From Thermomonas haemolytica (GTDB lineage: Bacteria; Pseudomonadota; Gammaproteobacteria; Xanthomonadales; Xanthomonadaceae): a DNA stretch of 64,000 nucleotides. The notes under the pieces were generated by a model that saw nothing but the letters and a program-made list of their open reading frames with translations, ran no database searches and had not been told where the DNA came from. Below are positions 1 to 64,000 of the stretch, piece after piece (position 1 is the stretch's first letter; each line of letters starts with the position of its first letter). A program made the translations under genes and the position numbers. The stretch lies in assembly GCF_004346265.1 (NCBI RefSeq), contig NZ_SMAP01000001.1, forward strand, positions 62,001 to 126,000, read 5' to 3'.

Positions 1-543
1 GGCGACGACTGGACGATCCACGAATTCGACCATGCGCTGATCGGCGACCAGGTCGGCCCGGACTACCTGGGGCAAGCGGTGCTCCAAAGCGGCCGCATGC
101 AGCAGCAGGTTGCCGCCGTCATGCGGCGCGTGATTGACCGGCGCGACCGACTCGAAGCCGAGCAGGCACAACAGGAATTCGAGGCGGTCCGAGGACTGTC
201 GTCGCCGGCGAGGGAAGCGGCCATCCGAGACTTCGTCGCGCTGCGCCGGCAGCGCTTGGTGAACCACATCAGCATGTTTGCCGAGCATGGCAACGCGGGC
301 ACGCAGATGGGGGCATGGGTGCGGGAGGGCGCCATTAAGGCGACGCAGCCCGACCCCGTCAGCACCGACGGCCTGAACGCCGCGGCCCGGCTCGTACTTG
401 AGGACGTAGTCACCCAGCTTTCTAACACGCTCACGCAAGCACCGGCCGATTTTGTGCTCGATCCAGAGCGTTACCTCTGGCTATTCGGCGACATGGGGCA
501 GGCATTAATCTCGATCGCGCTCGCGAAGGAATTCCACCGTTGA
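1..543 (+). CDS. Hypothetical protein, 5' end outside window
   Basis: The reading frame is open from the first base, so this is the C-terminal 180 residues of a longer protein; the GTG at 79 is only the first possible start inside the window and is probably not the real one. The visible part is mostly helical and charged (QQQVAAVMRRVIDRRDRLEAEQ), ending in a hydrophobic stretch near LWLFGDMGQALISIALAKE. I recognise no family. It converges on the cyclase gene downstream with a 238-base gap in which I see no gene or clear terminator. It may belong to the same accessory island. Confidence 0.6.
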   Translation, partial: GDDWTIHEFDHALIGDQVGPDYLGQAVLQSGRMQQQVAAVMRRVIDRRDRLEAEQAQQEFEAVRGLSSPAREAAIRDFVALRRQRLVNHISMFAEHGNAGTQMGAWVREGAIKATQPDPVSTDGLNAAARLVLEDVVTQLSNTLTQAPADFVLDPERYLWLFGDMGQALISIALAKEFHR

Positions 544-781
544 CTATGCGCTCCACCGGTTTCTGTAGCGCTTGGTCTGGTCAATCGTGGGGTTCCAACG
601 CCGGTGGCAACGCATTCGAGATAAGGTGGATTTATCGGGGGTAGGGAAGGGGACATTGGATATCTAGAACTCCCCCGGGCGGCTCATACTGTGGCTGCGC
701 ATCCAGTCCGGCGACCAATCCGGGGGGAGGAAGTCCTGGCCGCGCTACCCGCCTGGTGGAGCTGAGGTGTCAGTAAGTGGC

Positions 782-1483
782 TCACACAGCCCACCACCAT
801 GTAGAGCCGTGGATAATGCGATCACCTTGCTGGCTCCAACTGTATCGCTTCCACATCGATTGTCTGGGGGACCCACCGAGTTTGGCCTCATCTGCCAACC
901 TCTTGAACGCCTCATCTGTAACCCAGGTCCTTTCGTTCAAGTTCAAGTCGGTGAGCTTTGCGGCATAGTTTGCCGCCCGCCCAACCCAAACAATGTCATT
1001 TCCGCCCCGAACGCCTGTACGCGCCGCGCGGATTGCGCTGGTGTCAATGCCGACTACCTGCTTTACCTCGCCCGTCCATCTTGGATACTGCTGCCGTAAC
1101 GCAGGGTTGACGATCTGCTGGACTGCATAGTTAATTTTCAATCCAGCGATCGCAGCTGGTGTTGTCTGACGGTCGCCCACCCAGATCCCCATCACCCGAT
1201 CGCCGTCATAAGACGTAATCTTTCCACCTTCCTTTCTAATGATGCTGGCCGCGCAATACAGGAAGGTCTTGTACACCTCCGCGCTGAGTTGCCAATTCTC
1301 GGCATCGACCATGCTCGTGGATCCTTGCAGGTCAGCATAAAGAACTGTGGCTCGGTCGAACTCCACCGCATCATTGCCGAGCCTTAGATCCTCGGGATCT
1401 GGAACGACCTGTCCTTGACGCGTGGCCCAAGCGCTGCGAGCGATATCCGATACAGCCGTCTTCATGTCATCGAGCAGAGGCAT
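782..1483 (-). CDS. pycC: Pycsar-type class III nucleotide cyclase (PycC-like)
   Basis: A 233-residue stand-alone class III cyclase domain. The first metal-binding Asp lies in VLYADLQGSTSMVD (D51), the second in SYDGDRVMGIW (D95), and the transition-state Asn/Lys pair in VGRAANYAAKL (N172, K176). The short length without sensor or membrane domains, and the two-base gap after a cNMP-binding TIR protein, are as in Pycsar, where such cyclases make cUMP or cCMP on phage infection. Base choice (uridylate or cytidylate) cannot be read safely from sequence. It is transcribed after the TIR gene from the same promoter. An ordinary adenylate cyclase is the alternative but does not explain the partner. 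Confidence 0.85.
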   Translation of the reverse strand: MPLLDDMKTAVSDIARSAWATRQGQVVPDPEDLRLGNDAVEFDRATVLYADLQGSTSMVDAENWQLSAEVYKTFLYCAASIIRKEGGKITSYDGDRVMGIWVGDRQTTPAAIAGLKINYAVQQIVNPALRQQYPRWTGEVKQVVGIDTSAIRAARTGVRGGNDIVWVGRAANYAAKLTDLNLNERTWVTDEAFKRLADEAKLGGSPRQSMWKRYSWSQQGDRIIHGSTWWWAV

Positions 1484-1485
1484 AG

Positions 1486-2394
1486 TCAGTTCCTCGGACC
1501 CGCTTCAAGAATTCTGGCCCGGATTTGCTCGCAGGCCGGCGCCAGGAAGGCCCGAGCATCGGCACCCTTTACATAGCGGTAAGGCACCGTAGTCAGGCCT
1601 GCGAGGTCGCTAGGCAGCTTCAACTTTTCCTCGCGTGGTTCCATCAGGAACGCTCGCCTGCGTCCCAAGAACCCGATGAACATGCCGAGCTCAAAGACGA
1701 CGTTGTCGCGCATTGCAGGCCATTCGTCGCCTCGGCTGATCACCATGTCGTCTGCGTGTGCGACAGCAATGGCAAAATCGGCTTGTTCCAGCTGCTGTTC
1801 GAGCTCGTCGAGCGTGTAATTCGACGCGCGGAATACACCATGGTCCCAGACCACGGTCAGGAACGGGTCGTGCTCGAAGTGCTGTACTAGCAAACGTGTT
1901 ACGGGCAAGGCCTCGACCGAGGACATCACGAACACACGGACCTTCTCCCGGGCCTGGGCTATGGTGGAGTTACGCTCCATCAAACGGCGGGACAGCGTGG
2001 CGGCCACACGACGCCAAATGATGGGGTAGGCATCGGCCGTGGCGATGAAGTCGCTCTCAGAGATCTTCAGCAGGACGCAGGGTTCGCGGGCAGTAATTGT
2101 GGCCGAGCGCAGCTGAGCTGGCTCGATGGCGGCCATTTCGCCTACATGATCCCCAGCCCGTCGGGTGTTGACCACCTTGCCGTTGACGATGACGTCAACC
2201 GAGCCGGCCACGATAAAGAACACGTCCGTTTCCGGACCGCATTGGGTAATGAAGGACTCGCCTGCCGCCACTTCCAGTAGCTCACCCGCCTCGGCAAGGC
2301 GTGCGGGAACCTCGCTCAGTCCGGCTACAAGGCGAAATTCGGATAACGCATTGACCAGCCTCTTGCCGCCGTCGGCGGCAAATCTCTCGACCAT
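1486..2394 (-). CDS. pycTIR: Cyclic-nucleotide-binding TIR effector (PycTIR-like)
   Basis: A 302-residue, two-domain protein. Residues about 20-140 form a CRP-type cNMP-binding barrel with a phosphate-binding cassette (GEMAAIEPAQLRSATI, 85-100). Residues about 153-280 form a TIR-like domain (VRVFVMSSVEALPV, then FRASNYTLDELEQQ) with the likely catalytic Glu in NVVFELGMFIG (E235). In known Pycsar systems such effectors bind the cyclic pyrimidine made by the partner cyclase and destroy NAD, halting the infected cell. I chose ATG 2394 because it begins at the barrel; the frame stays open about 40 codons further upstream into the divergent promoter region. The cyclase gene begins two bases after its stop codon. 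Confidence 0.86.
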   Translation of the reverse strand: MVERFAADGGKRLVNALSEFRLVAGLSEVPARLAEAGELLEVAAGESFITQCGPETDVFFIVAGSVDVIVNGKVVNTRRAGDHVGEMAAIEPAQLRSATITAREPCVLLKISESDFIATADAYPIIWRRVAATLSRRLMERNSTIAQAREKVRVFVMSSVEALPVTRLLVQHFEHDPFLTVVWDHGVFRASNYTLDELEQQLEQADFAIAVAHADDMVISRGDEWPAMRDNVVFELGMFIGFLGRRRAFLMEPREEKLKLPSDLAGLTTVPYRYVKGADARAFLAPACEQIRARILEAGPRN

Positions 2395-2537
2395 CCCTGT
2401 CCCCACGGCCCCCCCTTGAAAGTGTGAATTGGCCCCCAATATACGCCGAAAGTGCCCCGGCTCAGCCGGCCTGCACATGGGCAAGGGGCGCTGCGACCCG
2501 CTCTGGCCCAACACCAAGCGGCTGCACGGAGAGCGTT
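2395..2537. promoter_or_regulatory. Divergent promoter region between two cyclase modules
   Basis: This 143-base interval separates pycTIR (minus) from the tandem cyclase (plus). A plus-strand promoter candidate is TTGAAA (2416-2421) with TATACG at 2440-2445, or AATATA at 2438-2443; read on the minus strand the same box is TATATT. A 13-base inverted repeat, CCGGCT-C-AGCCGG (2457-2469), lies just beyond and could be an operator. The plus gene has GGAG six bases before its ATG. All of this is by eye. Confidence 0.4.
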
Positions 2538-4070
2538 ATGGGGCATAGCTGGAACGAAGAGCGCGCCAAAAAGCGCATCGCAACGCGTTATGAAGAGGTG
2601 CGAGAAGTCGAGATTCGCGACTACAAGCGCGACACCTCGCTGGAGAGCATCCCCGTCAGTCGCGCCTATCGCGTCAATGGCGCGCATGTTTACATCGACA
2701 TCGTCAATCTGCGGGACATCTTGGGTTGCACCGACGTTGAGGGCGAGACGTGCCACAAGCGCACGTTGCGCTTCCTCAATCAGCACTACCGCGCGGTGCA
2801 CCGGATCTTGCAGGAGAGTGATGCCATCCGCGTGGATTTTCATAACCAGCGGCTGCATGCCGTAGTGACCAAACCGTACGGTGACGCCGATGAGCGCGAG
2901 CGCGCCGCCCGCGCGGTGGCCATCGCCAAACTCACCATTGACGTGCTGGCACAGACCGGCGATACCGACGAACACATTCCCAATGCGAAGGTGCGGGTGG
3001 GCATCGACAGCGGGCTGGCGTTGGCGGTAAACAATGGTCGCCGTGCGAGTCGAGAGCCTCTGTTTTTGGGCGCGCCCGCCAATCACGCGGCGAAATGTGC
3101 CGGCTATGGCGTCGCTGAAGGTATTTATCTCACCCACCGGGCGCGGGCGATTATGGGCTTTCCGGCCCTGACCGGCGAGCAAGACCGTTCGACTCCGCTT
3201 ACTGAGGATCAGATCGCCACTTGCGTGGAAGAGGCCAACTTGGGTGTTTCCTCGGAACGCATCATCAAGTTGTGGAAGGAAGAGCAGGACGAGTCGCCGA
3301 TTGGCGAGTTCTCCTTCAGCCGTCCCACGCCCCCACTGTCCGATTTGGACTTCGACTTGCTGAGTGCGGCCAAGTCCAAGCGCTTCGAGGGCGTTTCGCT
3401 CTACGCCGATATCGACGCGTTTACCGACTTCGTCGACACTCACCTGGACGATAATCCGGAAAATCTGGTCCGTACGCTCCATGTGCTGCGCTCGGAGCTG
3501 GATGCGGTCGTGCACAAGGACTTCGCGGGGCGGCGCGTGCGCTTCATTGGCGACTGCCTGCACGGCGCGCTGCTGGAAGGCACGGCCCATACCACCGATG
3601 AGGAAGCGACCGTCAGCACGGCTGTCCAGTGCGCCGGCGCACTGCGTAGCAGCTTTACCACCGCCATCGAGCACTTGAATGCCGAAGGTGCCGATACCGA
3701 CGATCTGGGGCTGGCCATCGGGTTTGAACTGGGCTGGCTTGCACTTTCGCGCCTAGGCATGAAAGGGAGCCTGCTGCGGTGCGCCACCGGGCGTGGGGTG
3801 TTGGCGTCGGAGGACGAGCAGCGACGCTGCGATGGCACCGAAACGGCCATTGGCGCCGCCGCCTATGCGGCCGGTACCGAGGCCGTGCGCAAGGTGTTCG
3901 GCAAACACCGCAAGGCCGCGAACTTGGACTACGCTGCCGCCGTTGATGAGTTGGCCGCGTCCGGCGACAAGGTCGCCAAGGCTGTCCAGGCTGAGCACTA
4001 CGCGACAGCTGCGCCGGCCATTGTTCCCGAGCTCGCCCAACCGTTTCGTCCCCACAGCAGTCGCATTTGA
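2538..4070 (+). CDS. Tandem class III nucleotide cyclase, two catalytic-like domains
   Basis: A 510-residue protein with two class III cyclase homology domains. Domain 1 (about 45-245) has AHVYIDIVNLRD (D54) and the Asn/Lys motif LGAPANHAAKCAG (N182, K186), but at the second metal site reads DFHNQRLHAVV with no Asp-Gly pattern. Domain 2 (about 285-450) has both metal Asps, LYADIDAFTDF (D291) and RFIGDCLHGAL (D339), but no N-x-x-A-K motif. The two halves therefore complement each other like C1/C2 of animal adenylyl cyclases, giving one composite active site (inference). No membrane or sensor domain is visible. ATG 2538 follows GGAGAG. The stop overlaps the next start (TGATG), so it is translationally coupled to the E2-like gene. 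Product nucleotide unknown. Confidence 0.75.
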   Translation: MGHSWNEERAKKRIATRYEEVREVEIRDYKRDTSLESIPVSRAYRVNGAHVYIDIVNLRDILGCTDVEGETCHKRTLRFLNQHYRAVHRILQESDAIRVDFHNQRLHAVVTKPYGDADERERAARAVAIAKLTIDVLAQTGDTDEHIPNAKVRVGIDSGLALAVNNGRRASREPLFLGAPANHAAKCAGYGVAEGIYLTHRARAIMGFPALTGEQDRSTPLTEDQIATCVEEANLGVSSERIIKLWKEEQDESPIGEFSFSRPTPPLSDLDFDLLSAAKSKRFEGVSLYADIDAFTDFVDTHLDDNPENLVRTLHVLRSELDAVVHKDFAGRRVRFIGDCLHGALLEGTAHTTDEEATVSTAVQCAGALRSSFTTAIEHLNAEGADTDDLGLAIGFELGWLALSRLGMKGSLLRCATGRGVLASEDEQRRCDGTETAIGAAAYAAGTEAVRKVFGKHRKAANLDYAAAVDELAASGDKVAKAVQAEHYATAAPAIVPELAQPFRPHSSRI

Positions 4071-4942
4071 TGGTCGATGCCCGCGGCTTGCTGCAAAGCG
4101 TGGCGCCTGATTACGGCGCCACGCTTCATGCCGTCCCCGAGGGTGCTCAGGCCGTCATTACGGTTGTCCGCCCCGGGGGCGCGAACCACACTTTCCACCT
4201 TGCCCTGAGCTTCGACGCAGACCAGGTATCGGTGCGCGAACTTCCAGGACACACCGTGCTCCCGGCGTTCTGCCCGGATCGGCATATCAACGGGGACGGC
4301 AGCTTCTGTCTGGGATGGGGCCGGGACAATCCCCGCACCATTACCGACGAAACCACTGCACGACGCTGGTGGGCAGCGGTCTATCAGTTCCTCACACGCC
4401 AGGCCGGGGCCAGTGCCCGCGGCGTGTTTCCCGGCACAGAACACGGGCGGGCGCACGGCGATGCGGCTGTCCGCCAGGCAAAAGCCGAGCAGGCCGCCGC
4501 GCGGTTGAGCACAGCCTTTGCCGAATGCGTCGCGGCTGGGAAGTTTGTCGTTCGCCAGGATCCGCGACCCGGGCAACATCGCTTAGAGCTTTGCTGTGGG
4601 ACCGAACGGATTGCGCGGGTATCCACACGTTCGAAGGCCCTCGTGGGTGGCCGCACGATTTGCCCTTGCGGGGCAACGCCGGAGCGGGATATCTCTGATT
4701 GCGATGATCATGCCCAGGCGTTGGCGACTTTCATACTGGAGCATCACGCCTGTAAAGTCGCCGACAAGAAGTATCTCGACGCCTGCGCCGCCGCGGGACA
4801 TGTCTGCTGCGACACCCTGCAAGCGTGCGGACTTCGACAGGCGATCAAACGAAAGCAGGCCGCAGCCATAGCCAAAGGAAAGCCTCATGGCCGACGCTCC
4901 AAATACTGGATGCCTCCTGCCAAGTCAAAGCGACCGCGTTAG
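4070..4942 (+). CDS. E2-like (UBC-fold) protein with Cys-rich C-terminus
   Basis: A 290-residue protein. Residues about 20-125 read like a bacterial E2 domain: a beta-rich segment, then PAFCPDRHINGDGSFCLGW, which fits the H-x-N...G-x-(I/F)-C-L signature of ubiquitin-conjugating enzymes (H72, N74, candidate catalytic C80), then a helix with ARRWWAAVYQFL. Residues about 195-275 are Cys/His-rich (TICPCGA, SDCDDH, HHACKV, GHVCCDTLQACG) and probably bind zinc. No E1 or deubiquitinase gene is adjacent, so it resembles the short E2-only arrangement of some CBASS loci, where the E2-like protein acts on the cyclase. ATG 4070 overlaps the cyclase stop; a TTG one codon earlier is less likely. Its end overlaps the membrane gene by 56 bases. 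Confidence 0.7.
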   Translation: MVDARGLLQSVAPDYGATLHAVPEGAQAVITVVRPGGANHTFHLALSFDADQVSVRELPGHTVLPAFCPDRHINGDGSFCLGWGRDNPRTITDETTARRWWAAVYQFLTRQAGASARGVFPGTEHGRAHGDAAVRQAKAEQAAARLSTAFAECVAAGKFVVRQDPRPGQHRLELCCGTERIARVSTRSKALVGGRTICPCGATPERDISDCDDHAQALATFILEHHACKVADKKYLDACAAAGHVCCDTLQACGLRQAIKRKQAAAIAKGKPHGRRSKYWMPPAKSKRPR

Positions 4943-5411
4943 CGCGGCGTGGCAACAGCTGAACTTGGTACTTGGCTTCTTTCCGCGCGTGGATACGAAG
5001 CTCTCGGTGGTGCTCGGTATCAATCTAGGCATCTTGGCAATGCTGGCCACACGCATCCCAAGTGTGGAGGGGATTACGCCTTTGATTGCGGTGCTGGGCG
5101 TTGCCTTCTTTGTGCCCCTGACGACAAGTTTCTGGCACGTTTGGTGGGGCTACTTTCCCGACCTTCGCGGTGGGACGGAGTCACTTATCTTCTTTCATCC
5201 GATCTCGCAGATGACTGAGAGCGAATTTCGACTGGCCTGCGCCAGGCGCGGACTCGTTGAGCTTGAAGGCGACATCCTCAACCAGTGCTGGCGCAATTCA
5301 AAAATCCTCACCTGCAAGTTCAGTTCGCTGCGCAAGGCTTACCTGGGCACCCTAATTGCCATAGCTCCGTGGATGGCGCTCATCACGGTACTGCCCGCGA
5401 CAGCCAAGTAG
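4887..5411 (+). CDS. Pycsar-type membrane effector (PycTM-like)
   Basis: A 174-residue protein with about three hydrophobic helices: 39-57 (SVVLGINLGILAMLA), 64-90 (PLIAVLGVAFFVPLTT) and 149-169 (YLGTLIAIAPWMALITVL). The pattern FFPRVDTKLSVVLGIN, then GYFPDLRGG..SLIFF and a hydrophilic helical linker before the last helix, matches my knowledge of the small transmembrane Pycsar effectors (DUF5706/PycTM). Those open or disrupt the inner membrane when they sense the cyclic nucleotide. It starts inside the 3' end of the E2-like gene, so the three genes form one tight operon. I infer it is the killing arm of the tandem-cyclase system. Confidence 0.7.
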   Translation: MADAPNTGCLLPSQSDRVSAAWQQLNLVLGFFPRVDTKLSVVLGINLGILAMLATRIPSVEGITPLIAVLGVAFFVPLTTSFWHVWWGYFPDLRGGTESLIFFHPISQMTESEFRLACARRGLVELEGDILNQCWRNSKILTCKFSSLRKAYLGTLIAIAPWMALITVLPATAK

Positions 5412-5512
5412 CCAACATCCCGACGTGGAGAGGATGCCGAAATAATCGCGCATCCCTGCTGCCGATCGGAAGTCGCGAGATCTGATCCACATGCAGGAAG
5501 AGGCTGCCTGAA

Positions 5513-6775
5513 ATGCGTCGACCAACGTTCTTCATCTCATCCACAATCTACGACTTTCGTGATCTTCGATCTGCCCTAAAGTTCTACCTAGAGGATCAGG
5601 GATGCAAGGTCCTCGCATCCGAATGCAACGACTTTGAGAAGCCACTGGACAAGCATTCCTACGATGCGTGTCTGGAAGCATTGCGTTCGGCTGACTACTT
5701 TATATTGATGATCGGCGCGAGGGTTGGGGGATGGTACGACCAAGCTAACCAGATCTCCATCACGCAGCGGGAGTACCGTGAGGCGTACCAGATGCATCTG
5801 GCGGGCAAGCTCAAGGTTCTAAACTTTGTTCGGTCTGAGGTCTGGCAGGCTAGGGAGGACCGTCGTGAACTCGCCAAGTATCTGGAGAGTACGGATCTTG
5901 ATCATTCGGCCAAGAAAGCCATTGCGAACTACAGTGGAAAGTCTGCCGCCAATGCCGAATTCCTAAGCAAATTCATTGAAGAGGTGAGTCGGACCGAGGA
6001 AACCAAGCGAGCAGTTCGCGGCGATGGTGTCGCTCCATCAGGCAACTGGATCCATGTATTTCAAGGATTCCGTGACATCGTTGATGTTCTGAACGGACAT
6101 ATATTTGCCTCGATTCCGGTAGAGGACATGACCATGCGACGCTTGCTTAGGGGGGAGCTACGGGAGTTCTTGCGCCAATGTCTCGTCAAGAACAAGAAGG
6201 ATATCTATTCACCAAGGCTTTCAGTCGAGCTCTTTCATAAGGAGCATTCGCTGACCATGGCCACGAAAGGGGGCCAATTCACGAGCGTTGGTGTACGCAG
6301 GTGGGACATCCTCTCAACGTTTGGCATACATTTGCTAGATAGAAAGCTTCACCCAGTCGTTCTCCCGCAAGTTTTGTCGCGCCCTACATTTCTTGAGTTT
6401 GATATGGGGTCGAACTCTTATGTCGAGACACCGGCGCATAGCGCATTGATCAGACTCCAGGAGGAGATCCGGAGGTTCAATCGGTCAAGCACAACGGAGA
6501 ACCTTGCCGTCATATTCGAGCACGGACCGAGAAATCGCCCTCCTGGTGCGGAGAGTGTCCATATCGAAACCGTGAAGCTCGCGGCCTTGCTTCACCTGTT
6601 TGATAGATGGTCGAATATCATCGATCTTTCCGTGGCAATCCTAAGGCATCTCGAGGGCGAGACCTTTGTGCTGCCCTCACTCAGACCGGACTCTCCTGTC
6701 CAGGGAATGCAGGAGGAGCTGGACGCAGAGAGACCCAATGAGAGCGACATCGACGCATACATGGCGAAGACGTGA
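5513..6775 (+). CDS. DUF4062-domain protein
   Basis: A 420-residue protein whose first ~120 residues are a DUF4062 domain: RRPTFFISSTIYDFRDLR, YLEDQGCKVLASE, DYFILMIGARVGGWY and SITQREYREAY. This is a TIR-like Rossmann fold found at the N-terminus of many NTPase and defence proteins. The remaining 300 residues show no ATPase motif and I do not recognise them. The ATG follows GGAAGAGG with ten bases between. It lies 101 bases after the membrane effector in the same direction, so it may be co-transcribed or an independent island gene. The coding sequence is visibly less GC-rich than the core genes of this window, consistent with recent transfer. Confidence 0.65.
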   Translation: MRRPTFFISSTIYDFRDLRSALKFYLEDQGCKVLASECNDFEKPLDKHSYDACLEALRSADYFILMIGARVGGWYDQANQISITQREYREAYQMHLAGKLKVLNFVRSEVWQAREDRRELAKYLESTDLDHSAKKAIANYSGKSAANAEFLSKFIEEVSRTEETKRAVRGDGVAPSGNWIHVFQGFRDIVDVLNGHIFASIPVEDMTMRRLLRGELREFLRQCLVKNKKDIYSPRLSVELFHKEHSLTMATKGGQFTSVGVRRWDILSTFGIHLLDRKLHPVVLPQVLSRPTFLEFDMGSNSYVETPAHSALIRLQEEIRRFNRSSTTENLAVIFEHGPRNRPPGAESVHIETVKLAALLHLFDRWSNIIDLSVAILRHLEGETFVLPSLRPDSPVQGMQEELDAERPNESDIDAYMAKT

Positions 6776-6819
6776 TCGATGTGTCGGTATGAGGGCGAGA
6801 TAGGTGCGCGAATCTAAGG

Positions 6820-6848
6820 GGTTTGACGGTAGGAATCCCGTGTAAACC
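6820..6848. other. Imperfect hairpin between convergent genes
   Basis: GGTTT-ACGG pairs with CCGT-AAACC across a short loop, with a bulge. It lies in the 217-base gap between the DUF4062 gene and the recombinase, which converge. It could be a terminator, but no T-run follows. I see no gene in this gap. Confidence 0.25.
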
Positions 6849-6992
6849 AATGGTGCGAAGAACTGAAGCTTCCGCGCCCTCGTCTTGGCCTTGAGTTTCT
6901 TTTCAGGCCTTCGTGCTTCGGTGGCGTCGCAGGCGACCCGCCATGCGACCAGATGATTGACGCCGCGGCATCTGACAAAGTTTGAACCGATG

Positions 6993-8078
6993 TCAGTCCT
7001 CAAGGAGCCGAGCAGCTGGGTTCGCTGTTGCTCCTCCAGTCTGGAAGTAGCCGATAACACTGGACACCGACCGGTGCTCGGTCAGTTGCATGATCGCCGG
7101 CAGCGCCACACCCTGGCGGCTCGCCTCGGTCACGAACCCCGACCGCAGGCTGTGCCCGCCGAAATCCCCCTCCAATCCAGCGAGGCGCGCCCGCCTCTGC
7201 ACGATCTCGCCCACTGCAGCGGGGGACAGGGCAGGGCCCACCCGATGCTTCCACAGCCGCCGGAAGATGGCCCCCTCGGTGAGCCCCGAGGCTTCGAGCC
7301 AGTCCTTCAGCGCCAGGGCCGCCCGATCCAGCACCGGCTTGTCGGGGGTGGAAGACGCGGTGACACCGGCCTGTTGGGTCTTGCTGTGCTCCAGACGGTA
7401 GATGTAGCCGGTGCCGCCGATCCGGCGCAGGTCGCGCAGATCGGCCGCGGCGATCTCGCTGCGCCGACGCCCGCCGCTGGCGAACCCGAAACAGAGCAGG
7501 GCACGGTCGCGCAGGCCTTCCAGGCTGTCATCGCAGGTGGCCAGCATTGCTTCCAGCTCGGCCAGGGTGATCGCAGTCTTCTTGCGCGGTCGCTCGCCGC
7601 GCTTGACCGAGGCGCGGGCGGCACGGCTGAGCACGTTGCGGATCGCCGGCTGCTCGCACGGGTTGGGCTGCTGCTTGAGTCGGTGGGCGGTGGACAGCAC
7701 CGCGACCCGGTGCCGGACGGTCGCTAGGGTCCACGGACCGGGCTTGGCCTTCAATCCGGCATCGACCAGCGCCGCATCGACCGCCTGTGGCAGCTCCCAC
7801 GTCAGCTCGCCATCGGAATTGCGGCGGACCACGTGGTCGACCACGAACTGCAGCACCGCTGCCTCGGGCACCGGCATGGTCAGCTCGATGCCGTAGCGCG
7901 CCGCATACCAGCCGGCCCAGTAGCGCAACGCAGTCGCATAGCTGCGGGTGGTGTTGGCGGCAGCCGCTTCAGCCAGCAGTTCACGCACCGCATCGGCGGC
8001 CTGCTGGGCCAGCTGGGCGGGCAGGACAACGCCGGCACCGGGTTGCGCGAGGGCGGGAAGCGCTGGATAATATTTCAT
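6993..8078 (-). CDS. Tyrosine recombinase (TnpS-like)
   Basis: A 361-residue phage-integrase-family enzyme with a complete catalytic set: Arg in SGGRRRSEIA (about R205), Lys in LEHSKTQQ (K233), HSLRSG (H309, R312), LTEHRS (H335) and the nucleophile in VIGYFQ (Y344). Residues about 20-135 look like the core-binding SAM-like domain (NTTRSYATALRYWAGW). It is divergent from a KfrA-like coiled-coil gene across a 105-base spacer holding an inverted repeat. That is the layout of tnpS/tnpT cointegrate-resolution modules of Tn4651-type Tn3-family transposons. No tnpA is in the window. A genomic-island integrase is the alternative, but no tRNA attachment site is adjacent. Confidence 0.8.
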   Translation of the reverse strand: MKYYPALPALAQPGAGVVLPAQLAQQAADAVRELLAEAAAANTTRSYATALRYWAGWYAARYGIELTMPVPEAAVLQFVVDHVVRRNSDGELTWELPQAVDAALVDAGLKAKPGPWTLATVRHRVAVLSTAHRLKQQPNPCEQPAIRNVLSRAARASVKRGERPRKKTAITLAELEAMLATCDDSLEGLRDRALLCFGFASGGRRRSEIAAADLRDLRRIGGTGYIYRLEHSKTQQAGVTASSTPDKPVLDRAALALKDWLEASGLTEGAIFRRLWKHRVGPALSPAAVGEIVQRRARLAGLEGDFGGHSLRSGFVTEASRQGVALPAIMQLTEHRSVSSVIGYFQTGGATANPAARLLED

Positions 8079-8135
8079 AGTATGTAATGTACGCTACGAT
8101 ACTGACAGTTTACCCTCGATAATCATCACTTATCG
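8079..8135. promoter_or_regulatory. Recombination-core-like inverted repeats between recombinase and KfrA genes
   Basis: Two dyads sit in the divergent spacer. CGATAA (8117-8122) and TTATCG (8130-8135) are separated by exactly 7 bases, the spacing of a tyrosine-recombinase core site. AGTAT (8079-8083) and ATACT (8099-8103) form a second dyad, extendable to 8 paired bases with one bulge. By analogy with tnpS/tnpT transposons the first could be the crossover site and the second an accessory protein site. The spacer is AT-rich against its surroundings. Confidence 0.45.
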
Positions 8136-8183
8136 CTAGTACGAAACCAGCAGAGTAGGGCAGCCGCGTGGGAGGCACAAGCC

Positions 8184-9113
8184 ATGGCCAGAGGCATTAC
8201 TGAAGCGCAAGTCCATGCAGCCGCGGACGCGATCGTCATCGCAGGTGAGAGACCGACCGTCGAGCGCATCCGCGCACATCTAGGCACCGGCTCCCCAAAC
8301 ACAGTCACCAAGCTTTTAGATAACTGGTGGACAGGACTAGGCAAGCGGCTGGCGGCGTTAGCACCGACTGTGGCCATCCCCGATGCACCCGCTGCGGTGC
8401 AGCGTCTAGCAGGGGAGCTGTGGACGCAGGCCGTGGCCACGGCTCGCGAGCAGGCACGCCTTGCCCTTGCCCTCGAACACGAAGCGCTAGAACGTGCTCG
8501 CGCGGTCCTAGCCGCGGAACAAAGTCAAGGTTCTGAACTGATCGCTGAGGCCGCCCAGGCTCGCGCTGCCTCCGATCAGGCTCGGTCACTGGCCGAGGCT
8601 CGATTGGCCGAAGCTCAGCGCAGGGCCGACCAGCTGGAGACCCAACTTGCCGACGTCACAGGCCAACGCACCGCCCTGGAAGAACGTCTCGGTCGTATTG
8701 AGCAAGAACGTTCCCGACTCGACTATCAGCTGCAGGCCGAAAGGACGTCTGCAAGTCAGGAGCGCGAGGCGCAGATTGCTCACTCTCGCGCAGTCGAGGA
8801 TCGAGCTCACGCAGAAGTGGATCGCTCGCGCCAGGAGGTGCATGAGTTGCGCGCACAGCTGCGCGATATCAAACGCGACCGAAACTTAGAGCGCGAGAGT
8901 TTAGAAAAGGCCTTGAAGCAGGCGAAAGCCGACCTGTCGACTGCTCAGCGAGATCTGGCAAGACAAACAGGCCGGGCTGAAGCACTGGAAGCGCAACTCG
9001 CTCAGAGGACAGCTCGGCCCATGCGAAAAGTTATCGGCAACGCTACTCCTGTTAAAGCTGAGAAGCAGTTACGCCGGGCAAAGCGCACTATCTGCGACGG
9101 CGCTGATGCATGA
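8184..9113 (+). CDS. KfrA-like DNA-binding coiled-coil protein (TnpT-like)
   Basis: A 309-residue protein. Residues 1-60 are a KfrA-type N-terminal DNA-binding domain (ITEAQVHAAADAIVIAGERP, then GSPNTVTKLLDNWW). Residues about 80-285 are a long Ala/Glu/Arg/Gln coiled coil, and the tail is basic (MRKVIGN, EKQLRRAKR). The ATG follows GGGAGG at a good distance. KfrA proteins are plasmid or transposon DNA-binding proteins. Divergence from a tyrosine recombinase points to a TnpT-like helper that binds the resolution site. Distinguishing KfrA from TnpT would need alignment. Confidence 0.72.
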   Translation: MARGITEAQVHAAADAIVIAGERPTVERIRAHLGTGSPNTVTKLLDNWWTGLGKRLAALAPTVAIPDAPAAVQRLAGELWTQAVATAREQARLALALEHEALERARAVLAAEQSQGSELIAEAAQARAASDQARSLAEARLAEAQRRADQLETQLADVTGQRTALEERLGRIEQERSRLDYQLQAERTSASQEREAQIAHSRAVEDRAHAEVDRSRQEVHELRAQLRDIKRDRNLERESLEKALKQAKADLSTAQRDLARQTGRAEALEAQLAQRTARPMRKVIGNATPVKAEKQLRRAKRTICDGADA

Positions 9114-9245
9114 TTTTCCGACGTGCGCAGGGTTGCAGCATGCTTTACTGAACTGGCGCAGCATAAAAAATGCGGATGCGCAGCAGGGAAGACTTCGGCA
9201 GACAAGACGCATGGCGGCGGGATCATTCTTTCCTACAATATTTCG

Positions 9246-9261
9246 CATAATACATATTATG
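9246..9261. repeat. AT-rich palindrome upstream of phrB
   Basis: CATAAT-ACAT-ATTATG is a perfect 6+6 inverted repeat in the 244-base gap between the KfrA-like gene and phrB. It stands out in very GC-rich DNA and lies just upstream of the ECF-type promoter at 9289. It could be an operator or an element boundary. I see no gene in this gap. Confidence 0.4.
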
Positions 9262-9288
9262 TAAATACCGATACCGGACGACCGCCGC

Positions 9289-9315
9289 CGCATCGGAATG
9301 CCCCGGGTTCGCGTA
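9289..9315 (+). promoter_or_regulatory. ECF-type promoter of phrB
   Basis: CGCATCG (9289-9295), 16 bases, then CGTA (9312-9315). It deviates by two bases in the -35 box from the TGCATCC form seen at the sigma operon but keeps the exact spacing and -10. It lies about 40 bases before the phrB start. Confidence 0.6.
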
Positions 9316-9357
9316 TAAGCCGGCACTTCCCTTATCGACCCCCGACCCGGTGCCTTG

Positions 9358-10773
9358 ATGTCCACCGCCCTGGTGCTGTTCCGGCGCGACCTGCGCCTGG
9401 CCGACAATCCCGCCCTGCATGCCGCCTGCGCCGCGCACGCGCGCGTGCTGCCGGTGTACGTGCATGCGCCGGACGAGGATGCCCCGTGGGCGCCCGGCGC
9501 GGCCAGCCGCTGGTGGCTGCACCACGCCCTCGAGGCGCTGGACCGCCAGCTGGCGGAACACGGCGGCCGTCTGCACATCGTCCACGGTCCAACCCTGCAA
9601 GCCGTGCGCGCACTGATCGCCGCCACCGGCGCCAGCGCGGTGTACTGGAACCGCCGCTACGAACCGGCGGCGATCGCCCATGATTCCGCCCTGAAAGCGG
9701 CCCTGCGCGAGGACGGCGTGGCCGTGCACAGCCATCCCGGCCCGCTCTGGCACGAGCCCTGGACGCTGGCCACCGACGGCGGCCAGCCGTACCGCGTGTT
9801 CACCCCGTTCTGGCGCAAGCTGCGCGCGCAGCTGCCTGCGCCGACGCCGCTGCCGGTCGCGCGGGCGCGGCAGTGGCTGCAGGCGGACGGCGGCCTGCCG
9901 GTGGCCGCGCTGGGGCTGCTGCCGGCGATCCGCTGGGATGCCGGCCTTGCGGCGCAGTGGACGCCGGGCGAAGCCGGGGCGCAGGAACTGCTGGAAATCT
10001 TCGCGGACGCCGTGAATGATTATGCGAAGTCGCGCGACCTGCCGGCCCGCCATGGCACCTCGCGCCTGTCGCCGCACCTGCATTTCGGTGAAATCACGCC
10101 GGTGCAGATCCATGCCCTGCTGCAGCAGCGCGCGCAGCAGGCCGGGGGCCGCCAGCGTCCGGACCTGGAGCCCTACCTGCGCGAACTGGGCTGGCGCGAA
10201 TTCGCCCACCACCTGCTGTACCACTTCCCGGACACGCCGCAGGCGAACTTCAACCCGCGCTTCGATGCATTCCCGTGGGCGAAGGACAACCCCGCCCTGC
10301 TGGAGCGCTGGCAACGCGGCCGCACCGGCATCCCGCTGGTGGATGCCGGCATGCGCGAACTCTGGCACACCGGCTGGATGCACAACCGGGTGCGGATGGT
10401 GGTGGCCAGCTTCCTCACCAAGAACTTGCGCCAGCACTGGCAGCACGGCGCACGCTGGTTCTGGGACACCCTGGTGGACGCCGACCTGGCCAACAACACC
10501 CTGGGCTGGCAATGGGTGGCCGGCTGCGGGGCCGATGCTGCGCCTTATTTCCGCGTGTTCAACCCCTACCTGCAGTCGGCCAAGTTCGACCCCGACGCCG
10601 CCTACCTCAAGCGCTGGCTGCCGGAGCTGGCGGCGTTGCCGGCCAAGACCCTGCACGAGGCATGGAAACACCAGTCCGCGCTGGCCGCCTGCGGCTATCC
10701 CGCCCCGGTGGTGGACATGGCGGCCTCGCGCGAGGCCGCGCTGGCGGCCTGGGACGCCTTGCCGGCCGTTTGA
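9358..10773 (+). CDS. phrB: Deoxyribodipyrimidine photolyase, class I
   Basis: Repairs UV-induced cyclobutane pyrimidine dimers using FADH- and blue light. It has 471 residues, the normal length for the family. The N-terminal antenna domain starts ALVLFRRDLRLADNPAL. The C-terminal FAD domain carries YAKSRDLPARHGTSRLSPHL, ELGWREFAHHLLYHFP, GIPLVDAGMRELWHTGWMHN and NTLGWQWVAGCGADAAPYFR. ATG 9358 is one codon inside a TTG and starts right at the conserved N-terminus. An ECF-type promoter lies just upstream, so I expect induction with the sigma-factor regulon. It converges with the next gene with a 9-base gap. Confidence 0.95.
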   Translation: MSTALVLFRRDLRLADNPALHAACAAHARVLPVYVHAPDEDAPWAPGAASRWWLHHALEALDRQLAEHGGRLHIVHGPTLQAVRALIAATGASAVYWNRRYEPAAIAHDSALKAALREDGVAVHSHPGPLWHEPWTLATDGGQPYRVFTPFWRKLRAQLPAPTPLPVARARQWLQADGGLPVAALGLLPAIRWDAGLAAQWTPGEAGAQELLEIFADAVNDYAKSRDLPARHGTSRLSPHLHFGEITPVQIHALLQQRAQQAGGRQRPDLEPYLRELGWREFAHHLLYHFPDTPQANFNPRFDAFPWAKDNPALLERWQRGRTGIPLVDAGMRELWHTGWMHNRVRMVVASFLTKNLRQHWQHGARWFWDTLVDADLANNTLGWQWVAGCGADAAPYFRVFNPYLQSAKFDPDAAYLKRWLPELAALPAKTLHEAWKHQSALAACGYPAPVVDMAASREAALAAWDALPAV

Positions 10774-10782
10774 CGTCGGCTT

Positions 10783-11436
10783 TCAACCGATGTCCGCGTT
10801 CTCGATCACAGGTGGACGCAGGCTGCTGGAGCGCACCAGGCGCAGCATGCACGCGCCAATCGCGGTCGTGGTAGTGAAGACCGACGGCGCCAGCCGCGCG
10901 GCCAGCCCCAGCAGCGGATCGCCGATGCGGTAGGCCAGGCCGCGCAGGCGATGCGGCGAACGCACGCCGTCCACCGGGCGCACGATGCCTGGGCGCAAAC
11001 AGGTGTATTCCAGCCCGCAGCGCGCCAGCACGGCCTCGGCCTGCCCCTTCACCCGCAGCGGCATCAGCCGGCTGCCGGGATCGGCGCCCATGCCGGAGAC
11101 ATAGACCACATAGCCCTGCGGGTTCGCCCGGGCGTAGGCCTGCGCCACCCGCTCCAAAGTGGCGACCGTGGCCTCGCGGTAGGCCGCCTCGGTCATGCCC
11201 AGCGGCAGCGGGCCGGCGCAGTACAGGCAGGCCTCCAGGCCGTGCAGGTCGAGCCCGGCCAGCGCGGCGGTGGAGAACTCCGCGATCTGCTGCATGCGCA
11301 GCTTGGGATGCGTGATCGCTAGCGGGCGCCGCACCAGCGCCGCCACCCGTTCGATATCGGGCGCTTCCAGCAGCACCCCCAGGACGCCCCGCCCCACCAG
11401 CCCGGTCGCGCCCACCAGCAGCACCTGCTTGCCCAT
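10783..11436 (-). CDS. NAD(P)-binding Rossmann protein (atypical SDR)
   Basis: A 217-residue protein beginning KQVLLVGATGLVGRGVLGVL, the GxxGxxG nucleotide-binding loop of NmrA/atypical-SDR proteins, with a later YVSGMGADPGS motif and the segment LEYTCLRPGIVRPVDG typical of short oxidoreductases of this group. Substrate unknown. The ATG at 11436 is chosen because AAGGAG stands six bases before it; an upstream ATG (11454) has no such site. It is the last gene of a minus-strand unit with the DUF2256 and SDR genes, under the ECF-type promoter at 12392-12418. Confidence 0.75.
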   Translation of the reverse strand: MGKQVLLVGATGLVGRGVLGVLLEAPDIERVAALVRRPLAITHPKLRMQQIAEFSTAALAGLDLHGLEACLYCAGPLPLGMTEAAYREATVATLERVAQAYARANPQGYVVYVSGMGADPGSRLMPLRVKGQAEAVLARCGLEYTCLRPGIVRPVDGVRSPHRLRGLAYRIGDPLLGLAARLAPSVFTTTTAIGACMLRLVRSSSLRPPVIENADIG

Positions 11437-11457
11437 CGTCCGCTCCTTACTCATGCC

Positions 11458-11598
11458 TCAATCGCGTCCCCGGCAGCGTTTGGAACAGTAGCGCACGGAC
11501 TCCCAGTCGCGCGCCCATTTGCGCCGCCACGCGAACGGCCGCCCGCAGGTCGCACAGACCTTCTGCGGCAGTTCGTGCTTGCGGCGCATGCGCGGCAT
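11458..11598 (-). CDS. DUF2256 small zinc-ribbon protein
   Basis: A 46-residue protein, [20 protein letters not shown] then [12 protein letters not shown], with two CxxC/CxxxC pairs expected to bind zinc. This is the DUF2256 pattern, a family often found beside or fused to cryptochrome/photolyase genes, which fits this neighbourhood. It sits 11 bases after the SDR gene and 21 before the Rossmann protein, so it is in one operon with them. Function unknown. Confidence 0.8.
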
Positions 11599-11609
11599 CG
11601 GCGCGCCCT

Positions 11610-12353
11610 TTACTTGCCCGCGACCGCGCCGCGGCCACCGTCCACGCCCAGCACCTGGCCGGTGATCCAGTCGGCCTGCGCGGAGAGCAGGAACGCCGCC
11701 AGCGCTGCCGCATCGTCCGCCTGCCCGATCCGCCCCAGCGGATGGCTGGCCGCCACCGCCTCGCGCAGGCGCGCGTTTCCGACGATGCCCTGCGCCAGCG
11801 GCGTGTCCAGCAGCGAGGGTGCGATCGCGTTCACCCGGATCGCCGGTGCCAGTTCCGCCGCCAGCGCGCGCACCAGCCCCTCCACCGCCGCCTTGGCCAT
11901 CGCGATGGAAGCGTGCAGCGCGAACCCGCGGCCGGCAGCCACCGAGGAGAACAGCACCACCGAAGCGCGCCCGCCGGGCGCCGCGCGCAGGGCCGGCAAG
12001 GCCGCCTGCACCGCCAGCGCGGCCGCCGCCGCGTTGAGCTGAAAGTCGCGCTGGAAATCCGCCATTGTCAGGCGCGCGAACGGCTTGAGGTTGATGCTGC
12101 CCACCGCATACGCCAGCCCGGACAGCGGCGTGCCGGCCGCATCCGCCACCTGCGCGAAGGCGCCTTCCGCGGTGACATCCACTGCGCTGAAGCCAGCCCC
12201 CAGCGCCGTAGCCAGCGCCTGCAACCGCGGCGCGTCGCGCGCCACCAGATGCAGCGGATGCCCCGCCGCAGCCAGCCGCCGCGCCAGGCACTGCCCTACG
12301 CCGCCGGTGGCGCCGTACACCAGGATCTTCCCGTTCGTGCCCGCTGCGTCCAT
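11610..12353 (-). CDS. SDR-family protein lacking the catalytic Tyr
   Basis: A 247-residue short-chain dehydrogenase fold: [20 protein letters not shown] (cofactor loop), [11 protein letters not shown] (S137), and a C-terminal [13 protein letters not shown] typical of the family. The usual Y-x-x-x-K is replaced: the segment is [13 protein letters not shown], with Lys at 154 but Ile at 150 where Tyr is expected. It may be a non-canonical or non-catalytic member. It is the first gene of a three-gene minus-strand unit driven by the ECF-type promoter upstream, so a role in the photo-oxidative response is inferred from regulation only. Confidence 0.8.
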
Positions 12354-12391
12354 CGCGTTCTCGCCGCCCCGTCATCTGCAGATGACTGCAG

Positions 12392-12418
12392 TACGCGCGG
12401 TGCGGCGCGGCGGATGCG
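12392..12418 (-). promoter_or_regulatory. ECF-type promoter of the SDR-DUF2256 operon
   Basis: On the minus strand CGCATCC (12418-12412), 16 bases, then CGTA (12395-12392). The -10 lies about 39 bases before the SDR start. It is back to back with the plus-strand copy at 12426. Confidence 0.7.
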
Positions 12419-12425
12419 GCGCGGC

Positions 12426-12452
12426 TGCATCCACCCCCGCGCCGGCTGCGTA
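12426..12452 (+). promoter_or_regulatory. ECF-type promoter of the lipocalin-cryptochrome operon
   Basis: TGCATCC (12426-12432), 16 bases, then CGTA (12449-12452). The seven-base -35 box is identical to those of the sigma and desaturase operons. Confidence 0.75.
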
Positions 12453-12488
12453 ACCGAAGGCATCCTCCGCACCTTCACGGCCACGCCC

Positions 12489-13064
12489 ATGCGCCTGCTC
12501 GCCGCTTCGCTGCTCCCGCTCCTGCTGGCCATCGCGGCCACCGGCTGCGCCCGCGCTGCCGCCCCGATCAAGCCGGTGGACCACGTCGACCTGCCGCGCT
12601 ACATGGGGCGCTGGTACGTGGTCGGCATCATCCCGACCCGGCTCGAGCGCGGCCACCACAACCCGGTGGAAACCTACCGCCTCGACCGCGACGGCAACGT
12701 CTGCACCTGGTATCGCTACCGACCGGACCGCTTCGACGCGCCGGTGAAGCTGCTGCACTCCACCGGGCTGGTGGTGCCCGGCACCGGCAATGCCGAGTGG
12801 AAGGTACGCTTCTTCGGCCTGTTCAAGGCGCAGTACAAGGTGGGCTGGCTGGCGCCGGATTACAGCCAGGTGCTGATCGTGCGCGATGCCCGCGATTACC
12901 TGTGGTACATGGCGCGCACGCCGCAGGTCAGCGAAGCCGACTGGCAGGCGATGCAGGAGCGTGCCCGCGCGATGGGCTACGACCCGGCGCTGATCCAGCG
13001 CGTGCCGCAGCGCTGGCCGGAAACGGATGCCGGCCGCGACACCTTCCACGGGGACTGCAAATGA
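12489..13064 (+). CDS. blc: Lipocalin (Blc family), signal peptide
   Basis: A 191-residue bacterial lipocalin. The N-terminus MRLLAASLLPLLLAIAATGC is a signal peptide ending in a possible lipobox Cys (C20). The lipocalin signature is VDLPRYMGRWYVVGIIP, followed by ETYRLDRDGNVCTWYRYRP and a conserved C-terminal YLWYMARTP. Blc-type proteins bind lipids or lysophospholipids and are induced by envelope stress. First gene of a plus-strand unit under an ECF-type promoter; its stop overlaps the next ATG (ATGA). A second, similar lipocalin ends the desaturase operon at 24365. Confidence 0.9.
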   Translation: MRLLAASLLPLLLAIAATGCARAAAPIKPVDHVDLPRYMGRWYVVGIIPTRLERGHHNPVETYRLDRDGNVCTWYRYRPDRFDAPVKLLHSTGLVVPGTGNAEWKVRFFGLFKAQYKVGWLAPDYSQVLIVRDARDYLWYMARTPQVSEADWQAMQERARAMGYDPALIQRVPQRWPETDAGRDTFHGDCK

Positions 13065-13819
13065 GGGCCCTGGTCCTCGTGCTGGCGCTGGCGATGCCGT
13101 TGGTGGGCTGGCTGTCCAACAGCGGGCTCTTGGGCCCGACCAATGGCGAGATCTCAGGCCGCTACCCCACCCTGATCGTCGCCGCCGGCTATGCGTTCTC
13201 GATCTGGGGCCCGATCTTCCTGCTCGACGTGGTGTTCGGCATCGCCCAAGCCCGCGTGCGCGATGCGGATGCACGCCTGCGCCGGATCCGCGCGCTGACG
13301 GCGGGCGGGTTCGCGCTGACCTCGCTGTGGATGGTGGTGTTCACCCTGCAGTGGTTCTGGCTGGCGCTGGCGATCATCTGGGCCAGCCTGGCCTGCATGC
13401 TGGGCGCAGCCTGGCTGGCCTCGCACACCCGCACGCATCCGCGCGGGCCGTGGTGGCAGCACCTGCCGCTGTCGCTGCATGCCGGCTGGGTGTCGCTGGC
13501 GGTGTTCCTGAACGTGGCGCAGGTGGTGGTGGCCTTCCGGCTGCTGCCGGTGGACGCCATGCTGCCGTGGACCCTGGTGCTGTTCGCGCTGGCCGGCGTG
13601 CTGCTGCTGGTCGTGGTGGTGCGCCTGCGCGGCAACCTCTGGTACACGCTGGCGGCGGTCTGGGGCCTGCTTGGCGTGTATGCCAAACAGCACGCGTCCG
13701 CCCTTCCGGGCGCGGCCACTGCCGCCGACGTGGCACTGGCGCTGGCGGTGCTGCTGGCGGTCGCCGCGCTGGCTGCGGGCTACCTGGGCTGGCGGGACAT
13801 GCGCGCCAACGCCGGATGA
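13061..13819 (+). CDS. TspO/MBR-like membrane protein
   Basis: A 252-residue protein with about seven hydrophobic helices and many Trp residues, including YAFSIWGPIFLLDVVFGIAQ near residues 45-65, which fits the TspO/tryptophan-rich sensory protein family or its longer relatives. Such proteins bind porphyrins and are linked to light and oxidative stress. It is translationally coupled on both sides (ATGA overlaps) to the lipocalin and the cryptochrome, so it belongs to the photo-oxidative regulon. The exact ligand is unknown. Confidence 0.7.
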   Translation: MRALVLVLALAMPLVGWLSNSGLLGPTNGEISGRYPTLIVAAGYAFSIWGPIFLLDVVFGIAQARVRDADARLRRIRALTAGGFALTSLWMVVFTLQWFWLALAIIWASLACMLGAAWLASHTRTHPRGPWWQHLPLSLHAGWVSLAVFLNVAQVVVAFRLLPVDAMLPWTLVLFALAGVLLLVVVVRLRGNLWYTLAAVWGLLGVYAKQHASALPGAATAADVALALAVLLAVAALAAGYLGWRDMRANAG

Positions 13820-15345
13820 CCTGCCTGCGCCTGCTGCTGGGGGATCAGCTGAATCCCCACCACCCGTGGTTCGATGCGGTGTCGGCGCAGGTCGTGTACG
13901 TGCTGATGGAGGTGCGGCAGGAGACCGATTACGTCCTGCACCACGCGCAGAAGATCCTCGCCATCTTCGCCGCCATGCGCCGTTTCGCCGACCGCCTGCG
14001 CGCGGCCGGCCACCGGGTGGAATACCTGCGGATCGACGATCCTTCCAACCTGCCGTCGCTGACCGCCAATCTGGACCGGCTGATCGCCCTGCACGGCGCC
14101 ACCGCGTTCGAATACCAGGCCCCGGACGAATGGCGGTTGGACGTGCAACTGCGCGAATACGTTGCGCAGCTGCCGATCTCGGCGCGCGGCGTGGACAGCC
14201 AGCATTTCCTCGCCGAGCGCGACGCCGTGGCGCGCTTCTTCGGCAGCCGCAAGCGCTGGACGATGGAGCTGTTCTACCGCCACATGCGGCAACGCCACGG
14301 CGTGCTGCTGGAGCCCGATGGCAGCCCGCTGGGCGGGCGCTGGAACTTCGATGCCGAGAACCGCAAGCCCTGGCACGGCAGCCCGCCGGAACCGCCGGAC
14401 CTGCGGCCGGTGCACGACCACCGCGCGCTGTGGGCGAGCATCGAGGCCGCGGGTGTGGCCAGCTTCGGCGATCCGTCGGCGGGCGCGTTCCGCTGGCCGA
14501 TCGACCGCGAGGAGGCGCTGGCCCAGCTCGAGGCCTTCGTCGAACACGCGCTGCCGCATTTCGGTGACTACCAGGACGCCTTGAGCCACCGCGCCCAGCG
14601 GTTGTTCCACTCGCTGCTGTCGTTCGCGCTGAACGTGAAGATGCTCTCGCCGGCGGAGGTGATCGCGCGGGTCGAGGCCGAGGGCCGCGCCGGGCGCGCA
14701 CCGCTGGCGGCGGTGGAGGGCTACATCCGCCAGATCCTGGGCTGGCGCGAATACGTGCGCGGCGTGTACTGGGCGCGCATGCCCGGCTACGCCGCCAGCA
14801 ACGCGTTCGGGCATACGCGTCCGCTGCCGCGCTGGTTCTGGGACGGCGACACCCGCATGGCCTGCGTGCGCAGCGCCATCACTCAATCGCTGGCGCACGC
14901 GCACGCCCACCACATCCAGCGGCTGATGGTGATCGGCAATTTCGCGCTGCTGGCCGGGCTCGACCCGCAGGCGCTGCACCGTTGGTACCTCGGCATCTAC
15001 ATCGATGCGTTCGAATGGGTGGAGCTGCCGAACACGCTGGGCATGAGCCAGTTCGCGGACGGTGGCCTGCTGGCGACCAAGCCCTACGTGTCGGCCGCGG
15101 CCTACCTGCACCGGATGGGCGACCACTGCCGGCACTGCCATTACCGCCGCGACCTCGCCACCGGCGCGCGCGGCTGCCCGTTCAATGCCCTGTACTGGGA
15201 CTTCCTCGACCGCAACCACCCGCGCCTGGCGGGCAACCCGCGGTTGGCCATGCCCTACCGGCAGCTGGCACGGATGCCGGCCGAGCGCCGCCAGGCGCTC
15301 GCCGCGCGGGCCGGCGAGTTGCTGGACCAGCTCGATGAGATATGA
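13816..15345 (+). CDS. FeS-type photolyase/cryptochrome (PhrB/CryB group)
   Basis: A 509-residue protein of the FeS-bacterial cryptochrome/photolyase group, which repairs (6-4) photoproducts or acts as a photoreceptor. It begins LRLLLGDQLNPHHPWF, unlike class I photolyases. It has the four Cys expected for a [4Fe-4S] cluster: TRMACVRSAI, then DHCRHC, then RGCPF. FAD-domain segments include YIRQILGWREYVRGVYW and FVELPNT-like FEWVELPNTLGMSQFADGG. It overlaps the TspO-like gene by four bases. Family members use a ribityllumazine antenna rather than a folate. Confidence 0.92.
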   Translation: MTCLRLLLGDQLNPHHPWFDAVSAQVVYVLMEVRQETDYVLHHAQKILAIFAAMRRFADRLRAAGHRVEYLRIDDPSNLPSLTANLDRLIALHGATAFEYQAPDEWRLDVQLREYVAQLPISARGVDSQHFLAERDAVARFFGSRKRWTMELFYRHMRQRHGVLLEPDGSPLGGRWNFDAENRKPWHGSPPEPPDLRPVHDHRALWASIEAAGVASFGDPSAGAFRWPIDREEALAQLEAFVEHALPHFGDYQDALSHRAQRLFHSLLSFALNVKMLSPAEVIARVEAEGRAGRAPLAAVEGYIRQILGWREYVRGVYWARMPGYAASNAFGHTRPLPRWFWDGDTRMACVRSAITQSLAHAHAHHIQRLMVIGNFALLAGLDPQALHRWYLGIYIDAFEWVELPNTLGMSQFADGGLLATKPYVSAAAYLHRMGDHCRHCHYRRDLATGARGCPFNALYWDFLDRNHPRLAGNPRLAMPYRQLARMPAERRQALAARAGELLDQLDEI

Positions 15346-15353
15346 GCCCGGCG

Positions 15354-15380
15354 CGCATCCAAGCCCCCGCCTGCGGCGTA
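15354..15380 (+). promoter_or_regulatory. ECF-type promoter of folE
   Basis: CGCATCC (15354-15360), 16 bases, then CGTA (15377-15380), about 44 bases before the folE ATG. It allows folE to be induced separately from the cryptochrome operon upstream. Confidence 0.7.
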
Positions 15381-15423
15381 AGCACGTCCGTCTGCCCTCC
15401 CCCCTTCCCCAGCGAGCCCGGCC

Positions 15424-16149
15424 ATGTCGCACCCCCTGCGCGAACCCGTTCCCCTCCAGTGCCTGTCCACCATGTCCGCATCGCAGCGCGTGCGCGAGCG
15501 CCTGCGCGCGGCCGGGGTGCGCTTTCACGCCAACGACAACATCGCCGACTACCTGCAGCCGGGAGAGTTGGAGGAAATCGAGCGCGAGGTCGCCGCGCGC
15601 GCGCAGGAAATGCTGCGCGCGCTGGTGATCGACGTGGAGCACGACCACAACACCCACGACACCGGCCGCCGGCTGGCCAAGATGTTCGTGCGCGAGCTGT
15701 TTTCCGGCCGCTACCAGCACGCCCCGGCGGTAACCGAGTTCCCCAATGCCGAGCGCCTGAACGAGCTGATGATCGTCGGCCCCTTGCGCGTGCGCAGCGC
15801 CTGTTCGCACCACCTGTGCCCGATCATGGGCCGGGTCTGGGTGGGCGTGCTGCCGAACGCCGATTCCAACCTGATCGGCCTGTCCAAGTACGCGCGCCTG
15901 ATCGACTGGATCATGAGCCGCCCGCAGATCCAGGAGGAGGCGGTCAGCCAGATCGCCGACCTGCTGGAACGCCGGCTCAAGCCGGACGGCATCGCGGTGG
16001 TGATGGAGGCCGACCACTACTGCATGCACTGGCGCGGGGTGAAGGACGATGAGTCCAAGATGATCAACAGCGTGATGCGCGGCCGCTTCCTGAGCGATCC
16101 GTCGCTGCGCAAGGAGTTCCTGTCGCTGCGCCGCGGCGGTGGCGACTGA
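15424..16149 (+). CDS. folE: GTP cyclohydrolase I
   Basis: Converts GTP to dihydroneopterin triphosphate, the first step of folate and tetrahydropterin synthesis. Family motifs are present: VEHDHNTHDTGRRLAKMFV, RSACSHHLCPIMGRVWVG (zinc and catalytic His/Cys), NLIGLSKYARLIDW and VVMEADHYCMHWRGV. At 241 residues it is slightly long; an internal ATG at 15472 would give a 225-residue protein. Its own ECF-type promoter and its place between photolyase and sigma genes suggest it supplies pterin/folate cofactor for the light-repair system (inference). A strong terminator follows. Confidence 0.93.
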   Translation: MSHPLREPVPLQCLSTMSASQRVRERLRAAGVRFHANDNIADYLQPGELEEIEREVAARAQEMLRALVIDVEHDHNTHDTGRRLAKMFVRELFSGRYQHAPAVTEFPNAERLNELMIVGPLRVRSACSHHLCPIMGRVWVGVLPNADSNLIGLSKYARLIDWIMSRPQIQEEAVSQIADLLERRLKPDGIAVVMEADHYCMHWRGVKDDESKMINSVMRGRFLSDPSLRKEFLSLRRGGGD

Positions 16150-16174
16150 CCCGTGGTCGCAGCACGGCCAACGA

Positions 16175-16200
16175 AAAGGCCCGCCTGTGTGCGGGCCTTT
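16175..16200 (+). terminator. Terminator after folE
   Basis: AAAGGCCCGC (16175-16184), loop CTGTGT, GCGGGCCTTT (16191-16200): a perfect 10-bp stem. It lies 26 bases after the folE stop and before the convergent anti-sigma gene, so it may serve both directions. Confidence 0.85.
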
Positions 16201-16257
16201 CGCATTCCCGGGGCAACCCGGGCCGCGCCGAGGCGGAGCGCGGCGCGCGCCGGCGGC

Positions 16258-16929
16258 TTACAGCCCCACCATCGGCTGCAGCTTGCGCGCCAGCCAACCG
16301 CGGAACTCCAGCGGGCCGTCGAGTGCGGCCACGCAGATGCAGGGTACGCCCGGCGAGGTCACCGGCTGGTGCTCCACGTCGCTGTCGAGGTCGGCCATGT
16401 CGCCGGGGCCGAAATGGCCCAGCTCGTCGTCGTAGGCGCCCTTCAGGATCTGGGTCAGCTCGCTGCCGCGGTGGCTGTGCACCGGCATGCTCTTGCCCGG
16501 TGCGATCTTGAGCAGGATCAGGGTGTCGCCGCTGGCCTTGGGCGCGCGGATCATGTGCACGCCCGGCGCCACCCAGCGCCAGCGCAACGCCTTCCAGCTC
16601 TTGCCGAAGTACGGCTGCAGCGGGCGCGGCAGGGCGTCCACCGGCGGCCGCGCCGGGGCCGTATCCGCCGCCGGCAGGGCCGGGGGCAGCGGCTGCTGCA
16701 GGCGCGAGAGCATGTCCGCGCGCAGGCGCTCGCCGCGGGCGGGGTCTTCCGCGCCCGGCTGCTGCTGCGCCAGCAGGCTGCCGCCCACGCGCTCGGCATC
16801 CGCCAGCTGGCGGCGGCAGTAGGCGCAGCCTTCCAGGTGGGTGTCGGCGACCGCCGCCATCTCCGGCGACAGCGCGCCGGCGGCATGGCTGACCAGGGTG
16901 GCCGGGTCGAGGTGGTGGCGCGGGATCAT
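16258..16929 (-). CDS. chrR: ChrR-like zinc anti-sigma factor with cupin domain
   Basis: A 223-residue anti-sigma factor. The N-terminal zinc anti-sigma domain has the H-x3-C-x2-C motif in THLEGCAYCRRQL; the C-terminal cupin (about 115-223) has PVHSHRGSELTQILKG and SDVEHQPVT as metal ligands. This two-domain layout is that of ChrR, which holds ECF11/RpoE inactive until singlet oxygen or peroxides act. Its ATG overlaps the sigma-factor stop (ATGA), so the two are made together. It is an inner-cytoplasmic soluble regulator with no membrane helix. Confidence 0.92.
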   Translation of the reverse strand: MIPRHHLDPATLVSHAAGALSPEMAAVADTHLEGCAYCRRQLADAERVGGSLLAQQQPGAEDPARGERLRADMLSRLQQPLPPALPAADTAPARPPVDALPRPLQPYFGKSWKALRWRWVAPGVHMIRAPKASGDTLILLKIAPGKSMPVHSHRGSELTQILKGAYDDELGHFGPGDMADLDSDVEHQPVTSPGVPCICVAALDGPLEFRGWLARKLQPMVGL

Positions 16930-17504
16930 ACGGACTCCTGCACGCTGGCCTGCAGGCGCTGGAAGGCCCGCCGGATCGAGGATTTCACGGTGCCCAGCGG
17001 CATCCCGAGCTCGTCGGAGATCTGCTGGTGGGATTTGGCTTCGAAGTACGACATGCGGATCAGGCGGGCCTGGATCGCCGACAGGCGGTCGATCCGTTCG
17101 TTGAGGTCGGCGTGCGCGGCAAAGCTCTCGGCCGAGGAGAAGGCGGGGTCTTCGGTTTCCTCCTCGCAGTCCAGTGCCGGCTCGATGTCCACCGCGATCC
17201 AGTGGTTCTCGCGGCGCAGGCGGTCGATGTGGAGGTTGCGTGCGATCCGGAACAGCCAGGTGGACAGCGTGCTGCGGCCGGCATCGTAGGTGTCGGCGCG
17301 CTGCCACAGCCGCAGCAGGGCCTCCTGCGCCAGTTCCTCGGCCACCGCCTCCGGCGCCCCCAGCCCGCGCAGGTACAGCCGCACGCGCGGGGCGAAGTGG
17401 TCGTAGATGCGCATGAAGCAGGCCTGGTCGCGGCGCAGCGCCACCGCCTGCATCTGACCGATCCAATAACCCGGTTCGCCGGGGCTTGCGTCGGCTATCG
17501 ACAT
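16926..17504 (-). CDS. rpoE: ECF sigma factor (RpoE/ECF11 type)
   Basis: A 192-residue extracytoplasmic-function sigma factor. Region 2 reads FMRIYDHFAPRVRLYLRGLG, EELAQEALLRLWQRADTYD and TWLFRIARNLHIDRLRREN; region 4 reads IRMSYFEAKSHQQISDELG and LGTVKSSIRRAFQRL. Together with the ChrR-like partner it matches the singlet-oxygen sigma factor of Rhodobacter sphaeroides. ATG 17504 fits the conserved start; an in-frame ATG at 17558 would add 18 residues and remains possible because the promoter lies upstream of both. It is autoregulated through the promoter at 17598-17625. Confidence 0.92.
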   Translation of the reverse strand: MSIADASPGEPGYWIGQMQAVALRRDQACFMRIYDHFAPRVRLYLRGLGAPEAVAEELAQEALLRLWQRADTYDAGRSTLSTWLFRIARNLHIDRLRRENHWIAVDIEPALDCEEETEDPAFSSAESFAAHADLNERIDRLSAIQARLIRMSYFEAKSHQQISDELGMPLGTVKSSIRRAFQRLQASVQESV

Positions 17505-17597
17505 GGCTCTGGCCGCCTCGAAGGGCGACAGGTCTCCATGGTGGGTGTTGGATCGCATGGTACGGGAGGCGACGCGGCTGGGGAATCTGGCCTGCAT

Positions 17598-17625
17598 TAC
17601 GCGCCCACGGGCTAATTGGATGCAG
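17598..17625 (-). promoter_or_regulatory. Autoregulatory ECF promoter of rpoE-chrR
   Basis: On the minus strand CTGCATCCAAT (17625-17615), then CGTA at 17601-17598, with 16 bases between TGCATCC and CGTA. The box CTGCATCCAAT is repeated exactly in the divergent plus-strand promoter at 17670. Confidence 0.8.
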
Positions 17626-17669
17626 CGCGGAGGCAGCGCACCCCGGGATTGCCGGCGGCGGCATGCCCC

Positions 17670-17697
17670 CTGCATCCAATCGGCGGCGCGAGGCGTA
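17670..17697 (+). promoter_or_regulatory. ECF promoter of the lipid-modification operon
   Basis: CTGCATCCAAT (17670-17680), with CGTA at 17694-17697; 16 bases separate TGCATCC from CGTA. It precedes the desaturase start by about 29 bases and probably drives all genes to 24937. The rest of the 17505-17725 gap holds no gene that I can see. Confidence 0.8.
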
Positions 17698-17725
17698 CAG
17701 CGGGCATTCCCCAAGGATGCCCGCG

Positions 17726-18682
17726 ATGCCCCAGGACCTGGCGACCGCCGCCCCGCCCTCCTCGCCGCCCCGGCTGGGGCACCGCCTGCGCCAATGGTTC
17801 GACAGCAGCGCGGTGGCGCCGGCGCAAGGGGCGGATGCCGACCGCATCGACTGGCTGCGGGTGCTGCCGTTCGTGCTGCTGCACCTGGGCTGCCTGGGCG
17901 TGCTGTGGGTGGGGGTCTCCCCGGTGGCGCTGGCGGTGGCGGTGGCGCTGTATGCGCTGCGCATGTTCGCGATCACCGCGTTCTACCACCGCTATTTCTC
18001 GCACCGGGCCTTTCGCACCTCGCGCGCGATGCAGCTGGCGTTCGCGCTGATCGGCGCCTCCAGCGTGCAGCGTGGCCCGTTGTGGTGGGCGGCCCACCAC
18101 CGCCACCACCACCGCCACTCGGATACCGCGCAGGACCCGCACTCGCCGCTGCACGGGTTCTGGCGCAGCCACATGGGCTGGTTCCTGACCCGCGGCGCGT
18201 TCGCCACCGACCTCAGCCGGGTCCCCGACCTCGCCCGCTACCCGGAACTGCGCTGGCTGGACCGCTTTGATGTGGCGGTGCCGCTGGCGCTGGCGGCCGG
18301 GTTGTTCGGGCTGGGCGCGCTGCTGCAGGCCCTGTGGCCGGAGCTGGGCACCAGCGGGATGCAGCTGCTGGCGTGGGGGTTCTTCGTGTCCACCGTGGTG
18401 CTGTTCCACGCCACGGTCACCATCAACTCGCTGGCGCACCGCTTCGGCAGCCGCCGCTTCCCCACCCGCGACGACAGCCGCAACAACCTGTGGCTGGCCC
18501 TGCTCACCTTCGGCGAGGGCTGGCACAACAACCACCATTTCTATTCCAGCAGCGCCCGCCAGGGGTTCCGCTGGTGGGAGATCGACCTGACCTGGTACGG
18601 GCTGCGCCTGCTGGCCGTGCTGGGGCTGGTGCGCGATCTCAAGCCGGTGCCCGCCTGGGTGCTGGACAAGGCGGAGCGCTGA
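17726..18682 (+). CDS. Membrane acyl-CoA/fatty acid desaturase
   Basis: A 318-residue membrane di-iron desaturase of the delta-9 type. The three His boxes are visible: HRYFSHR, HHRHHHRHSD and EGWHNNHHFYSS. Hydrophobic helices flank them (VLPFVLLHLGCLGVLWVGV, ALAVAVALYALRMFAI). It introduces double bonds into acyl chains in the inner membrane. AAGGA eight bases before ATG 17726 favours this start over the ATG at 17717. First gene of the ECF-driven lipid operon; the next gene starts two bases after its stop codon begins downstream. Loss of fluidity or provision of unsaturated substrate for cyclopropanation is the likely role. Confidence 0.9.
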   Translation: MPQDLATAAPPSSPPRLGHRLRQWFDSSAVAPAQGADADRIDWLRVLPFVLLHLGCLGVLWVGVSPVALAVAVALYALRMFAITAFYHRYFSHRAFRTSRAMQLAFALIGASSVQRGPLWWAAHHRHHHRHSDTAQDPHSPLHGFWRSHMGWFLTRGAFATDLSRVPDLARYPELRWLDRFDVAVPLALAAGLFGLGALLQALWPELGTSGMQLLAWGFFVSTVVLFHATVTINSLAHRFGSRRFPTRDDSRNNLWLALLTFGEGWHNNHHFYSSSARQGFRWWEIDLTWYGLRLLAVLGLVRDLKPVPAWVLDKAER

Positions 18683-18683
18683 C

Positions 18684-19952
18684 ATGCGGATCGCCATCGT
18701 CGGGTCCGGCATCTCCGGGCTGGCCAGCGCCTGGCTGCTGTCGCAGGCGCACGAGGTGGTGCTGTTCGAGGCCGAGGATTACCTCGGCGGCCATACCCAT
18801 ACCCATGCGGTCGAACAGGCCGGGCGCCGTTACGCGGTGGACACCGGCTTCATCGTCCACAACCCGGTGCACTACCCGCTGCTGACGCGGCTGTTCGACG
18901 ACCTCGGGGTAGCCACCCAGCCCACCACCATGAGCTTCTCGGTGCACGATGCGCGCACCGGGCTGGAATACAACGCCACCTCCCTCGACGGCCTGTTCTG
19001 CCAGCGCCGCAACCTGTTCTCGCCGCGCTTCCTGGGCATGGTGCGCGACCTGCTGCGGTTCTACCGGCAGGCCCCGCAGCTGCTGCAGGGCGACGGGCCG
19101 GGGCCGACCCTGGGCGACTGGCTGGAGGCCAACGGCTACGGCGAGGCCTTCCGCGACCTGCATTTGGTGCCGATGGCCTCGGCGCTGTGGTCCTCGCCGC
19201 CGCAGCAGATCCTGCAGTTCCCGGCGCGCTACCTGGTGCAGTTCATGGCCAACCACCAGATGCTGCAGGTCAGCGGCCGCCCCGAGTGGCGGGTGGTGCG
19301 CGGCGGCTCGTCCACCTATGTTGCCGCGTTGCGCGCGCGCTGGCAGGTGCACGAGCGCCTGCGCTGCCCGGTGCGGGCGATCCGGCGCAACGGCCACGGC
19401 GTGCTGGTGGACAGCCGGATCGCCAACGGCGAGCGCTTCGACCACGTGGTGCTGGCCTGCCACAGCGACCAGTCCCTGGCGCTACTGGCGGATGCCAGCG
19501 CGGACGAGCGCGACATCCTCGGCGCCATCCCCTACCAACGCAACGAAGTGGTGCTGCACACCGATGCGCGCCTGCTGCCGGTCAACCGCAAGGCCTGGGC
19601 GGCGTGGAACGCATACGTGCCGGCCGCGCCTGATGCGCCGTGCACGGTCAGCTATTGCATGAACCTGCTGCAGGGCCTGCAGTCGCCCGAGCCCTTCGTG
19701 GTGACGCTCAACCGCAGCGAGGCGATCGACCCGGCCAAGGTGCTGCGCAAGATCACCTATCACCACCCCGTGTACACCCCGCTGTCGGTGGCGGCGCAGC
19801 GCCGGCGGGCGCAGATCCAGGGCGTCAACCGCACCTGGTTCGCCGGCGCCTATTGGGGCTGGGGCTTCCACGAGGACGGCATGCGCAGCGCGGTGGAAGT
19901 GGCCCACGGGCTGGGCGCGGGCTGGCCCGATGCGCGCAGGGGCGCGGCGTGA
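18684..19952 (+). CDS. FAD-dependent oxidoreductase (amine-oxidase fold)
   Basis: A 422-residue protein starting MRIAIVGSGISGLASAWLLS, the FAD-binding dinucleotide fold, then LFEAEDYLGGHTHTH and VDTGFIVHNPVHYPLL. The C-terminal FAGAYWGWGFHEDGMRSAV is typical of the NAD(P)/FAD proteins that accompany DUF1365 and cyclopropane synthase genes. In Rhodobacter, genes of this kind in the singlet-oxygen regulon help convert methylated fatty acids toward furan fatty acids; equivalence here is an inference. One base after the desaturase, and overlapping DUF1365 by four bases (GTGA). Confidence 0.85.
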   Translation: MRIAIVGSGISGLASAWLLSQAHEVVLFEAEDYLGGHTHTHAVEQAGRRYAVDTGFIVHNPVHYPLLTRLFDDLGVATQPTTMSFSVHDARTGLEYNATSLDGLFCQRRNLFSPRFLGMVRDLLRFYRQAPQLLQGDGPGPTLGDWLEANGYGEAFRDLHLVPMASALWSSPPQQILQFPARYLVQFMANHQMLQVSGRPEWRVVRGGSSTYVAALRARWQVHERLRCPVRAIRRNGHGVLVDSRIANGERFDHVVLACHSDQSLALLADASADERDILGAIPYQRNEVVLHTDARLLPVNRKAWAAWNAYVPAAPDAPCTVSYCMNLLQGLQSPEPFVVTLNRSEAIDPAKVLRKITYHHPVYTPLSVAAQRRRAQIQGVNRTWFAGAYWGWGFHEDGMRSAVEVAHGLGAGWPDARRGAA

Positions 19953-20725
19953 GCGCGCCGCTGCACAGCGCGGTGTACGAAGGCCGGGTCCGGCACCGCC
20001 GGCATGCGCCGCATCCGCATGCGTTCGCCTACCGCATGGCGCAGCTGTACCTGGACCTGGACGAGATCGACCGTGTCTTCCGCGGCCGCTGGCTGTGGTC
20101 GGCCGGACGCCGCAACCTCGCCGAGTTCCGCCGCGCCGATTTCCTCGGCCCGAGCGACCGCCCGTTGAAGGAAGCAGTGAAGGACCGGGTGGAGGCCGCC
20201 ACCGGCGAGCGCCCGGCCGGCCCGGTGCGGCTGCTCACGCACCTGCGCTACGCCGGGCTGGTGTTCAACCCGGTCAGCTTCTATTACTGCTTCGCGGCCG
20301 ACGGCGCGACCCTGCACAGCATCGTCGCCGAGATCACCAACACGCCCTGGCTGGAGCGCCATGCCTACGTGCTGCCGGTGGCGCAGGCCCGCGCGCAGGG
20401 CCGCATCCTGCGCTGGGAGTTTGCCAAGACCTTCCACGTCTCCCCCTTCATCGGCATGCAGCGCCGCTACGACTGGCGCCTGAGCGTCCCCGGCGACGAC
20501 CTGCAGGTGCACATGGACGTGCTGGATGCCGACGGCCGCGAGTTCGACGCCCACCTTTCGCTGCAACGCCTGCCGCTGGGCGCCGCCTCGCTGGCGCGGG
20601 TGCTGTGGCGCTATCCGCTGATGACCGCGCAGGTGGTCGCCGCGATCTACTGGCAGGCGCTGCGGCTGCGCCTGAAGCACACCCCCTTCCACGACCACCC
20701 CCGCCTGTCCGGAGGCCGCCCATGA
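19949..20725 (+). CDS. DUF1365 protein
   Basis: A 258-residue DUF1365 protein: SAVYEGRVRHRRHAPHPHAF, YRMAQLYLDLDEID, LLTHLRYAGLVFNPVSFYYC and ILRWEFAKTFHVSPFIGM. The family is almost always encoded between an FAD oxidoreductase and a cyclopropane-fatty-acid synthase, exactly as here, but its biochemical role is not settled. The start is GTG 19949, overlapping the preceding stop; its own stop overlaps the next ATG. No signal peptide is evident. Confidence 0.88.
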   Translation: MSAPLHSAVYEGRVRHRRHAPHPHAFAYRMAQLYLDLDEIDRVFRGRWLWSAGRRNLAEFRRADFLGPSDRPLKEAVKDRVEAATGERPAGPVRLLTHLRYAGLVFNPVSFYYCFAADGATLHSIVAEITNTPWLERHAYVLPVAQARAQGRILRWEFAKTFHVSPFIGMQRRYDWRLSVPGDDLQVHMDVLDADGREFDAHLSLQRLPLGAASLARVLWRYPLMTAQVVAAIYWQALRLRLKHTPFHDHPRLSGGRP

Positions 20726-21978
20726 GCGCGATCGTCGAACGCGACGCCACGTCCCCCCGCTTCAGCGCCTTCGAGCGCTTCCTGCGCGACCGCCTGCTGC
20801 AGCGCCTGGCCGGCTTCGGCCACGGCCGGCTGGAAGTGCGCGATGCGCTCGGCACGCTTGCGTTCGGGCGTGCCGGCGACGGCCCCGAGGTCACACTGGA
20901 GGTGCTGGACCCGGGGTTCTACCGCATGCTTGCCACCCACGGCAGCGTGGGGGCCGGCGAGGCCTACATGGATGGCCTGTGGCGCTGCAGCGACCTGGTT
21001 GGGCTGGTGCGCCTGCTGGTGCGCAACCGCGACCTGCTGGACGGCATGGAAACCGGCAGCGCGCGCCTGGGCGGGCTGGCGATGAAGGCACTGCACCTGC
21101 TCCGCCGCAATACCCGCGACGGCAGCCGGCGCAACATCGCCGCCCACTACGACCTCGGCAACGACTTCTTCCGGCTGTTTTTGTCCTCCGACCTGATGTA
21201 CTCCTCGGCCTACTGGGCCGGCGCGGACGATACCCTGGAGACGGCCTCCACCCGCAAGCTGGACCTGATCTGCCGCAAGCTGGCCCTCGGCCCTGACGAC
21301 CACGTGCTGGAGATCGGCACCGGCTGGGGCGGCTTTGCCCTGCACGCCGCCCACCACTACGGCTGCCGGGTCACCACTACCACCATCTCGCGCGAGCAGT
21401 ACGAACTGGCTGCCCAGCGCGTGCGCGAGGCCGGGCTGGAGGACCGCATCACCCTGCTGCAGTCGGACTACCGCGATCTCACCGGCCAGTACGACAAGCT
21501 GGTGTCGATCGAGATGATCGAGGCGATCGGCGCCGAATACCAGCCGGCCTACTTCGGCCAGATCGGGCGCCTGCTCAAGCCCGAGGGACTGGCGCTGGTG
21601 CAGGCCATCACCATCGAGGACCACCGCTACCAGCAAGCGCTGCAGTCGGTGGACTTCATCAAGCGCTTCATCTTCCCCGGCTGCTTCATCCCGTCCGTTA
21701 GCGCGATGCTTCAGGCCAAGACCCGCAGCAGCGACCTCGCGCTGGTGGGGCTGGAGGATTTCGGGCTGTCGTATGCGCGCACCCTCAAGGCCTGGCGCGA
21801 GCGCTTCCTGGCGCACCTGGCGGAGGTGCGGGCGCAGGGCTTCGATGAGCGTTTCATCCGCATGTGGGAGTTCTACCTCGCGTACTGCGAGGGCGGCTTC
21901 CGCGAGCGTTCGATCGGCGTTTCGCACCTGCTGCTGGCGAGGCCCGGCTGGCGTCCGCCGGGCGCGGAGGCGGCATGA
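20722..21978 (+). CDS. cfa: Cyclopropane-fatty-acyl-phospholipid synthase
   Basis: A 418-residue SAM-dependent enzyme that methylenates double bonds of membrane phospholipid acyl chains. Motifs: NIAAHYDLGNDFFRLFLSSD, LMYSSAYW, VLEIGTGWGGFALHAA (SAM site), SIEMIEAIGAEYQPAYF and FIKRFIFPGCFIPS. Length and order are those of the Cfa family. It lies in a chain of four-base overlaps with DUF1365 and DUF2878, under the ECF promoter, so cyclopropanation is part of the stress response. Confidence 0.93.
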   Translation: MSAIVERDATSPRFSAFERFLRDRLLQRLAGFGHGRLEVRDALGTLAFGRAGDGPEVTLEVLDPGFYRMLATHGSVGAGEAYMDGLWRCSDLVGLVRLLVRNRDLLDGMETGSARLGGLAMKALHLLRRNTRDGSRRNIAAHYDLGNDFFRLFLSSDLMYSSAYWAGADDTLETASTRKLDLICRKLALGPDDHVLEIGTGWGGFALHAAHHYGCRVTTTTISREQYELAAQRVREAGLEDRITLLQSDYRDLTGQYDKLVSIEMIEAIGAEYQPAYFGQIGRLLKPEGLALVQAITIEDHRYQQALQSVDFIKRFIFPGCFIPSVSAMLQAKTRSSDLALVGLEDFGLSYARTLKAWRERFLAHLAEVRAQGFDERFIRMWEFYLAYCEGGFRERSIGVSHLLLARPGWRPPGAEAA

Positions 21979-22517
21979 GCTTCTGGCTGACCCTGCTGGC
22001 CTACCAGGCCACCTGGTTCGTGGCGGTGATCGGCGCCGGCCACGGCCTGTGGTGGCCGGGCGTGGCCGCGGCGGCGCTGTTCGCGGCGTGGCGGCTGGCC
22101 ATGTCGCCGCAGCGCGCGCTGGAGCTGCGGCTGGTGCTGGCCGCGCTGGCGCTGGGGCTGGTGCTGGAAACCCTGTGGGTGCGCAGCGGGCTGCTGGAAT
22201 ACCACGCCGGCTGGCCGTGGCTGGATGCACCGGGCTGGATCCTGGCGCTGTGGCTGGCGTTCGCGCTGACCGTGCTGCCGCTGCTCGGCTACCTGCAGCG
22301 GCATCTCGGTCTGGCCGCGCTGCTGGGCGCCATCGGCGGCCCGCTGGCGTATTGGGGCGCGGCGCGCGGCTGGGGCGTGGCGCGCTTCCCCGATCCGGCC
22401 TGGCATGGCCTGTTGGCACTGGGCGCCGGCTGGGCGCTGGCGATGCCGCTGCTGGCCTGGCTGGCGCGCCGCGGGTTGCAGGCACGCAACACGATGGGAG
22501 GTGTGGCATGCACGTGA
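21975..22517 (+). CDS. DUF2878 membrane protein
   Basis: A 180-residue polytopic membrane protein with about five or six helices and the segment VLETLWVRSGLLEYHAGWPWLDAPGW, which marks DUF2878. It is found in the same cfa gene clusters of many proteobacteria; its function is unknown. It overlaps cfa by four bases and the next gene by ten. Confidence 0.82.
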   Translation: MSFWLTLLAYQATWFVAVIGAGHGLWWPGVAAAALFAAWRLAMSPQRALELRLVLAALALGLVLETLWVRSGLLEYHAGWPWLDAPGWILALWLAFALTVLPLLGYLQRHLGLAALLGAIGGPLAYWGAARGWGVARFPDPAWHGLLALGAGWALAMPLLAWLARRGLQARNTMGGVACT

Positions 22518-23302
22518 TGCCGTGGGCCATCGGCCAGGGCGGCCAGTTGCTGGCGCTGTGGCTGTTCATGGTGGTGGTGATGACGCTGGGCTGGGCCTGG
22601 CAGCAGCGCCACGCTAATGCCGGGATCGTGGACGTGCTGTGGGCGTTCGGGCTGGCCTGCGCGGCGGTGTGGATGGCCGTGGCCGGCAGCGGCGCGCCGA
22701 CGGCGCGGCTGTTGGTGGGCGTGCTGGGCGCGGCTTGGGGCCTGCGCCTGGCGCTGCACCTGTGGGTGCGCGTGCGCGGCGAGGCCGAGGACGGCCGCTA
22801 CCGCGCGCTGCGCGAGCACTGGCAGGGCCGGCAGTGGAAGTTCTTCGCCTTCTTCCAGTTCCAGGCGCTGCTGGTGGTGCTGTTCGCGCTGCCGTGGCTG
22901 GCGGTGGCCGGGCACCCTGCCCCCGCGGCCTGGCAGCTGGGGCTGGCGCTGGCCGTCTGGATCGTGGCGGTGGCCGGCGAAGCGCTGGCCGATGCGCAGC
23001 TGGCGCGCTTCCGCAATGATCCGGGCAATCGCGGCAAGACCTGCCGCAGCGGCCTGTGGCGCTATTCGCGGCATCCCAACTACTTCTTCGAATGGCTGCA
23101 CTGGTGCAGCTACGCGATCGCCGCGATCGGCGCGCCGCTGGCCTGGCTGGGGCTGCTCGGGCCGGTGGTGATGTACCTGTTCCTGCGCTTCATCAGCGGC
23201 ATTCCCTTTACCGAACAGCAAGCGTTGCGCAGCCGCGGCGAGGACTACCGCGACTACCAGCGGCGCACGCCGATGCTGTTTCCCTGGTTTCCCAAAAACT
23301 AA
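22508..23302 (+). CDS. DUF1295 membrane protein (steroid 5-alpha-reductase-like)
   Basis: A 264-residue membrane protein with roughly seven helices. The C-terminal part has the DUF1295 signature GLWRYSRHPNYFFEWLHWCS and FTEQQALRSRGEDYRDYQRR. The fold is related to isoprenylcysteine methyltransferases and steroid 5-alpha reductases, suggesting a NADPH-dependent reductase or SAM enzyme acting in the lipid bilayer. Its position between two cyclopropane-synthase-type genes ties it to fatty acid modification; the substrate is not known. Confidence 0.85.
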   Translation: MHVMPWAIGQGGQLLALWLFMVVVMTLGWAWQQRHANAGIVDVLWAFGLACAAVWMAVAGSGAPTARLLVGVLGAAWGLRLALHLWVRVRGEAEDGRYRALREHWQGRQWKFFAFFQFQALLVVLFALPWLAVAGHPAPAAWQLGLALAVWIVAVAGEALADAQLARFRNDPGNRGKTCRSGLWRYSRHPNYFFEWLHWCSYAIAAIGAPLAWLGLLGPVVMYLFLRFISGIPFTEQQALRSRGEDYRDYQRRTPMLFPWFPKN

Positions 23303-23321
23303 AACCGTTCCGGAGCCCGCC

Positions 23322-24401
23322 ATGAGCACCGTCATGTCCGAACAGGCCGTTCTGCCGAAAGACCGCCCCGCCCCCGGCCTGCTGGGGCTGGCCGAACGCG
23401 GCTGGCTGCCGGATGCCGCGATCCGCACCGGCATCCGCCGCCTGTGCGAACAGCGCCTGAAGGAAGAGCTGGCCGGCGGCGTGGAGGCCCAGTCCGCGCG
23501 CCAGCGCGAGCGCCTGGACCTGCTGCGCGCCAGCCCGCTGGCGATCGAGACCGAGGCCGCCAATGCCCAGCACTACGAGCTGCCGCCGGCGTTCTTCACC
23601 CATTGTCTCGGTCCGCGCCTCAAATACTCCTGCTGCTACTACCCGCAGGGCGATGAAACCCTGGCCGAGGCCGAGGAGGCGATGCTGGCGCTGTACTGCG
23701 AGCGCGCCGGGCTGGCCGACGGCCAGGACATCCTGGAGCTGGGCTGCGGCTGGGGCTCGCTCACGCTGTGGATGGCCAAGTACTTCCCGAACGCGCGCAT
23801 CACCGCGGTCTCCAATTCCAACGGCCAGCGCGGCTTCATCGAGGCGCGCTGCCGCGAGCGAGGGATCGGCAACGTGCAGGTGCTCACCCGCGACGTGAAC
23901 ACGCTGGCGCTGCCGGAGTCCGCCTACGACCGCTGCGTGTCGATCGAGATGTTCGAGCACATGCGCAACTACGAGAGCCTGCTGGCGCGGATCGGCAGCT
24001 GGCTGCGCCCGGGCGGGCGGCTGTTCGTGCACATCTTCGCCCACCGCACCCTGCTCTACCCGTTCGAGACCGAAGGCGAAGACAACTGGATGGGCCGGCA
24101 TTTCTTCACCGGCGGGCTGATGCCGGCGGCCGACACCCTGCTGCATTTCCAGCAGGCGCTGAAGATCCGCCAGCAGTGGCTGGTGGACGGCACCCACTAC
24201 GAGAAGACCGCCAACCACTGGCTGCAGGCGCAGGACGCCCACCGCGAGGAGGTGATGGCGGTGCTGCGAAAGGCCTACGGCGATGCCGCCGGGCTGTGGT
24301 TCCAGCGCTGGCGGATGTTCTGGATGGCCTGCGCCGAGCTGTTCGGCTACGCGGATGGACAGGAATGGCTGGTGTCGCACTACCTGTTCGAGCGCGCCTG
24401 A
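23322..24401 (+). CDS. SAM methyltransferase, cyclopropane-synthase family
   Basis: A 359-residue SAM methyltransferase: YELPPAFFTHCLGPRLKYSC, DILELGCGWGSLTLWMAKYF (SAM site) and CVSIEMFEHMRNYESLLARI. It differs from Cfa in its short N-terminus and is closer to the coclaurine-N-methyltransferase-like branch that accompanies DUF1295. In the Rhodobacter singlet-oxygen regulon a related methyltransferase acts in furan fatty acid synthesis; that is a possible role here. The ATG at 23322 follows CCGGAG. A lipocalin gene begins within its last 37 bases. Confidence 0.85.
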   Translation: MSTVMSEQAVLPKDRPAPGLLGLAERGWLPDAAIRTGIRRLCEQRLKEELAGGVEAQSARQRERLDLLRASPLAIETEAANAQHYELPPAFFTHCLGPRLKYSCCYYPQGDETLAEAEEAMLALYCERAGLADGQDILELGCGWGSLTLWMAKYFPNARITAVSNSNGQRGFIEARCRERGIGNVQVLTRDVNTLALPESAYDRCVSIEMFEHMRNYESLLARIGSWLRPGGRLFVHIFAHRTLLYPFETEGEDNWMGRHFFTGGLMPAADTLLHFQQALKIRQQWLVDGTHYEKTANHWLQAQDAHREEVMAVLRKAYGDAAGLWFQRWRMFWMACAELFGYADGQEWLVSHYLFERA

Positions 24402-24937
24402 AGGCGGCGCGCCGCCGATGGGCCGCCCCGCTGCTGGCGGTGGCCAGCGCGGGGGCCAGCCATCCGCCGGTCCCGCCAGTGCCGCAGCTGGATCTGCCGC
24501 GCTTCATGGGCACCTGGTATCTGGTGGGTGGCATGCCGACACCATTCGAACGCACCGCCTGGAACGCGGTGCAGACCTACACCCTGCGCCGTGATGGCAG
24601 CATCCTGACCACCCTGACCTTCAACCAGGGCGGGGCCGAAGGCCCGCGCAAGCACATCGAGGCGCCGGCGCGGGTTCGCCCGGGCACCGGCAATGCGGTG
24701 TGGGACGTGCGCGTGTTCGGCCCGTTCACTTCGCAATACAAGGTGGTCTGGTTGCGTGAGGACTACGGGCTGATGCTGGTGGCGCGCGATGCCCGCGACT
24801 ACGCCTGGGTGTTCGCGCGCTCGCCGGCGGTGCCCGAGGCCGAGCTGGAGGCCGCGCGCCGCCGCCTGCAGGGCTGGGGCTACGACCCCGGCAAGTGGCG
24901 CTACGTGCCGCAGGTCGCAGGCCACGCCGCGCAGTAG
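24365..24937 (+). CDS. Second lipocalin (Blc-like)
   Basis: A 190-residue lipocalin: LDLPRFMGTWYLVGGMPTPFE, VQTYTLRRDGSILTTLTFNQ and YAWVFARSPAVPEAELEAARR. It clearly parallels the lipocalin at 12489, down to RPGTGNAVWDVRVFGPF against the other copy's VPGTGNAEWKVRFFGLF. The start is uncertain: ATG 24365 lies inside the methyltransferase gene and gives a basic N-terminus followed by WAAPLLAVASAGA, a plausible signal peptide without a lipobox Cys. It is the last gene of the ECF-driven lipid operon, so lipid or peroxide carriage during envelope stress is inferred. Confidence 0.8.
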   Translation: MAGVALPVRARLKAARRRWAAPLLAVASAGASHPPVPPVPQLDLPRFMGTWYLVGGMPTPFERTAWNAVQTYTLRRDGSILTTLTFNQGGAEGPRKHIEAPARVRPGTGNAVWDVRVFGPFTSQYKVVWLREDYGLMLVARDARDYAWVFARSPAVPEAELEAARRRLQGWGYDPGKWRYVPQVAGHAAQ

Positions 24938-24941
24938 TGCA

Positions 24942-25340
24942 TCAACCGCGCGGACAGGCCGCACGCACCTTCGCATCCAGCCGGCTGAGCTGGGCATAGG
25001 TCCGCTTCAGGCCCAACTGCTCCAATGCGGCACTCCGCCCGGCCTGGGCGGCCCGGCAGCGATCGGACGCCGTCGCCGCGGCGCGATGCCGCCGCGGATT
25101 TTTCACGCTCCGATGCTGCTTCACAGGTGCCTGGCGCAGGCCCGCCGTCGCCTGCGACGCGCTGATGACCGGCTCTGGCCGGTATTCCACCACCCGGTCC
25201 AGGCGCATCGTTGCCGCACAGGGCTGCGCCTGGTAGCTCACCGCGCCGTCGCGGGCAAGACAGCGGTACAGCTGTTCGGCGCGCGCGGGCATCATCTGGG
25301 TACAGACAAGCAGCAGAAGCGCAAGCATCCATCGGCGCAT
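24942..25340 (-). CDS. Secreted DUF4124-like protein
   Basis: A 132-residue protein with a clear signal peptide (MRRWMLALLLLVCTQ, cleavage near MPARA-EQ), then EQLYRCLARDGAVSYQAQPC, resembling the DUF4124 pattern of a Tyr-x-Cys strand followed by a Gly-turn and a second Cys. The rest is basic and Ala/Arg-rich, without recognisable domains. It converges with the lipocalin gene four bases away. A role in the periplasm is likely but unknown. Confidence 0.65.
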   Translation of the reverse strand: MRRWMLALLLLVCTQMMPARAEQLYRCLARDGAVSYQAQPCAATMRLDRVVEYRPEPVISASQATAGLRQAPVKQHRSVKNPRRHRAAATASDRCRAAQAGRSAALEQLGLKRTYAQLSRLDAKVRAACPRG

Positions 25341-25438
25341 CGGCGATCCTCCCTCACGCGATGCGCGCAGGATGCGCGGCCTGCACCGCCCCGGCCATCG
25401 GCCAACACGCCGCCGTCGCCTCGGAAAACCGCCCAGCC

Positions 25439-25885
25439 TCACTCGCCCGCGGCCAGTTCCTCCAGGATCGGGCAGGTCGGGCGCGCATCGCCGTGGCAGC
25501 GCTGCGCCAGCGATCGCAGCGTGCGCTGCATGGCCTGCAGCTCGCGGATCTTCTGCTCCAGTTCGGCGGCGTGCGCCAGCGCCAGCTGCTTGACCTCGGC
25601 GCTGGCACGATGGGGGTCGTCCCACAGCGCCAGCAGCGCCTGGATCTGCTTGATCGAAAACCCCAGCGAGCGCGCGCGTTTGATGAAGCGCAGCCGGTGC
25701 AGATCGTCCTGCCCATACAGGCGATAGTTGGCGTGCGTGCGCGCCGCCGGGGCCATCAAACCGATCGCCTCGTAGTGGCGGATCATCTTGGCCGAGACGC
25801 CGGTCAGCGCCGCAGCCTGGCCGATGTTGTGCAGGCCCTGCTCCAGCGCATCGGCCAGTTCGGGGCGAACGGTCTTGGAGGCCAT
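25439..25885 (-). CDS. cueR: Copper efflux regulator, MerR family
   Basis: A 148-residue MerR regulator: NIGQAAALTGVSAKMIRHYE, YRLYGQDDLHRLRFIKRARS, and the metal loop CHGDARPTC, two Cys separated by seven residues as in CueR, which senses Cu(I)/Ag(I). It lies 17 bases after the copper ATPase on the same strand. The start at 25885 is chosen over an upstream TTG because GAGG sits eight bases before it. Expected targets are the two TTGACC-N19 promoters at 28129-28159 and 32518-32548. Confidence 0.9.
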   Translation of the reverse strand: MASKTVRPELADALEQGLHNIGQAAALTGVSAKMIRHYEAIGLMAPAARTHANYRLYGQDDLHRLRFIKRARSLGFSIKQIQALLALWDDPHRASAEVKQLALAHAAELEQKIRELQAMQRTLRSLAQRCHGDARPTCPILEELAAGE

Positions 25886-25902
25886 GGCGTTTTCCTCGCA
25901 GA

Positions 25903-28098
25903 TCAATCATGGGCGCGCGGGGTCCAGCGCCGCAGCAGCAGGGCATTGCTGACGACGCTGACGCTGGAGAGCGCCATCGCCGCCCCGGCGAGCATCGGGT
26001 CGAGCCAGCCCAGCGCCGCCAGCGGCAGGCCGACCACGTTGTAGATGAAGGCCCAGAACAGGTTCTGGTGGATCTTGCGCACGCAGCGCCGGGAGAGGTC
26101 GATGGCATCGGCCACCAGACGCGGGTCGGGCCGCATCAGGGTGATGGCGGCGGCCTGCATCGCTGCGTCGGTGCCGCTACCCATCGCAAAACCCACCGTG
26201 GCCGCGGCCAGCGCCGGGGCATCGTTGACCCCATCGCCGACCATCCCCACCGCCTCGCGCGCCGCCAAGGCGCGGATCGCCTCCAGCTTCTCCTGCGGCA
26301 GCAGCCCGGCCTGCACTTCGTCCGCGTGCAGGCCGACCGCGCGCGCCAGCGCCAACGCAGCCTCCCGGGTGTCGCCGGTCAGCAGCAGCGGACGGATGCC
26401 GAGTGCACGCAGCGCGGCGATCGCCTCTGCCGCCTGCGGACGCGGCGCATCCCCGAACGCCAGCAACCCGCGCACCTGCCAGCCGGTGGACGTCTCCGCC
26501 GCCAGCCAGGCCAGGGTGCGCCCATCCGCCATCGCGTCCTGCGCCTGCTTCTGCAGGGATGAGAGGTCGAGGCCGAGCTCTTCCATCCAGCGCGTGCTGC
26601 CGAGTCGCAGCGCCTGCGCCGGCCCGCGCCCGCGCACGCCGCGCCCGGGTACCGCAGTGATGTCGCTAACCGCGGCAGGCGCGATGCCGCGGTCGTGCGC
26701 GGCGGAGAGCACTGCTTTTGCCAGCGGATGCTCACTGCCCTGCTGCAACCCTGCGGCGAGCGCCAGCAGCGTGTCCGCGTCGTCCTCCGCGGCATGCAGG
26801 CCCAGCAATGCCGGCTTGCCGACGGTGAGCGTCCCGGTCTTGTCGAACGCCACCGTGCGCAGACGCTGGGTGGTCTCCAGCGCCTCCACGTCCTGGATGA
26901 GGATGCCGGCGCGCGCGGCCACGCCGGTGCCGGCCATGACCGCCGCAGGCGTGGCCAGCCCCAGCGCGCAGGGACAGGCGATTACCAGCACCGCCACCGC
27001 GTTGAGCAGCGCCTGCGTCCAGTCGCCGCGCGCCAGGCCCCAGCCCAGCAGGGTGACCAGCGCAATCGCGATCACCACGGGCACGAACACCGCGCTGACC
27101 TTGTCCACGATGCGCTGGATCGGCGCCTTCTTGGCCTGCGCGTCCTCCACCAGCCGCACGATCCGCGCCAGCATGGTTTCGGCGCCGACCGCGGTGGTGC
27201 GCAGGCGCAGCCGCCCCTCGCCGTTCACCGCGCCGGCGGTGACGGCATCACCAGCGGCCTTGGCCACCGGCAGCGCCTCGCCGCTGAGCAGGGATTCGTC
27301 GCAATGACTGCGGCCTTCGAGGATCACGCCGTCCACCGGGATGCGCTCGCCCGGCAGCACCACCACCGTATCGCCCACCGCCACCGCGTCCACCGCCACC
27401 TGGGTTTCGACCCCGTCGCGCAACACGCGCGCAGTGGCCGGCCGCAGCGCCTGCAGCGCGCGGATGGCGGCGCTGGCCTGGCGCTTGGCGCGCGCCTCCA
27501 GCCATTTGCCCAGCAGGATCAGGGTCACCACCACCGCCGAGGATTCGAAATACAGCGGCGGCGCGTGCGGGCCGTGCGCCGACGCCAGCAGGTGGTACAC
27601 GCTCAGCCCGTAGGCCGCGCTGGTCCCCAGCGCGACCAGCTGGTCCATGTTGCCGCTGCGCGCGCGCAGCGCGGCGAACCCGGCGCGGTAGAAGCGCGCG
27701 CCCAGCCAGAACTGCACGGGAGTGGCCAGCAGCCACTGCGCCCAGCCGGGCAGCGCCCAGTGGATGCCGAAGGGCATCAGCAGCATCGGCGCGGCCAGCG
27801 GCAGCGACAGCAGCACCGCCAGCCACAGGTGGAGAGTCTCGCGGGAGATGCCGGGCTTGGGGGCCTCGGGCGGGGTGGCTTCGGCATGCACGCGGGCGTG
27901 GTAGCCGGCCTGCTCCACCGCCTGCAGCAGCCGCGCGGCGGGCACGCCGGGGGCGAGCACGGTGGCGGTCTCGGTGGCCAGGTTCACGCTGGCCTCGCGC
28001 ACGCCCTCGACCTTGCGCAGGGCTTTTTCCACCCGGCCCACGCAGGAGGCGCAGGTCATGCCCTCGATGTCCAGACGCAGCGGGGATTCGGATGGCAT
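25903..28098 (-). CDS. copA: Cu(I)-exporting P1B-type ATPase
   Basis: A 731-residue copper pump of the inner membrane. One N-terminal heavy-metal domain (GMTCASC), eight expected helices, the transmembrane CPC metal site ([12 protein letters not shown]), the phosphorylation loop [22 protein letters not shown] (actuator TGE-like) and [12 protein letters not shown]. The C-terminal helices carry YNVVGLPLA and [12 protein letters not shown], which select Cu(I). The start ATG 28098 has GGAGG five bases upstream; ATGs at 28128 and 28113 are possible but lack this. It is followed directly by cueR and preceded by a CueR-type promoter. Confidence 0.95.
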
Positions 28099-28128
28099 GG
28101 CGGCCTCCATCGGCATGAACGAGGGCAC

Positions 28129-28159
28129 AGCTTCGACTTTACCAAGATGGGAAGGTCAA
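28129..28159 (-). promoter_or_regulatory. CueR-type promoter of copA-cueR
   Basis: Minus-strand TTGACC (28159-28154), 19 bases, then GAAGCT (28134-28129). The long spacer holds a dyad: ACCTTCC (28156-28150), 7 bases, GTAAAGT (28142-28136), 5 of 7 positions matching a perfect repeat. The left half equals that of the known E. coli copA operator. Confidence 0.7.
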
Positions 28160-28235
28160 GCCGGTGCGTTGTGGCTTCGTCATGCCGATGTCACATCCGG
28201 CGATTACGGTGTCGCCATTCGATTATTCTGGAAAA

Positions 28236-28565
28236 ATGGAAATAAAAGACGCCACCGCCGCCCTCGCCGCGCTGGGCCAGGCCACCCGGCTGGCGGTTTT
28301 CCGCCTGCTGGTGGAGGCCGGCCCGGACGGCCGCCTGGCCGGGGAGATCGCCGAGACGCTGGATCTGCCCGGCGCCACCCTGTCGTTCCATCTGAAAGAG
28401 CTGGCCGCGGCCGGCCTGATCGCGGCCGAGCCACAGGGCCGCGCCATCCGCTACCGCGCCGATTTCGCCGCGATGGACGCACTGATCGACTTCCTCACCC
28501 GCAACTGCTGCGCCGAGAGCGGCCAGCCGGGCTGCCTGCCCGGTGCGCGGCGCGGCTGTGCCTGA
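28236..28565 (+). CDS. arsR: ArsR-type arsenic repressor
   Basis: A 109-residue ArsR/SmtB repressor: LGQATRLAVFRLLVEAG, then the recognition helix GATLSFHLKELAAAGLIAAE. The classical ELCVCDL thiol motif is absent; instead Cys cluster at the C-terminus (RNCCAES, PGCLPG, RRGCA), like the second ArsR type whose As(III) site is C-terminal. The ATG at 28236 fits the family N-terminus. An AT-rich stretch just upstream (28216-28235) may hold the operator. It leads the arsR-GAPDH-arsJ operon. Confidence 0.88.
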   Translation: MEIKDATAALAALGQATRLAVFRLLVEAGPDGRLAGEIAETLDLPGATLSFHLKELAAAGLIAAEPQGRAIRYRADFAAMDALIDFLTRNCCAESGQPGCLPGARRGCA

Positions 28566-28607
28566 CGTTTCCCTTCCCTCCACGGTTTCCCACAAACGAG
28601 CCTGCAT

Positions 28608-29612
28608 ATGAACATCCGCATCGGCATCAATGGTTTTGGTCGCATGGGGCGCTTGGCCCTGCGCGCCGCCTGGGGCAAGCCCGGGCTGTCCTTCGTGCAC
28701 ATCAACGACCCGGCGGGTGATGCCGCCACCCTCGCCCACCTGCTGCAGTTCGACTCGGTGCACGGGCGCTGGGATGCGGCGATTGCCAGCGATGGCGATG
28801 CACTGGTGATCGAGGGCGTGCGCATCCCGGTCAGCCGCAACCGCGAGCTGGCCGCCACCGATTGGTCCGGCTGCGACGTGGTGATCGAAGCCTCCGGCAA
28901 GTTCCGCAAGCCGGACGTGCTGCAGCCCTACCTCGACCAGGGCGTGCGGCGGGTGGTGGTGGCCGCGCCGGTGAAGGCCGCCGGCGCGCTGGACGTGGTG
29001 ATGGGCGTCAACCACCACCGCTTCGATCCGGCCGTGCACCGCATCGTCTCCGCCGCGTCCTGCACCACCAACTGCCTGGCGCCGCTGGTGAAGGTGATCC
29101 ACGAGGGCATCGGCATCCGCCACGGCAGCCTGACCACCGTGCACAGCCTGACCAATACCCAGGTGATCGTGGACGCGCCGCACAAGGACCTGCGCCGGGC
29201 GCGCGCCTGCGGCAGCAGCCTGATCCCGACCTCCACCGGCTCGGCCACCGCGATCGCGGAAATCTTCCCCGAGCTGCGCGGGCGCCTGGATGGGCACGCG
29301 GTGCGGGTGCCGCTGACCAATGCCTCGCTCACCGACTGCGTGTTCGAGGTCGAGCGCGCGACCAGCGTGGAGGAGGTCAACGGCCTGCTGCGCGCGGCCG
29401 CCGAAGGCCCGCTGGCCGGCATCCTCGGCTACGAGACCCGCCCGCTGGTGTCGATCGACTTCCTGCACGACCCGCGCTCGGCCATCGTGGACGCGCCGTC
29501 CACGCTGGTGGTGAACGGCACCCAGGTGAAGCTGTATGCCTGGTACGACAACGAATGGGGCTATGCCAACCGGCTCGGCGAGCTGGTGCAGCTGGTCGGC
29601 GGCGCGGGCTGA
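28608..29612 (+). CDS. gapdh: ArsJ-associated glyceraldehyde-3-phosphate dehydrogenase
   Basis: A 334-residue GAPDH with NAD fold [20 protein letters not shown] and active-site Cys in [13 protein letters not shown]. In ars operons this enzyme uses arsenate in place of phosphate and makes 1-arseno-3-phosphoglycerate, which ArsJ exports; arsenate is thereby detoxified. It lies 42 bases after arsR and 3 bases before arsJ, which separates it from the housekeeping GAPDH. The length is normal. Confidence 0.92.
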
Positions 29613-29615
29613 GCG

Positions 29616-30848
29616 ATGCGGGCGCAGCTCTCCTCCGAGGTTCGCCAGTACCTGCTGATCACCGGCAACTACTGGGCCTTCACCCTCACCGACGGCGCCC
29701 TGCGCATGCTGGTGGTGCTGCATTTCCACCTGCTCGGCTACAGCCCGCTGCAGGTGGCGATGCTGTTTTTGTTCTACGAGGTGTTCGGGGTCGTCACCAA
29801 CCTGGTCGGCGGCTGGCTGGGGGCGCGCATCGGGCTCAACCGCACCATGAACATCGGGCTGCTGCTGCAGGTGGTGGCGCTGGCGATGCTGCTGGTGCCG
29901 GCGGCGGCGTTGACGGTGCCGTGGGTGATGGCGGCGCAGGCGCTGTCGGGGATCGCCAAGGACCTCAACAAGATGAGCGCCAAGGCCAGCATCAAGCTGC
30001 TGGTGCCGGACCAGCAGCAGGACGCGCTGTTCCGCTGGGTGGCGGCGCTGACCGGCTCCAAGAACGCGCTCAAGGGCGTCGGCTTCTTCCTCGGCGGCGC
30101 GCTGCTGGCGGCGATCGGCTTCCGCGCCGCGGTGGCGGCGATGGCCGGCATGTTGCTGCTGGTGTGGCTGGCCAGCCTGGTATTGCTCAAGCGCGACCTG
30201 GGCAAGGCCAAGGCCAAGCCGAAGTTCCGCGAGGCGTTCTCCAAGAGCCGGGCGATCAACCTGCTGTCGGCGGCGCGGCTGTTCCTGTTCGGTGCGCGCG
30301 ACGTGTGGTTCGTGGTCGCCTTGCCGGTGTTCCTGTACGACAGCCTCGGCTGGGATTTCTGGCAGGTCGGCGGCTTTCTCGCCGCCTGGGTGATCGGCTA
30401 CGGCATCGTGCAGTCGCTGGCGCCCTGGGTCACCGGACGCCGACGCGGGGCGCTGCCGGACGGACGCGCCGCACTACTGTGGGCGCTGCTGCTGGCCGCC
30501 GTCACCGCCGGCATGGCGCTGGCCCTGGGCCGCGGCCTGGACGCCCGCGATGTGCTGGTGGGCGGGTTGCTGCTGTTCGGGGTGCTGTTCGCGATCAACT
30601 CCGCGCTGCACAGCTATCTGATCGTGAGCTACGCCAGCGAGGATGGCGTCTCGCTGGACGTCGGCTTCTACTACATGGCCAACGCGATGGGCCGCCTGCT
30701 GGGCACGGTGCTGTCGGGCTGGGTGTTCCAGGTTGCGGGGCTTACCGCCTGCCTGTGGATCTCGGCCGCGTTCGTGGCGATCGCCGCGGCGATCTCGCTG
30801 GCCCTGCCGCGGCACGCGACGAGCGGCGCGGCGGCCGGCCCGGGGTGA
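29616..30848 (+). CDS. arsJ: ArsJ organoarsenical efflux permease
   Basis: A 410-residue major-facilitator transporter with about 12 helices, starting VRQYLLITGNYWAFTLTDGA. Typical ArsJ segments are FLFYEVFGVVTNLVGGWLGA, GIAKDLNKMSAKASIKLLVP and TGSKNALKGVGFFLGG. It exports 1-arseno-3-phosphoglycerate, which then decays to arsenate outside. Placement right after the GAPDH gene confirms the pathway. ATG 29616 is three bases after the preceding stop. Confidence 0.92.
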   Translation: MRAQLSSEVRQYLLITGNYWAFTLTDGALRMLVVLHFHLLGYSPLQVAMLFLFYEVFGVVTNLVGGWLGARIGLNRTMNIGLLLQVVALAMLLVPAAALTVPWVMAAQALSGIAKDLNKMSAKASIKLLVPDQQQDALFRWVAALTGSKNALKGVGFFLGGALLAAIGFRAAVAAMAGMLLLVWLASLVLLKRDLGKAKAKPKFREAFSKSRAINLLSAARLFLFGARDVWFVVALPVFLYDSLGWDFWQVGGFLAAWVIGYGIVQSLAPWVTGRRRGALPDGRAALLWALLLAAVTAGMALALGRGLDARDVLVGGLLLFGVLFAINSALHSYLIVSYASEDGVSLDVGFYYMANAMGRLLGTVLSGWVFQVAGLTACLWISAAFVAIAAAISLALPRHATSGAAAGPG

Positions 30849-30905
30849 GCCGCGACCGGGCCGGTTGCCGGCGCCCGGTCGCAAGGCCCGCCCCGCCGCA
30901 CGGGC

Positions 30906-32384
30906 TCAGTGCCCGCTGGCGAGGCTGGCGGATTCGTCGCGGTAGGTGTTGAGGCGGTCCACCAGCCATTCGCTGGCCTCGTTCAGGCCCACCACCTCCA
31001 CCTGCGCGCCGTGCTTGCGGAACTTCAGCACCACCCGGTCCAGCGCGGCCACCGCGCTGGTGTCCCAGAAATGCGCCTTGCGCACGTCGATCACCACCTT
31101 CGCCGGTGCGTGGATGTAATCGAAGCTGTTGGCGAACTGCACCGCCGAGGCGAAGAACACCTGCCCGCGGGCCTCGTAGATACGCTCCCCGTTCGGGCCC
31201 GGGCGATCCTCCACCACCAGCATCGCGCTGACCCGGCGGGTGAACGACAGCGCGGTGAGCAGCACGCCCGTCAGCACGCCCTTGGCGAGGTCGTGGGTGG
31301 CCACGGTCACCACCACCGTGCCCAGCATGATCAGGTTGGCGGTCTTGGGATGGGTCTTGAACTCGCGGAAGCTCTTCCAGTGGAAGGTGCCGATGCTCAC
31401 CGTGATCATCACCGCCACCAGTGCCGCCATCGGGATCTTCGACACCCACGGCGAGGCGTATACCACCAGCACCAGCAGCACCACGCCGGCGACCAGGCAG
31501 GACAGCCGCCCGCGCCCGCCAGCCGTGATGTTGATCACCGATTGCCCGATCATCGCGCAGCCGGCCATGCCGCCGAACAGACCCGAGACGATGTTGGCCA
31601 CGCCCTGCCCCGCAGATTCGCGACGGCGGTTGGTCGGGGTGTCGGTCATGTCCTCCACGATCTGGGCGGTCATCAGCGATTCCAGCAGGCCCACCACCGC
31701 CAGGGTGGTCGAGACCGGCAGCAGGATGCGCAGGGTGTCCAGCGTCCACGGGATGTCCGGCAGCAGGAACGCCGGCAGGCTGTCCGGCAGGTGGCCCATG
31801 TCGCCGACGGTGCGGATGTCCCAGCCCAGCCAGCCGACGGCCAGGGTCAGCACCACGATCGCCACCAGCGCCGAGGGCACCGCGCGGGTCAGGCGCGGCA
31901 GCAGGTAGATGATCGCCAGCCCCGCGGCACAGGCCGCGTACACCTGCCACGACTTGCCCACCAGCTCCGGCAGCTGCGCCAGGAAAATCAGGATGGCCAG
32001 CGCATTGACGAAGCCCACCACCACCGAGCGCGACACGAAGCGCATCAGGGTATTCAACCGCAGCGCCGCCGCCAGCAATTGCAGCAGGCCGGTGAGGATG
32101 GTGGCCGCGAACAGGTATTGCAGGCCGTGGTCGCGCACCAGGTCCACCATCAGCAGCGCCATCGCGCCGGTCGCGGCGGAAATCATGCCCGGGCGACCGC
32201 CGGCGATGGAGGTCACCACCGCGATGCAGAAGGCCGCGTACAGCCCCACCTTGGGATCCACCCCGGCGATCAGCGAAAACGCGATCGCCTCCGGGATCAG
32301 CGCCAGCGCCACCAGCACGCCCGACAGGATGTCGCCGCGCACGTTACCGAACCACTGCTCGCGCAGCGAATAATTGACCGACAT
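30906..32384 (-). CDS. SulP-family anion transporter with STAS domain
   Basis: A 492-residue SulP transporter: VRGDILSGVLVALALIPEAI, PKVGLYAAFCIAVVTSIAGG, then a GQSVINITAGGRGRLSCLVAG loop and a C-terminal STAS domain (about 400-485, KAHFWDTSAVAALDRVVLKF). Such proteins move sulfate, bicarbonate or other anions with protons or sodium; the substrate cannot be told from sequence. I start it at ATG 32384 because the conserved N-terminus begins there. It stands alone between the arsenic and copper genes and is divergent from copZ. Confidence 0.88.
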   Translation of the reverse strand: MSVNYSLREQWFGNVRGDILSGVLVALALIPEAIAFSLIAGVDPKVGLYAAFCIAVVTSIAGGRPGMISAATGAMALLMVDLVRDHGLQYLFAATILTGLLQLLAAALRLNTLMRFVSRSVVVGFVNALAILIFLAQLPELVGKSWQVYAACAAGLAIIYLLPRLTRAVPSALVAIVVLTLAVGWLGWDIRTVGDMGHLPDSLPAFLLPDIPWTLDTLRILLPVSTTLAVVGLLESLMTAQIVEDMTDTPTNRRRESAGQGVANIVSGLFGGMAGCAMIGQSVINITAGGRGRLSCLVAGVVLLVLVVYASPWVSKIPMAALVAVMITVSIGTFHWKSFREFKTHPKTANLIMLGTVVVTVATHDLAKGVLTGVLLTALSFTRRVSAMLVVEDRPGPNGERIYEARGQVFFASAVQFANSFDYIHAPAKVVIDVRKAHFWDTSAVAALDRVVLKFRKHGAQVEVVGLNEASEWLVDRLNTYRDESASLASGH

Positions 32385-32517
32385 AAAAAACTTCTCCGTG
32401 CCCGCCCCTGCGGGCGCGCATTGCAAGATCGAGGGAAACCGGAACAGGGACACCCCTTGTATTGCAGTGCAGCATGACAGGGCAAACGCCGCCGTGCCTG
32501 CCGCCATCCCTGCCTGC

Positions 32518-32548
32518 TTGACCTTCCTATCGCGGCAAGCCCGACACT
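32518..32548 (+). promoter_or_regulatory. CueR-type promoter of copZ-pcoAB
   Basis: TTGACC (32518-32523), 19 bases, then GACACT (32543-32548). Inside lies ACCTTCC (32521-32527), 7 bases, GCAAGCC (32535-32541), a weaker dyad (4 of 7). Same -35 and spacer as the copA promoter. The rest of the 207-base gap to the SulP gene holds no gene. Confidence 0.6.
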
Positions 32549-32591
32549 TCCGCGCATCGTCTTCCCGCCCGCCACCACAGGAGCCACTCCA

Positions 32592-32798
32592 ATGCTGCTG
32601 AAAGTCGAGAACATGAGCTGCCAGCACTGCGTGCGCAGCGTGACCGCCGCCCTGCGCGCGCTGGATGCCGAGGCGCGGGTGGACGTGGACCTTGCGCACG
32701 GCGAAGTGCGCGCACAGGGCGCCTTCACCCCGCAGGCCGCGGTAGAGGCGCTGGCGGAGGCCGACTACCCCGCGCAGTTGATCGCCGCCGATGACTGA
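32592..32798 (+). CDS. copZ: Copper chaperone, heavy-metal-associated domain
   Basis: A 68-residue single HMA domain: LLKVENMSCQHCVRSVTAAL with the Cu-binding CxxC, and VDVDLAHGEVRAQG. It carries Cu(I) in the cytoplasm and hands it to CopA-type pumps. AGGAG precedes the ATG by seven bases. It overlaps the multicopper oxidase gene by eight bases. Confidence 0.92.
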   Translation: MLLKVENMSCQHCVRSVTAALRALDAEARVDVDLAHGEVRAQGAFTPQAAVEALAEADYPAQLIAADD

Positions 32799-34539
32799 GG
32801 GCGATCCCCGCGACGTGCACGACCGTGGCCGCCGTCGCCTGCTGCGCGGCGCGGCGCTGGGTGCCGGTGCACTGGCGCTACGCCCGCTGTGGGCGCTGGC
32901 GGCGCCGGATGAACCCACCGTGCTCGCGGGCAACACCTTCGACCTGCGCATCGGGCGCACCCCGGTCAACATCACCGGGCGCAGCGCATACGCGTTCACC
33001 GTCAACGGCCTGCTGCCGGGCCCGGTGCTGCGCTGGCGCGAAGGCGAGACCGTGGACATCCGGGTACGCAACACACTGGACGAAACCAGCTCCATCCACT
33101 GGCACGGCCTGCTGCTGCCGGCGAACATGGACGGCGTGCCGGGGATGAGCTTCAACGGCATCCCGCCCGGCGGCGAATACCACTACCGCTTCAAGCTCCG
33201 CCAGAGCGGCACCTACTGGTACCACAGCCATTCCAGCCTGCAGGAACAGGCCGGGCTGCTGGGTGCGATCATCATCGACCCGGCCGGCCCGGACCCGCTG
33301 GCCTGCGAGCGCGACTACGTGGTGCTGCTCTCCGACTGGACCGACCTGCCGCCGGCGCGGCTGCTGGCGCGGATGAAGAAGCGCAGCGACTACGACAACC
33401 TGCACAAGCGCACGCTCGCGGATTTCGTGCGCGACGTGCGCCGCGACGGGCTGGCCGCCACCCTGGCCGACCGCCGTGCCTGGGGCGCGATGCGGATGAG
33501 CCCCACCGACCTGGCCGACGTCAACGGCCACACCTACACCTTCCTCGCCAACGGCCACACCGCCGCGCAGAACTGGACCGCGCTGTTTGCGCCGGGCGAG
33601 CGCGTGCGGTTGCGCTTCATCAACGGCGCGGCGATGACCTTTTTCGACGTGCGCATCCCCGGCCTCACCATGACCGTGGTCGCGGCGGACGGCCAGCCGG
33701 TGCATCCGGTTGCGATCGACGAGTTCCGGATCGCCCCAGCGGAAACCTATGACGTGATCGTGCAGCCGGATATGGACGCCGCCTACACCGTGTTCGCGCA
33801 GGCGATGGACCGCAGCGGCCATACCCGCATCACCCTCGCCCCGCGCCCGGGCATGCAGGCGCCGATCCCGGCAATGGACCCGCGCCCGCTGCTGACCATG
33901 CAGGACATGGGGCACGGTGGGCACGGCAAGGCGACGGGCGAGATGGCCTGCGGGGCAGCGATGCACATGGCGGGCATGGCCGGGATGGATCACGGCGCGC
34001 ACGCGCCTGCGCCGATGCAGGCGCATCCGGCCAGCGAACGCGGCAACCCCGATGTGGACATGCAGACCATGCTGCCCACGCCGCGCCTGGACGACCCCGG
34101 CATCGGCCTGCGCGACAACGGCCGCCGCGTGCTGCGCTACGCCGACCTGCGCAGCCTGCAGCCGCCTGCGGACGATCGCCTGCCGTCGCGCGACATCGAG
34201 CTGCACCTCACCGGCAACATGGCGCGCTTCACCTGGGGCTTCGACGGCATCCCCTTTACCGACGCGGAGCCGATCCGGCTGCGCTACGGCGAGCGCGTGC
34301 GGCTGGTGCTGGTCAACGACACCATGATGGAACACCCCATCCACCTGCACGGGATGTGGAGCGATCTGGAGGACGCGGACAGCCGCTTCCTGGTGCGCAA
34401 GCACACGGTCTCGATGCCACCCGGCACCCGTCGCAGCATCCGCGTCACCGCCGATGCGCTCGGACGCTGGGCCTTCCACTGCCACATGCTGCTGCACATG
34501 GAAACCGGGATGATGCGCGAAGTGCGGGTGGAGGAATGA
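32791..34539 (+). CDS. pcoA: Periplasmic multicopper oxidase CopA/PcoA
   Basis: A 582-residue copper resistance oxidase. A twin-arginine signal (RGRRRLLRGAALGAGALAL) sends it folded to the periplasm. Three cupredoxin domains carry the His-rich copper sites SSIHWHGLL, GTYWYHSHSSLQEQAG, EHPIHLHGMW and WAFHCHMLLHMETGM (T1/T2/T3). A Met/His-rich stretch near residues 370-415 (MGHGGHG, MHMAGMAGMDHG) probably binds extra copper. It oxidises Cu(I) or sequesters copper. Start ATG 32791 overlaps copZ; its stop overlaps pcoB (ATGA). Confidence 0.95.
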   Translation: MTEGDPRDVHDRGRRRLLRGAALGAGALALRPLWALAAPDEPTVLAGNTFDLRIGRTPVNITGRSAYAFTVNGLLPGPVLRWREGETVDIRVRNTLDETSSIHWHGLLLPANMDGVPGMSFNGIPPGGEYHYRFKLRQSGTYWYHSHSSLQEQAGLLGAIIIDPAGPDPLACERDYVVLLSDWTDLPPARLLARMKKRSDYDNLHKRTLADFVRDVRRDGLAATLADRRAWGAMRMSPTDLADVNGHTYTFLANGHTAAQNWTALFAPGERVRLRFINGAAMTFFDVRIPGLTMTVVAADGQPVHPVAIDEFRIAPAETYDVIVQPDMDAAYTVFAQAMDRSGHTRITLAPRPGMQAPIPAMDPRPLLTMQDMGHGGHGKATGEMACGAAMHMAGMAGMDHGAHAPAPMQAHPASERGNPDVDMQTMLPTPRLDDPGIGLRDNGRRVLRYADLRSLQPPADDRLPSRDIELHLTGNMARFTWGFDGIPFTDAEPIRLRYGERVRLVLVNDTMMEHPIHLHGMWSDLEDADSRFLVRKHTVSMPPGTRRSIRVTADALGRWAFHCHMLLHMETGMMREVRVEE

Positions 34540-35498
34540 TGCGCCGTCTCTTCCTGCCTCCCCTGCTGCTCTGGGCCGGCGTGACCGCCGCGCAGTCGCA
34601 CGCGCACCACGGGCACGCGATGCTCATGCCGCCGTCGCCCGCAGCATCAACGCCGGCGGAAGGTGCGGATGCGCATGCCGGCCATCAGGCGAATGGCGGG
34701 CAGGCCGGGCAGACCGCCCAGGCTGCGCAGGCCGACCATGCCGGGCACGGCAACCATGACACCCATGCCAACCGCGACGATCCCGCCGCCCGAGCCGCCC
34801 CCTACCAGGTGCCGCCGGTGACCGCGGCGGACCGCGCCGCGGCGTTTCCGCTCCTGCACGGTCAGCATGTGCATGGCGATCCGCTGGTGTGGATGGTGCA
34901 GGCCGACCGCTTCGAATACACCCAGGGCGATGCGCTGGCCTGGTCGGGCAAGGTCTGGATCGGCCGCGACTATGGCCGCCTGTGGCTGCGCAGCGAGGGC
35001 GAGCGCGCCCGCGGCCAGACCGATGCCAGCCTCGAAGCCCTGTGGGGCCACCCGCTGGATGCCTGGTGGGACGTGCTGGCCGGCCTCCGCCACGACACCG
35101 CCGGGCCCAGCCCCGCGCGCGACTGGCTGGCGCTCGGCGTGCAGGGGCTGGCCCCGTACAAGTTCGAGATGCAGGCCACTGCCTACCTGGGCCGCGGTGG
35201 ACGCGCGATGCTGCGCGCCGAGGCCGAGTACGAGCTGCTGCTCACCAACCGCCTGATCCTGCAGCCGCATCTGGAGGCGGTGCTCAACGGGCGCGCCGTT
35301 CCCGCGCGCGGCACCGGCGCGGGCCTTGCGCAGACATCGCAGGGCCTGCGGCTACGCTACGAGATCCGGCGCGAATTCGCGCCCTACCTCGGCTATGCCT
35401 GGACGCAGCGGCATGGCGGTACCGCGGACCAGGCGCGCCTACGCGGCGAGCCCGTGCGCGACCACGGCTGGGTCGCCGGCGTCCGCTTCTGGTTCTGA
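34536..35498 (+). CDS. pcoB: Outer-membrane copper resistance protein CopB/PcoB
   Basis: A 320-residue protein with a signal peptide (MMRRLFLPPLLLWAGVTAA), a His-rich linker (HAHHGHAM, DHAGHGNHDTH) and a C-terminal beta-barrel domain (about 120-320): DPLVWMVQADRFEYTQGD, WSGKVWIGRDYGRLWLRSEG, ending in aromatic VAGVRFWF as outer-membrane proteins do. It pairs with PcoA in copper resistance operons. It starts in the ATGA overlap with pcoA. Confidence 0.92.
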   Translation: MMRRLFLPPLLLWAGVTAAQSHAHHGHAMLMPPSPAASTPAEGADAHAGHQANGGQAGQTAQAAQADHAGHGNHDTHANRDDPAARAAPYQVPPVTAADRAAAFPLLHGQHVHGDPLVWMVQADRFEYTQGDALAWSGKVWIGRDYGRLWLRSEGERARGQTDASLEALWGHPLDAWWDVLAGLRHDTAGPSPARDWLALGVQGLAPYKFEMQATAYLGRGGRAMLRAEAEYELLLTNRLILQPHLEAVLNGRAVPARGTGAGLAQTSQGLRLRYEIRREFAPYLGYAWTQRHGGTADQARLRGEPVRDHGWVAGVRFWF

Positions 35499-35519
35499 GG
35501 CCCTCTGCGCGCCCGCCAG

Positions 35520-35579
35520 CCAGTTCCCGTTCTTGGCGGGCCTGCCAGTTTCCGTTCGTGGTGAGCCTGTCGAACCACG
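35520..35579. repeat. Tandem 25-base repeat with REP-like hairpin
   Basis: Two adjacent 25-base copies (35520-35544 and 35545-35569) match at 21 positions. The second runs into CGTGGT-N11-ACCACG (35557-35579), the palindromic intergenic element common in Xanthomonadaceae genomes (sequence of the GTGAGCCTGTCGAACCAC type). It lies between convergent pcoB and fur. Confidence 0.7.
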
Positions 35580-35610
35580 GGCGCGAACCGCGCGCGGCCG
35601 ACGCAGAATT

Positions 35611-36009
35611 TCAGCGCTTCTTGCGCACGTACAGCACCAGCGCGTGGTCGGCGATCTCATAGCCATGCTCGGCGGCGATCTTCTGCTGCAGCCGCTCGAT
35701 TTCCTCGCTCTGGAACTCGATCACCTTGCCGGTGTCCACGTCCACCATGTGGTCGTGGTGGACGCCGCGATCCAGCTCGTACACCGCGGTACCGCCCTCG
35801 AAGTTGTGCTTCAGCACCAGGTGCGCGGCCTCGAACTGGGTCAGCACCCGGTAGATGGTGGCCAGGCCGATATCCTCGCCCTCGGCCAGCAGGTGCTTGT
35901 AGATGTCCTCGGCGGTCATGTGCCGCGGCTTGGCGTGTTCCAGCAACTCCAGGATCCGCAGCCGCGGGTGGGTGACCTTGAGTCCAGCCTTGCGAAGATC
36001 CGGCGCCAT
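35611..36009 (-). CDS. fur: Ferric uptake regulator
   Basis: A 132-residue Fur: DLRKAGLKVTHPRLRILELL, TAEDIYKHLLAEGEDIGLAT, IYRVLTQFEAAHLV, then the metal-binding HHDHMVDVDTGKVIEFQSEE. It represses iron uptake genes when loaded with Fe(II). It contains no Cys at all: where many Fur proteins have CxxC (VCxxCGK) this one has VDVDTGK, so the structural zinc site is absent, as in some other gammaproteobacteria. Divergent from bamE, the arrangement seen in Xanthomonas. The start at 36009 fits the family N-terminus. Confidence 0.95.
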   Translation of the reverse strand: MAPDLRKAGLKVTHPRLRILELLEHAKPRHMTAEDIYKHLLAEGEDIGLATIYRVLTQFEAAHLVLKHNFEGGTAVYELDRGVHHDHMVDVDTGKVIEFQSEEIERLQQKIAAEHGYEIADHALVLYVRKKR

Positions 36010-36137
36010 CGAAAACCCTCCGTCGCGGGCGCAACCGGCAACCGCGCATGAATGCACGCGCCCGTGCAGGCCATGCTGGCCGATGCATGTGGCCGGGAGT
36101 GTATCATCGGCGTTCCTGCCACTGCCCCGCCCCGCCG

Positions 36138-36536
36138 ATGCGCAAGCTGCTTCCCCTCGTCCTGGCCACCCTGTTCGTGAGCGGCTGCGGGTTGGTGTAC
36201 CGGCAACCGATCTTCCAGGGCAACCTGCTGGAAAAGACCTCGGTGGACCAGCTGCAGGCCGGCATGGACCAGCGCCAGGTGATGATGCTGCTGGGCACCC
36301 CGTCGGTCCGCGATCCGTTCCACCACGACCGCTGGGACTACGTCGCCAGCCAGCGCATCGGCCGCACCGGCGCGCCGGTGGTCAAGACCATGACCCTGTG
36401 GTTCGAGAACGGCCAGCTGGCGCGCTGGGAAGGCGAGTACTTCCCCGAGCAGGACGAGGCCCTGGCCAACAACTCGATCCGTTACTTCGGCCCGAACCTG
36501 GCCAAGGACAAGGACAAGAAGAAGCGCGGCCGCTGA
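36138..36536 (+). CDS. bamE: Outer membrane assembly lipoprotein BamE
   Basis: A 132-residue small lipoprotein with signal peptide MRKLLPLVLATLFVSGC (lipobox VSGC) and the SmpA/OmlA fold: VYRQPIFQGNLLEKTSVDQL, GMDQRQVMMLLGTPSVRDPF and FHHDRWDYVASQ. Part of the BAM complex inserting barrels in the outer membrane. The frame is open 30 codons upstream, but ATG 36138 begins the signal peptide. Divergent from fur; converges with the ratBA pair. Confidence 0.95.
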   Translation: MRKLLPLVLATLFVSGCGLVYRQPIFQGNLLEKTSVDQLQAGMDQRQVMMLLGTPSVRDPFHHDRWDYVASQRIGRTGAPVVKTMTLWFENGQLARWEGEYFPEQDEALANNSIRYFGPNLAKDKDKKKRGR

Positions 36537-36552
36537 GATCGCCCGCGCGCCA

Positions 36553-36816
36553 TCAGCGCCTGGCGCGCGTCCCGGCGCGCCGCCGCCGCGCCTGCATCGG
36601 GTCGCACTGCAGCGGCCGCAGCAGTTCGATCCGGTCGCCGTCGTGCAGCGGCGTTTGCAACCCGGCGACCTGGCCGAACACCGCCAGCGCCACGAACTCC
36701 GCATCCAGCCGCCAGCCCGCGGCCTGCAGTGCATCCGCCACGCAGGCGCCGGGCGGTAGCGCCACCTGCACGGCATCGAAGCGCCCGGGCCAGGCGCGGA
36801 CCAGTTCCACCTGCAT
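36553..36816 (-). CDS. rnfH: RnfH-family ubiquitin-like protein (RatB)
   Basis: An 87-residue RnfH/YfjF protein with a beta-grasp fold: VELVRAWPGRFDAVQVALPP, GLQTPLHDGDRIELLRPLQC. The basic tail is ARRRRAGTRARR. It is coupled to ratA by a TGATG overlap, the usual ratA-rnfH pair next to smpB. The molecular role is not settled. Confidence 0.92.
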   Translation of the reverse strand: MQVELVRAWPGRFDAVQVALPPGACVADALQAAGWRLDAEFVALAVFGQVAGLQTPLHDGDRIELLRPLQCDPMQARRRRAGTRARR

Positions 36817-37247
36817 CACTCACCGCTCCGGTCCGCTTCGCGCACGAAATCGTCCACCATACGGTCGGCCAGCCCCTGCATGCCCAGCTGCAGCGCCGGG
36901 CCAAGCAGCCGGTTCTGCGGTTCGAAATCCAGCCGCAGGCTCACCTTGCAGGCGCATTCGTCCAGCGCATGGAACTCCCAGCGGCCATGCAGGTGGCGGA
37001 ACGGGCCGTCGCGCAGGGACATCTCGATGTGGTGCGGCGGCGCCAGCAGATTCTCGGTGGTGAACCAGGTGTGGAAGCCGCCCAGCCCGAGGTCGAGCCG
37101 CGCCACCAGCCGCTCCGGGCCTTCCTCCAACACCTGCGCCTGGCGGCACCAGTCGAAGCGGCGCGGATAGGCCTGCACGTCGTTCACCAGGGCGAACATG
37201 CGGCGGGCGGAGTGTTCGACGAGGGCGCTGCGCTGGATGACGGGCAT
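36816..37247 (-). CDS. ratA: RatA-type START-domain protein
   Basis: A 143-residue START/polyketide-cyclase fold: IQRSALVEHSARRMFALVND, VQAYPRRFDWCRQAQVLEE and a C-terminal GMQGLADRMVDDFVREADR. In bacteria it is annotated as a ubiquinone-binding COQ10-like protein, and in E. coli as a ribosome association toxin. ATG 37247 matches the conserved start. Divergent from smpB, 59 bases away. Confidence 0.93.
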   Translation of the reverse strand: MPVIQRSALVEHSARRMFALVNDVQAYPRRFDWCRQAQVLEEGPERLVARLDLGLGGFHTWFTTENLLAPPHHIEMSLRDGPFRHLHGRWEFHALDECACKVSLRLDFEPQNRLLGPALQLGMQGLADRMVDDFVREADRSGE

Positions 37248-37306
37248 CGTGGGGTCCGTGCGGCCCGGATGCACCGCGCGGCATCCGGATCGGCGAGAAT
37301 GGCGGG

Positions 37307-37801
37307 ATGAGCAAGAAGAACGGCAAGGATAAGCCAAACGGCGGCGGCACCATCGCGCTCAACAAGCGCGCGCGCCACGAGTACAGCTTCGAGCAGAAGT
37401 TCGAGGCCGGCCTCGCCCTGCAGGGCTGGGAGCTGAAGGCGATCCGCGCCGGCCGCGCCAACATCGGCGATGCCTACGCGGTGGTGCTGCAGGGCGAGCT
37501 GTTCCTGATCGGCGCCCAGATCACCCCGCTGATCCAGGCCTCCACCCACGTGGTCGCCAACGACCGCCGCACGCGCAAGCTGCTGCTGCACCGGCACGAG
37601 ATCGACAACCTGATCGGCCGCATCCAGCGCGACGGCTACACCCTCGTGCCCACCGCGCTGTACTGGAAGGGCAACAAGGTGAAGGCCGAACTCGCGCTGG
37701 CCAAGGGCAAGCAGACCCACGACAAGCGCCAGGCCAGCAAGGACCGCGACTGGAACCGCGAGAAGCAGCGCCTGCTGCGCCGGCACAACAAGGACGCCTG
37801 A
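37307..37801 (+). CDS. smpB: tmRNA-binding protein SmpB
   Basis: A 164-residue SmpB, essential for trans-translation rescue of stalled ribosomes. Motifs: IALNKRARHEYSFEQKFEAG, LQGWELKAIRAGRANIGDAY, and the C-terminal basic tail GKQTHDKRQASKDRDWNREKQR that enters the mRNA channel. Length is normal. No ssrA gene is visible in the window. Confidence 0.97.
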   Translation: MSKKNGKDKPNGGGTIALNKRARHEYSFEQKFEAGLALQGWELKAIRAGRANIGDAYAVVLQGELFLIGAQITPLIQASTHVVANDRRTRKLLLHRHEIDNLIGRIQRDGYTLVPTALYWKGNKVKAELALAKGKQTHDKRQASKDRDWNREKQRLLRRHNKDA

Positions 37802-37889
37802 GCGCTCGAAACAGTCCACGCGCGTCGCGCGGGCGCGCTGGATGGCCATTGCCCACGCGAGCGCCACGGATGGAATCGCCCCAAAGCGA

Positions 37890-37914
37890 AACGGCCACCT
37901 TGCGGCGGCCGTTG
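37890..37914 (-). terminator. Terminator of the tRNA pair
   Basis: Minus strand: AACGGCCGCC, tetraloop GCAA, GGTGGCCGTT (one G-T pair), then TCGCTTT. It lies 24 bases after the tRNA-Glu 3' end and could also stop smpB transcription from the other side. Confidence 0.75.
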
Positions 37915-37937
37915 GCATGGAACTGCGGATTCGGAGA

Positions 37938-38013
37938 TGGCGTCCCCACGGGGATTCGAACCCCGGTCGCTACCGTGAAAGGGTAATGTCCTAGGCCTCT
38001 AGACGATGGGGAC
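37938..38013 (-). tRNA. tRNA-Glu (TTC)
   Basis: 76 bases with encoded CCA. Acceptor arms GTCCCCA and TGGGGAC pair fully; the anticodon arm reads CTTTCAC with TTC at the wobble to third positions; the T loop is GGTTCGAATCC. It follows tRNA-Ala by 23 bases on the same strand. Confidence 0.95.
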
Positions 38014-38036
38014 AGAACCGAAAACGCGTTGGAACG

Positions 38037-38112
38037 TGGTGGAGCCAGCCGGGATCGAACCGGCGACCTCCTGCATGCCATGCAGGCGCTCTCCCAGCTG
38101 AGCTATGGCCCC
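38037..38112 (-). tRNA. tRNA-Ala (GGC)
   Basis: 76 bases with encoded CCA. Acceptor GGGGCCA pairs with TGGCTCC (one G-T pair); the anticodon stem is CCTGC/GCAGG with loop ATGGCAT, anticodon GGC; T loop GGTTCGATCC. First of a two-tRNA transcript. Confidence 0.95.
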
Positions 38113-38194
38113 ACGGGCTGGAAAGACGCGCATTCTGGAGGGCAAATCGAAAACCGTCAAGAGGTTTTTGCAACGAATTTTCGACGGCGCAGTC

Positions 38195-38710
38195 TCAGGC
38201 GTCCGCGGGCTGCGTCGCGATCGCGGCGCCCTGCCCGTCGCCGCCCACCCCGCAACGCTGCAGGGTGGCCATGCCGTGGCCGCGCTCGGCGAGGTACTGC
38301 AGCCATTTGCCGAGGAAGGTGTTCATGCGCAGGCGGTGGTCGAGGATGCGCTGCGGCGGCGGGAACATCCCGATCACGTCCTGCCAGCGGCGCCCGGCAT
38401 AGCAGTGGGTGGCTTCGACCTGGCGCGCGTCGTGGTACAGGCGCAGGTGTGCGGAAGGATCGGCCAGGCCGGTGTGCGGATCGACCAGGCCATAGCTCAT
38501 GCGCAGTTCGCTGGTGTAGGCATGCTGCTCCAGCACCTCGATCCGCAGGTCGAGCCCGTCGCCGATCGTGGAGACGTAGCCGCCGCTCGGCAGGTGGGCC
38601 ACGTCGAACAGGCGCTGCAGGCGCGCATGGTTCTCGGCATACAGCCCCATCAGCCAGCCGAAGCGGCTGAGGCTGGGGATGCGCTGGCGGCGGGCGACGG
38701 CAAGGCTCAT
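38195..38710 (-). CDS. DUF1249 protein
   Basis: A 171-residue DUF1249 (YqiB-like) protein: RIPSLSRFGWLMGLYAENHA, LRIEVLEQHAYTSELRMSYG and LYHDARQVEATHCYAG. No signal peptide or catalytic motif is apparent; function unknown. The start is ATG 38710. It is in the same direction as ppsR, 94 bases downstream of it. Confidence 0.85.
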   Translation of the reverse strand: MSLAVARRQRIPSLSRFGWLMGLYAENHARLQRLFDVAHLPSGGYVSTIGDGLDLRIEVLEQHAYTSELRMSYGLVDPHTGLADPSAHLRLYHDARQVEATHCYAGRRWQDVIGMFPPPQRILDHRLRMNTFLGKWLQYLAERGHGMATLQRCGVGGDGQGAAIATQPADA

Positions 38711-38804
38711 GCACCGATCCTACACGCGCCGATTCACTGCTGGCAGGATTGACGCGCCTTCTTGCGACGCGCAGGCTTGGAAAGGGCTGCGCGCGGCACC
38801 GGCA

Positions 38805-39626
38805 TTAGAACATTTCGCGGTCCAGGCCCAGCGCTTCCATTACCCGGCTGGCGATCTCCTCGATCGAGGCATGCGTCGTGCTGAGCATTTCGATGCCCTC
38901 ACGGCGCAGCATGGCCTCGGCCTGCGCAACCTCACGCCGACAGGTATCCAACTGCGCATAGCGGGAATTGGGGCGGCGCTCCTGACGGATTTGATGCAGA
39001 CGTACGGGGTCGATCGTCAGGCCGAACAGTTTGGAGCGATACGGACGCAGGACAGCCGGCAGACACTCGCCTTCCAGATCTTCCGGTGTGAGCGGGTAGT
39101 TGGCGGCGCGCACACCGTGGTGCAGGGCCAGATAGATGCAGGTCGGCGTCTTGCCGGCACGCGAGACGCCGACCAGGATGAGGTCGGCGTCGCTGTAGTC
39201 AAGACGGACACCATCGTCATGCGCCAGCGCATAGTTCATTGCATTGATGCGCCGATGGTAGGCCTCGAAATCGACGATCCCATGCGCCTGCCCCACCCGC
39301 GGCTGCCTGGGCTGTCCCAACTCGCGCTCCAGTGGCCCGATGAACGGAGCAAACACATCCAGGATCAGCCCGCCACTTTCGGCCAGTTGCGCCGTCAGCG
39401 CCTGATCCACGCAGGAACTGATGACGATCGGACGCACACCACTGGATTGTGCGGCGGCACGGATTTTGCCGGCAGCGGCGCGCGCCTTGTCCAGCGTGTC
39501 CACAAACGGCAGCCTGTCACTGGAGAAGCGCTGCCCGCTGAACTGGGTCAGCAGGCTGTGGCCGATGGTCTCGGCGGTGATGCCGGTGCCATCGGAGACA
39601 TAGAACACGGGGCGTACGGCGTCCAT
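38805..39626 (-). CDS. ppsR: PEP synthase regulatory kinase/phosphorylase
   Basis: A 273-residue DUF299 enzyme that switches PEP synthase off by ADP-dependent phosphorylation and on again by Pi-dependent dephosphorylation. Motifs: [20 protein letters not shown] and the P-loop-like [20 protein letters not shown]. Start ATG 39626 fits the family. It is divergent from ppsA with 78 bases between, the usual layout. Confidence 0.95.
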
Positions 39627-39704
39627 CGGAACTCCTCGGCGAGGCTCGGGGTAAAATAGCGAACTTCCGCGCGCCTGCGCCGCCAACGCCTCACGGAGCC
39701 TGCC

Positions 39705-42092
<2,388 letters not shown>

Positions 42093-42097
42093 GCGCC

Positions 42098-42988
<891 letters not shown>

Positions 42989-43016
42989 AGGCTGCGCGTC
43001 CCTGCGCCGTCGGGGC

Positions 43017-43589
43017 TCAGAAAGCGTCCGCCAGGCCCGCCAGCGCGCCCATGTAGCCGCGGTAATGGCGCAGCTCCGCGATCGAATCGTGCACGTCGCT
43101 CAGCGCGGTGTGGGTCGATTCCTTGCGGAAGCCGGCCAGCACCGTCGGCGCCCAGCGCCGCGCCAGTTCCTTGAGCGTGCTCACATCGAGGTTGCGGTAG
43201 TGGAAGTGGGCCTCCAGTGCCGGCATCAGCCGATGCAGGAAGCGCCGGTCCTGGCAGATCGAATTGCCGCACATCGGCGACGTGTTGGCCGGCACCCACT
43301 CGCGCAGGAACGCCAGCGTGCGCGCCTCGGCCTCCGCCAGCGGCACGCCCTCCTCCAGCACCCGCCGCCACAGCCCGGACTTGGCATGCTGGTTGCGGTT
43401 CCAGTCGTCCATCGCCTCCAGGACGGAAAGCGGATGCGCGATCGCCAGTTCCGGCCCCTCGGCCAGCACGTTGAGCTGGCCGTCGGTGACCACGGTGGCG
43501 ATCTCGAGGATCCCGTCGCGCTCGGTGTCGAGCCCGGTCATCTCCAGGTCGATCCAGATCAGGCGGTCTTGGGCGGCATCGGCAGGCAT
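43017..43589 (-). CDS. orn: Oligoribonuclease
   Basis: A 190-residue DEDDh 3'-5' exonuclease degrading very short RNAs, including the dinucleotides from c-di-GMP turnover. Motifs: [40 protein letters not shown], and [20 protein letters not shown]. Length is standard; the ATG at 43589 matches. Confidence 0.96.
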
Positions 43590-43647
43590 GGGACTCGCAC
43601 GCGTGTTCAGGTAGCGGCATGATACCGGCTTGCCGACAGGACGCCGC

Positions 43648-44124
43648 ATGCTCCAGCAAACCGCCACCGCGATCGCCGCCAATGCGTTGGGCCATCACGT
43701 CATCCTCTCTGCGATGCTGGCGCCGGCATTCTTCCTCACCGCCACCGCGGGCCTGCTGGCCTCGGCCAACGCCCGCCTGGCGCGCGTGGTGGACCGGCTG
43801 CGCGCACTGCTGACCAGCTGGGAACACGGAACCCCCGATGCCAGCGAACGCGAGGACCAGATCCGCCGGCATCGCCAGCGCGCACACCTGGTGCTGCGCG
43901 CCTGCCGGTTGCTCTACGGTGCACTGGCCAGCTTCGTCGGCACCAGCCTCGCATTGGCGGCCGATGCCCTGCTCGACTCCAGGCTGGGCGGCCTGCCGAC
44001 GGCGATGGCGGTGCTGGGCGTGCTGTTCCTGCTCGCGGCGAGTATTGCCATGTGGCGCGAAGTCAGCCTGGCGGTGAAGAGCTTCGACCTCGAACTGGAC
44101 CAGGAACTGGCACGCCGCCACTGA
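43648..44124 (+). CDS. DUF2721 membrane protein
   Basis: A 158-residue protein with three helices ([19 protein letters not shown] near 24-42, then about 88-108 and 118-140) and the DUF2721 segment [16 protein letters not shown]. Function unknown. The ATG at 43648 is preferred to one six codons earlier because the family starts there. It is divergent from orn. Confidence 0.75.
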
Positions 44125-44133
44125 TCGACAGCG

Positions 44134-44661
<528 letters not shown>

Positions 44662-44743
44662 TCAGGCGCATCGACCGTTCCGATCCCGTCTATCCGGCGG
44701 AGCAATGAAGCGGCCGCGCGCCAGTGGCACGCAAGCGGTCGCT

Positions 44744-46303
<1,560 letters not shown>

Positions 46304-46311
46304 GTTCTGCT

Positions 46312-46425
46312 CCCCTCTCCCTCCGGGAGAGGGGCTGGGGGTGAGAGTACGGGCCATCGGGATGCCGGGTCGGGTGACGAACCCTCACCCGGCGCTTCGC
46401 GCCACCCTCTCCCGGAGGGAGAGGG
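46312..46425. repeat. REP-like paired hairpins between guaB and guaA
   Basis: Left hairpin CCCCTCTCCC-TCC-GGGAGAGGGG (46312-46334), right hairpin CCCTCTCCC-GGA-GGGAGAGGG (46405-46425). Between them GGGGGTGAGAG faces CCCTCACCC (46385-46390 region), so the whole element is an inverted pair. This CCCTCTCCC family is a common intergenic repeat in Xanthomonadaceae. Confidence 0.85.
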
Positions 46426-46433
46426 AAACAACA

Positions 46434-47930
<1,497 letters not shown>

Positions 47931-48064
47931 CTACCGCTTTTTGCTTCCAGCCTCCCGAAAACCGATCGGTGCCTCGGGAGGGCGGCGCGCAATCGACGTT
48001 CCCCGCAAACATGGCCTGCGGCTTGGCCGCGCCCCATGCCCGCCGCGGGTCCCGGCGGGCGCCG

Positions 48065-48943
48065 TTATGCGCCCGGATGGGCGGCAGCATCCGCCAGTTC
48101 CGCCGCTTCCAGCGTGTTCTGCATTAGCGTGGCCACGGTCATCGGCCCTACCCCGCCCGGCACCGGGGTGATCCAGCTGGCGCGCTTGGCGGCCTCCTCG
48201 AAGCCAACGTCGCCCACCAGCCGGCCATCGTCGAGGCGGTTGATGCCGACATCGATCACCACCGCGCCCGGCTTCACCCACTCGCCCGGGATCAGGCCCG
48301 GGCGGCCCACCGCCACCACCAGGATGTCGGCCTCGCCCACGTGGCGCTTGAGCACCTCCGGCGGGGTGAACTTGTGGCAGCTGGTGACGGTGCAGCCGGC
48401 GATCAGCAGCTCCTGCCCCATCGGCCGGCCCACGTGGTTGGACACGCCGACGATGGTCGCGCTCTGGCCGCGCACCGGGCGGTCGGTCCACGCCAGCAGC
48501 GTGGTGATGCCGCGCGGCGTGCACGGGCGCAGCCCGAACTGGCGCAGCGCCAGATGGCCGACGTTGGCGGGATGGAAGCCATCCACGTCCTTGTGCGGAT
48601 GGATGCGTTCGATCAGCGCGCTGGCGTCGCGGATGCCCGGCAGCGGCAGCTGGATCAGGATGCCGTGGATCTTCGGGTCGGCGTTGAGCTGGTCGATCAG
48701 AGCCAGCAGTTCGGCCTCGGTGGTGCCGGCCGGCAGGTCGTAGTCGAACGCCTGGATGCCCACCTTGTCGGCCGCGCGCCGCTTGTTGCGCACGTAGCTC
48801 TGGCTGGCCGGATCGCTGCCGACCAGCACCACCGCCAGCCCGGGCCGCGACTTGCCGGCGGCCAACCGCGCCTGTACCTGCGCCTTCAGCGAATCCAGCA
48901 GTTCGTCGGCGATGCGTTTTCCATCGAGGATGCGGGCGGTCAT
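48065..48943 (-). CDS. folD: Methylenetetrahydrofolate dehydrogenase/cyclohydrolase
   Basis: A 292-residue bifunctional folate enzyme. Motifs: [20 protein letters not shown] (K of YVxxK), [21 protein letters not shown] and [15 protein letters not shown] for NADP, and [18 protein letters not shown]. The length is standard. The 170 bases between it and guaB hold no gene. Confidence 0.96.
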
Positions 48944-49060
48944 GCGGCGGCACGGCGGGCGGGAAAGCGTGCATTATCGCCCAGCCGGCCGTCTTCGCGC
49001 CGCCGCTGCGTTGGCAGCGGTAAGCTGCAGCGGCCAGCCAGCAGACGAACGAGGCCCGAC

Positions 49061-49261
49061 ATGGCAATTCAGGGGGAATGCCCGAAGTGCGGCAAGCGCG
49101 TGCTGCACGTGAACGTGGAGCAGATGGTGGGAATGGTCGGTGGCGACAGCAAGGCCCGCTGCATCAGCTTCAGCTGCATCCACTGCCATGCCGTGCTGGG
49201 CGTGCAGCTGGATGCCCGCGCCAAGCCGCGGCCGCGACGCAAGGCGGCATCCGCCAGCTGA
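49061..49261 (+). CDS. Small zinc-ribbon protein
   Basis: A 66-residue protein: GECPKCGKRVLHVNVEQM, then SFSCIHCHAVLGVQLD, two CxxC knuckles for one zinc ion, and a basic tail KPRPRRKAAS. No family recognised. ATG 49061 follows CGAGG. It converges with the DUF2272 gene 35 bases away. Confidence 0.6.
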   Translation: MAIQGECPKCGKRVLHVNVEQMVGMVGGDSKARCISFSCIHCHAVLGVQLDARAKPRPRRKAASAS

Positions 49262-49296
49262 GGCCGGGGGGGGCGCCCAGCGGCGCCGGGGCGCAG

Positions 49297-50352
49297 CTAC
49301 TCGGCGCCCTGCAACGGCACCTCCGGCAGCCGTCGCGGTGGCGCCTGGCCGGGCAGCGGGCAGCGCGGAACGCCGCTGCCCAGCACGCAATTGACGCAGC
49401 AGGTTGGCGCCGGGGGCGGCTCTGCGACCGGCGCCGGCGGCGTCACCGCGCCCAACGCGGCCAGTTCCTCCTGCGGCCGCAGCACCAGCGCCGCCACCCA
49501 GTCCTGGCGATTGAAGTCGCAGGCCTGGGGCATGTCGGGCGAACACGGCAAATCACCCTCGGCGCGCTGCGGCAGGTTCCACAGGCGGTTCTCGGCATTG
49601 GTCGGCAGGATGCGCAGGGTCACCGCCTGTTGCACGTTGCCGCCGACCAGGTACACCCGGCCCGGCTCGCGCGAAACCACGACATCGCAATGCATCGGCA
49701 CGCCGCCGTTGCCGGCCTCCAGCCGCTTGCGCAGCCCGGCCGGCCCAAGCACCTGGCCGGCGCGTGCGTAGCACAGCAGGTCACCGGCCTGCAGCTGCGC
49801 GTCCTGCGGTGCCTGCAGCCGGTACGGGCTGGCGGCCGGATCGCGCAGCGCGGCGCGCACGTAATCGGCGTGGCTGGCAGAGGCGCGGAAGCCCGGCACC
49901 CCGGCGCGCTGCATCACCCAGCCCACGAACGCCGCCGACCACGGGGTGTCCACCACGAAGGCGCGGCAGCCCAGCCCCGGGGACTCCGGCCGCATCGCCG
50001 CGACCTGGCAATCGCCGGCACCGGGCTTGAACGCCATCCCCGGCAGCAGGCCGCTGGCCTGCCAGTAGAACGCCACCCGCCGCCACGGCGCGCCGCCGTC
50101 CTGCAGGCCGCGGTCCTCGGCCTCGTAGGCGGTCAGGCTGGCCAGCCGGCCCTCGGTGTCGATGAAGGGGCGGTTCCAGCGCAACGATTCGGCGCAGGCC
50201 ACCGCGGCGATGCGGGTGGACACCTGCGGGTCCTGTTGCCGCGATGCAAGATCGGCACAACCGTCACCCGCCGAAGCCGTGTCGGCGGCGAACATCAGGG
50301 CCAGCCCCAGCAGCAGCACTGGCAGGCGGCGCATCCGTGCAAAGTTCGACAT
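49297..50352 (-). CDS. DUF2272 exported protein
   Basis: A 351-residue protein with a signal peptide (RRLPVLLLGLALMFAADTAS). The DUF2272 part (about 60-260) carries VDTPWSAAFVGWVMQRAGV, ASASHADYVRAAL and GDLLCYARA, and PMHCDVVVSREPGRVYLVGG; the Cys/His pattern is reminiscent of CHAP/NlpC cysteine hydrolases. The tail is Pro/Cys-rich (PTCCVNCVLGSGVPRCPLP). Periplasmic location is likely; substrate unknown. Confidence 0.78.
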   Translation of the reverse strand: MSNFARMRRLPVLLLGLALMFAADTASAGDGCADLASRQQDPQVSTRIAAVACAESLRWNRPFIDTEGRLASLTAYEAEDRGLQDGGAPWRRVAFYWQASGLLPGMAFKPGAGDCQVAAMRPESPGLGCRAFVVDTPWSAAFVGWVMQRAGVPGFRASASHADYVRAALRDPAASPYRLQAPQDAQLQAGDLLCYARAGQVLGPAGLRKRLEAGNGGVPMHCDVVVSREPGRVYLVGGNVQQAVTLRILPTNAENRLWNLPQRAEGDLPCSPDMPQACDFNRQDWVAALVLRPQEELAALGAVTPPAPVAEPPPAPTCCVNCVLGSGVPRCPLPGQAPPRRLPEVPLQGAE

Positions 50353-50449
50353 CGATCATTCCTCGACAGTGCCAGCCACCTGCGCCCGCAGACGGCCAAC
50401 GCACCGACTGAACAACGAAGACCGGGGCGACAAACGGACGCCCAGGGCG

Positions 50450-51850
50450 TCAGCCGCCGCGCTTCACATGCCGCATCAGGCGCCGCTTCTTGGCGATCTG
50501 GCGCTCGGTCAGCTCGTTCTTCTTGCCTTCGTACGGGTTGTTGCCTTCGCGGAACACGAAGCGGATCGGGGTCCCGACCAGCTTGAAGCGCTTGCGGAAG
50601 AAGTTCTCGAGATAGCGCTGGTAGCTGCCGCTGAGGGTCTTCAGGCGGCTTCCGTGGACGATGAAGGTCGGCGGCGACTCCCCGCCCGGATGGGCGAAGC
50701 GCAGCTTGGCCACGTGCCCACGCACCACCGGCGGCGGGTTCGCGGCATACGCCGCCTCGACCGCACGGGTCACCTCGGAGGTGCTGAACGTACGGGTGGC
50801 GGAAGCGTGCGCGCGGTGGATGGCCCGGAACAACTCGCGCAGTCCGGAGCCGTGCAGCGCGGAAATGCGCACGCGTTCGGCCCAGTCCACGAACCCCAGC
50901 TTGCGCGCGGCCAGCGCCTCGGCCTGCTGGCGTTCGTAGTCGCTGCGGCCATCCCATTTATTGAGCACCACCACCAGCGCGCGCCCGGCGTCCAGCACCG
51001 CGCCGAGCACGGTGGCGTCCTGGTCGGTCACGCCCTCGCTGGCATCCAGCATCAGCACCGCGACCTGGCACTGCTCGATCGCCTGCAATGTTTTGACTGC
51101 GGAGAACTTCTCCACCGCCTCCTCCACCCGCGCCCGCCGGCGCAGGCCGGCGGTGTCGATCAGGCGGTACTTGCGGCCATCGCGCTCGAGGTCCACCGCG
51201 ATGGAATCGCGGGTGGTGCCGGGCACTTCCGAGGCGATCATCCGCTCCTCGCCGAGGATGCGGTTGACCAGGGTGGACTTGCCGACGTTGGGGCGGCCCA
51301 CGAAGGCGATGCGGATGCGCTCGGGGTCGTCGTCCAGGGTCTCCGCGCTGCCGGTTTCCGGCAGCAGCGCTGCCACCCGCGCCAGCAACGCATCGATCCC
51401 GGTACGGTGCGCGCTGGAGACTGCCAGCACGTCGGAGAACCCGTAGCGGGCGAACTCCGCCAGCGCCGTGCGGACATCGATGCCATCGGTCTTGTTGACC
51501 ACCAGCAGGGTCGGCTTGGCCAGCTTGCGCAGCCAGCGCAGGATGTCATCGTCCAGCGCCGAGCTGCCTTCGCGGCCGTCCACGATGAACAGCACCAGGT
51601 CGGCTTCTTCCGCCGCCGCCCGCGACTGGCGCGCAGTGGCGCCGGCCAGGCCTTCGTCCTCGCCGGCGATGCCGCCGGTATCCACCAGCACGAACGGCCG
51701 GCCTTCCAGCAGCCGGCACACGCCGTAGTTGCGGTCGCGGGTGACGCCGGGCTCGTCGTGCACCAGCGCATCGCGGCTGCGGGTCAGCGCGTTGAACAGG
51801 GTGGATTTGCCGACGTTGGGGCGCCCGACGAGGGCGACGAGGGGAAGCAT
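50450..51850 (-). CDS. der: Ribosome assembly GTPase Der (EngA)
   Basis: A 466-residue double GTPase for 50S assembly. Both G domains show the P-loop [10 protein letters not shown], with G3 DTGG and DTAG, and NKTD/NKWD G4 motifs. The C-terminal KH-like domain follows. ATG 51850 directly begins [15 protein letters not shown]. Last gene of the rlmN-der cluster. Confidence 0.96.
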
Positions 51851-51969
51851 GGGCACGTACCTTCAGGAACGGATGCCGGCGGGACATCCGGGGATCGAAT
51901 GCGACAGCGGCCCCGGCAGGGTAGCCGGAGCCGCGGATCGGGGCCAGCCGCGCGGGCCGGCGCGGCGGG

Positions 51970-53154
51970 TCACTGCTGCAGCGCGAACGCGGTCAGCTTG
52001 CCATCGACGCTCTGCACCACCACGGTGCCGTTGGCTTCGACCGGCTTGCCGGTCACCGCCGCGCCCACCTTGCTGCGCGCGGCGAAGGCGCCGTCGTTGA
52101 GGCGCAGCCAGTGGACCACGCCCTCGTAATCGCCCACCACCGCGTAGTCGCCCTGCACGGTCGGGGCCGACACGTTGCGGTTGAGCAGGCCGGACTGCTT
52201 CCACAGGCTGCCGCCGGTGTTCTTGTCCAGCCCGACCACGTTGCCATCCTTGTCGGTGATGACCACCGCCGAGTTGCTCAGGCCCAGCCCGCGCACGCCG
52301 CCGTGCTCGCTGTCCCACAGCACCTGGCCGCGCGGGCCGTCGATCGCCACGGTGTGGTTCTTGAAGCTGGTGGCGAACAGCACGGTGCCATCCAGCACCG
52401 CCGCGCCGTCCACGTCGGCCATGCGCTCCAGCTCGCTGCGGCCATCGGGCTCGGCCACCGCCACGCTCCAGCGCTCGCTGCCATCACTGGCGCTGAGCGC
52501 GGTCAGGGTGCCGTTGTCGCCCGGCACGAACAGGATGCCCGGGCCGAGGGTGAGGTCGCCGGTGCCGCGCACGGTCAGCGCCGGCATGTCGGCGCTGTAG
52601 AACCAGCGGCGCTCGCCGTTGGCGGCGTCGAAGGCGGTGACGCGGCCATCGTTGGAATGCACGAACACCAGCCCATCGGCAATGGCGGGCGCGGCGATCA
52701 CTTCATTGCCGACCTTGGCGGTCCACTTCTCATGGCCATCGCCGGCATCCAGCGCGATCACCTCGCCCTTCAGGCCGCCGACCACCACCAGCCCGTCGCC
52801 GGCACCGGGGCCGCCGCTCAGGCGCGCCTTGGAGTCGTAATGCCACAGGGCCTGGCCGCTGGCGAGGTCGAGCGCGGTGACCCCGCCATCGACCGCCGCC
52901 GCGAACACCTTGCCGTCGGCGATCACCGGATGCTGGCCGATGCCGAGATACTTCTCGCCCTTGCCGATCTTCGCCGTCCACAGCTGCTTCACGCCGACGG
53001 TGGGGGTGATATCGACCAGTTTGGCCGGCTCGCCGGTCTTGTCCTTGTTGCGGCCGCCGAACAGGTTCTTGACGCTGCTGCAGCCGGACAGGGCGAGCAC
53101 CGCGACGAGGGCGGCGGCAATGAGGCGCAGGGCGCGGGGCTGGCGCAGGATCAT
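51970..53154 (-). CDS. bamB: Outer membrane assembly lipoprotein BamB
   Basis: A 394-residue lipoprotein with signal LIAAALVAVLALSGC (lipobox LSGC) and an eight-bladed PQQ/beta-propeller of repeated Asp/Gly-Trp blades (for example ALDLASGQALWHYDSKA, AFDAANGERRWFYSA). BamB helps the BAM complex receive outer-membrane proteins. It overlaps yfgM by one base (TGATG). Confidence 0.95.
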   Translation of the reverse strand: MILRQPRALRLIAAALVAVLALSGCSSVKNLFGGRNKDKTGEPAKLVDITPTVGVKQLWTAKIGKGEKYLGIGQHPVIADGKVFAAAVDGGVTALDLASGQALWHYDSKARLSGGPGAGDGLVVVGGLKGEVIALDAGDGHEKWTAKVGNEVIAAPAIADGLVFVHSNDGRVTAFDAANGERRWFYSADMPALTVRGTGDLTLGPGILFVPGDNGTLTALSASDGSERWSVAVAEPDGRSELERMADVDGAAVLDGTVLFATSFKNHTVAIDGPRGQVLWDSEHGGVRGLGLSNSAVVITDKDGNVVGLDKNTGGSLWKQSGLLNRNVSAPTVQGDYAVVGDYEGVVHWLRLNDGAFAARSKVGAAVTGKPVEANGTVVVQSVDGKLTAFALQQ

Positions 53155-53798
53155 CAGGCGTTGTCCTCGGTGTGCGGCGGCGTACCGCCGGCCTCGATCA
53201 GCTTCATTTCCAGCAGGCGGTGCTGGGCATCGCCCACGGCGACCAGCACCAGCGCCTTGCGGTAGGCCTCCTGCGCCTTGGCCATGTCGCCCAGCGCGAA
53301 CTGCGCGTCGCCGCGCGCGTCCAGCATCGCCGGGTTGGTCTCGTCATCGAGCAGGGCCAGCGCTTCCTTGGCCTTGCCGGCATCGATCAGCAGGCGCGCC
53401 AGGCGCTCGCGCAGGATCGGGCGCAGGTCCGAAGGCACGTCGCGCACGCCGCGCAGGGTGGCGATGGCGTCATCGCGCTTGCCGGCATCCAACTGCGCCT
53501 TGGCCAGCTGCAGCGCGGCCAGCGTGCCCAGCGCGGGGTTGTTCTTGTCGAGGCTGGCGACCACGCCCTGCCCCTTGTCGGCCGGCAGCTTGCCGTCCTC
53601 GAACGCCTTCACCGCCTGCGCGTAAGCGGCGCTGACACCCATCTCCGCCTGCTGGCGCTGGGCCTGCCACCAGTTCCAGCCGGCGATCACCGCCAGACCG
53701 AGGCCGATGCCGCCGATGATGCCGAGGGCGTTGTTGCGGAGCCAAGAGCGTACCTGCTCGCTTTGTTCATGCTCATTGAGCAGATCGTCGATCGCCAT
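53154..53798 (-). CDS. yfgM: YfgM-like TPR membrane protein
   Basis: A 214-residue ancillary SecYEG protein. Residues 1-25 are cytosolic, EQVRSWLRNNALGIIGGIGLGLAVIAGW is the membrane anchor, and the periplasmic part has TPR-like helices. It starts the bamB-der unit. Confidence 0.9.
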   Translation of the reverse strand: MAIDDLLNEHEQSEQVRSWLRNNALGIIGGIGLGLAVIAGWNWWQAQRQQAEMGVSAAYAQAVKAFEDGKLPADKGQGVVASLDKNNPALGTLAALQLAKAQLDAGKRDDAIATLRGVRDVPSDLRPILRERLARLLIDAGKAKEALALLDDETNPAMLDARGDAQFALGDMAKAQEAYRKALVLVAVGDAQHRLLEMKLIEAGGTPPHTEDNA

Positions 53799-53874
53799 GC
53801 TGCCTCTCGCCCGTCATCCTGGACGGGGTGATGTGGATGGATTCGGGGCCGGATGCGCCGCGCGTTTCGCAGAT

Positions 53875-54699
53875 TCAATCGACCGCGGCGACCGAGCCGT
53901 CGGAGGATACCGCAAAGCGGGCGACGTTCGCGCGGGCGTGCGCCGCGACATCAATGGTCTGCCCGCGCACGTCGAGCTGCACCGCCGACGCGTTGCCGAT
54001 GGTCATGCGCCCGACCTGAGCCGCGGCATAACGGCGCTCCACGCCGGCCGGCAACAACGCCTGCTCGATCGTCGCGCCATCGCGGCCGAGCACTTCCAGC
54101 CAGGTCTTGCCGCGGGTGCGCAGCAGGATGTCCGCACCCGGTTGCGCCGTCGCGGCCGGGCTCGCCGGGGCTGGCGCGGGTGCGGCCGGCAGCGGTGCCA
54201 TCGAGGCCACCACCGTGCGCGGCAGCGCAGGCTGCGCGGCGGCGGACGGCGCGGTGTCGAGCGCCGCCACCGCGGGCGCGGCTTCCGCCGCCAGGTGCTG
54301 GCGGGTGGCGACCCAGGCCGGGATCGCCAGCGACAGCGTCAGCACGATGTAAACCAGCCGGCGCCCGATCTGCTCGGCCCACCAGCGGGTCTTGGGGATA
54401 TGGGTGCGGCTGACCAGCCGGGTCGGCTCCACCGGCGCCACGTCCAGCGCCTCCATCATCGCGGTGGTGCCCAGGCCGAGCAGGCGCGAGTAGCTGCGCA
54501 CCTGGCCGCGCACGAACACCGGCGCACCCAGCCGCGACCAGTCCTCCGCCTCCAGGGAGCGCACCACCCGGGCGGGCATGCGCAGCCGCGCCGCGACGTC
54601 CTCGATCTGCAAACCAGCCGCCTCGCGGGCCGCACGCAGGCGCGCGCCACAACCGGCCAATGCCGCGTGGGTGGAATCCTGGGCCATGTTCGCTGTCAT
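53875..54699 (-). CDS. rodZ: RodZ-like HTH membrane protein
   Basis: A 274-residue cytoskeleton-linked protein. Residues 10-85 are the RodZ HTH (GARLRAAREAAGLQIEDVAA, RSLEAEDWSRLGAPVFVRGQ), helix at about 112-132 (RLVYIVLTLSLAIPAWVATR), an Ala/Pro-rich linker and a periplasmic beta domain (about 190-274). ATG 54699 overlaps the pilF stop (ATGA), which fixes the start; ATG 54687 is possible. Confidence 0.9.
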   Translation of the reverse strand: MTANMAQDSTHAALAGCGARLRAAREAAGLQIEDVAARLRMPARVVRSLEAEDWSRLGAPVFVRGQVRSYSRLLGLGTTAMMEALDVAPVEPTRLVSRTHIPKTRWWAEQIGRRLVYIVLTLSLAIPAWVATRQHLAAEAAPAVAALDTAPSAAAQPALPRTVVASMAPLPAAPAPAPASPAATAQPGADILLRTRGKTWLEVLGRDGATIEQALLPAGVERRYAAAQVGRMTIGNASAVQLDVRGQTIDVAAHARANVARFAVSSDGSVAAVD

Positions 54700-55500
54700 T
54701 GCGTGCGCGGTGCCGTGGTTGGACCGGAGGAAATCGCCTGCAAACGGGAAAGATAGCGCGAAGCGGCCGCGTTGTCGCCCAGTTTCTGCTCGATTTCCGC
54801 CGCCAGCCGTAAACCGGACGGATCGTCCGGGCTCAGCGCCAGCCAGCGCTCGACGAACGCGCGCGCCTCCAGCCCGTTGCCGCGCGCCTGCTCCAGGGCG
54901 GCCAGCCCGGCCAGCGCGGCAAGGTTCTGCGGATCCAGCGCCAGCGCCTTGCGCCAGTTCGATTCCGCCCGCTGCACCTGGCCAGCCGCGCTCGCGCAGT
55001 TGCCGGCATTGGCCAGCGCGGCGACCGGCGTCGGGTAGGACGGATCGGCCAGCGCGCGGTCGAACCAGTCCAGCGACTCCGCCGCGCGCCCGTTGGCGCA
55101 CAGCCAGCTGCCGTAGTTGTTGGCATAGATGCCGTTGCCCGGCGCGCCCATCGCCGCCGCCTGGTAGGCCTTGCCGGCAGCAGCGGCATCGCCGCGCGCG
55201 CTGGCGATCGCCCCCAGCAGGGTCTGGGCATCACCGGAGCCGGGCTGCAGCCTGAGCGCCTGCCGCGCCAGGCGCTCGGCCTCGGCGTACTCGCCGCGCT
55301 GCAGCTGATCGCCGGCGGACAGCAGCAACAAGGCCGGATCGGTCTCGGCGCGGCCCTTCTTGCCGCTCACATCATAGGTGGGGGCCACCTGGGTGTAGCC
55401 GCGCGGCTGGGCGCTGGGCCGGACGAAGGACAGGCGCTCCATCTGCTGGCAGCCGGCCAGCAGCAGCACCGAGAAGACCGCAAGCCCGATCCCCGCCCCG

Positions 55501-55511
<11 letters not shown>
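54696..55511 (-). CDS. pilF: Type IV pilus biogenesis lipoprotein PilF/PilW
   Basis: A 271-residue TPR lipoprotein with signal [13 protein letters not shown] (lipobox LAGC) and about six TPR repeats (for example [40 protein letters not shown]). It is the pilotin for the PilQ secretin. It overlaps rlmN by 11 bases and rodZ by four. Confidence 0.93.
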
Positions 55512-56763
<1,252 letters not shown>

Positions 56764-56770
56764 CGCCGGA

Positions 56771-57196
56771 TCAGCGCGCGTAGACGTCGGTGGCCGGGAA
56801 GAAGTACGCGATCTCGATCGCGGCATTCTCCAGCGAGTCCGAACCGTGCACGGCGTTGGCGTCGATGCTGTCGGCGAAGTCGGCGCGGATGGTGCCCGGC
56901 GCGGCCTCCTTCGGATTGGTCGCACCCATCAGCTCGCGGTTCTTCAGCACCGCGCCCTCGCCTTCCAGCACCTGGATCATCACCGGGCCGGAGATCATGA
57001 ACTCCACCAGCGCGTTGAAGAACGGGCGCTCGCGGTGGACGGCGTAGAAGCCCTCGGCCTCGGCGCGCGAGAGGTGCTTCATCTTGGCGGCGACGACCTT
57101 CAGGCCGGCCTGCTCGAAACGGGTGTAGATCTGGCCGATCACGTTCTTGGCGACGGCATCGGGCTTGATGATCGAAAGGGTGCGCTCCAGCGCCAT
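56771..57196 (-). CDS. ndk: Nucleoside diphosphate kinase
   Basis: A 141-residue kinase equalising NTP pools. [20 protein letters not shown], and the phosphohistidine segment [20 protein letters not shown]. Standard length; ATG 57196. First gene of the ndk-rlmN-pilF-rodZ unit. Confidence 0.97.
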
Positions 57197-57250
57197 GGGA
57201 TTCTCCGGGAGGTTGGCGGGCGTCCTTGCCGGAAGCGCCCGAGGATAACA

Positions 57251-57277
57251 GAAAAACCCGCGTACTGGCGCGGGTTT
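57251..57277 (-). terminator. Terminator-like hairpin upstream of ndk
   Basis: On the minus strand AAACCCGCG, loop CCAGTA, CGCGGGTTT, then TTC: a 9-bp stem with a run of five T. It lies 55 bases before the ndk start in the direction of ndk, so it would be an attenuator of ndk or a stop for upstream minus-strand transcripts. Confidence 0.55.
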
Positions 57278-57373
57278 GGCCGATATGGCTGCCACGGATT
57301 CTAGCGCATTTCCGGTGCATTCCGCAGCATCGGCCGCACTGCCGTCCGTCGCCCGGAACGCGACTGCGATTGA

Positions 57374-57413
57374 CGTACGCATGCGTACGGCGTAGCCTCA
57401 AACGAGCGTTTGA
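57374..57413. promoter_or_regulatory. PsrA-type operator and adjacent palindrome
   Basis: TCAAAC-GAGC-GTTTGA (57398-57413) is a perfect dyad matching the PsrA box (G/C)AAAC-N2-4-GTTT(G/C). A 16-base perfect palindrome, CGTACGCATGCGTACG (57374-57389), stands 8 bases upstream. Both lie before the TetR gene at 57434. No gene is seen in the rest of the 237-base gap from ndk. Confidence 0.8.
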
Positions 57414-57433
57414 TTCTGGCGCCGGGAGTCCGC

Positions 57434-58060
57434 ATGAGCCTGCAGCACTTCTCCACCAAGGACCGCATCCTGTACGCGGCCGAGGAACTGTTCGCCCAGC
57501 AGGGCTTCGCTTCCACCTCGCTGCGCCAGGTCACCAGCCGCGCCGACGTCAACATCGCCGCGGTCAACTACCACTTCGGCAGCAAGGACAACCTCGTCAA
57601 CGAGGTCTTCCGCCGACGCATGGACGTAATGAGCGCACAGCGGCTGGACGCCCTGCACCGCGCGCTGGAGACCGCGCCCGGGCAGCTGGAACCGATCCTG
57701 GCCGCGTTCGTGGAGCCGGCGCTGGCCATGGCCCAGGACCGCCACGGCGGCGGCGCCTTCATCCGGGTGATCGCCCGCACCTATGCCGAGAACAACGACA
57801 GCCTGCGCAAGTTCCTGTCCGACCAGTACGGCCACGTGCTGCGCGAGTTCGCCAAGGCCATCGCCGGCTGCGTGCCGGGGCTGGGCAAGGAGGAGCTGTA
57901 CTGGCGGCTGGACTTCCTGTCCGGCGCGCTGACCTATGCGATGGCCGACTTCGGCCTGATCAAGCGGCCCTCGGGGGTGTCCGAGGCCACCCACCGCCAG
58001 CGCGCCGCGCAGGCGCTCATCCGTTTCGCCGCGGCCGGATTCCAGGCCGAAGCGCACTGA
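57434..58060 (+). CDS. psrA: TetR-family fatty-acid regulator (PsrA-like)
   Basis: A 208-residue TetR repressor: STKDRILYAAEELFAQQGFA, SLRQVTSRADVNIAAVNYHF (HTH), then a ligand-binding C-terminal domain. It leads the fadBA operon and has a perfect PsrA-type operator just before it, so it is probably an autorepressor that releases DNA when it binds long-chain acyl-CoA or fatty acids. ATG 57434 fits the family; the frame is open 8 codons upstream. Confidence 0.85.
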   Translation: MSLQHFSTKDRILYAAEELFAQQGFASTSLRQVTSRADVNIAAVNYHFGSKDNLVNEVFRRRMDVMSAQRLDALHRALETAPGQLEPILAAFVEPALAMAQDRHGGGAFIRVIARTYAENNDSLRKFLSDQYGHVLREFAKAIAGCVPGLGKEELYWRLDFLSGALTYAMADFGLIKRPSGVSEATHRQRAAQALIRFAAAGFQAEAH

Positions 58061-58091
58061 TTAAATCAGGATTTTCAAGGAGATGGAAAAC

Positions 58092-60461
58092 ATGCCTCAG
58101 AAACTGCTTGTACATCGCGCCGCCGTGCTCGGCGCCGGCGTGATGGGCGCGCAGATCGCCGCCCACCTCACCAACGCCGGGGTGGACACCGTGCTGTTCG
58201 ACCTGCCCGCCAAGGACGGGCCGGCCGACGGCATCGTGCTCAAGGCGATCGCCAACCTCGACAAGCTCTCGCCCGCCCCGCTGGCGAGCAAGGCGCTGGC
58301 CGCGGCGATCACCCCGGCCAATTACGACACCGGCCTGTCCCTGCTGCAGGACTGCGACCTGATCATCGAGGCGATCGCCGAGCGGATGGACTGGAAGCAG
58401 GACCTCTATCGCAAGATCGCTCCCTCGGTGCCCCCGCACGCGATCCTTGCAAGCAACACATCGGGCTTGGGAATCAATGCCTTGGCAGGCGTTCTTCCGG
58501 AAGAACTGAAGCATCGGTTCTGCGGCGTGCACTTCTTCAACCCGCCGCGCTACATGCACCTGGCCGAACTCATCCCGGCGCAGACCACCGACCCGGCGGT
58601 GCTGGATGCCCTGGAGACCTTCCTCACCACCCAGCTCGGCAAGGGCGTGGTGCGGGCCAAGGACACCCCCAACTTCATCGGCAACCGCATCGGCGTGTTC
58701 TCGATCCTGTCGGTGATCCACCACACCCGCGCGTTCGGCCTCGGCTTCGACGAGGTGGACGCGCTGACCGGCCCGCTGCTGGGGCGGCCGAAGTCGGCGA
58801 CCTACCGCACCTCCGACGTGGTCGGCCTGGACACCATGGCGCACGTCATCAAGACCATGGCCGACACCCTGCCGGACGACCCCTGGCACCGCTACTTCCA
58901 GTCGCCGGACTGGCTGCAGGCCCTGATCGCCAAGGGCGCGCTGGGCCAGAAGACCGGCGCCGGCATCTTCCGCAAGGTCGGCAAGGACATCATGGTCCTC
59001 GATCTTGAGAAGCAGGACTACCGCCTGGCCGACCGCGGTGCGGCGCCAGAGGTGGTCGAGATCCTGAAGCTCAAGGATCCGGCCGAGAAGTTCGCCCGCA
59101 TGCGTGCCAGCGCGCATCCGCAGGCGCGCTTCCTGTGGGCCTGCTTCCGCGACCTGTTCCATTACAGCGCCTACCACCTGGCCGCCATCGCCGACACCGC
59201 GCGCGACGTGGACCAGGCTATCCGTTGGGGCTATGGCTGGGCGCAGGGCCCGTTCGAGACCTGGCAGTCGGCTGGCTGGCGCCAGATCGCCACCTGGATC
59301 GGCGAAGACATCGCCGCCGACACCGCCATGAGCGACGCGCCGCTGCCGGCCTGGGTCGGCGCGCGCGAGGGCGTGCATGCCGCCGAAGGCAGCTACAGCC
59401 CGGCCAAGGACGCCCTGCTGCCGCGCTCGTCGCTGCCGGTGTACCGGCGCCAGCGCTTCCCCGACCCGATGCTGGGCGAGCGCTTCGCCCCCGGCGAGAC
59501 GGTGTTCGAGAACGACGGCCTGCGCATGTGGCACGACGGCGACGACATCGCCGTGGTCAGCTTCAAGACCAAGATGAACACCGTCTCCGACGCCGTGCTG
59601 GACGGGCTGCAGGAAGCGGTGGGCCGCGCCGAGCGCGACTTCGCCGGCATGGTGATCTGGCAGCCGAAGGAGCCGTTCTCCGCCGGTGCCGACCTCGCCG
59701 GTGCGCTGGGCGCGCTGCAGGCCGGCAAGCTCGACCTGTTCGAGGCGATGGTGGCCAACTTCCAGGCCACCAGCCAGCGCATCAAGTACTCGCTGGTGCC
59801 GGTAGTGGCAGCCGTGCGCGGGCTGGCCCTCGGCGGCGGCTGCGAATTCCAGATGCACAGCGCCAAGACCGTGGCGCACCTGGAGAGCTACATCGGCCTG
59901 GTCGAGGCCGGGGTGGGCCTGCTGCCTGCCGGCGGCGGCCTGAAGGAGCTGGCGGTGCGCGCCTCCGCGGCGGCCGGCCCGGGAGGTGACGTGTTCGCCG
60001 AGCTGAAGAAGACCTTCGAGACGGTGGCGATGGCCAAGGTGTCCAACTCCGCGGCCAACGCCAAGGAGCTGGGCCTGCTGCGCGCTGGCGACAAGATCGC
60101 CTTCAACGCTTACGAGCTGCTGCACATCGCCAAGGTCGAGGCGCGCGCGCTGGCCGAGGGCGGCTACCGCCCGCCGCTGCCGGCGCGCCGCATCCAGGTC
60201 GCCGGCGAGGTCGGTATCGCCACCTTCAAGATGCTGCTGGTGAACATGCTGGAAGGCCGCTTCATCAGCGACTACGACTACGAGATCGCCGAGCGCATCG
60301 CCACCGTGCTGTGCGGCGGCGAGGTCGAACGCGGCGCGCTGGTGGACGAGGACTGGCTGATCCGGCTGGAGCGCAAGCACTTCGTGGAGCTGGCGCAGCA
60401 GGACAAGACCCAGGCCCGCATCGCGCACATGCTCAAGACCGGTAAGCCTCTGCGTAATTGA
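58092..60461 (+). CDS. fadB: 3-Hydroxyacyl-CoA dehydrogenase/enoyl-CoA hydratase
   Basis: A 789-residue beta-oxidation multienzyme. The dehydrogenase comes first (AAVLGAGVMGAQIAAHLTNA; later FFNPPRYMHL and FIGNRIGVF), the hydratase/isomerase last (LALGGGCEFQMHSAK and YIGLVEAGVGLLPAGGG, both catalytic Glu present). This order is opposite to E. coli FadB and like the FadN/FadB-type of Xanthomonads. ATG 58092 is chosen: AAGGAG is nine bases before it, but abuts the ATG at 58083. 31 bases after psrA. Confidence 0.92.
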   Translation: MPQKLLVHRAAVLGAGVMGAQIAAHLTNAGVDTVLFDLPAKDGPADGIVLKAIANLDKLSPAPLASKALAAAITPANYDTGLSLLQDCDLIIEAIAERMDWKQDLYRKIAPSVPPHAILASNTSGLGINALAGVLPEELKHRFCGVHFFNPPRYMHLAELIPAQTTDPAVLDALETFLTTQLGKGVVRAKDTPNFIGNRIGVFSILSVIHHTRAFGLGFDEVDALTGPLLGRPKSATYRTSDVVGLDTMAHVIKTMADTLPDDPWHRYFQSPDWLQALIAKGALGQKTGAGIFRKVGKDIMVLDLEKQDYRLADRGAAPEVVEILKLKDPAEKFARMRASAHPQARFLWACFRDLFHYSAYHLAAIADTARDVDQAIRWGYGWAQGPFETWQSAGWRQIATWIGEDIAADTAMSDAPLPAWVGAREGVHAAEGSYSPAKDALLPRSSLPVYRRQRFPDPMLGERFAPGETVFENDGLRMWHDGDDIAVVSFKTKMNTVSDAVLDGLQEAVGRAERDFAGMVIWQPKEPFSAGADLAGALGALQAGKLDLFEAMVANFQATSQRIKYSLVPVVAAVRGLALGGGCEFQMHSAKTVAHLESYIGLVEAGVGLLPAGGGLKELAVRASAAAGPGGDVFAELKKTFETVAMAKVSNSAANAKELGLLRAGDKIAFNAYELLHIAKVEARALAEGGYRPPLPARRIQVAGEVGIATFKMLLVNMLEGRFISDYDYEIAERIATVLCGGEVERGALVDEDWLIRLERKHFVELAQQDKTQARIAHMLKTGKPLRN

Positions 60462-60501
60462 TCGTGGAAAAGATCGGGCCTCCTGCCACGACTTTTCCGG
60501 C

Positions 60502-60555
60502 GCGGGCGAACGATGTGACGTTCGCCCGCTTGCGCGGCATCGCACGCGATGCCGC
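60502..60555. other. Two strong hairpins between fadB and fadA
   Basis: GCGGGCGAACG-ATGTGA-CGTTCGCCCGC (60502-60529, 11 bp) and GCGGCATCG-CACG-CGATGCCGC (60534-60555, 9 bp). Neither is followed by a T-run, so they look like RNA-processing or stability elements rather than terminators. They lie in the 142-base intercistronic gap. Confidence 0.7.
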
Positions 60556-60603
60556 GGCGGCACGTCCCTGTGCCGCCACCACACCAGACATCGGAGCGTA
60601 TCC

Positions 60604-61809
60604 ATGAGCAAGCAAATCCAGGACGCCTACATCGTCGCCGCCACCCGCACCCCGGTGGGCAAGGCCCCGAAGGGCGTGTTCCGCAACACCCGCCCGGACG
60701 ACATGCTGGCGCACGTGCTGAAGGCCGTGGTCGCGCAGGCCCCGGGCATCGACCCCAGCCGCATCGACGACGCCATCATCGGCTGCGCCATGCCCGAGGG
60801 CGAGCAAGGCATGAACGTGGCGCGCATCGGCGTGCTGCTGGCCGGGCTGCCGGACACCGTGGCCGGGCAGACCATCAACCGCTTCTGCTCCTCCGGCCTG
60901 CAGGCGGTGGCGCTGGCCGCGCAGCAGATCCAGCTGGGCCATTCCGACCTGATGCTCGCCGGCGGCACCGAATCCATGAGCATGGTGCCGATGATGGGCA
61001 ACAAGGTCGCGCTGTCGCCGTCGGTGTTCCGCGACGACCACGTGGCGATCGCCTACGGCATGGGCATCACCGCCGAGAAAGTGGCTGAGGAGTGGAAAGT
61101 CTCGCGCGAGGACCAAGATGCCTTCGCCCTGGCCTCGCACCAGAAGGCGCTGGCCGCGCAGGCCGCCGGCGAGTTCCGCGACGAGATCACCCCGTACGAG
61201 GTGGTCGCGCGCCTGCCCGACCTCGCCGGCAACACCATCCGCATGAAGAAGCTGCTGGTGGAGCAGGATGAGGGCCCGCGCGCCGACACCTCGCTGGAAG
61301 GCCTGGCGCGCCTGCGCCCGGTGTTCCGCAACGGCCAGTTCGGTGGCACCGTCACCGCCGGCAATGCCTCGCAGATGAGCGACGGCGCCGGCGCGGTGCT
61401 GCTGGCCTCCGAGCAGGCGATCAAGGACTACGGGTTGACCCCGCTGGCCCGCTTCGTCAGCTTCAGCGTGGCCGGCGTGCGCCCCGAGGTGATGGGCATC
61501 GGCCCGATCGCCGCGATCCCCAAGGCGCTCAAGCAGGGTGGCCTGACCCGCGACCAGCTGGACTGGATCGAGCTCAACGAGGCCTTCGCCGCGCAGGCGC
61601 TGGCGGTGATCCGCGACTGCGAACTGGACCCGGCCAAGGTCAACCCGCTGGGCGGCGCGATCGCGCTGGGACATCCGCTGGGCGCCACCGGTGCCATTCG
61701 CACCGCCACCATCGTGCACGGCCTGCGCCGGCGCAAACAGAAATACGGCATGGTGACCATGTGCATCGGCACCGGCATGGGCGCGGCGGGCATCTTCGAG
61801 GCGCTCTGA
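60604..61809 (+). CDS. fadA: Acetyl-CoA C-acyltransferase (thiolase)
   Basis: A 401-residue thiolase splitting 3-ketoacyl-CoA. Active Cys in INRFCSSGLQAVALAAQQ (C95), base/His in AIALGHPLGATGAIRTA, and second Cys in MVTMCIGTGMGAAGIFEAL. Partner of the fadB product; same transcript, then a strong terminator. Confidence 0.95.
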   Translation: MSKQIQDAYIVAATRTPVGKAPKGVFRNTRPDDMLAHVLKAVVAQAPGIDPSRIDDAIIGCAMPEGEQGMNVARIGVLLAGLPDTVAGQTINRFCSSGLQAVALAAQQIQLGHSDLMLAGGTESMSMVPMMGNKVALSPSVFRDDHVAIAYGMGITAEKVAEEWKVSREDQDAFALASHQKALAAQAAGEFRDEITPYEVVARLPDLAGNTIRMKKLLVEQDEGPRADTSLEGLARLRPVFRNGQFGGTVTAGNASQMSDGAGAVLLASEQAIKDYGLTPLARFVSFSVAGVRPEVMGIGPIAAIPKALKQGGLTRDQLDWIELNEAFAAQALAVIRDCELDPAKVNPLGGAIALGHPLGATGAIRTATIVHGLRRRKQKYGMVTMCIGTGMGAAGIFEAL

Positions 61810-61829
61810 TCCCGCCCATTCCGGGAACG

Positions 61830-61859
61830 CGAAAACGGCGCCGCAAGGCGCCGTTTTCG
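61830..61859. terminator. Terminator after fadA
   Basis: GAAAACGGCGCC (61831-61842), loop GCAA, GGCGCCGTTTTC (61847-61858), plus an outer C-G pair: a perfect 13-bp stem with A- and T-runs, bidirectional between fadA and convergent galU. Confidence 0.92.
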
Positions 61860-61943
61860 TTGGGGCTTCCGGGAGCGCTGTGCATGACGCGACCGGCGCG
61901 CCGTGAACCGGAATCCCGCATGCATGCCAAGGCGCGGGCCGGA

Positions 61944-62849
61944 TCAGGTCTCAACCACGCCCATCTCGCCCAGCGCGTTCTGCATCAGGCTGCGCGCGGC
62001 GTCGCTGAGCCTCTCGTTGTCCAGCGCATAGCGGATGGTGGCTTCGATCAGCCCCAGGTGGGTGCCGCAATCGAACCGGGTGCCGTGGAAGCGGAACGCA
62101 TCCACCCGCTCGCGCTGCAGCAGCGCGGCGATCGCGTCGGTCAGCTGGATTTCCCCGCCGGCGCCCTTCGGCGTGGTTTCCAGCAGGTCGAAGATCCCCG
62201 GGTTGAGGATGTAGCGGCCGACCACCGCCAGGTTGCTGGGCGCGTGCTCCGGGCGCGGCTTCTCGACGATCTCGCGGATCCGCCCGGCCTGGCCGTCGAA
62301 CGCGTCGGTGGCGACGATGCCGTAGCTGCCCGTCTGCTCGCGCGGCACGTCCTGCACCGCCACCGCGCTGCCGCCGGTGGCCTGGGCGTGATCAGCCATC
62401 TGCTTGAGCGCACCGTCGCCGCGGCTCCAGATCAGGTCGTCCGGCAGCAGCACCGCGAACGGCTCGTCGCCGACCACCGGGCGCGCACACAGCACGGCAT
62501 GCCCCAGCCCCAGCGCCTCGGCCTGGGTCACGAACACCGCGCGCACGCCCTCGGGCAGCACGTTGCGCACCAGCGCCAGCAATTCCTGCTTGCCGGATTT
62601 CTCCAGCTTCTGCTCCAGCTCGTAGGCCTTGTCGAAGTAATCGGCCACTGCGTGCTTGTAGCGGTTGGTGACGAACACCAGGGTGTCGCAGCCGGCGGCG
62701 ATCGCCTCGTCCACCGCGTACTGGATCAGCGGGCGGTCGACGATCGGCAGCATTTCCTTGGGCACCGTCTTGGTCGCCGGCAGGAAGCGGGTGCCGAGGC
62801 CGGCCACGGGGAATACCGCCTTGCGGATGCGCGGAGAGGATCGGGTCAT
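61944..62849 (-). CDS. galU: UTP-glucose-1-phosphate uridylyltransferase
   Basis: A 301-residue enzyme making UDP-glucose for surface polysaccharides. [83 protein letters not shown] 62849 overlaps the upstream gene stop (ATGA), so it is coupled to polysaccharide synthesis. Confidence 0.95.
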
Positions 62850-64000
62850 CGATGGGCTCTGTCGTTGGAATCGCGGGAATCGCGGGAATATCGGGGTCCA
62901 GGCGCGCTGGAGTCGGCGGGCGCGGCCTCGCGCAGCAGGCGCTGCAGCGCGGGCACATCGTAACGGTGCACAGCCTCGCGCAGCGCCTCCAGCCGGGTGG
63001 CGAAGGACGCCGGCGCGGCCGCCTCCAGCGGCAGTCGCCAGATCCCGGGCGCGGCCTCCTGCCGCTGCGCCGGCAGCCCCGGCTCGTGCAGGCGCTCGCC
63101 CGGACGCAGCCCGGTGAATACCATCCCGACCTCCTGCGGATGCAGGCCCGCCTGCCGCACCATGCGCGAGGCCAGTGCCAGGATCGACACCGGCGCGCCC
63201 ATGTCCAACGCGTACATCGCGCGCGGCTCGCCCAGCGCGGCCGCCTGCAGGATCAGCTGGCAGGCTTCGGTGATGGTCATGAAATAGCGGGTGGCCTGCG
63301 GATGGGTCACCGTCAGCGGCCCGCCGCGGCGGATCTGTTCGCGGAACACCTGCGCCACGCTGCCGGCCGAATCGAACACGTTGCCGAAGCGCACCACCGC
63401 CAGCCGGGTCGCGGAGGCGTCCGCGAGCAGCGCCATGCAGGCCTGCTCTGCCAGGCGCTTGCTCGCGCCCAGCACGCTGACCGGGTCCACCGCCTTGTCG
63501 GTGGACACCAGCACCATGCAGGCGATGCCGGCGGCACGCGCCGCCTGCGCCACCGCCGCGGTGGCCAGAACGTTGTTGCGCACGGCTTCGCGCGGCTGCG
63601 CCTCCAGCAGCGGCACGTGCTTGTAGGCGGCGGCGTGGATCAGGGTCTGCACCGGCCCCTGCCCCAGCGCATGCGCCAGCACCGCCGGATCGCCGCAATC
63701 GCCGAGCACCGCCACGCTCTCCAGCCCCGGGAACGCCGCGTGCAGGCGCTCCTGCACCTGCAGCAACGCCAGTTCGTCGATCTCCACCAGCACCAACCGA
63801 CGCGCGCCGTGCAGCGCGCACTGGCGGCACAGTTCGGCGCCGATCGAGCCACCGGCCCCGGTCACCAGCACCGACTGCCCGCGCAGCCAGGCGCGGATCA
63901 TGCCGGTATCAGCCATGCGCTCGGCGCGGCCCAGCAGTGCTTCGACATCCACGCCCTGCAGCGGCCCGCGCTGGCGGTGTCCGCGCAGCGGCGTCAGGCG
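62846..64000 (-). CDS. NDP-sugar dehydratase/epimerase, CapD/FlaA1 type (5' cut)
   Basis: The frame is open to the window edge (385 residues visible); a GTG at 63952 is not a convincing start because [15 protein letters not shown] continues upstream as in full-length membrane-anchored CapD/WbpM proteins. The visible part has [20 protein letters not shown] (NAD loop), [40 protein letters not shown] (the Y-x-x-x-K family site here M/S-substituted around ASKR) and [17 protein letters not shown]. It modifies UDP-sugars for capsule or O-antigen. Coupled to galU. Confidence 0.88.

Follow-up and report, generated by a model that had tools for sequence, protein, structure and literature searches.

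A predicted furan fatty acid operon beside an ECF sigma factor/ChrR pair in Thermomonas haemolytica

The block at positions 17726–24937 of the window (64 000 nt of Thermomonas haemolytica DNA, the whole stretch that was analysed) is probably an inducible operon for the synthesis of furan fatty acids (FuFA), judging from sequence comparison. Furan fats mop up reactive oxygen, and a preliminary description of this DNA had connected the genes with such lipids; that reading is borne out in that each of the four published enzymes, UfaM, UfaD, UfaO and FufM, has a relative here. By its predicted gene content, the operon is an extended form of the known pathway, in which the four FuFA enzymes stand together with further genes:

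17726–18682, + strand: membrane fatty-acid desaturase (FA_desaturase, 4.8e-21; His boxes HRYFSH, HRHH and HNNHH)
18684–19952, + strand: UfaD relative, FAD amine-oxidase-like acyl desaturase (Amino_oxidase, 1.7e-23)
19949–20725, + strand: UfaO relative (DUF1365, 1.1e-80)
20722–21978, + strand: UfaM relative, SAM fatty-acyl methyltransferase, 'Cfa' (CMAS, 5.7e-80)
21975–22517, + strand: DUF2878, predicted small membrane protein from its hydrophobic sequence (Pfam, 4.2e-34)
22514–23302, + strand: DUF1295, predicted membrane enzyme (Pfam, 2.4e-71)
23322–24401, + strand: FufM relative, SAM methyltransferase, the second methyltransferase (CMAS, 4e-38)
24398–24937, + strand: Blc-like lipocalin, candidate start CTG (Lipocalin_2, 1.2e-30)

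All eight ORFs were recovered on the + strand in a check of the window, and a Pfam search gave a match for each. The genes had been described as chained by overlaps. They are co-directional, tightly packed and mostly overlapping, with 4 nt overlaps certain at four junctions, but the description is not fully right because there is a 1 nt gap between the desaturase and UfaD genes and a 19 nt gap between the DUF1295 and FufM genes, and because the final 4 nt overlap, between FufM and the lipocalin, holds only if the lipocalin starts at the CTG at 24398. This lipocalin matched the Blc model at 8.7e-18, under the cut-off of that model. Among 38 DUF2878 loci from related genomes, the order desaturase–UfaD–DUF1365–Cfa on one strand was found in 30, the first seven genes were conserved in 22 and all eight in 14. 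This conservation indicates that the eight-gene order is more than chance. No sigma-70 promoter was found in a search of 17400–25200. A terminator-like hairpin lies at 25076–25097.

The reactions of UfaM, UfaD, UfaO and FufM have been demonstrated in R. sphaeroides and R. palustris (PMC7380195). UfaM is a cis-vaccenate 11-methyltransferase, converting cis-vaccenate to 11-methyl-12t-18:1. The DUF1365 protein was published in 2020 as UfaO, which is both required for oxygenation and sufficient for it; in R. sphaeroides this is an O2-dependent furan-forming step that places O2-derived oxygen into an 18:2 chain, and the oxygen insertion is likewise attributed to UfaO of R. palustris (PMC7380195). 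In R. palustris, FufM adds the second methyl group of the furan, and its known substrate is the finished furan (PMC7380195). For T. haemolytica the analysis shows orthology, gene order and a promoter-like motif, the reactions are taken from these two species and the control is taken from S. maltophilia. The desaturase would make or add to a double bond on phospholipid chains, UfaM would methylate this double bond, UfaD would introduce a second, conjugated double bond, UfaO would insert O2-derived oxygen and so close the furan ring, and FufM would add the second ring methyl. T. haemolytica would then be expected to form a FuFA product, and the lipocalin may be accessory. Dimethyl-furan lipids are predicted in bacteria without a FuFA report in the literature examined, in which none from relatives of T. 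haemolytica was found; the term 'furan fatty acid' was absent from the 15 papers listed out of 3,304 in one literature query. R. sphaeroides produces FuFA with only ufaM, ufaD and ufaO; because these suffice, the desaturase, DUF2878, DUF1295 and lipocalin are dispensable in that species.

Phylogenetic analysis placed 'Cfa' inside a 48-row UfaM clade (support 99/96), which includes the Rhodopseudomonas UfaM candidates (CMAS gene adjoining UfaD–UfaO), with the CFAs apart (98/89). 'Cfa' was 40–41 % identical to these candidates, which like the UfaO comparators were named by gene position and are not the characterised proteins, compared with 36–37 % for a separate Rhodopseudomonas CFA. It fell below the cut-offs of all CFA models (287 of 400, 285 of 600 and 236 of 650 bits), and the second methyltransferase scored lower than the first and missed every cut-off, whereas two control CFAs each passed one model, that of the T. 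haemolytica genome (on C10) with 563 bits versus 400 and that of Rhodopseudomonas with 662 versus 600. The genome's own CFA clustered with other CFAs, on a long branch. On this evidence 'Cfa' is a UfaM relative, distinct from the cyclopropane synthase of the same genome. Both proteins do match CMAS, and the authors of the S. maltophilia study call their counterparts CfaS1 and CfaS2 (PMC11832516), which would suit a cyclopropane operon in which both enzymes were membrane-altering cyclopropane synthases and the other genes had loosely related redox or lipid functions. Such an operon is highly improbable given the association of UfaD and UfaO relatives with Cfa in 34 of 40 loci; as a reading of the two CMAS genes themselves, cyclopropane synthases were rejected because of the tree and the cut-offs with their two controls.

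The second methyltransferase belonged to a 21-row FufM clade (100/100) together with the sole Rhodopseudomonas enzyme of this type, to which it is 47–49 % identical. This enzyme was single in each of five Rhodopseudomonas genomes, always in the same clade, and was tentatively equated with RPA0924 by elimination. FufM orthologues were well separated from other matches (E≤1e-92 versus E≥4.9e-29). UfaD, UfaO and UfaM occurred together in four of five named Rhodopseudomonas genomes, in the order given by the RPA2571–2569 numbering (PMC7380195) and seen in the window. One Rhodopseudomonas MAG had a FufM-type gene; UfaM was not found there.

The UfaD relative is FAD amine-oxidase-like, adjoins UfaO and is 42–44 % identical to UfaD of three named Rhodopseudomonas loci. 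The UfaO relative, which has the DUF1365 domain and is paired with UfaD, is 37–40 % identical to the Rhodopseudomonas candidates named by gene position. UfaD accompanied DUF1365 in all 40 DUF1365 loci, with a UfaM-type gene in 34. DUF1365, DUF2878 and DUF1295 had all been listed as unassigned; the UfaO publication (PMC7380195) removes DUF1365 from that list, and the other two stay on it. An AlphaFold model of UfaO, built from three sequences, was of low confidence (pLDDT 72.5), and its best structural matches were beta-barrels of the spirocyclase, FABP-like and nitrobindin types at Z 7.0–7.7, under the trust line of 8; the modelled resemblance is a lead only. The desaturase scored below the DesA equivalog cut-off (99 of 400 bits), and its box histidines (H88, H93, H124, H125, H128, H129, H267, H270 and H271) were conserved in 31–32 of 32 rows. 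It precedes UfaD in 30 of 38 related loci and is proposed to supply the double bond for methylation by UfaM.

Full-length DUF1295 (E<1e-50, a threshold chosen after looking) was present in 10 of 11 genomes with FufM versus 3 of 29 without (P=3e-6, genomes counted as independent). The latter became 4 of 29 (P=1.1e-5) if G179 was counted (1.5e-29, nearly full length), and any DUF1295 match to E 0.001 gave 11 of 11 versus 11 of 29 (P=3e-4). DUF1295 adjoined FufM (>100 bits within 2.5 kb) in 26 of 30 loci and in 52 of 80; four of the 28 loci missing it there held weak pieces (30–58 bits), and locus L162 had no room for it upstream of FufM. This suggests that DUF1295 is a partner step tied to FufM, and through this tie an uncharacterised family gains a testable pathway. 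No publication joining DUF1295 or DUF2878 with FufM in its main text was among the matches listed.

DUF1295 has the fold common to sterol reductases (the steroid 5-alpha-reductase/delta-14 sterol reductase group) and ICMT. Fold matches reached Z 13.8 (4quv), 12.4 (7c83) and 11.6 (7bw1), with ICMT at 10.4–12.1, and the first unrelated row after this group scored 6.8. Helical bundles can commonly give Z values below about 13, a level that only 4quv exceeds, although seven rows stood well above the rest. One more match, at Z 12.6, was to 8xku_G, a chain from the Arabidopsis Ycf2-FtsHi complex. Foldseek with DUF1295 gave no match at E≤0.001. Residues D160, R167, N189 and E193, which may match contact residues of SRD5A, were conserved in 83, 80, 83 and 77 of 83 rows. 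An additional ICMT-type membrane methyltransferase, with for instance a carboxyl group or a different lipid as its target, is a possible though doubtful identity for DUF1295: besides the ICMT fold matches, the best PDB sequence match was Ma-ICMT (1e-5 versus 0.0095 for PbSRD5A) and there was a weak NCBIfam isoprenylcysteine methyltransferase match (25 of 160 bits), but alignments to ICMT start at residue 24, 59 or 60 of the model and those to the reductases at 3–4, and Pfam Steroid_dh matched above its cut-off (8e-9).

Attack on furan rings by singlet oxygen or peroxyl radicals yields a reactive ene-dione chain. A speculative and rather unlikely role for DUF1295, which shares its fold with enzymes that reduce steroid enones, is that of a membrane-bound NAD(P)H-dependent enone reductase; it would complete a furan-scavenging cycle by saturating the ene-dione in situ. 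Such a role would account for the association of DUF1295 with FufM, for its occasional presence at the ufa locus in genomes without FufM (G149 and G198) and for the singlet-oxygen induction of a Chlamydomonas DUF1295 gene. The fold of sterol double-bond reductases, and the position of the gene between those for UfaM and FufM, would also fit a partial pathway in which DUF1295 removed double bonds before furan formation and left a methylated chain with some or all of its double bonds gone. There is very little likelihood of this, with UfaO retained beside UfaD in 40 of 40 loci and with DUF1295 following FufM, whose substrate is already a furan, across genomes. Within the FuFA operon favoured here, DUF2878 may be accessory: it occurred in 11 of 20 DUF1365 loci of the same class versus 1 of 20 outside it, often directly after UfaM within the class, and phmmer detected no PDB sequence relative.

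The window differs from the R. sphaeroides and R. palustris pathway (PMC7380195) in having all four enzymes in one operon, plus the desaturase, DUF2878, DUF1295 and lipocalin. In the four Rhodopseudomonas genomes that yielded both, FufM was separate from the ufa genes, and ufaM is separate from the other ufa genes in R. sphaeroides. Excerpts of two reports (PMC10012899, PMC12089945) describe an Aeromonas salmonicida ufa cluster of FAD oxidoreductase–DUF1365–cfa–DUF2878 and consecutive ufaM, ufaD and ufaO genes in Halomonas, and mention no DUF1295 or FufM in these clusters. Excerpts of two others (PMC10940516, PMC4067076) describe Arabidopsis relatives of UfaM/UfaD, UfaO and FufM, and singlet-oxygen-induced, SAK1-dependent CFA1, CFA2 and DUF1295 genes in Chlamydomonas, with no furan product reported in those excerpts for either.

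Upstream of the operon, and divergent from it, lie the genes of a sigma factor and its putative antagonist, with a shared candidate promoter motif:

16258–16929, − strand: ChrR-type zinc anti-sigma factor with cupin-like domain (TIGR02451, 143 bits, cut-off 124.5)
16926–17504, − strand: ECF sigma factor (Sigma70_r2, 6.8e-18; Sigma70_r4_2, 2e-12)
17598–17624, − strand: candidate ECF promoter of the sigma/ChrR genes, same motif as the next
17671–17697, + strand: candidate ECF promoter of the operon, TGCATCC-N16-CGTA

As in ECF11 sigma/ChrR pairs, the ChrR protein combines an HX3CX2C zinc motif with a cupin-like domain and its gene adjoins the ECF gene; it aligns to PDB 2z2s, with HX3CX2C and the cupin H-x-H...E...H in common. 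The −35 consensus of ECF11 is of TGATCC type, and TGCATCC-N16-CGTA may be a variant of it. This pattern, written after two of the three window sites had been seen, occurred three times in the window versus 0.17 expected, and nine times in the genome versus none for a reversed control. Of 35 desaturase rows, 17 had it upstream (they represent 16 loci, since a split gene appears twice), compared with 0.5 % of random 400-mers. The strict form was absent from 18 of 35 desaturase rows and from 23 of 33 ECF rows; ten of the ECF rows carried it and nine others a TGATCC...TA[AT] form. Among 20 loci outside the class, an ECF gene was near in nine and a ChrR gene in 12. Inactivation of ChrR would leave the ECF sigma factor free to transcribe its own genes and the FuFA operon from these candidate promoters.

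By annotation, S. maltophilia smlt2375–smlt2367 has the gene order of the operon: desaturase, FAD oxidoreductase, hypothetical, Cfa, two inner-membrane hypotheticals, Cfa and lipocalin (PMC11832516). It differs in an extra first gene, smlt2375, and in chrA behind chrR, neither of which is at those places in the window. That operon diverges from rpoEc–chrR, depends strongly on sigma-Ec and, like rpoEc–chrR, is preceded by a predicted sigma-Ec box; loss of ChrR raised the expression of its nine genes 165- to 697-fold, and expression came back down without rpoEc (RNA-seq, one run; PMC11832516). Together with the divergent genes and the conserved motif, these data support putative control of the T. 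haemolytica operon by the ECF/ChrR pair. Of the photo-oxidative control suggested earlier, the ECF/ChrR part is therefore upheld and 'photo-oxidative' is unproven: the S. maltophilia sigma-Ec/ChrR/ChrA genes had little effect on tolerance of singlet oxygen and increased that of superoxide (menadione), and mutants were almost as viable as wild type under Rose Bengal or tBOOH (PMC11832516). The S. maltophilia operon was published in 2025 as one of cyclopropane synthases and hypothetical proteins; once induced, it aided superoxide tolerance, and 'furan' is absent from the main text (PMC11832516). A strongly stress-induced type of operon would be reassigned to FuFA synthesis.

The same sigma factor would drive, from a third copy of the motif, a neighbouring group of genes:

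12426–12452, + strand: third motif copy, before the group
12489–13064, + strand: second lipocalin (Lipocalin_2, 1.8e-36)
13061–13819, + strand: hydrophobic protein, no Pfam family
13816–15345, + strand: photolyase-related protein (DPRP, 3.8e-74)
15424–16149, + strand: GTP cyclohydrolase I, folE (8.6e-45)

TspO was considered for the protein at 13061–13819 and is unsupported, no Pfam family being matched even at E 1. Other genomic motif sites precede genes for an OEP-type efflux protein and for Redoxin-family, AhpC/TSA and HlyD-type proteins; of two further sites, one lies before the gene of an unassigned protein and one has no clear gene. The third copy was kept before the same lipocalin in all five relatives holding that gene, of six inspected.

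The analysis covered the predicted operon and the regulatory genes beside it:

17726–24937, plus strand: eight ORFs, each identified by Pfam: desaturase, FAD oxidoreductase (candidate UfaD), DUF1365 (UfaO), 'Cfa' (candidate UfaM), DUF2878, DUF1295, second methyltransferase (candidate FufM) and lipocalin
16258–17504, minus strand, divergent from the operon: ChrR and an ECF sigma factor

Pfam agreed with the preliminary description on the family of every ORF. The chaining by overlaps held for four junctions, which are certain 4 nt overlaps; at two others the genes are separated, by 1 and 19 nt, and the final pair overlaps only if the lipocalin begins at CTG.

In the furan fatty acid (FuFA) pathway of Rhodobacter sphaeroides and Rhodopseudomonas palustris, UfaM methylates vaccenate, UfaD introduces a second double bond, the DUF1365 protein UfaO inserts O2-derived oxygen so that the furan forms, and FufM attaches a second methyl group (PMC7380195). 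DUF1365, initially listed as unassigned, therefore already has a published assignment. Of 199 genomes from the phylum, 68 had a DUF1365 match; among 40 of these loci, mostly high-scoring, UfaD adjoined it in all 40 and a UfaM-type gene lay in the same locus in 34. UfaD, UfaO and UfaM occurred together in four of five Rhodopseudomonas genomes, and three of the five had a separate cyclopropane fatty acid synthase (CFA). One R. palustris MAG (G370, the genome of locus L155) contained a CFA and a FufM-type gene, and UfaM was not found in it. Identity between the window proteins and those of three Rhodopseudomonas genomes was 42–44 % for UfaD, 37–40 % for UfaO and 40–41 % for UfaM.

The annotation of smlt2375–2367 in Stenotrophomonas maltophilia follows the same order as the operon, and the enzymes are named cyclopropane synthases in a study whose main text does not use the word 'furan' (PMC11832516). 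It is highly improbable that the CMAS-type enzymes of the operon are cyclopropane synthases, as that annotation has them. CFA controls from the genome that carries the operon (563 bits, cut-off 400) and from Rhodopseudomonas (662 bits, cut-off 600) each passed one cut-off, whereas the window Cfa fell below every one. In a 74-row tree it was placed within the UfaM clade (support 99/96), while five CFAs, including the genome's own from another contig (a long branch), formed a separate group (98/89). Sequence identity, tree position and gene neighbourhood thus support the proposed furan pathway, with relatives of UfaD, UfaO, UfaM and FufM in the operon. The whole block is predicted from its genes to be a FuFA operon; neither this assignment nor a DUF1295–FufM link was met in the literature searched.

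A low-confidence model of UfaO (19949–20725) resembled spirocyclase, fatty-acid-binding and nitrobindin beta-barrels (Z 7.0–7.7). Nitrobindin is a haem binder, and the likeness might hint at the UfaO cofactor.

Within a single, probably alphaproteobacterial family, 30 of 119 genomes had an orthologue of the second methyltransferase at E≤1e-92, all remaining matches being at ≥1e-27, and each of five Rhodopseudomonas genomes had exactly one. R. palustris had two candidates besides UfaM: RPA3082, 38 % identical to R. sphaeroides UfaM and deleted without effect, and RPA0924, which is FufM (26 %; PMC7380195). The Rhodopseudomonas FufM-type proteins were 28–29 % identical to a Rhodopseudomonas UfaM and 47–49 % to the window protein; they were therefore equated with FufM, a putative identity reached by elimination and without the RPA0924 sequence itself.

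DUF1295 was associated with FufM. Among the 40 genomes whose DUF1365 loci were compared, 10 of 11 with FufM (E≤1e-96) also had full-length DUF1295 (E<1e-50), compared with three of 29 without FufM (Fisher P=3.4e-6, kinship ignored; 1.1e-5 and 3e-4 at looser thresholds). The two genes were neighbours at 26 of the 30 loci from a single family and at 52 of the 80 best named FufM loci among the matches listed, where 26 of the 28 exceptions carried the name Bradyrhizobium. In two genomes (G136 and G226) the pair lay apart from the DUF1365 locus, which indicates that DUF1295 is tied to FufM itself. Against a requirement for DUF1295, FufM alone was enough in R. sphaeroides as well as in vitro (PMC7380195). 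The main text of that study mentions RPA0923, which adjoins RPA0924, only in its lists of strains and plasmids. DUF1295 was directly upstream of FufM in all eight Rhodopseudomonas loci, which suggests that RPA0923 is the DUF1295 gene.

The predicted DUF1295 model (pLDDT 89) matched sterol reductases (4quv, Z 13.8; 7c83, 12.4; 7bw1, 11.6), 8xku_G (12.6) and isoprenylcysteine methyltransferases (ICMTs; 12.1, 11.1 and 10.4), with the next unrelated structure at 6.8; by Foldseek alone, nothing reached E≤0.001. The nearest PDB entry by sequence is an ICMT (1e-5; PbSRD5A, 0.0095) and one ICMT alignment runs from residue 24 of the model, but an ICMT-type enzyme seems unlikely, as ICMT alignments begin only at residues 24–60 and reductase alignments at residues 3–4. 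Singlet oxygen induces CFA1, CFA2 and a DUF1295 gene in Chlamydomonas, and this induction depends on SAK1 (PMC4067076).

FuFA synthesis in R. sphaeroides required only ufaM, ufaD and ufaO (PMC7380195), so DUF2878, the desaturase and the lipocalin are extras. The desaturase may supply the double bond used by UfaM; the genome has two further FA_desaturase matches. DUF2878, published as VC1123 (PMC12971978) and within an Aeromonas cluster (PMC10012899), occurred in 39 of 60 related genomes, and in 11 of 20 DUF1365 loci from the same class versus one of 20 from outside it. Among 38 DUF2878 loci from related genomes, desaturase–UfaD–DUF1365–Cfa was ordered on one strand in 30, the first seven genes in 22 and all eight in 14; other loci were cut, rearranged or partial. 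In all the genome searches each species was represented by a single genome, and these genomes are not independent. Two loci from related genomes (L046 and L047) contained DUF2878–DUF1295–lipocalin, whereas UfaD, DUF1365 and Cfa had no match in the stretch retrieved; these three families thus also exist apart from the core genes.

ChrR cleared its NCBIfam cut-off and aligned with the ChrR structure 2z2s (E 7e-31), sharing the zinc motif and cupin residues. The motif TGCATCC-N16-CGTA lies upstream of the sigma gene, the operon and a lipocalin/photolyase-like/folE group. These three sites compare with 0.17 in shuffles (0 of 100 reached three; spacing 14–20), the pattern having been written after two of them had been seen. 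Genome-wide, nine sites were found at spacings of 15–17 (reversed control, 0). Among relatives, which are not independent, the 400 nt ahead of the desaturase contained the motif in 17 of 35 rows (16 loci). The corresponding span before the ECF gene had it in 10 of 33 rows and a TGATCC form in nine more (random 400-mers, 0.5 % and 0.8 %). The motif preceded UfaD in one of 72 rows, and the second lipocalin in all five relatives whose locus holds that gene (six examined).

In S. maltophilia, one RNA-seq run showed smlt2375–2367 elevated 165- to 697-fold when chrR was mutated, an effect reversed without rpoEc, and a sigma-Ec box was predicted upstream of rpoEc and smlt2375. Cluster induction contributes to superoxide tolerance and ceftazidime susceptibility, while the sigma/ChrR genes have hardly any share in singlet-oxygen tolerance (PMC11832516), which disfavours a purely photo-oxidative role. 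Control by the ECF/ChrR pair is supported by its divergent position and the shared motif; the photolyase-like gene behind that motif points towards a photo-oxidative role.

The motif also occurs, with 17 nt spacing, just upstream of a Redoxin-family gene (locus L006, contig C4) and an AhpC/TSA-family gene (L008, contig C7) of the same genome, possible further regulon members. The group at 12489–16149 comprises a lipocalin, an unnamed hydrophobic protein, a photolyase-related protein (DPRP) and folE, and in six relatives of the same genus parts of it adjoin the predicted FuFA operon. Close by, at 9355–10773, lies a second, ordinary DNA photolyase (FAD_binding_7, DNA_photolyase).
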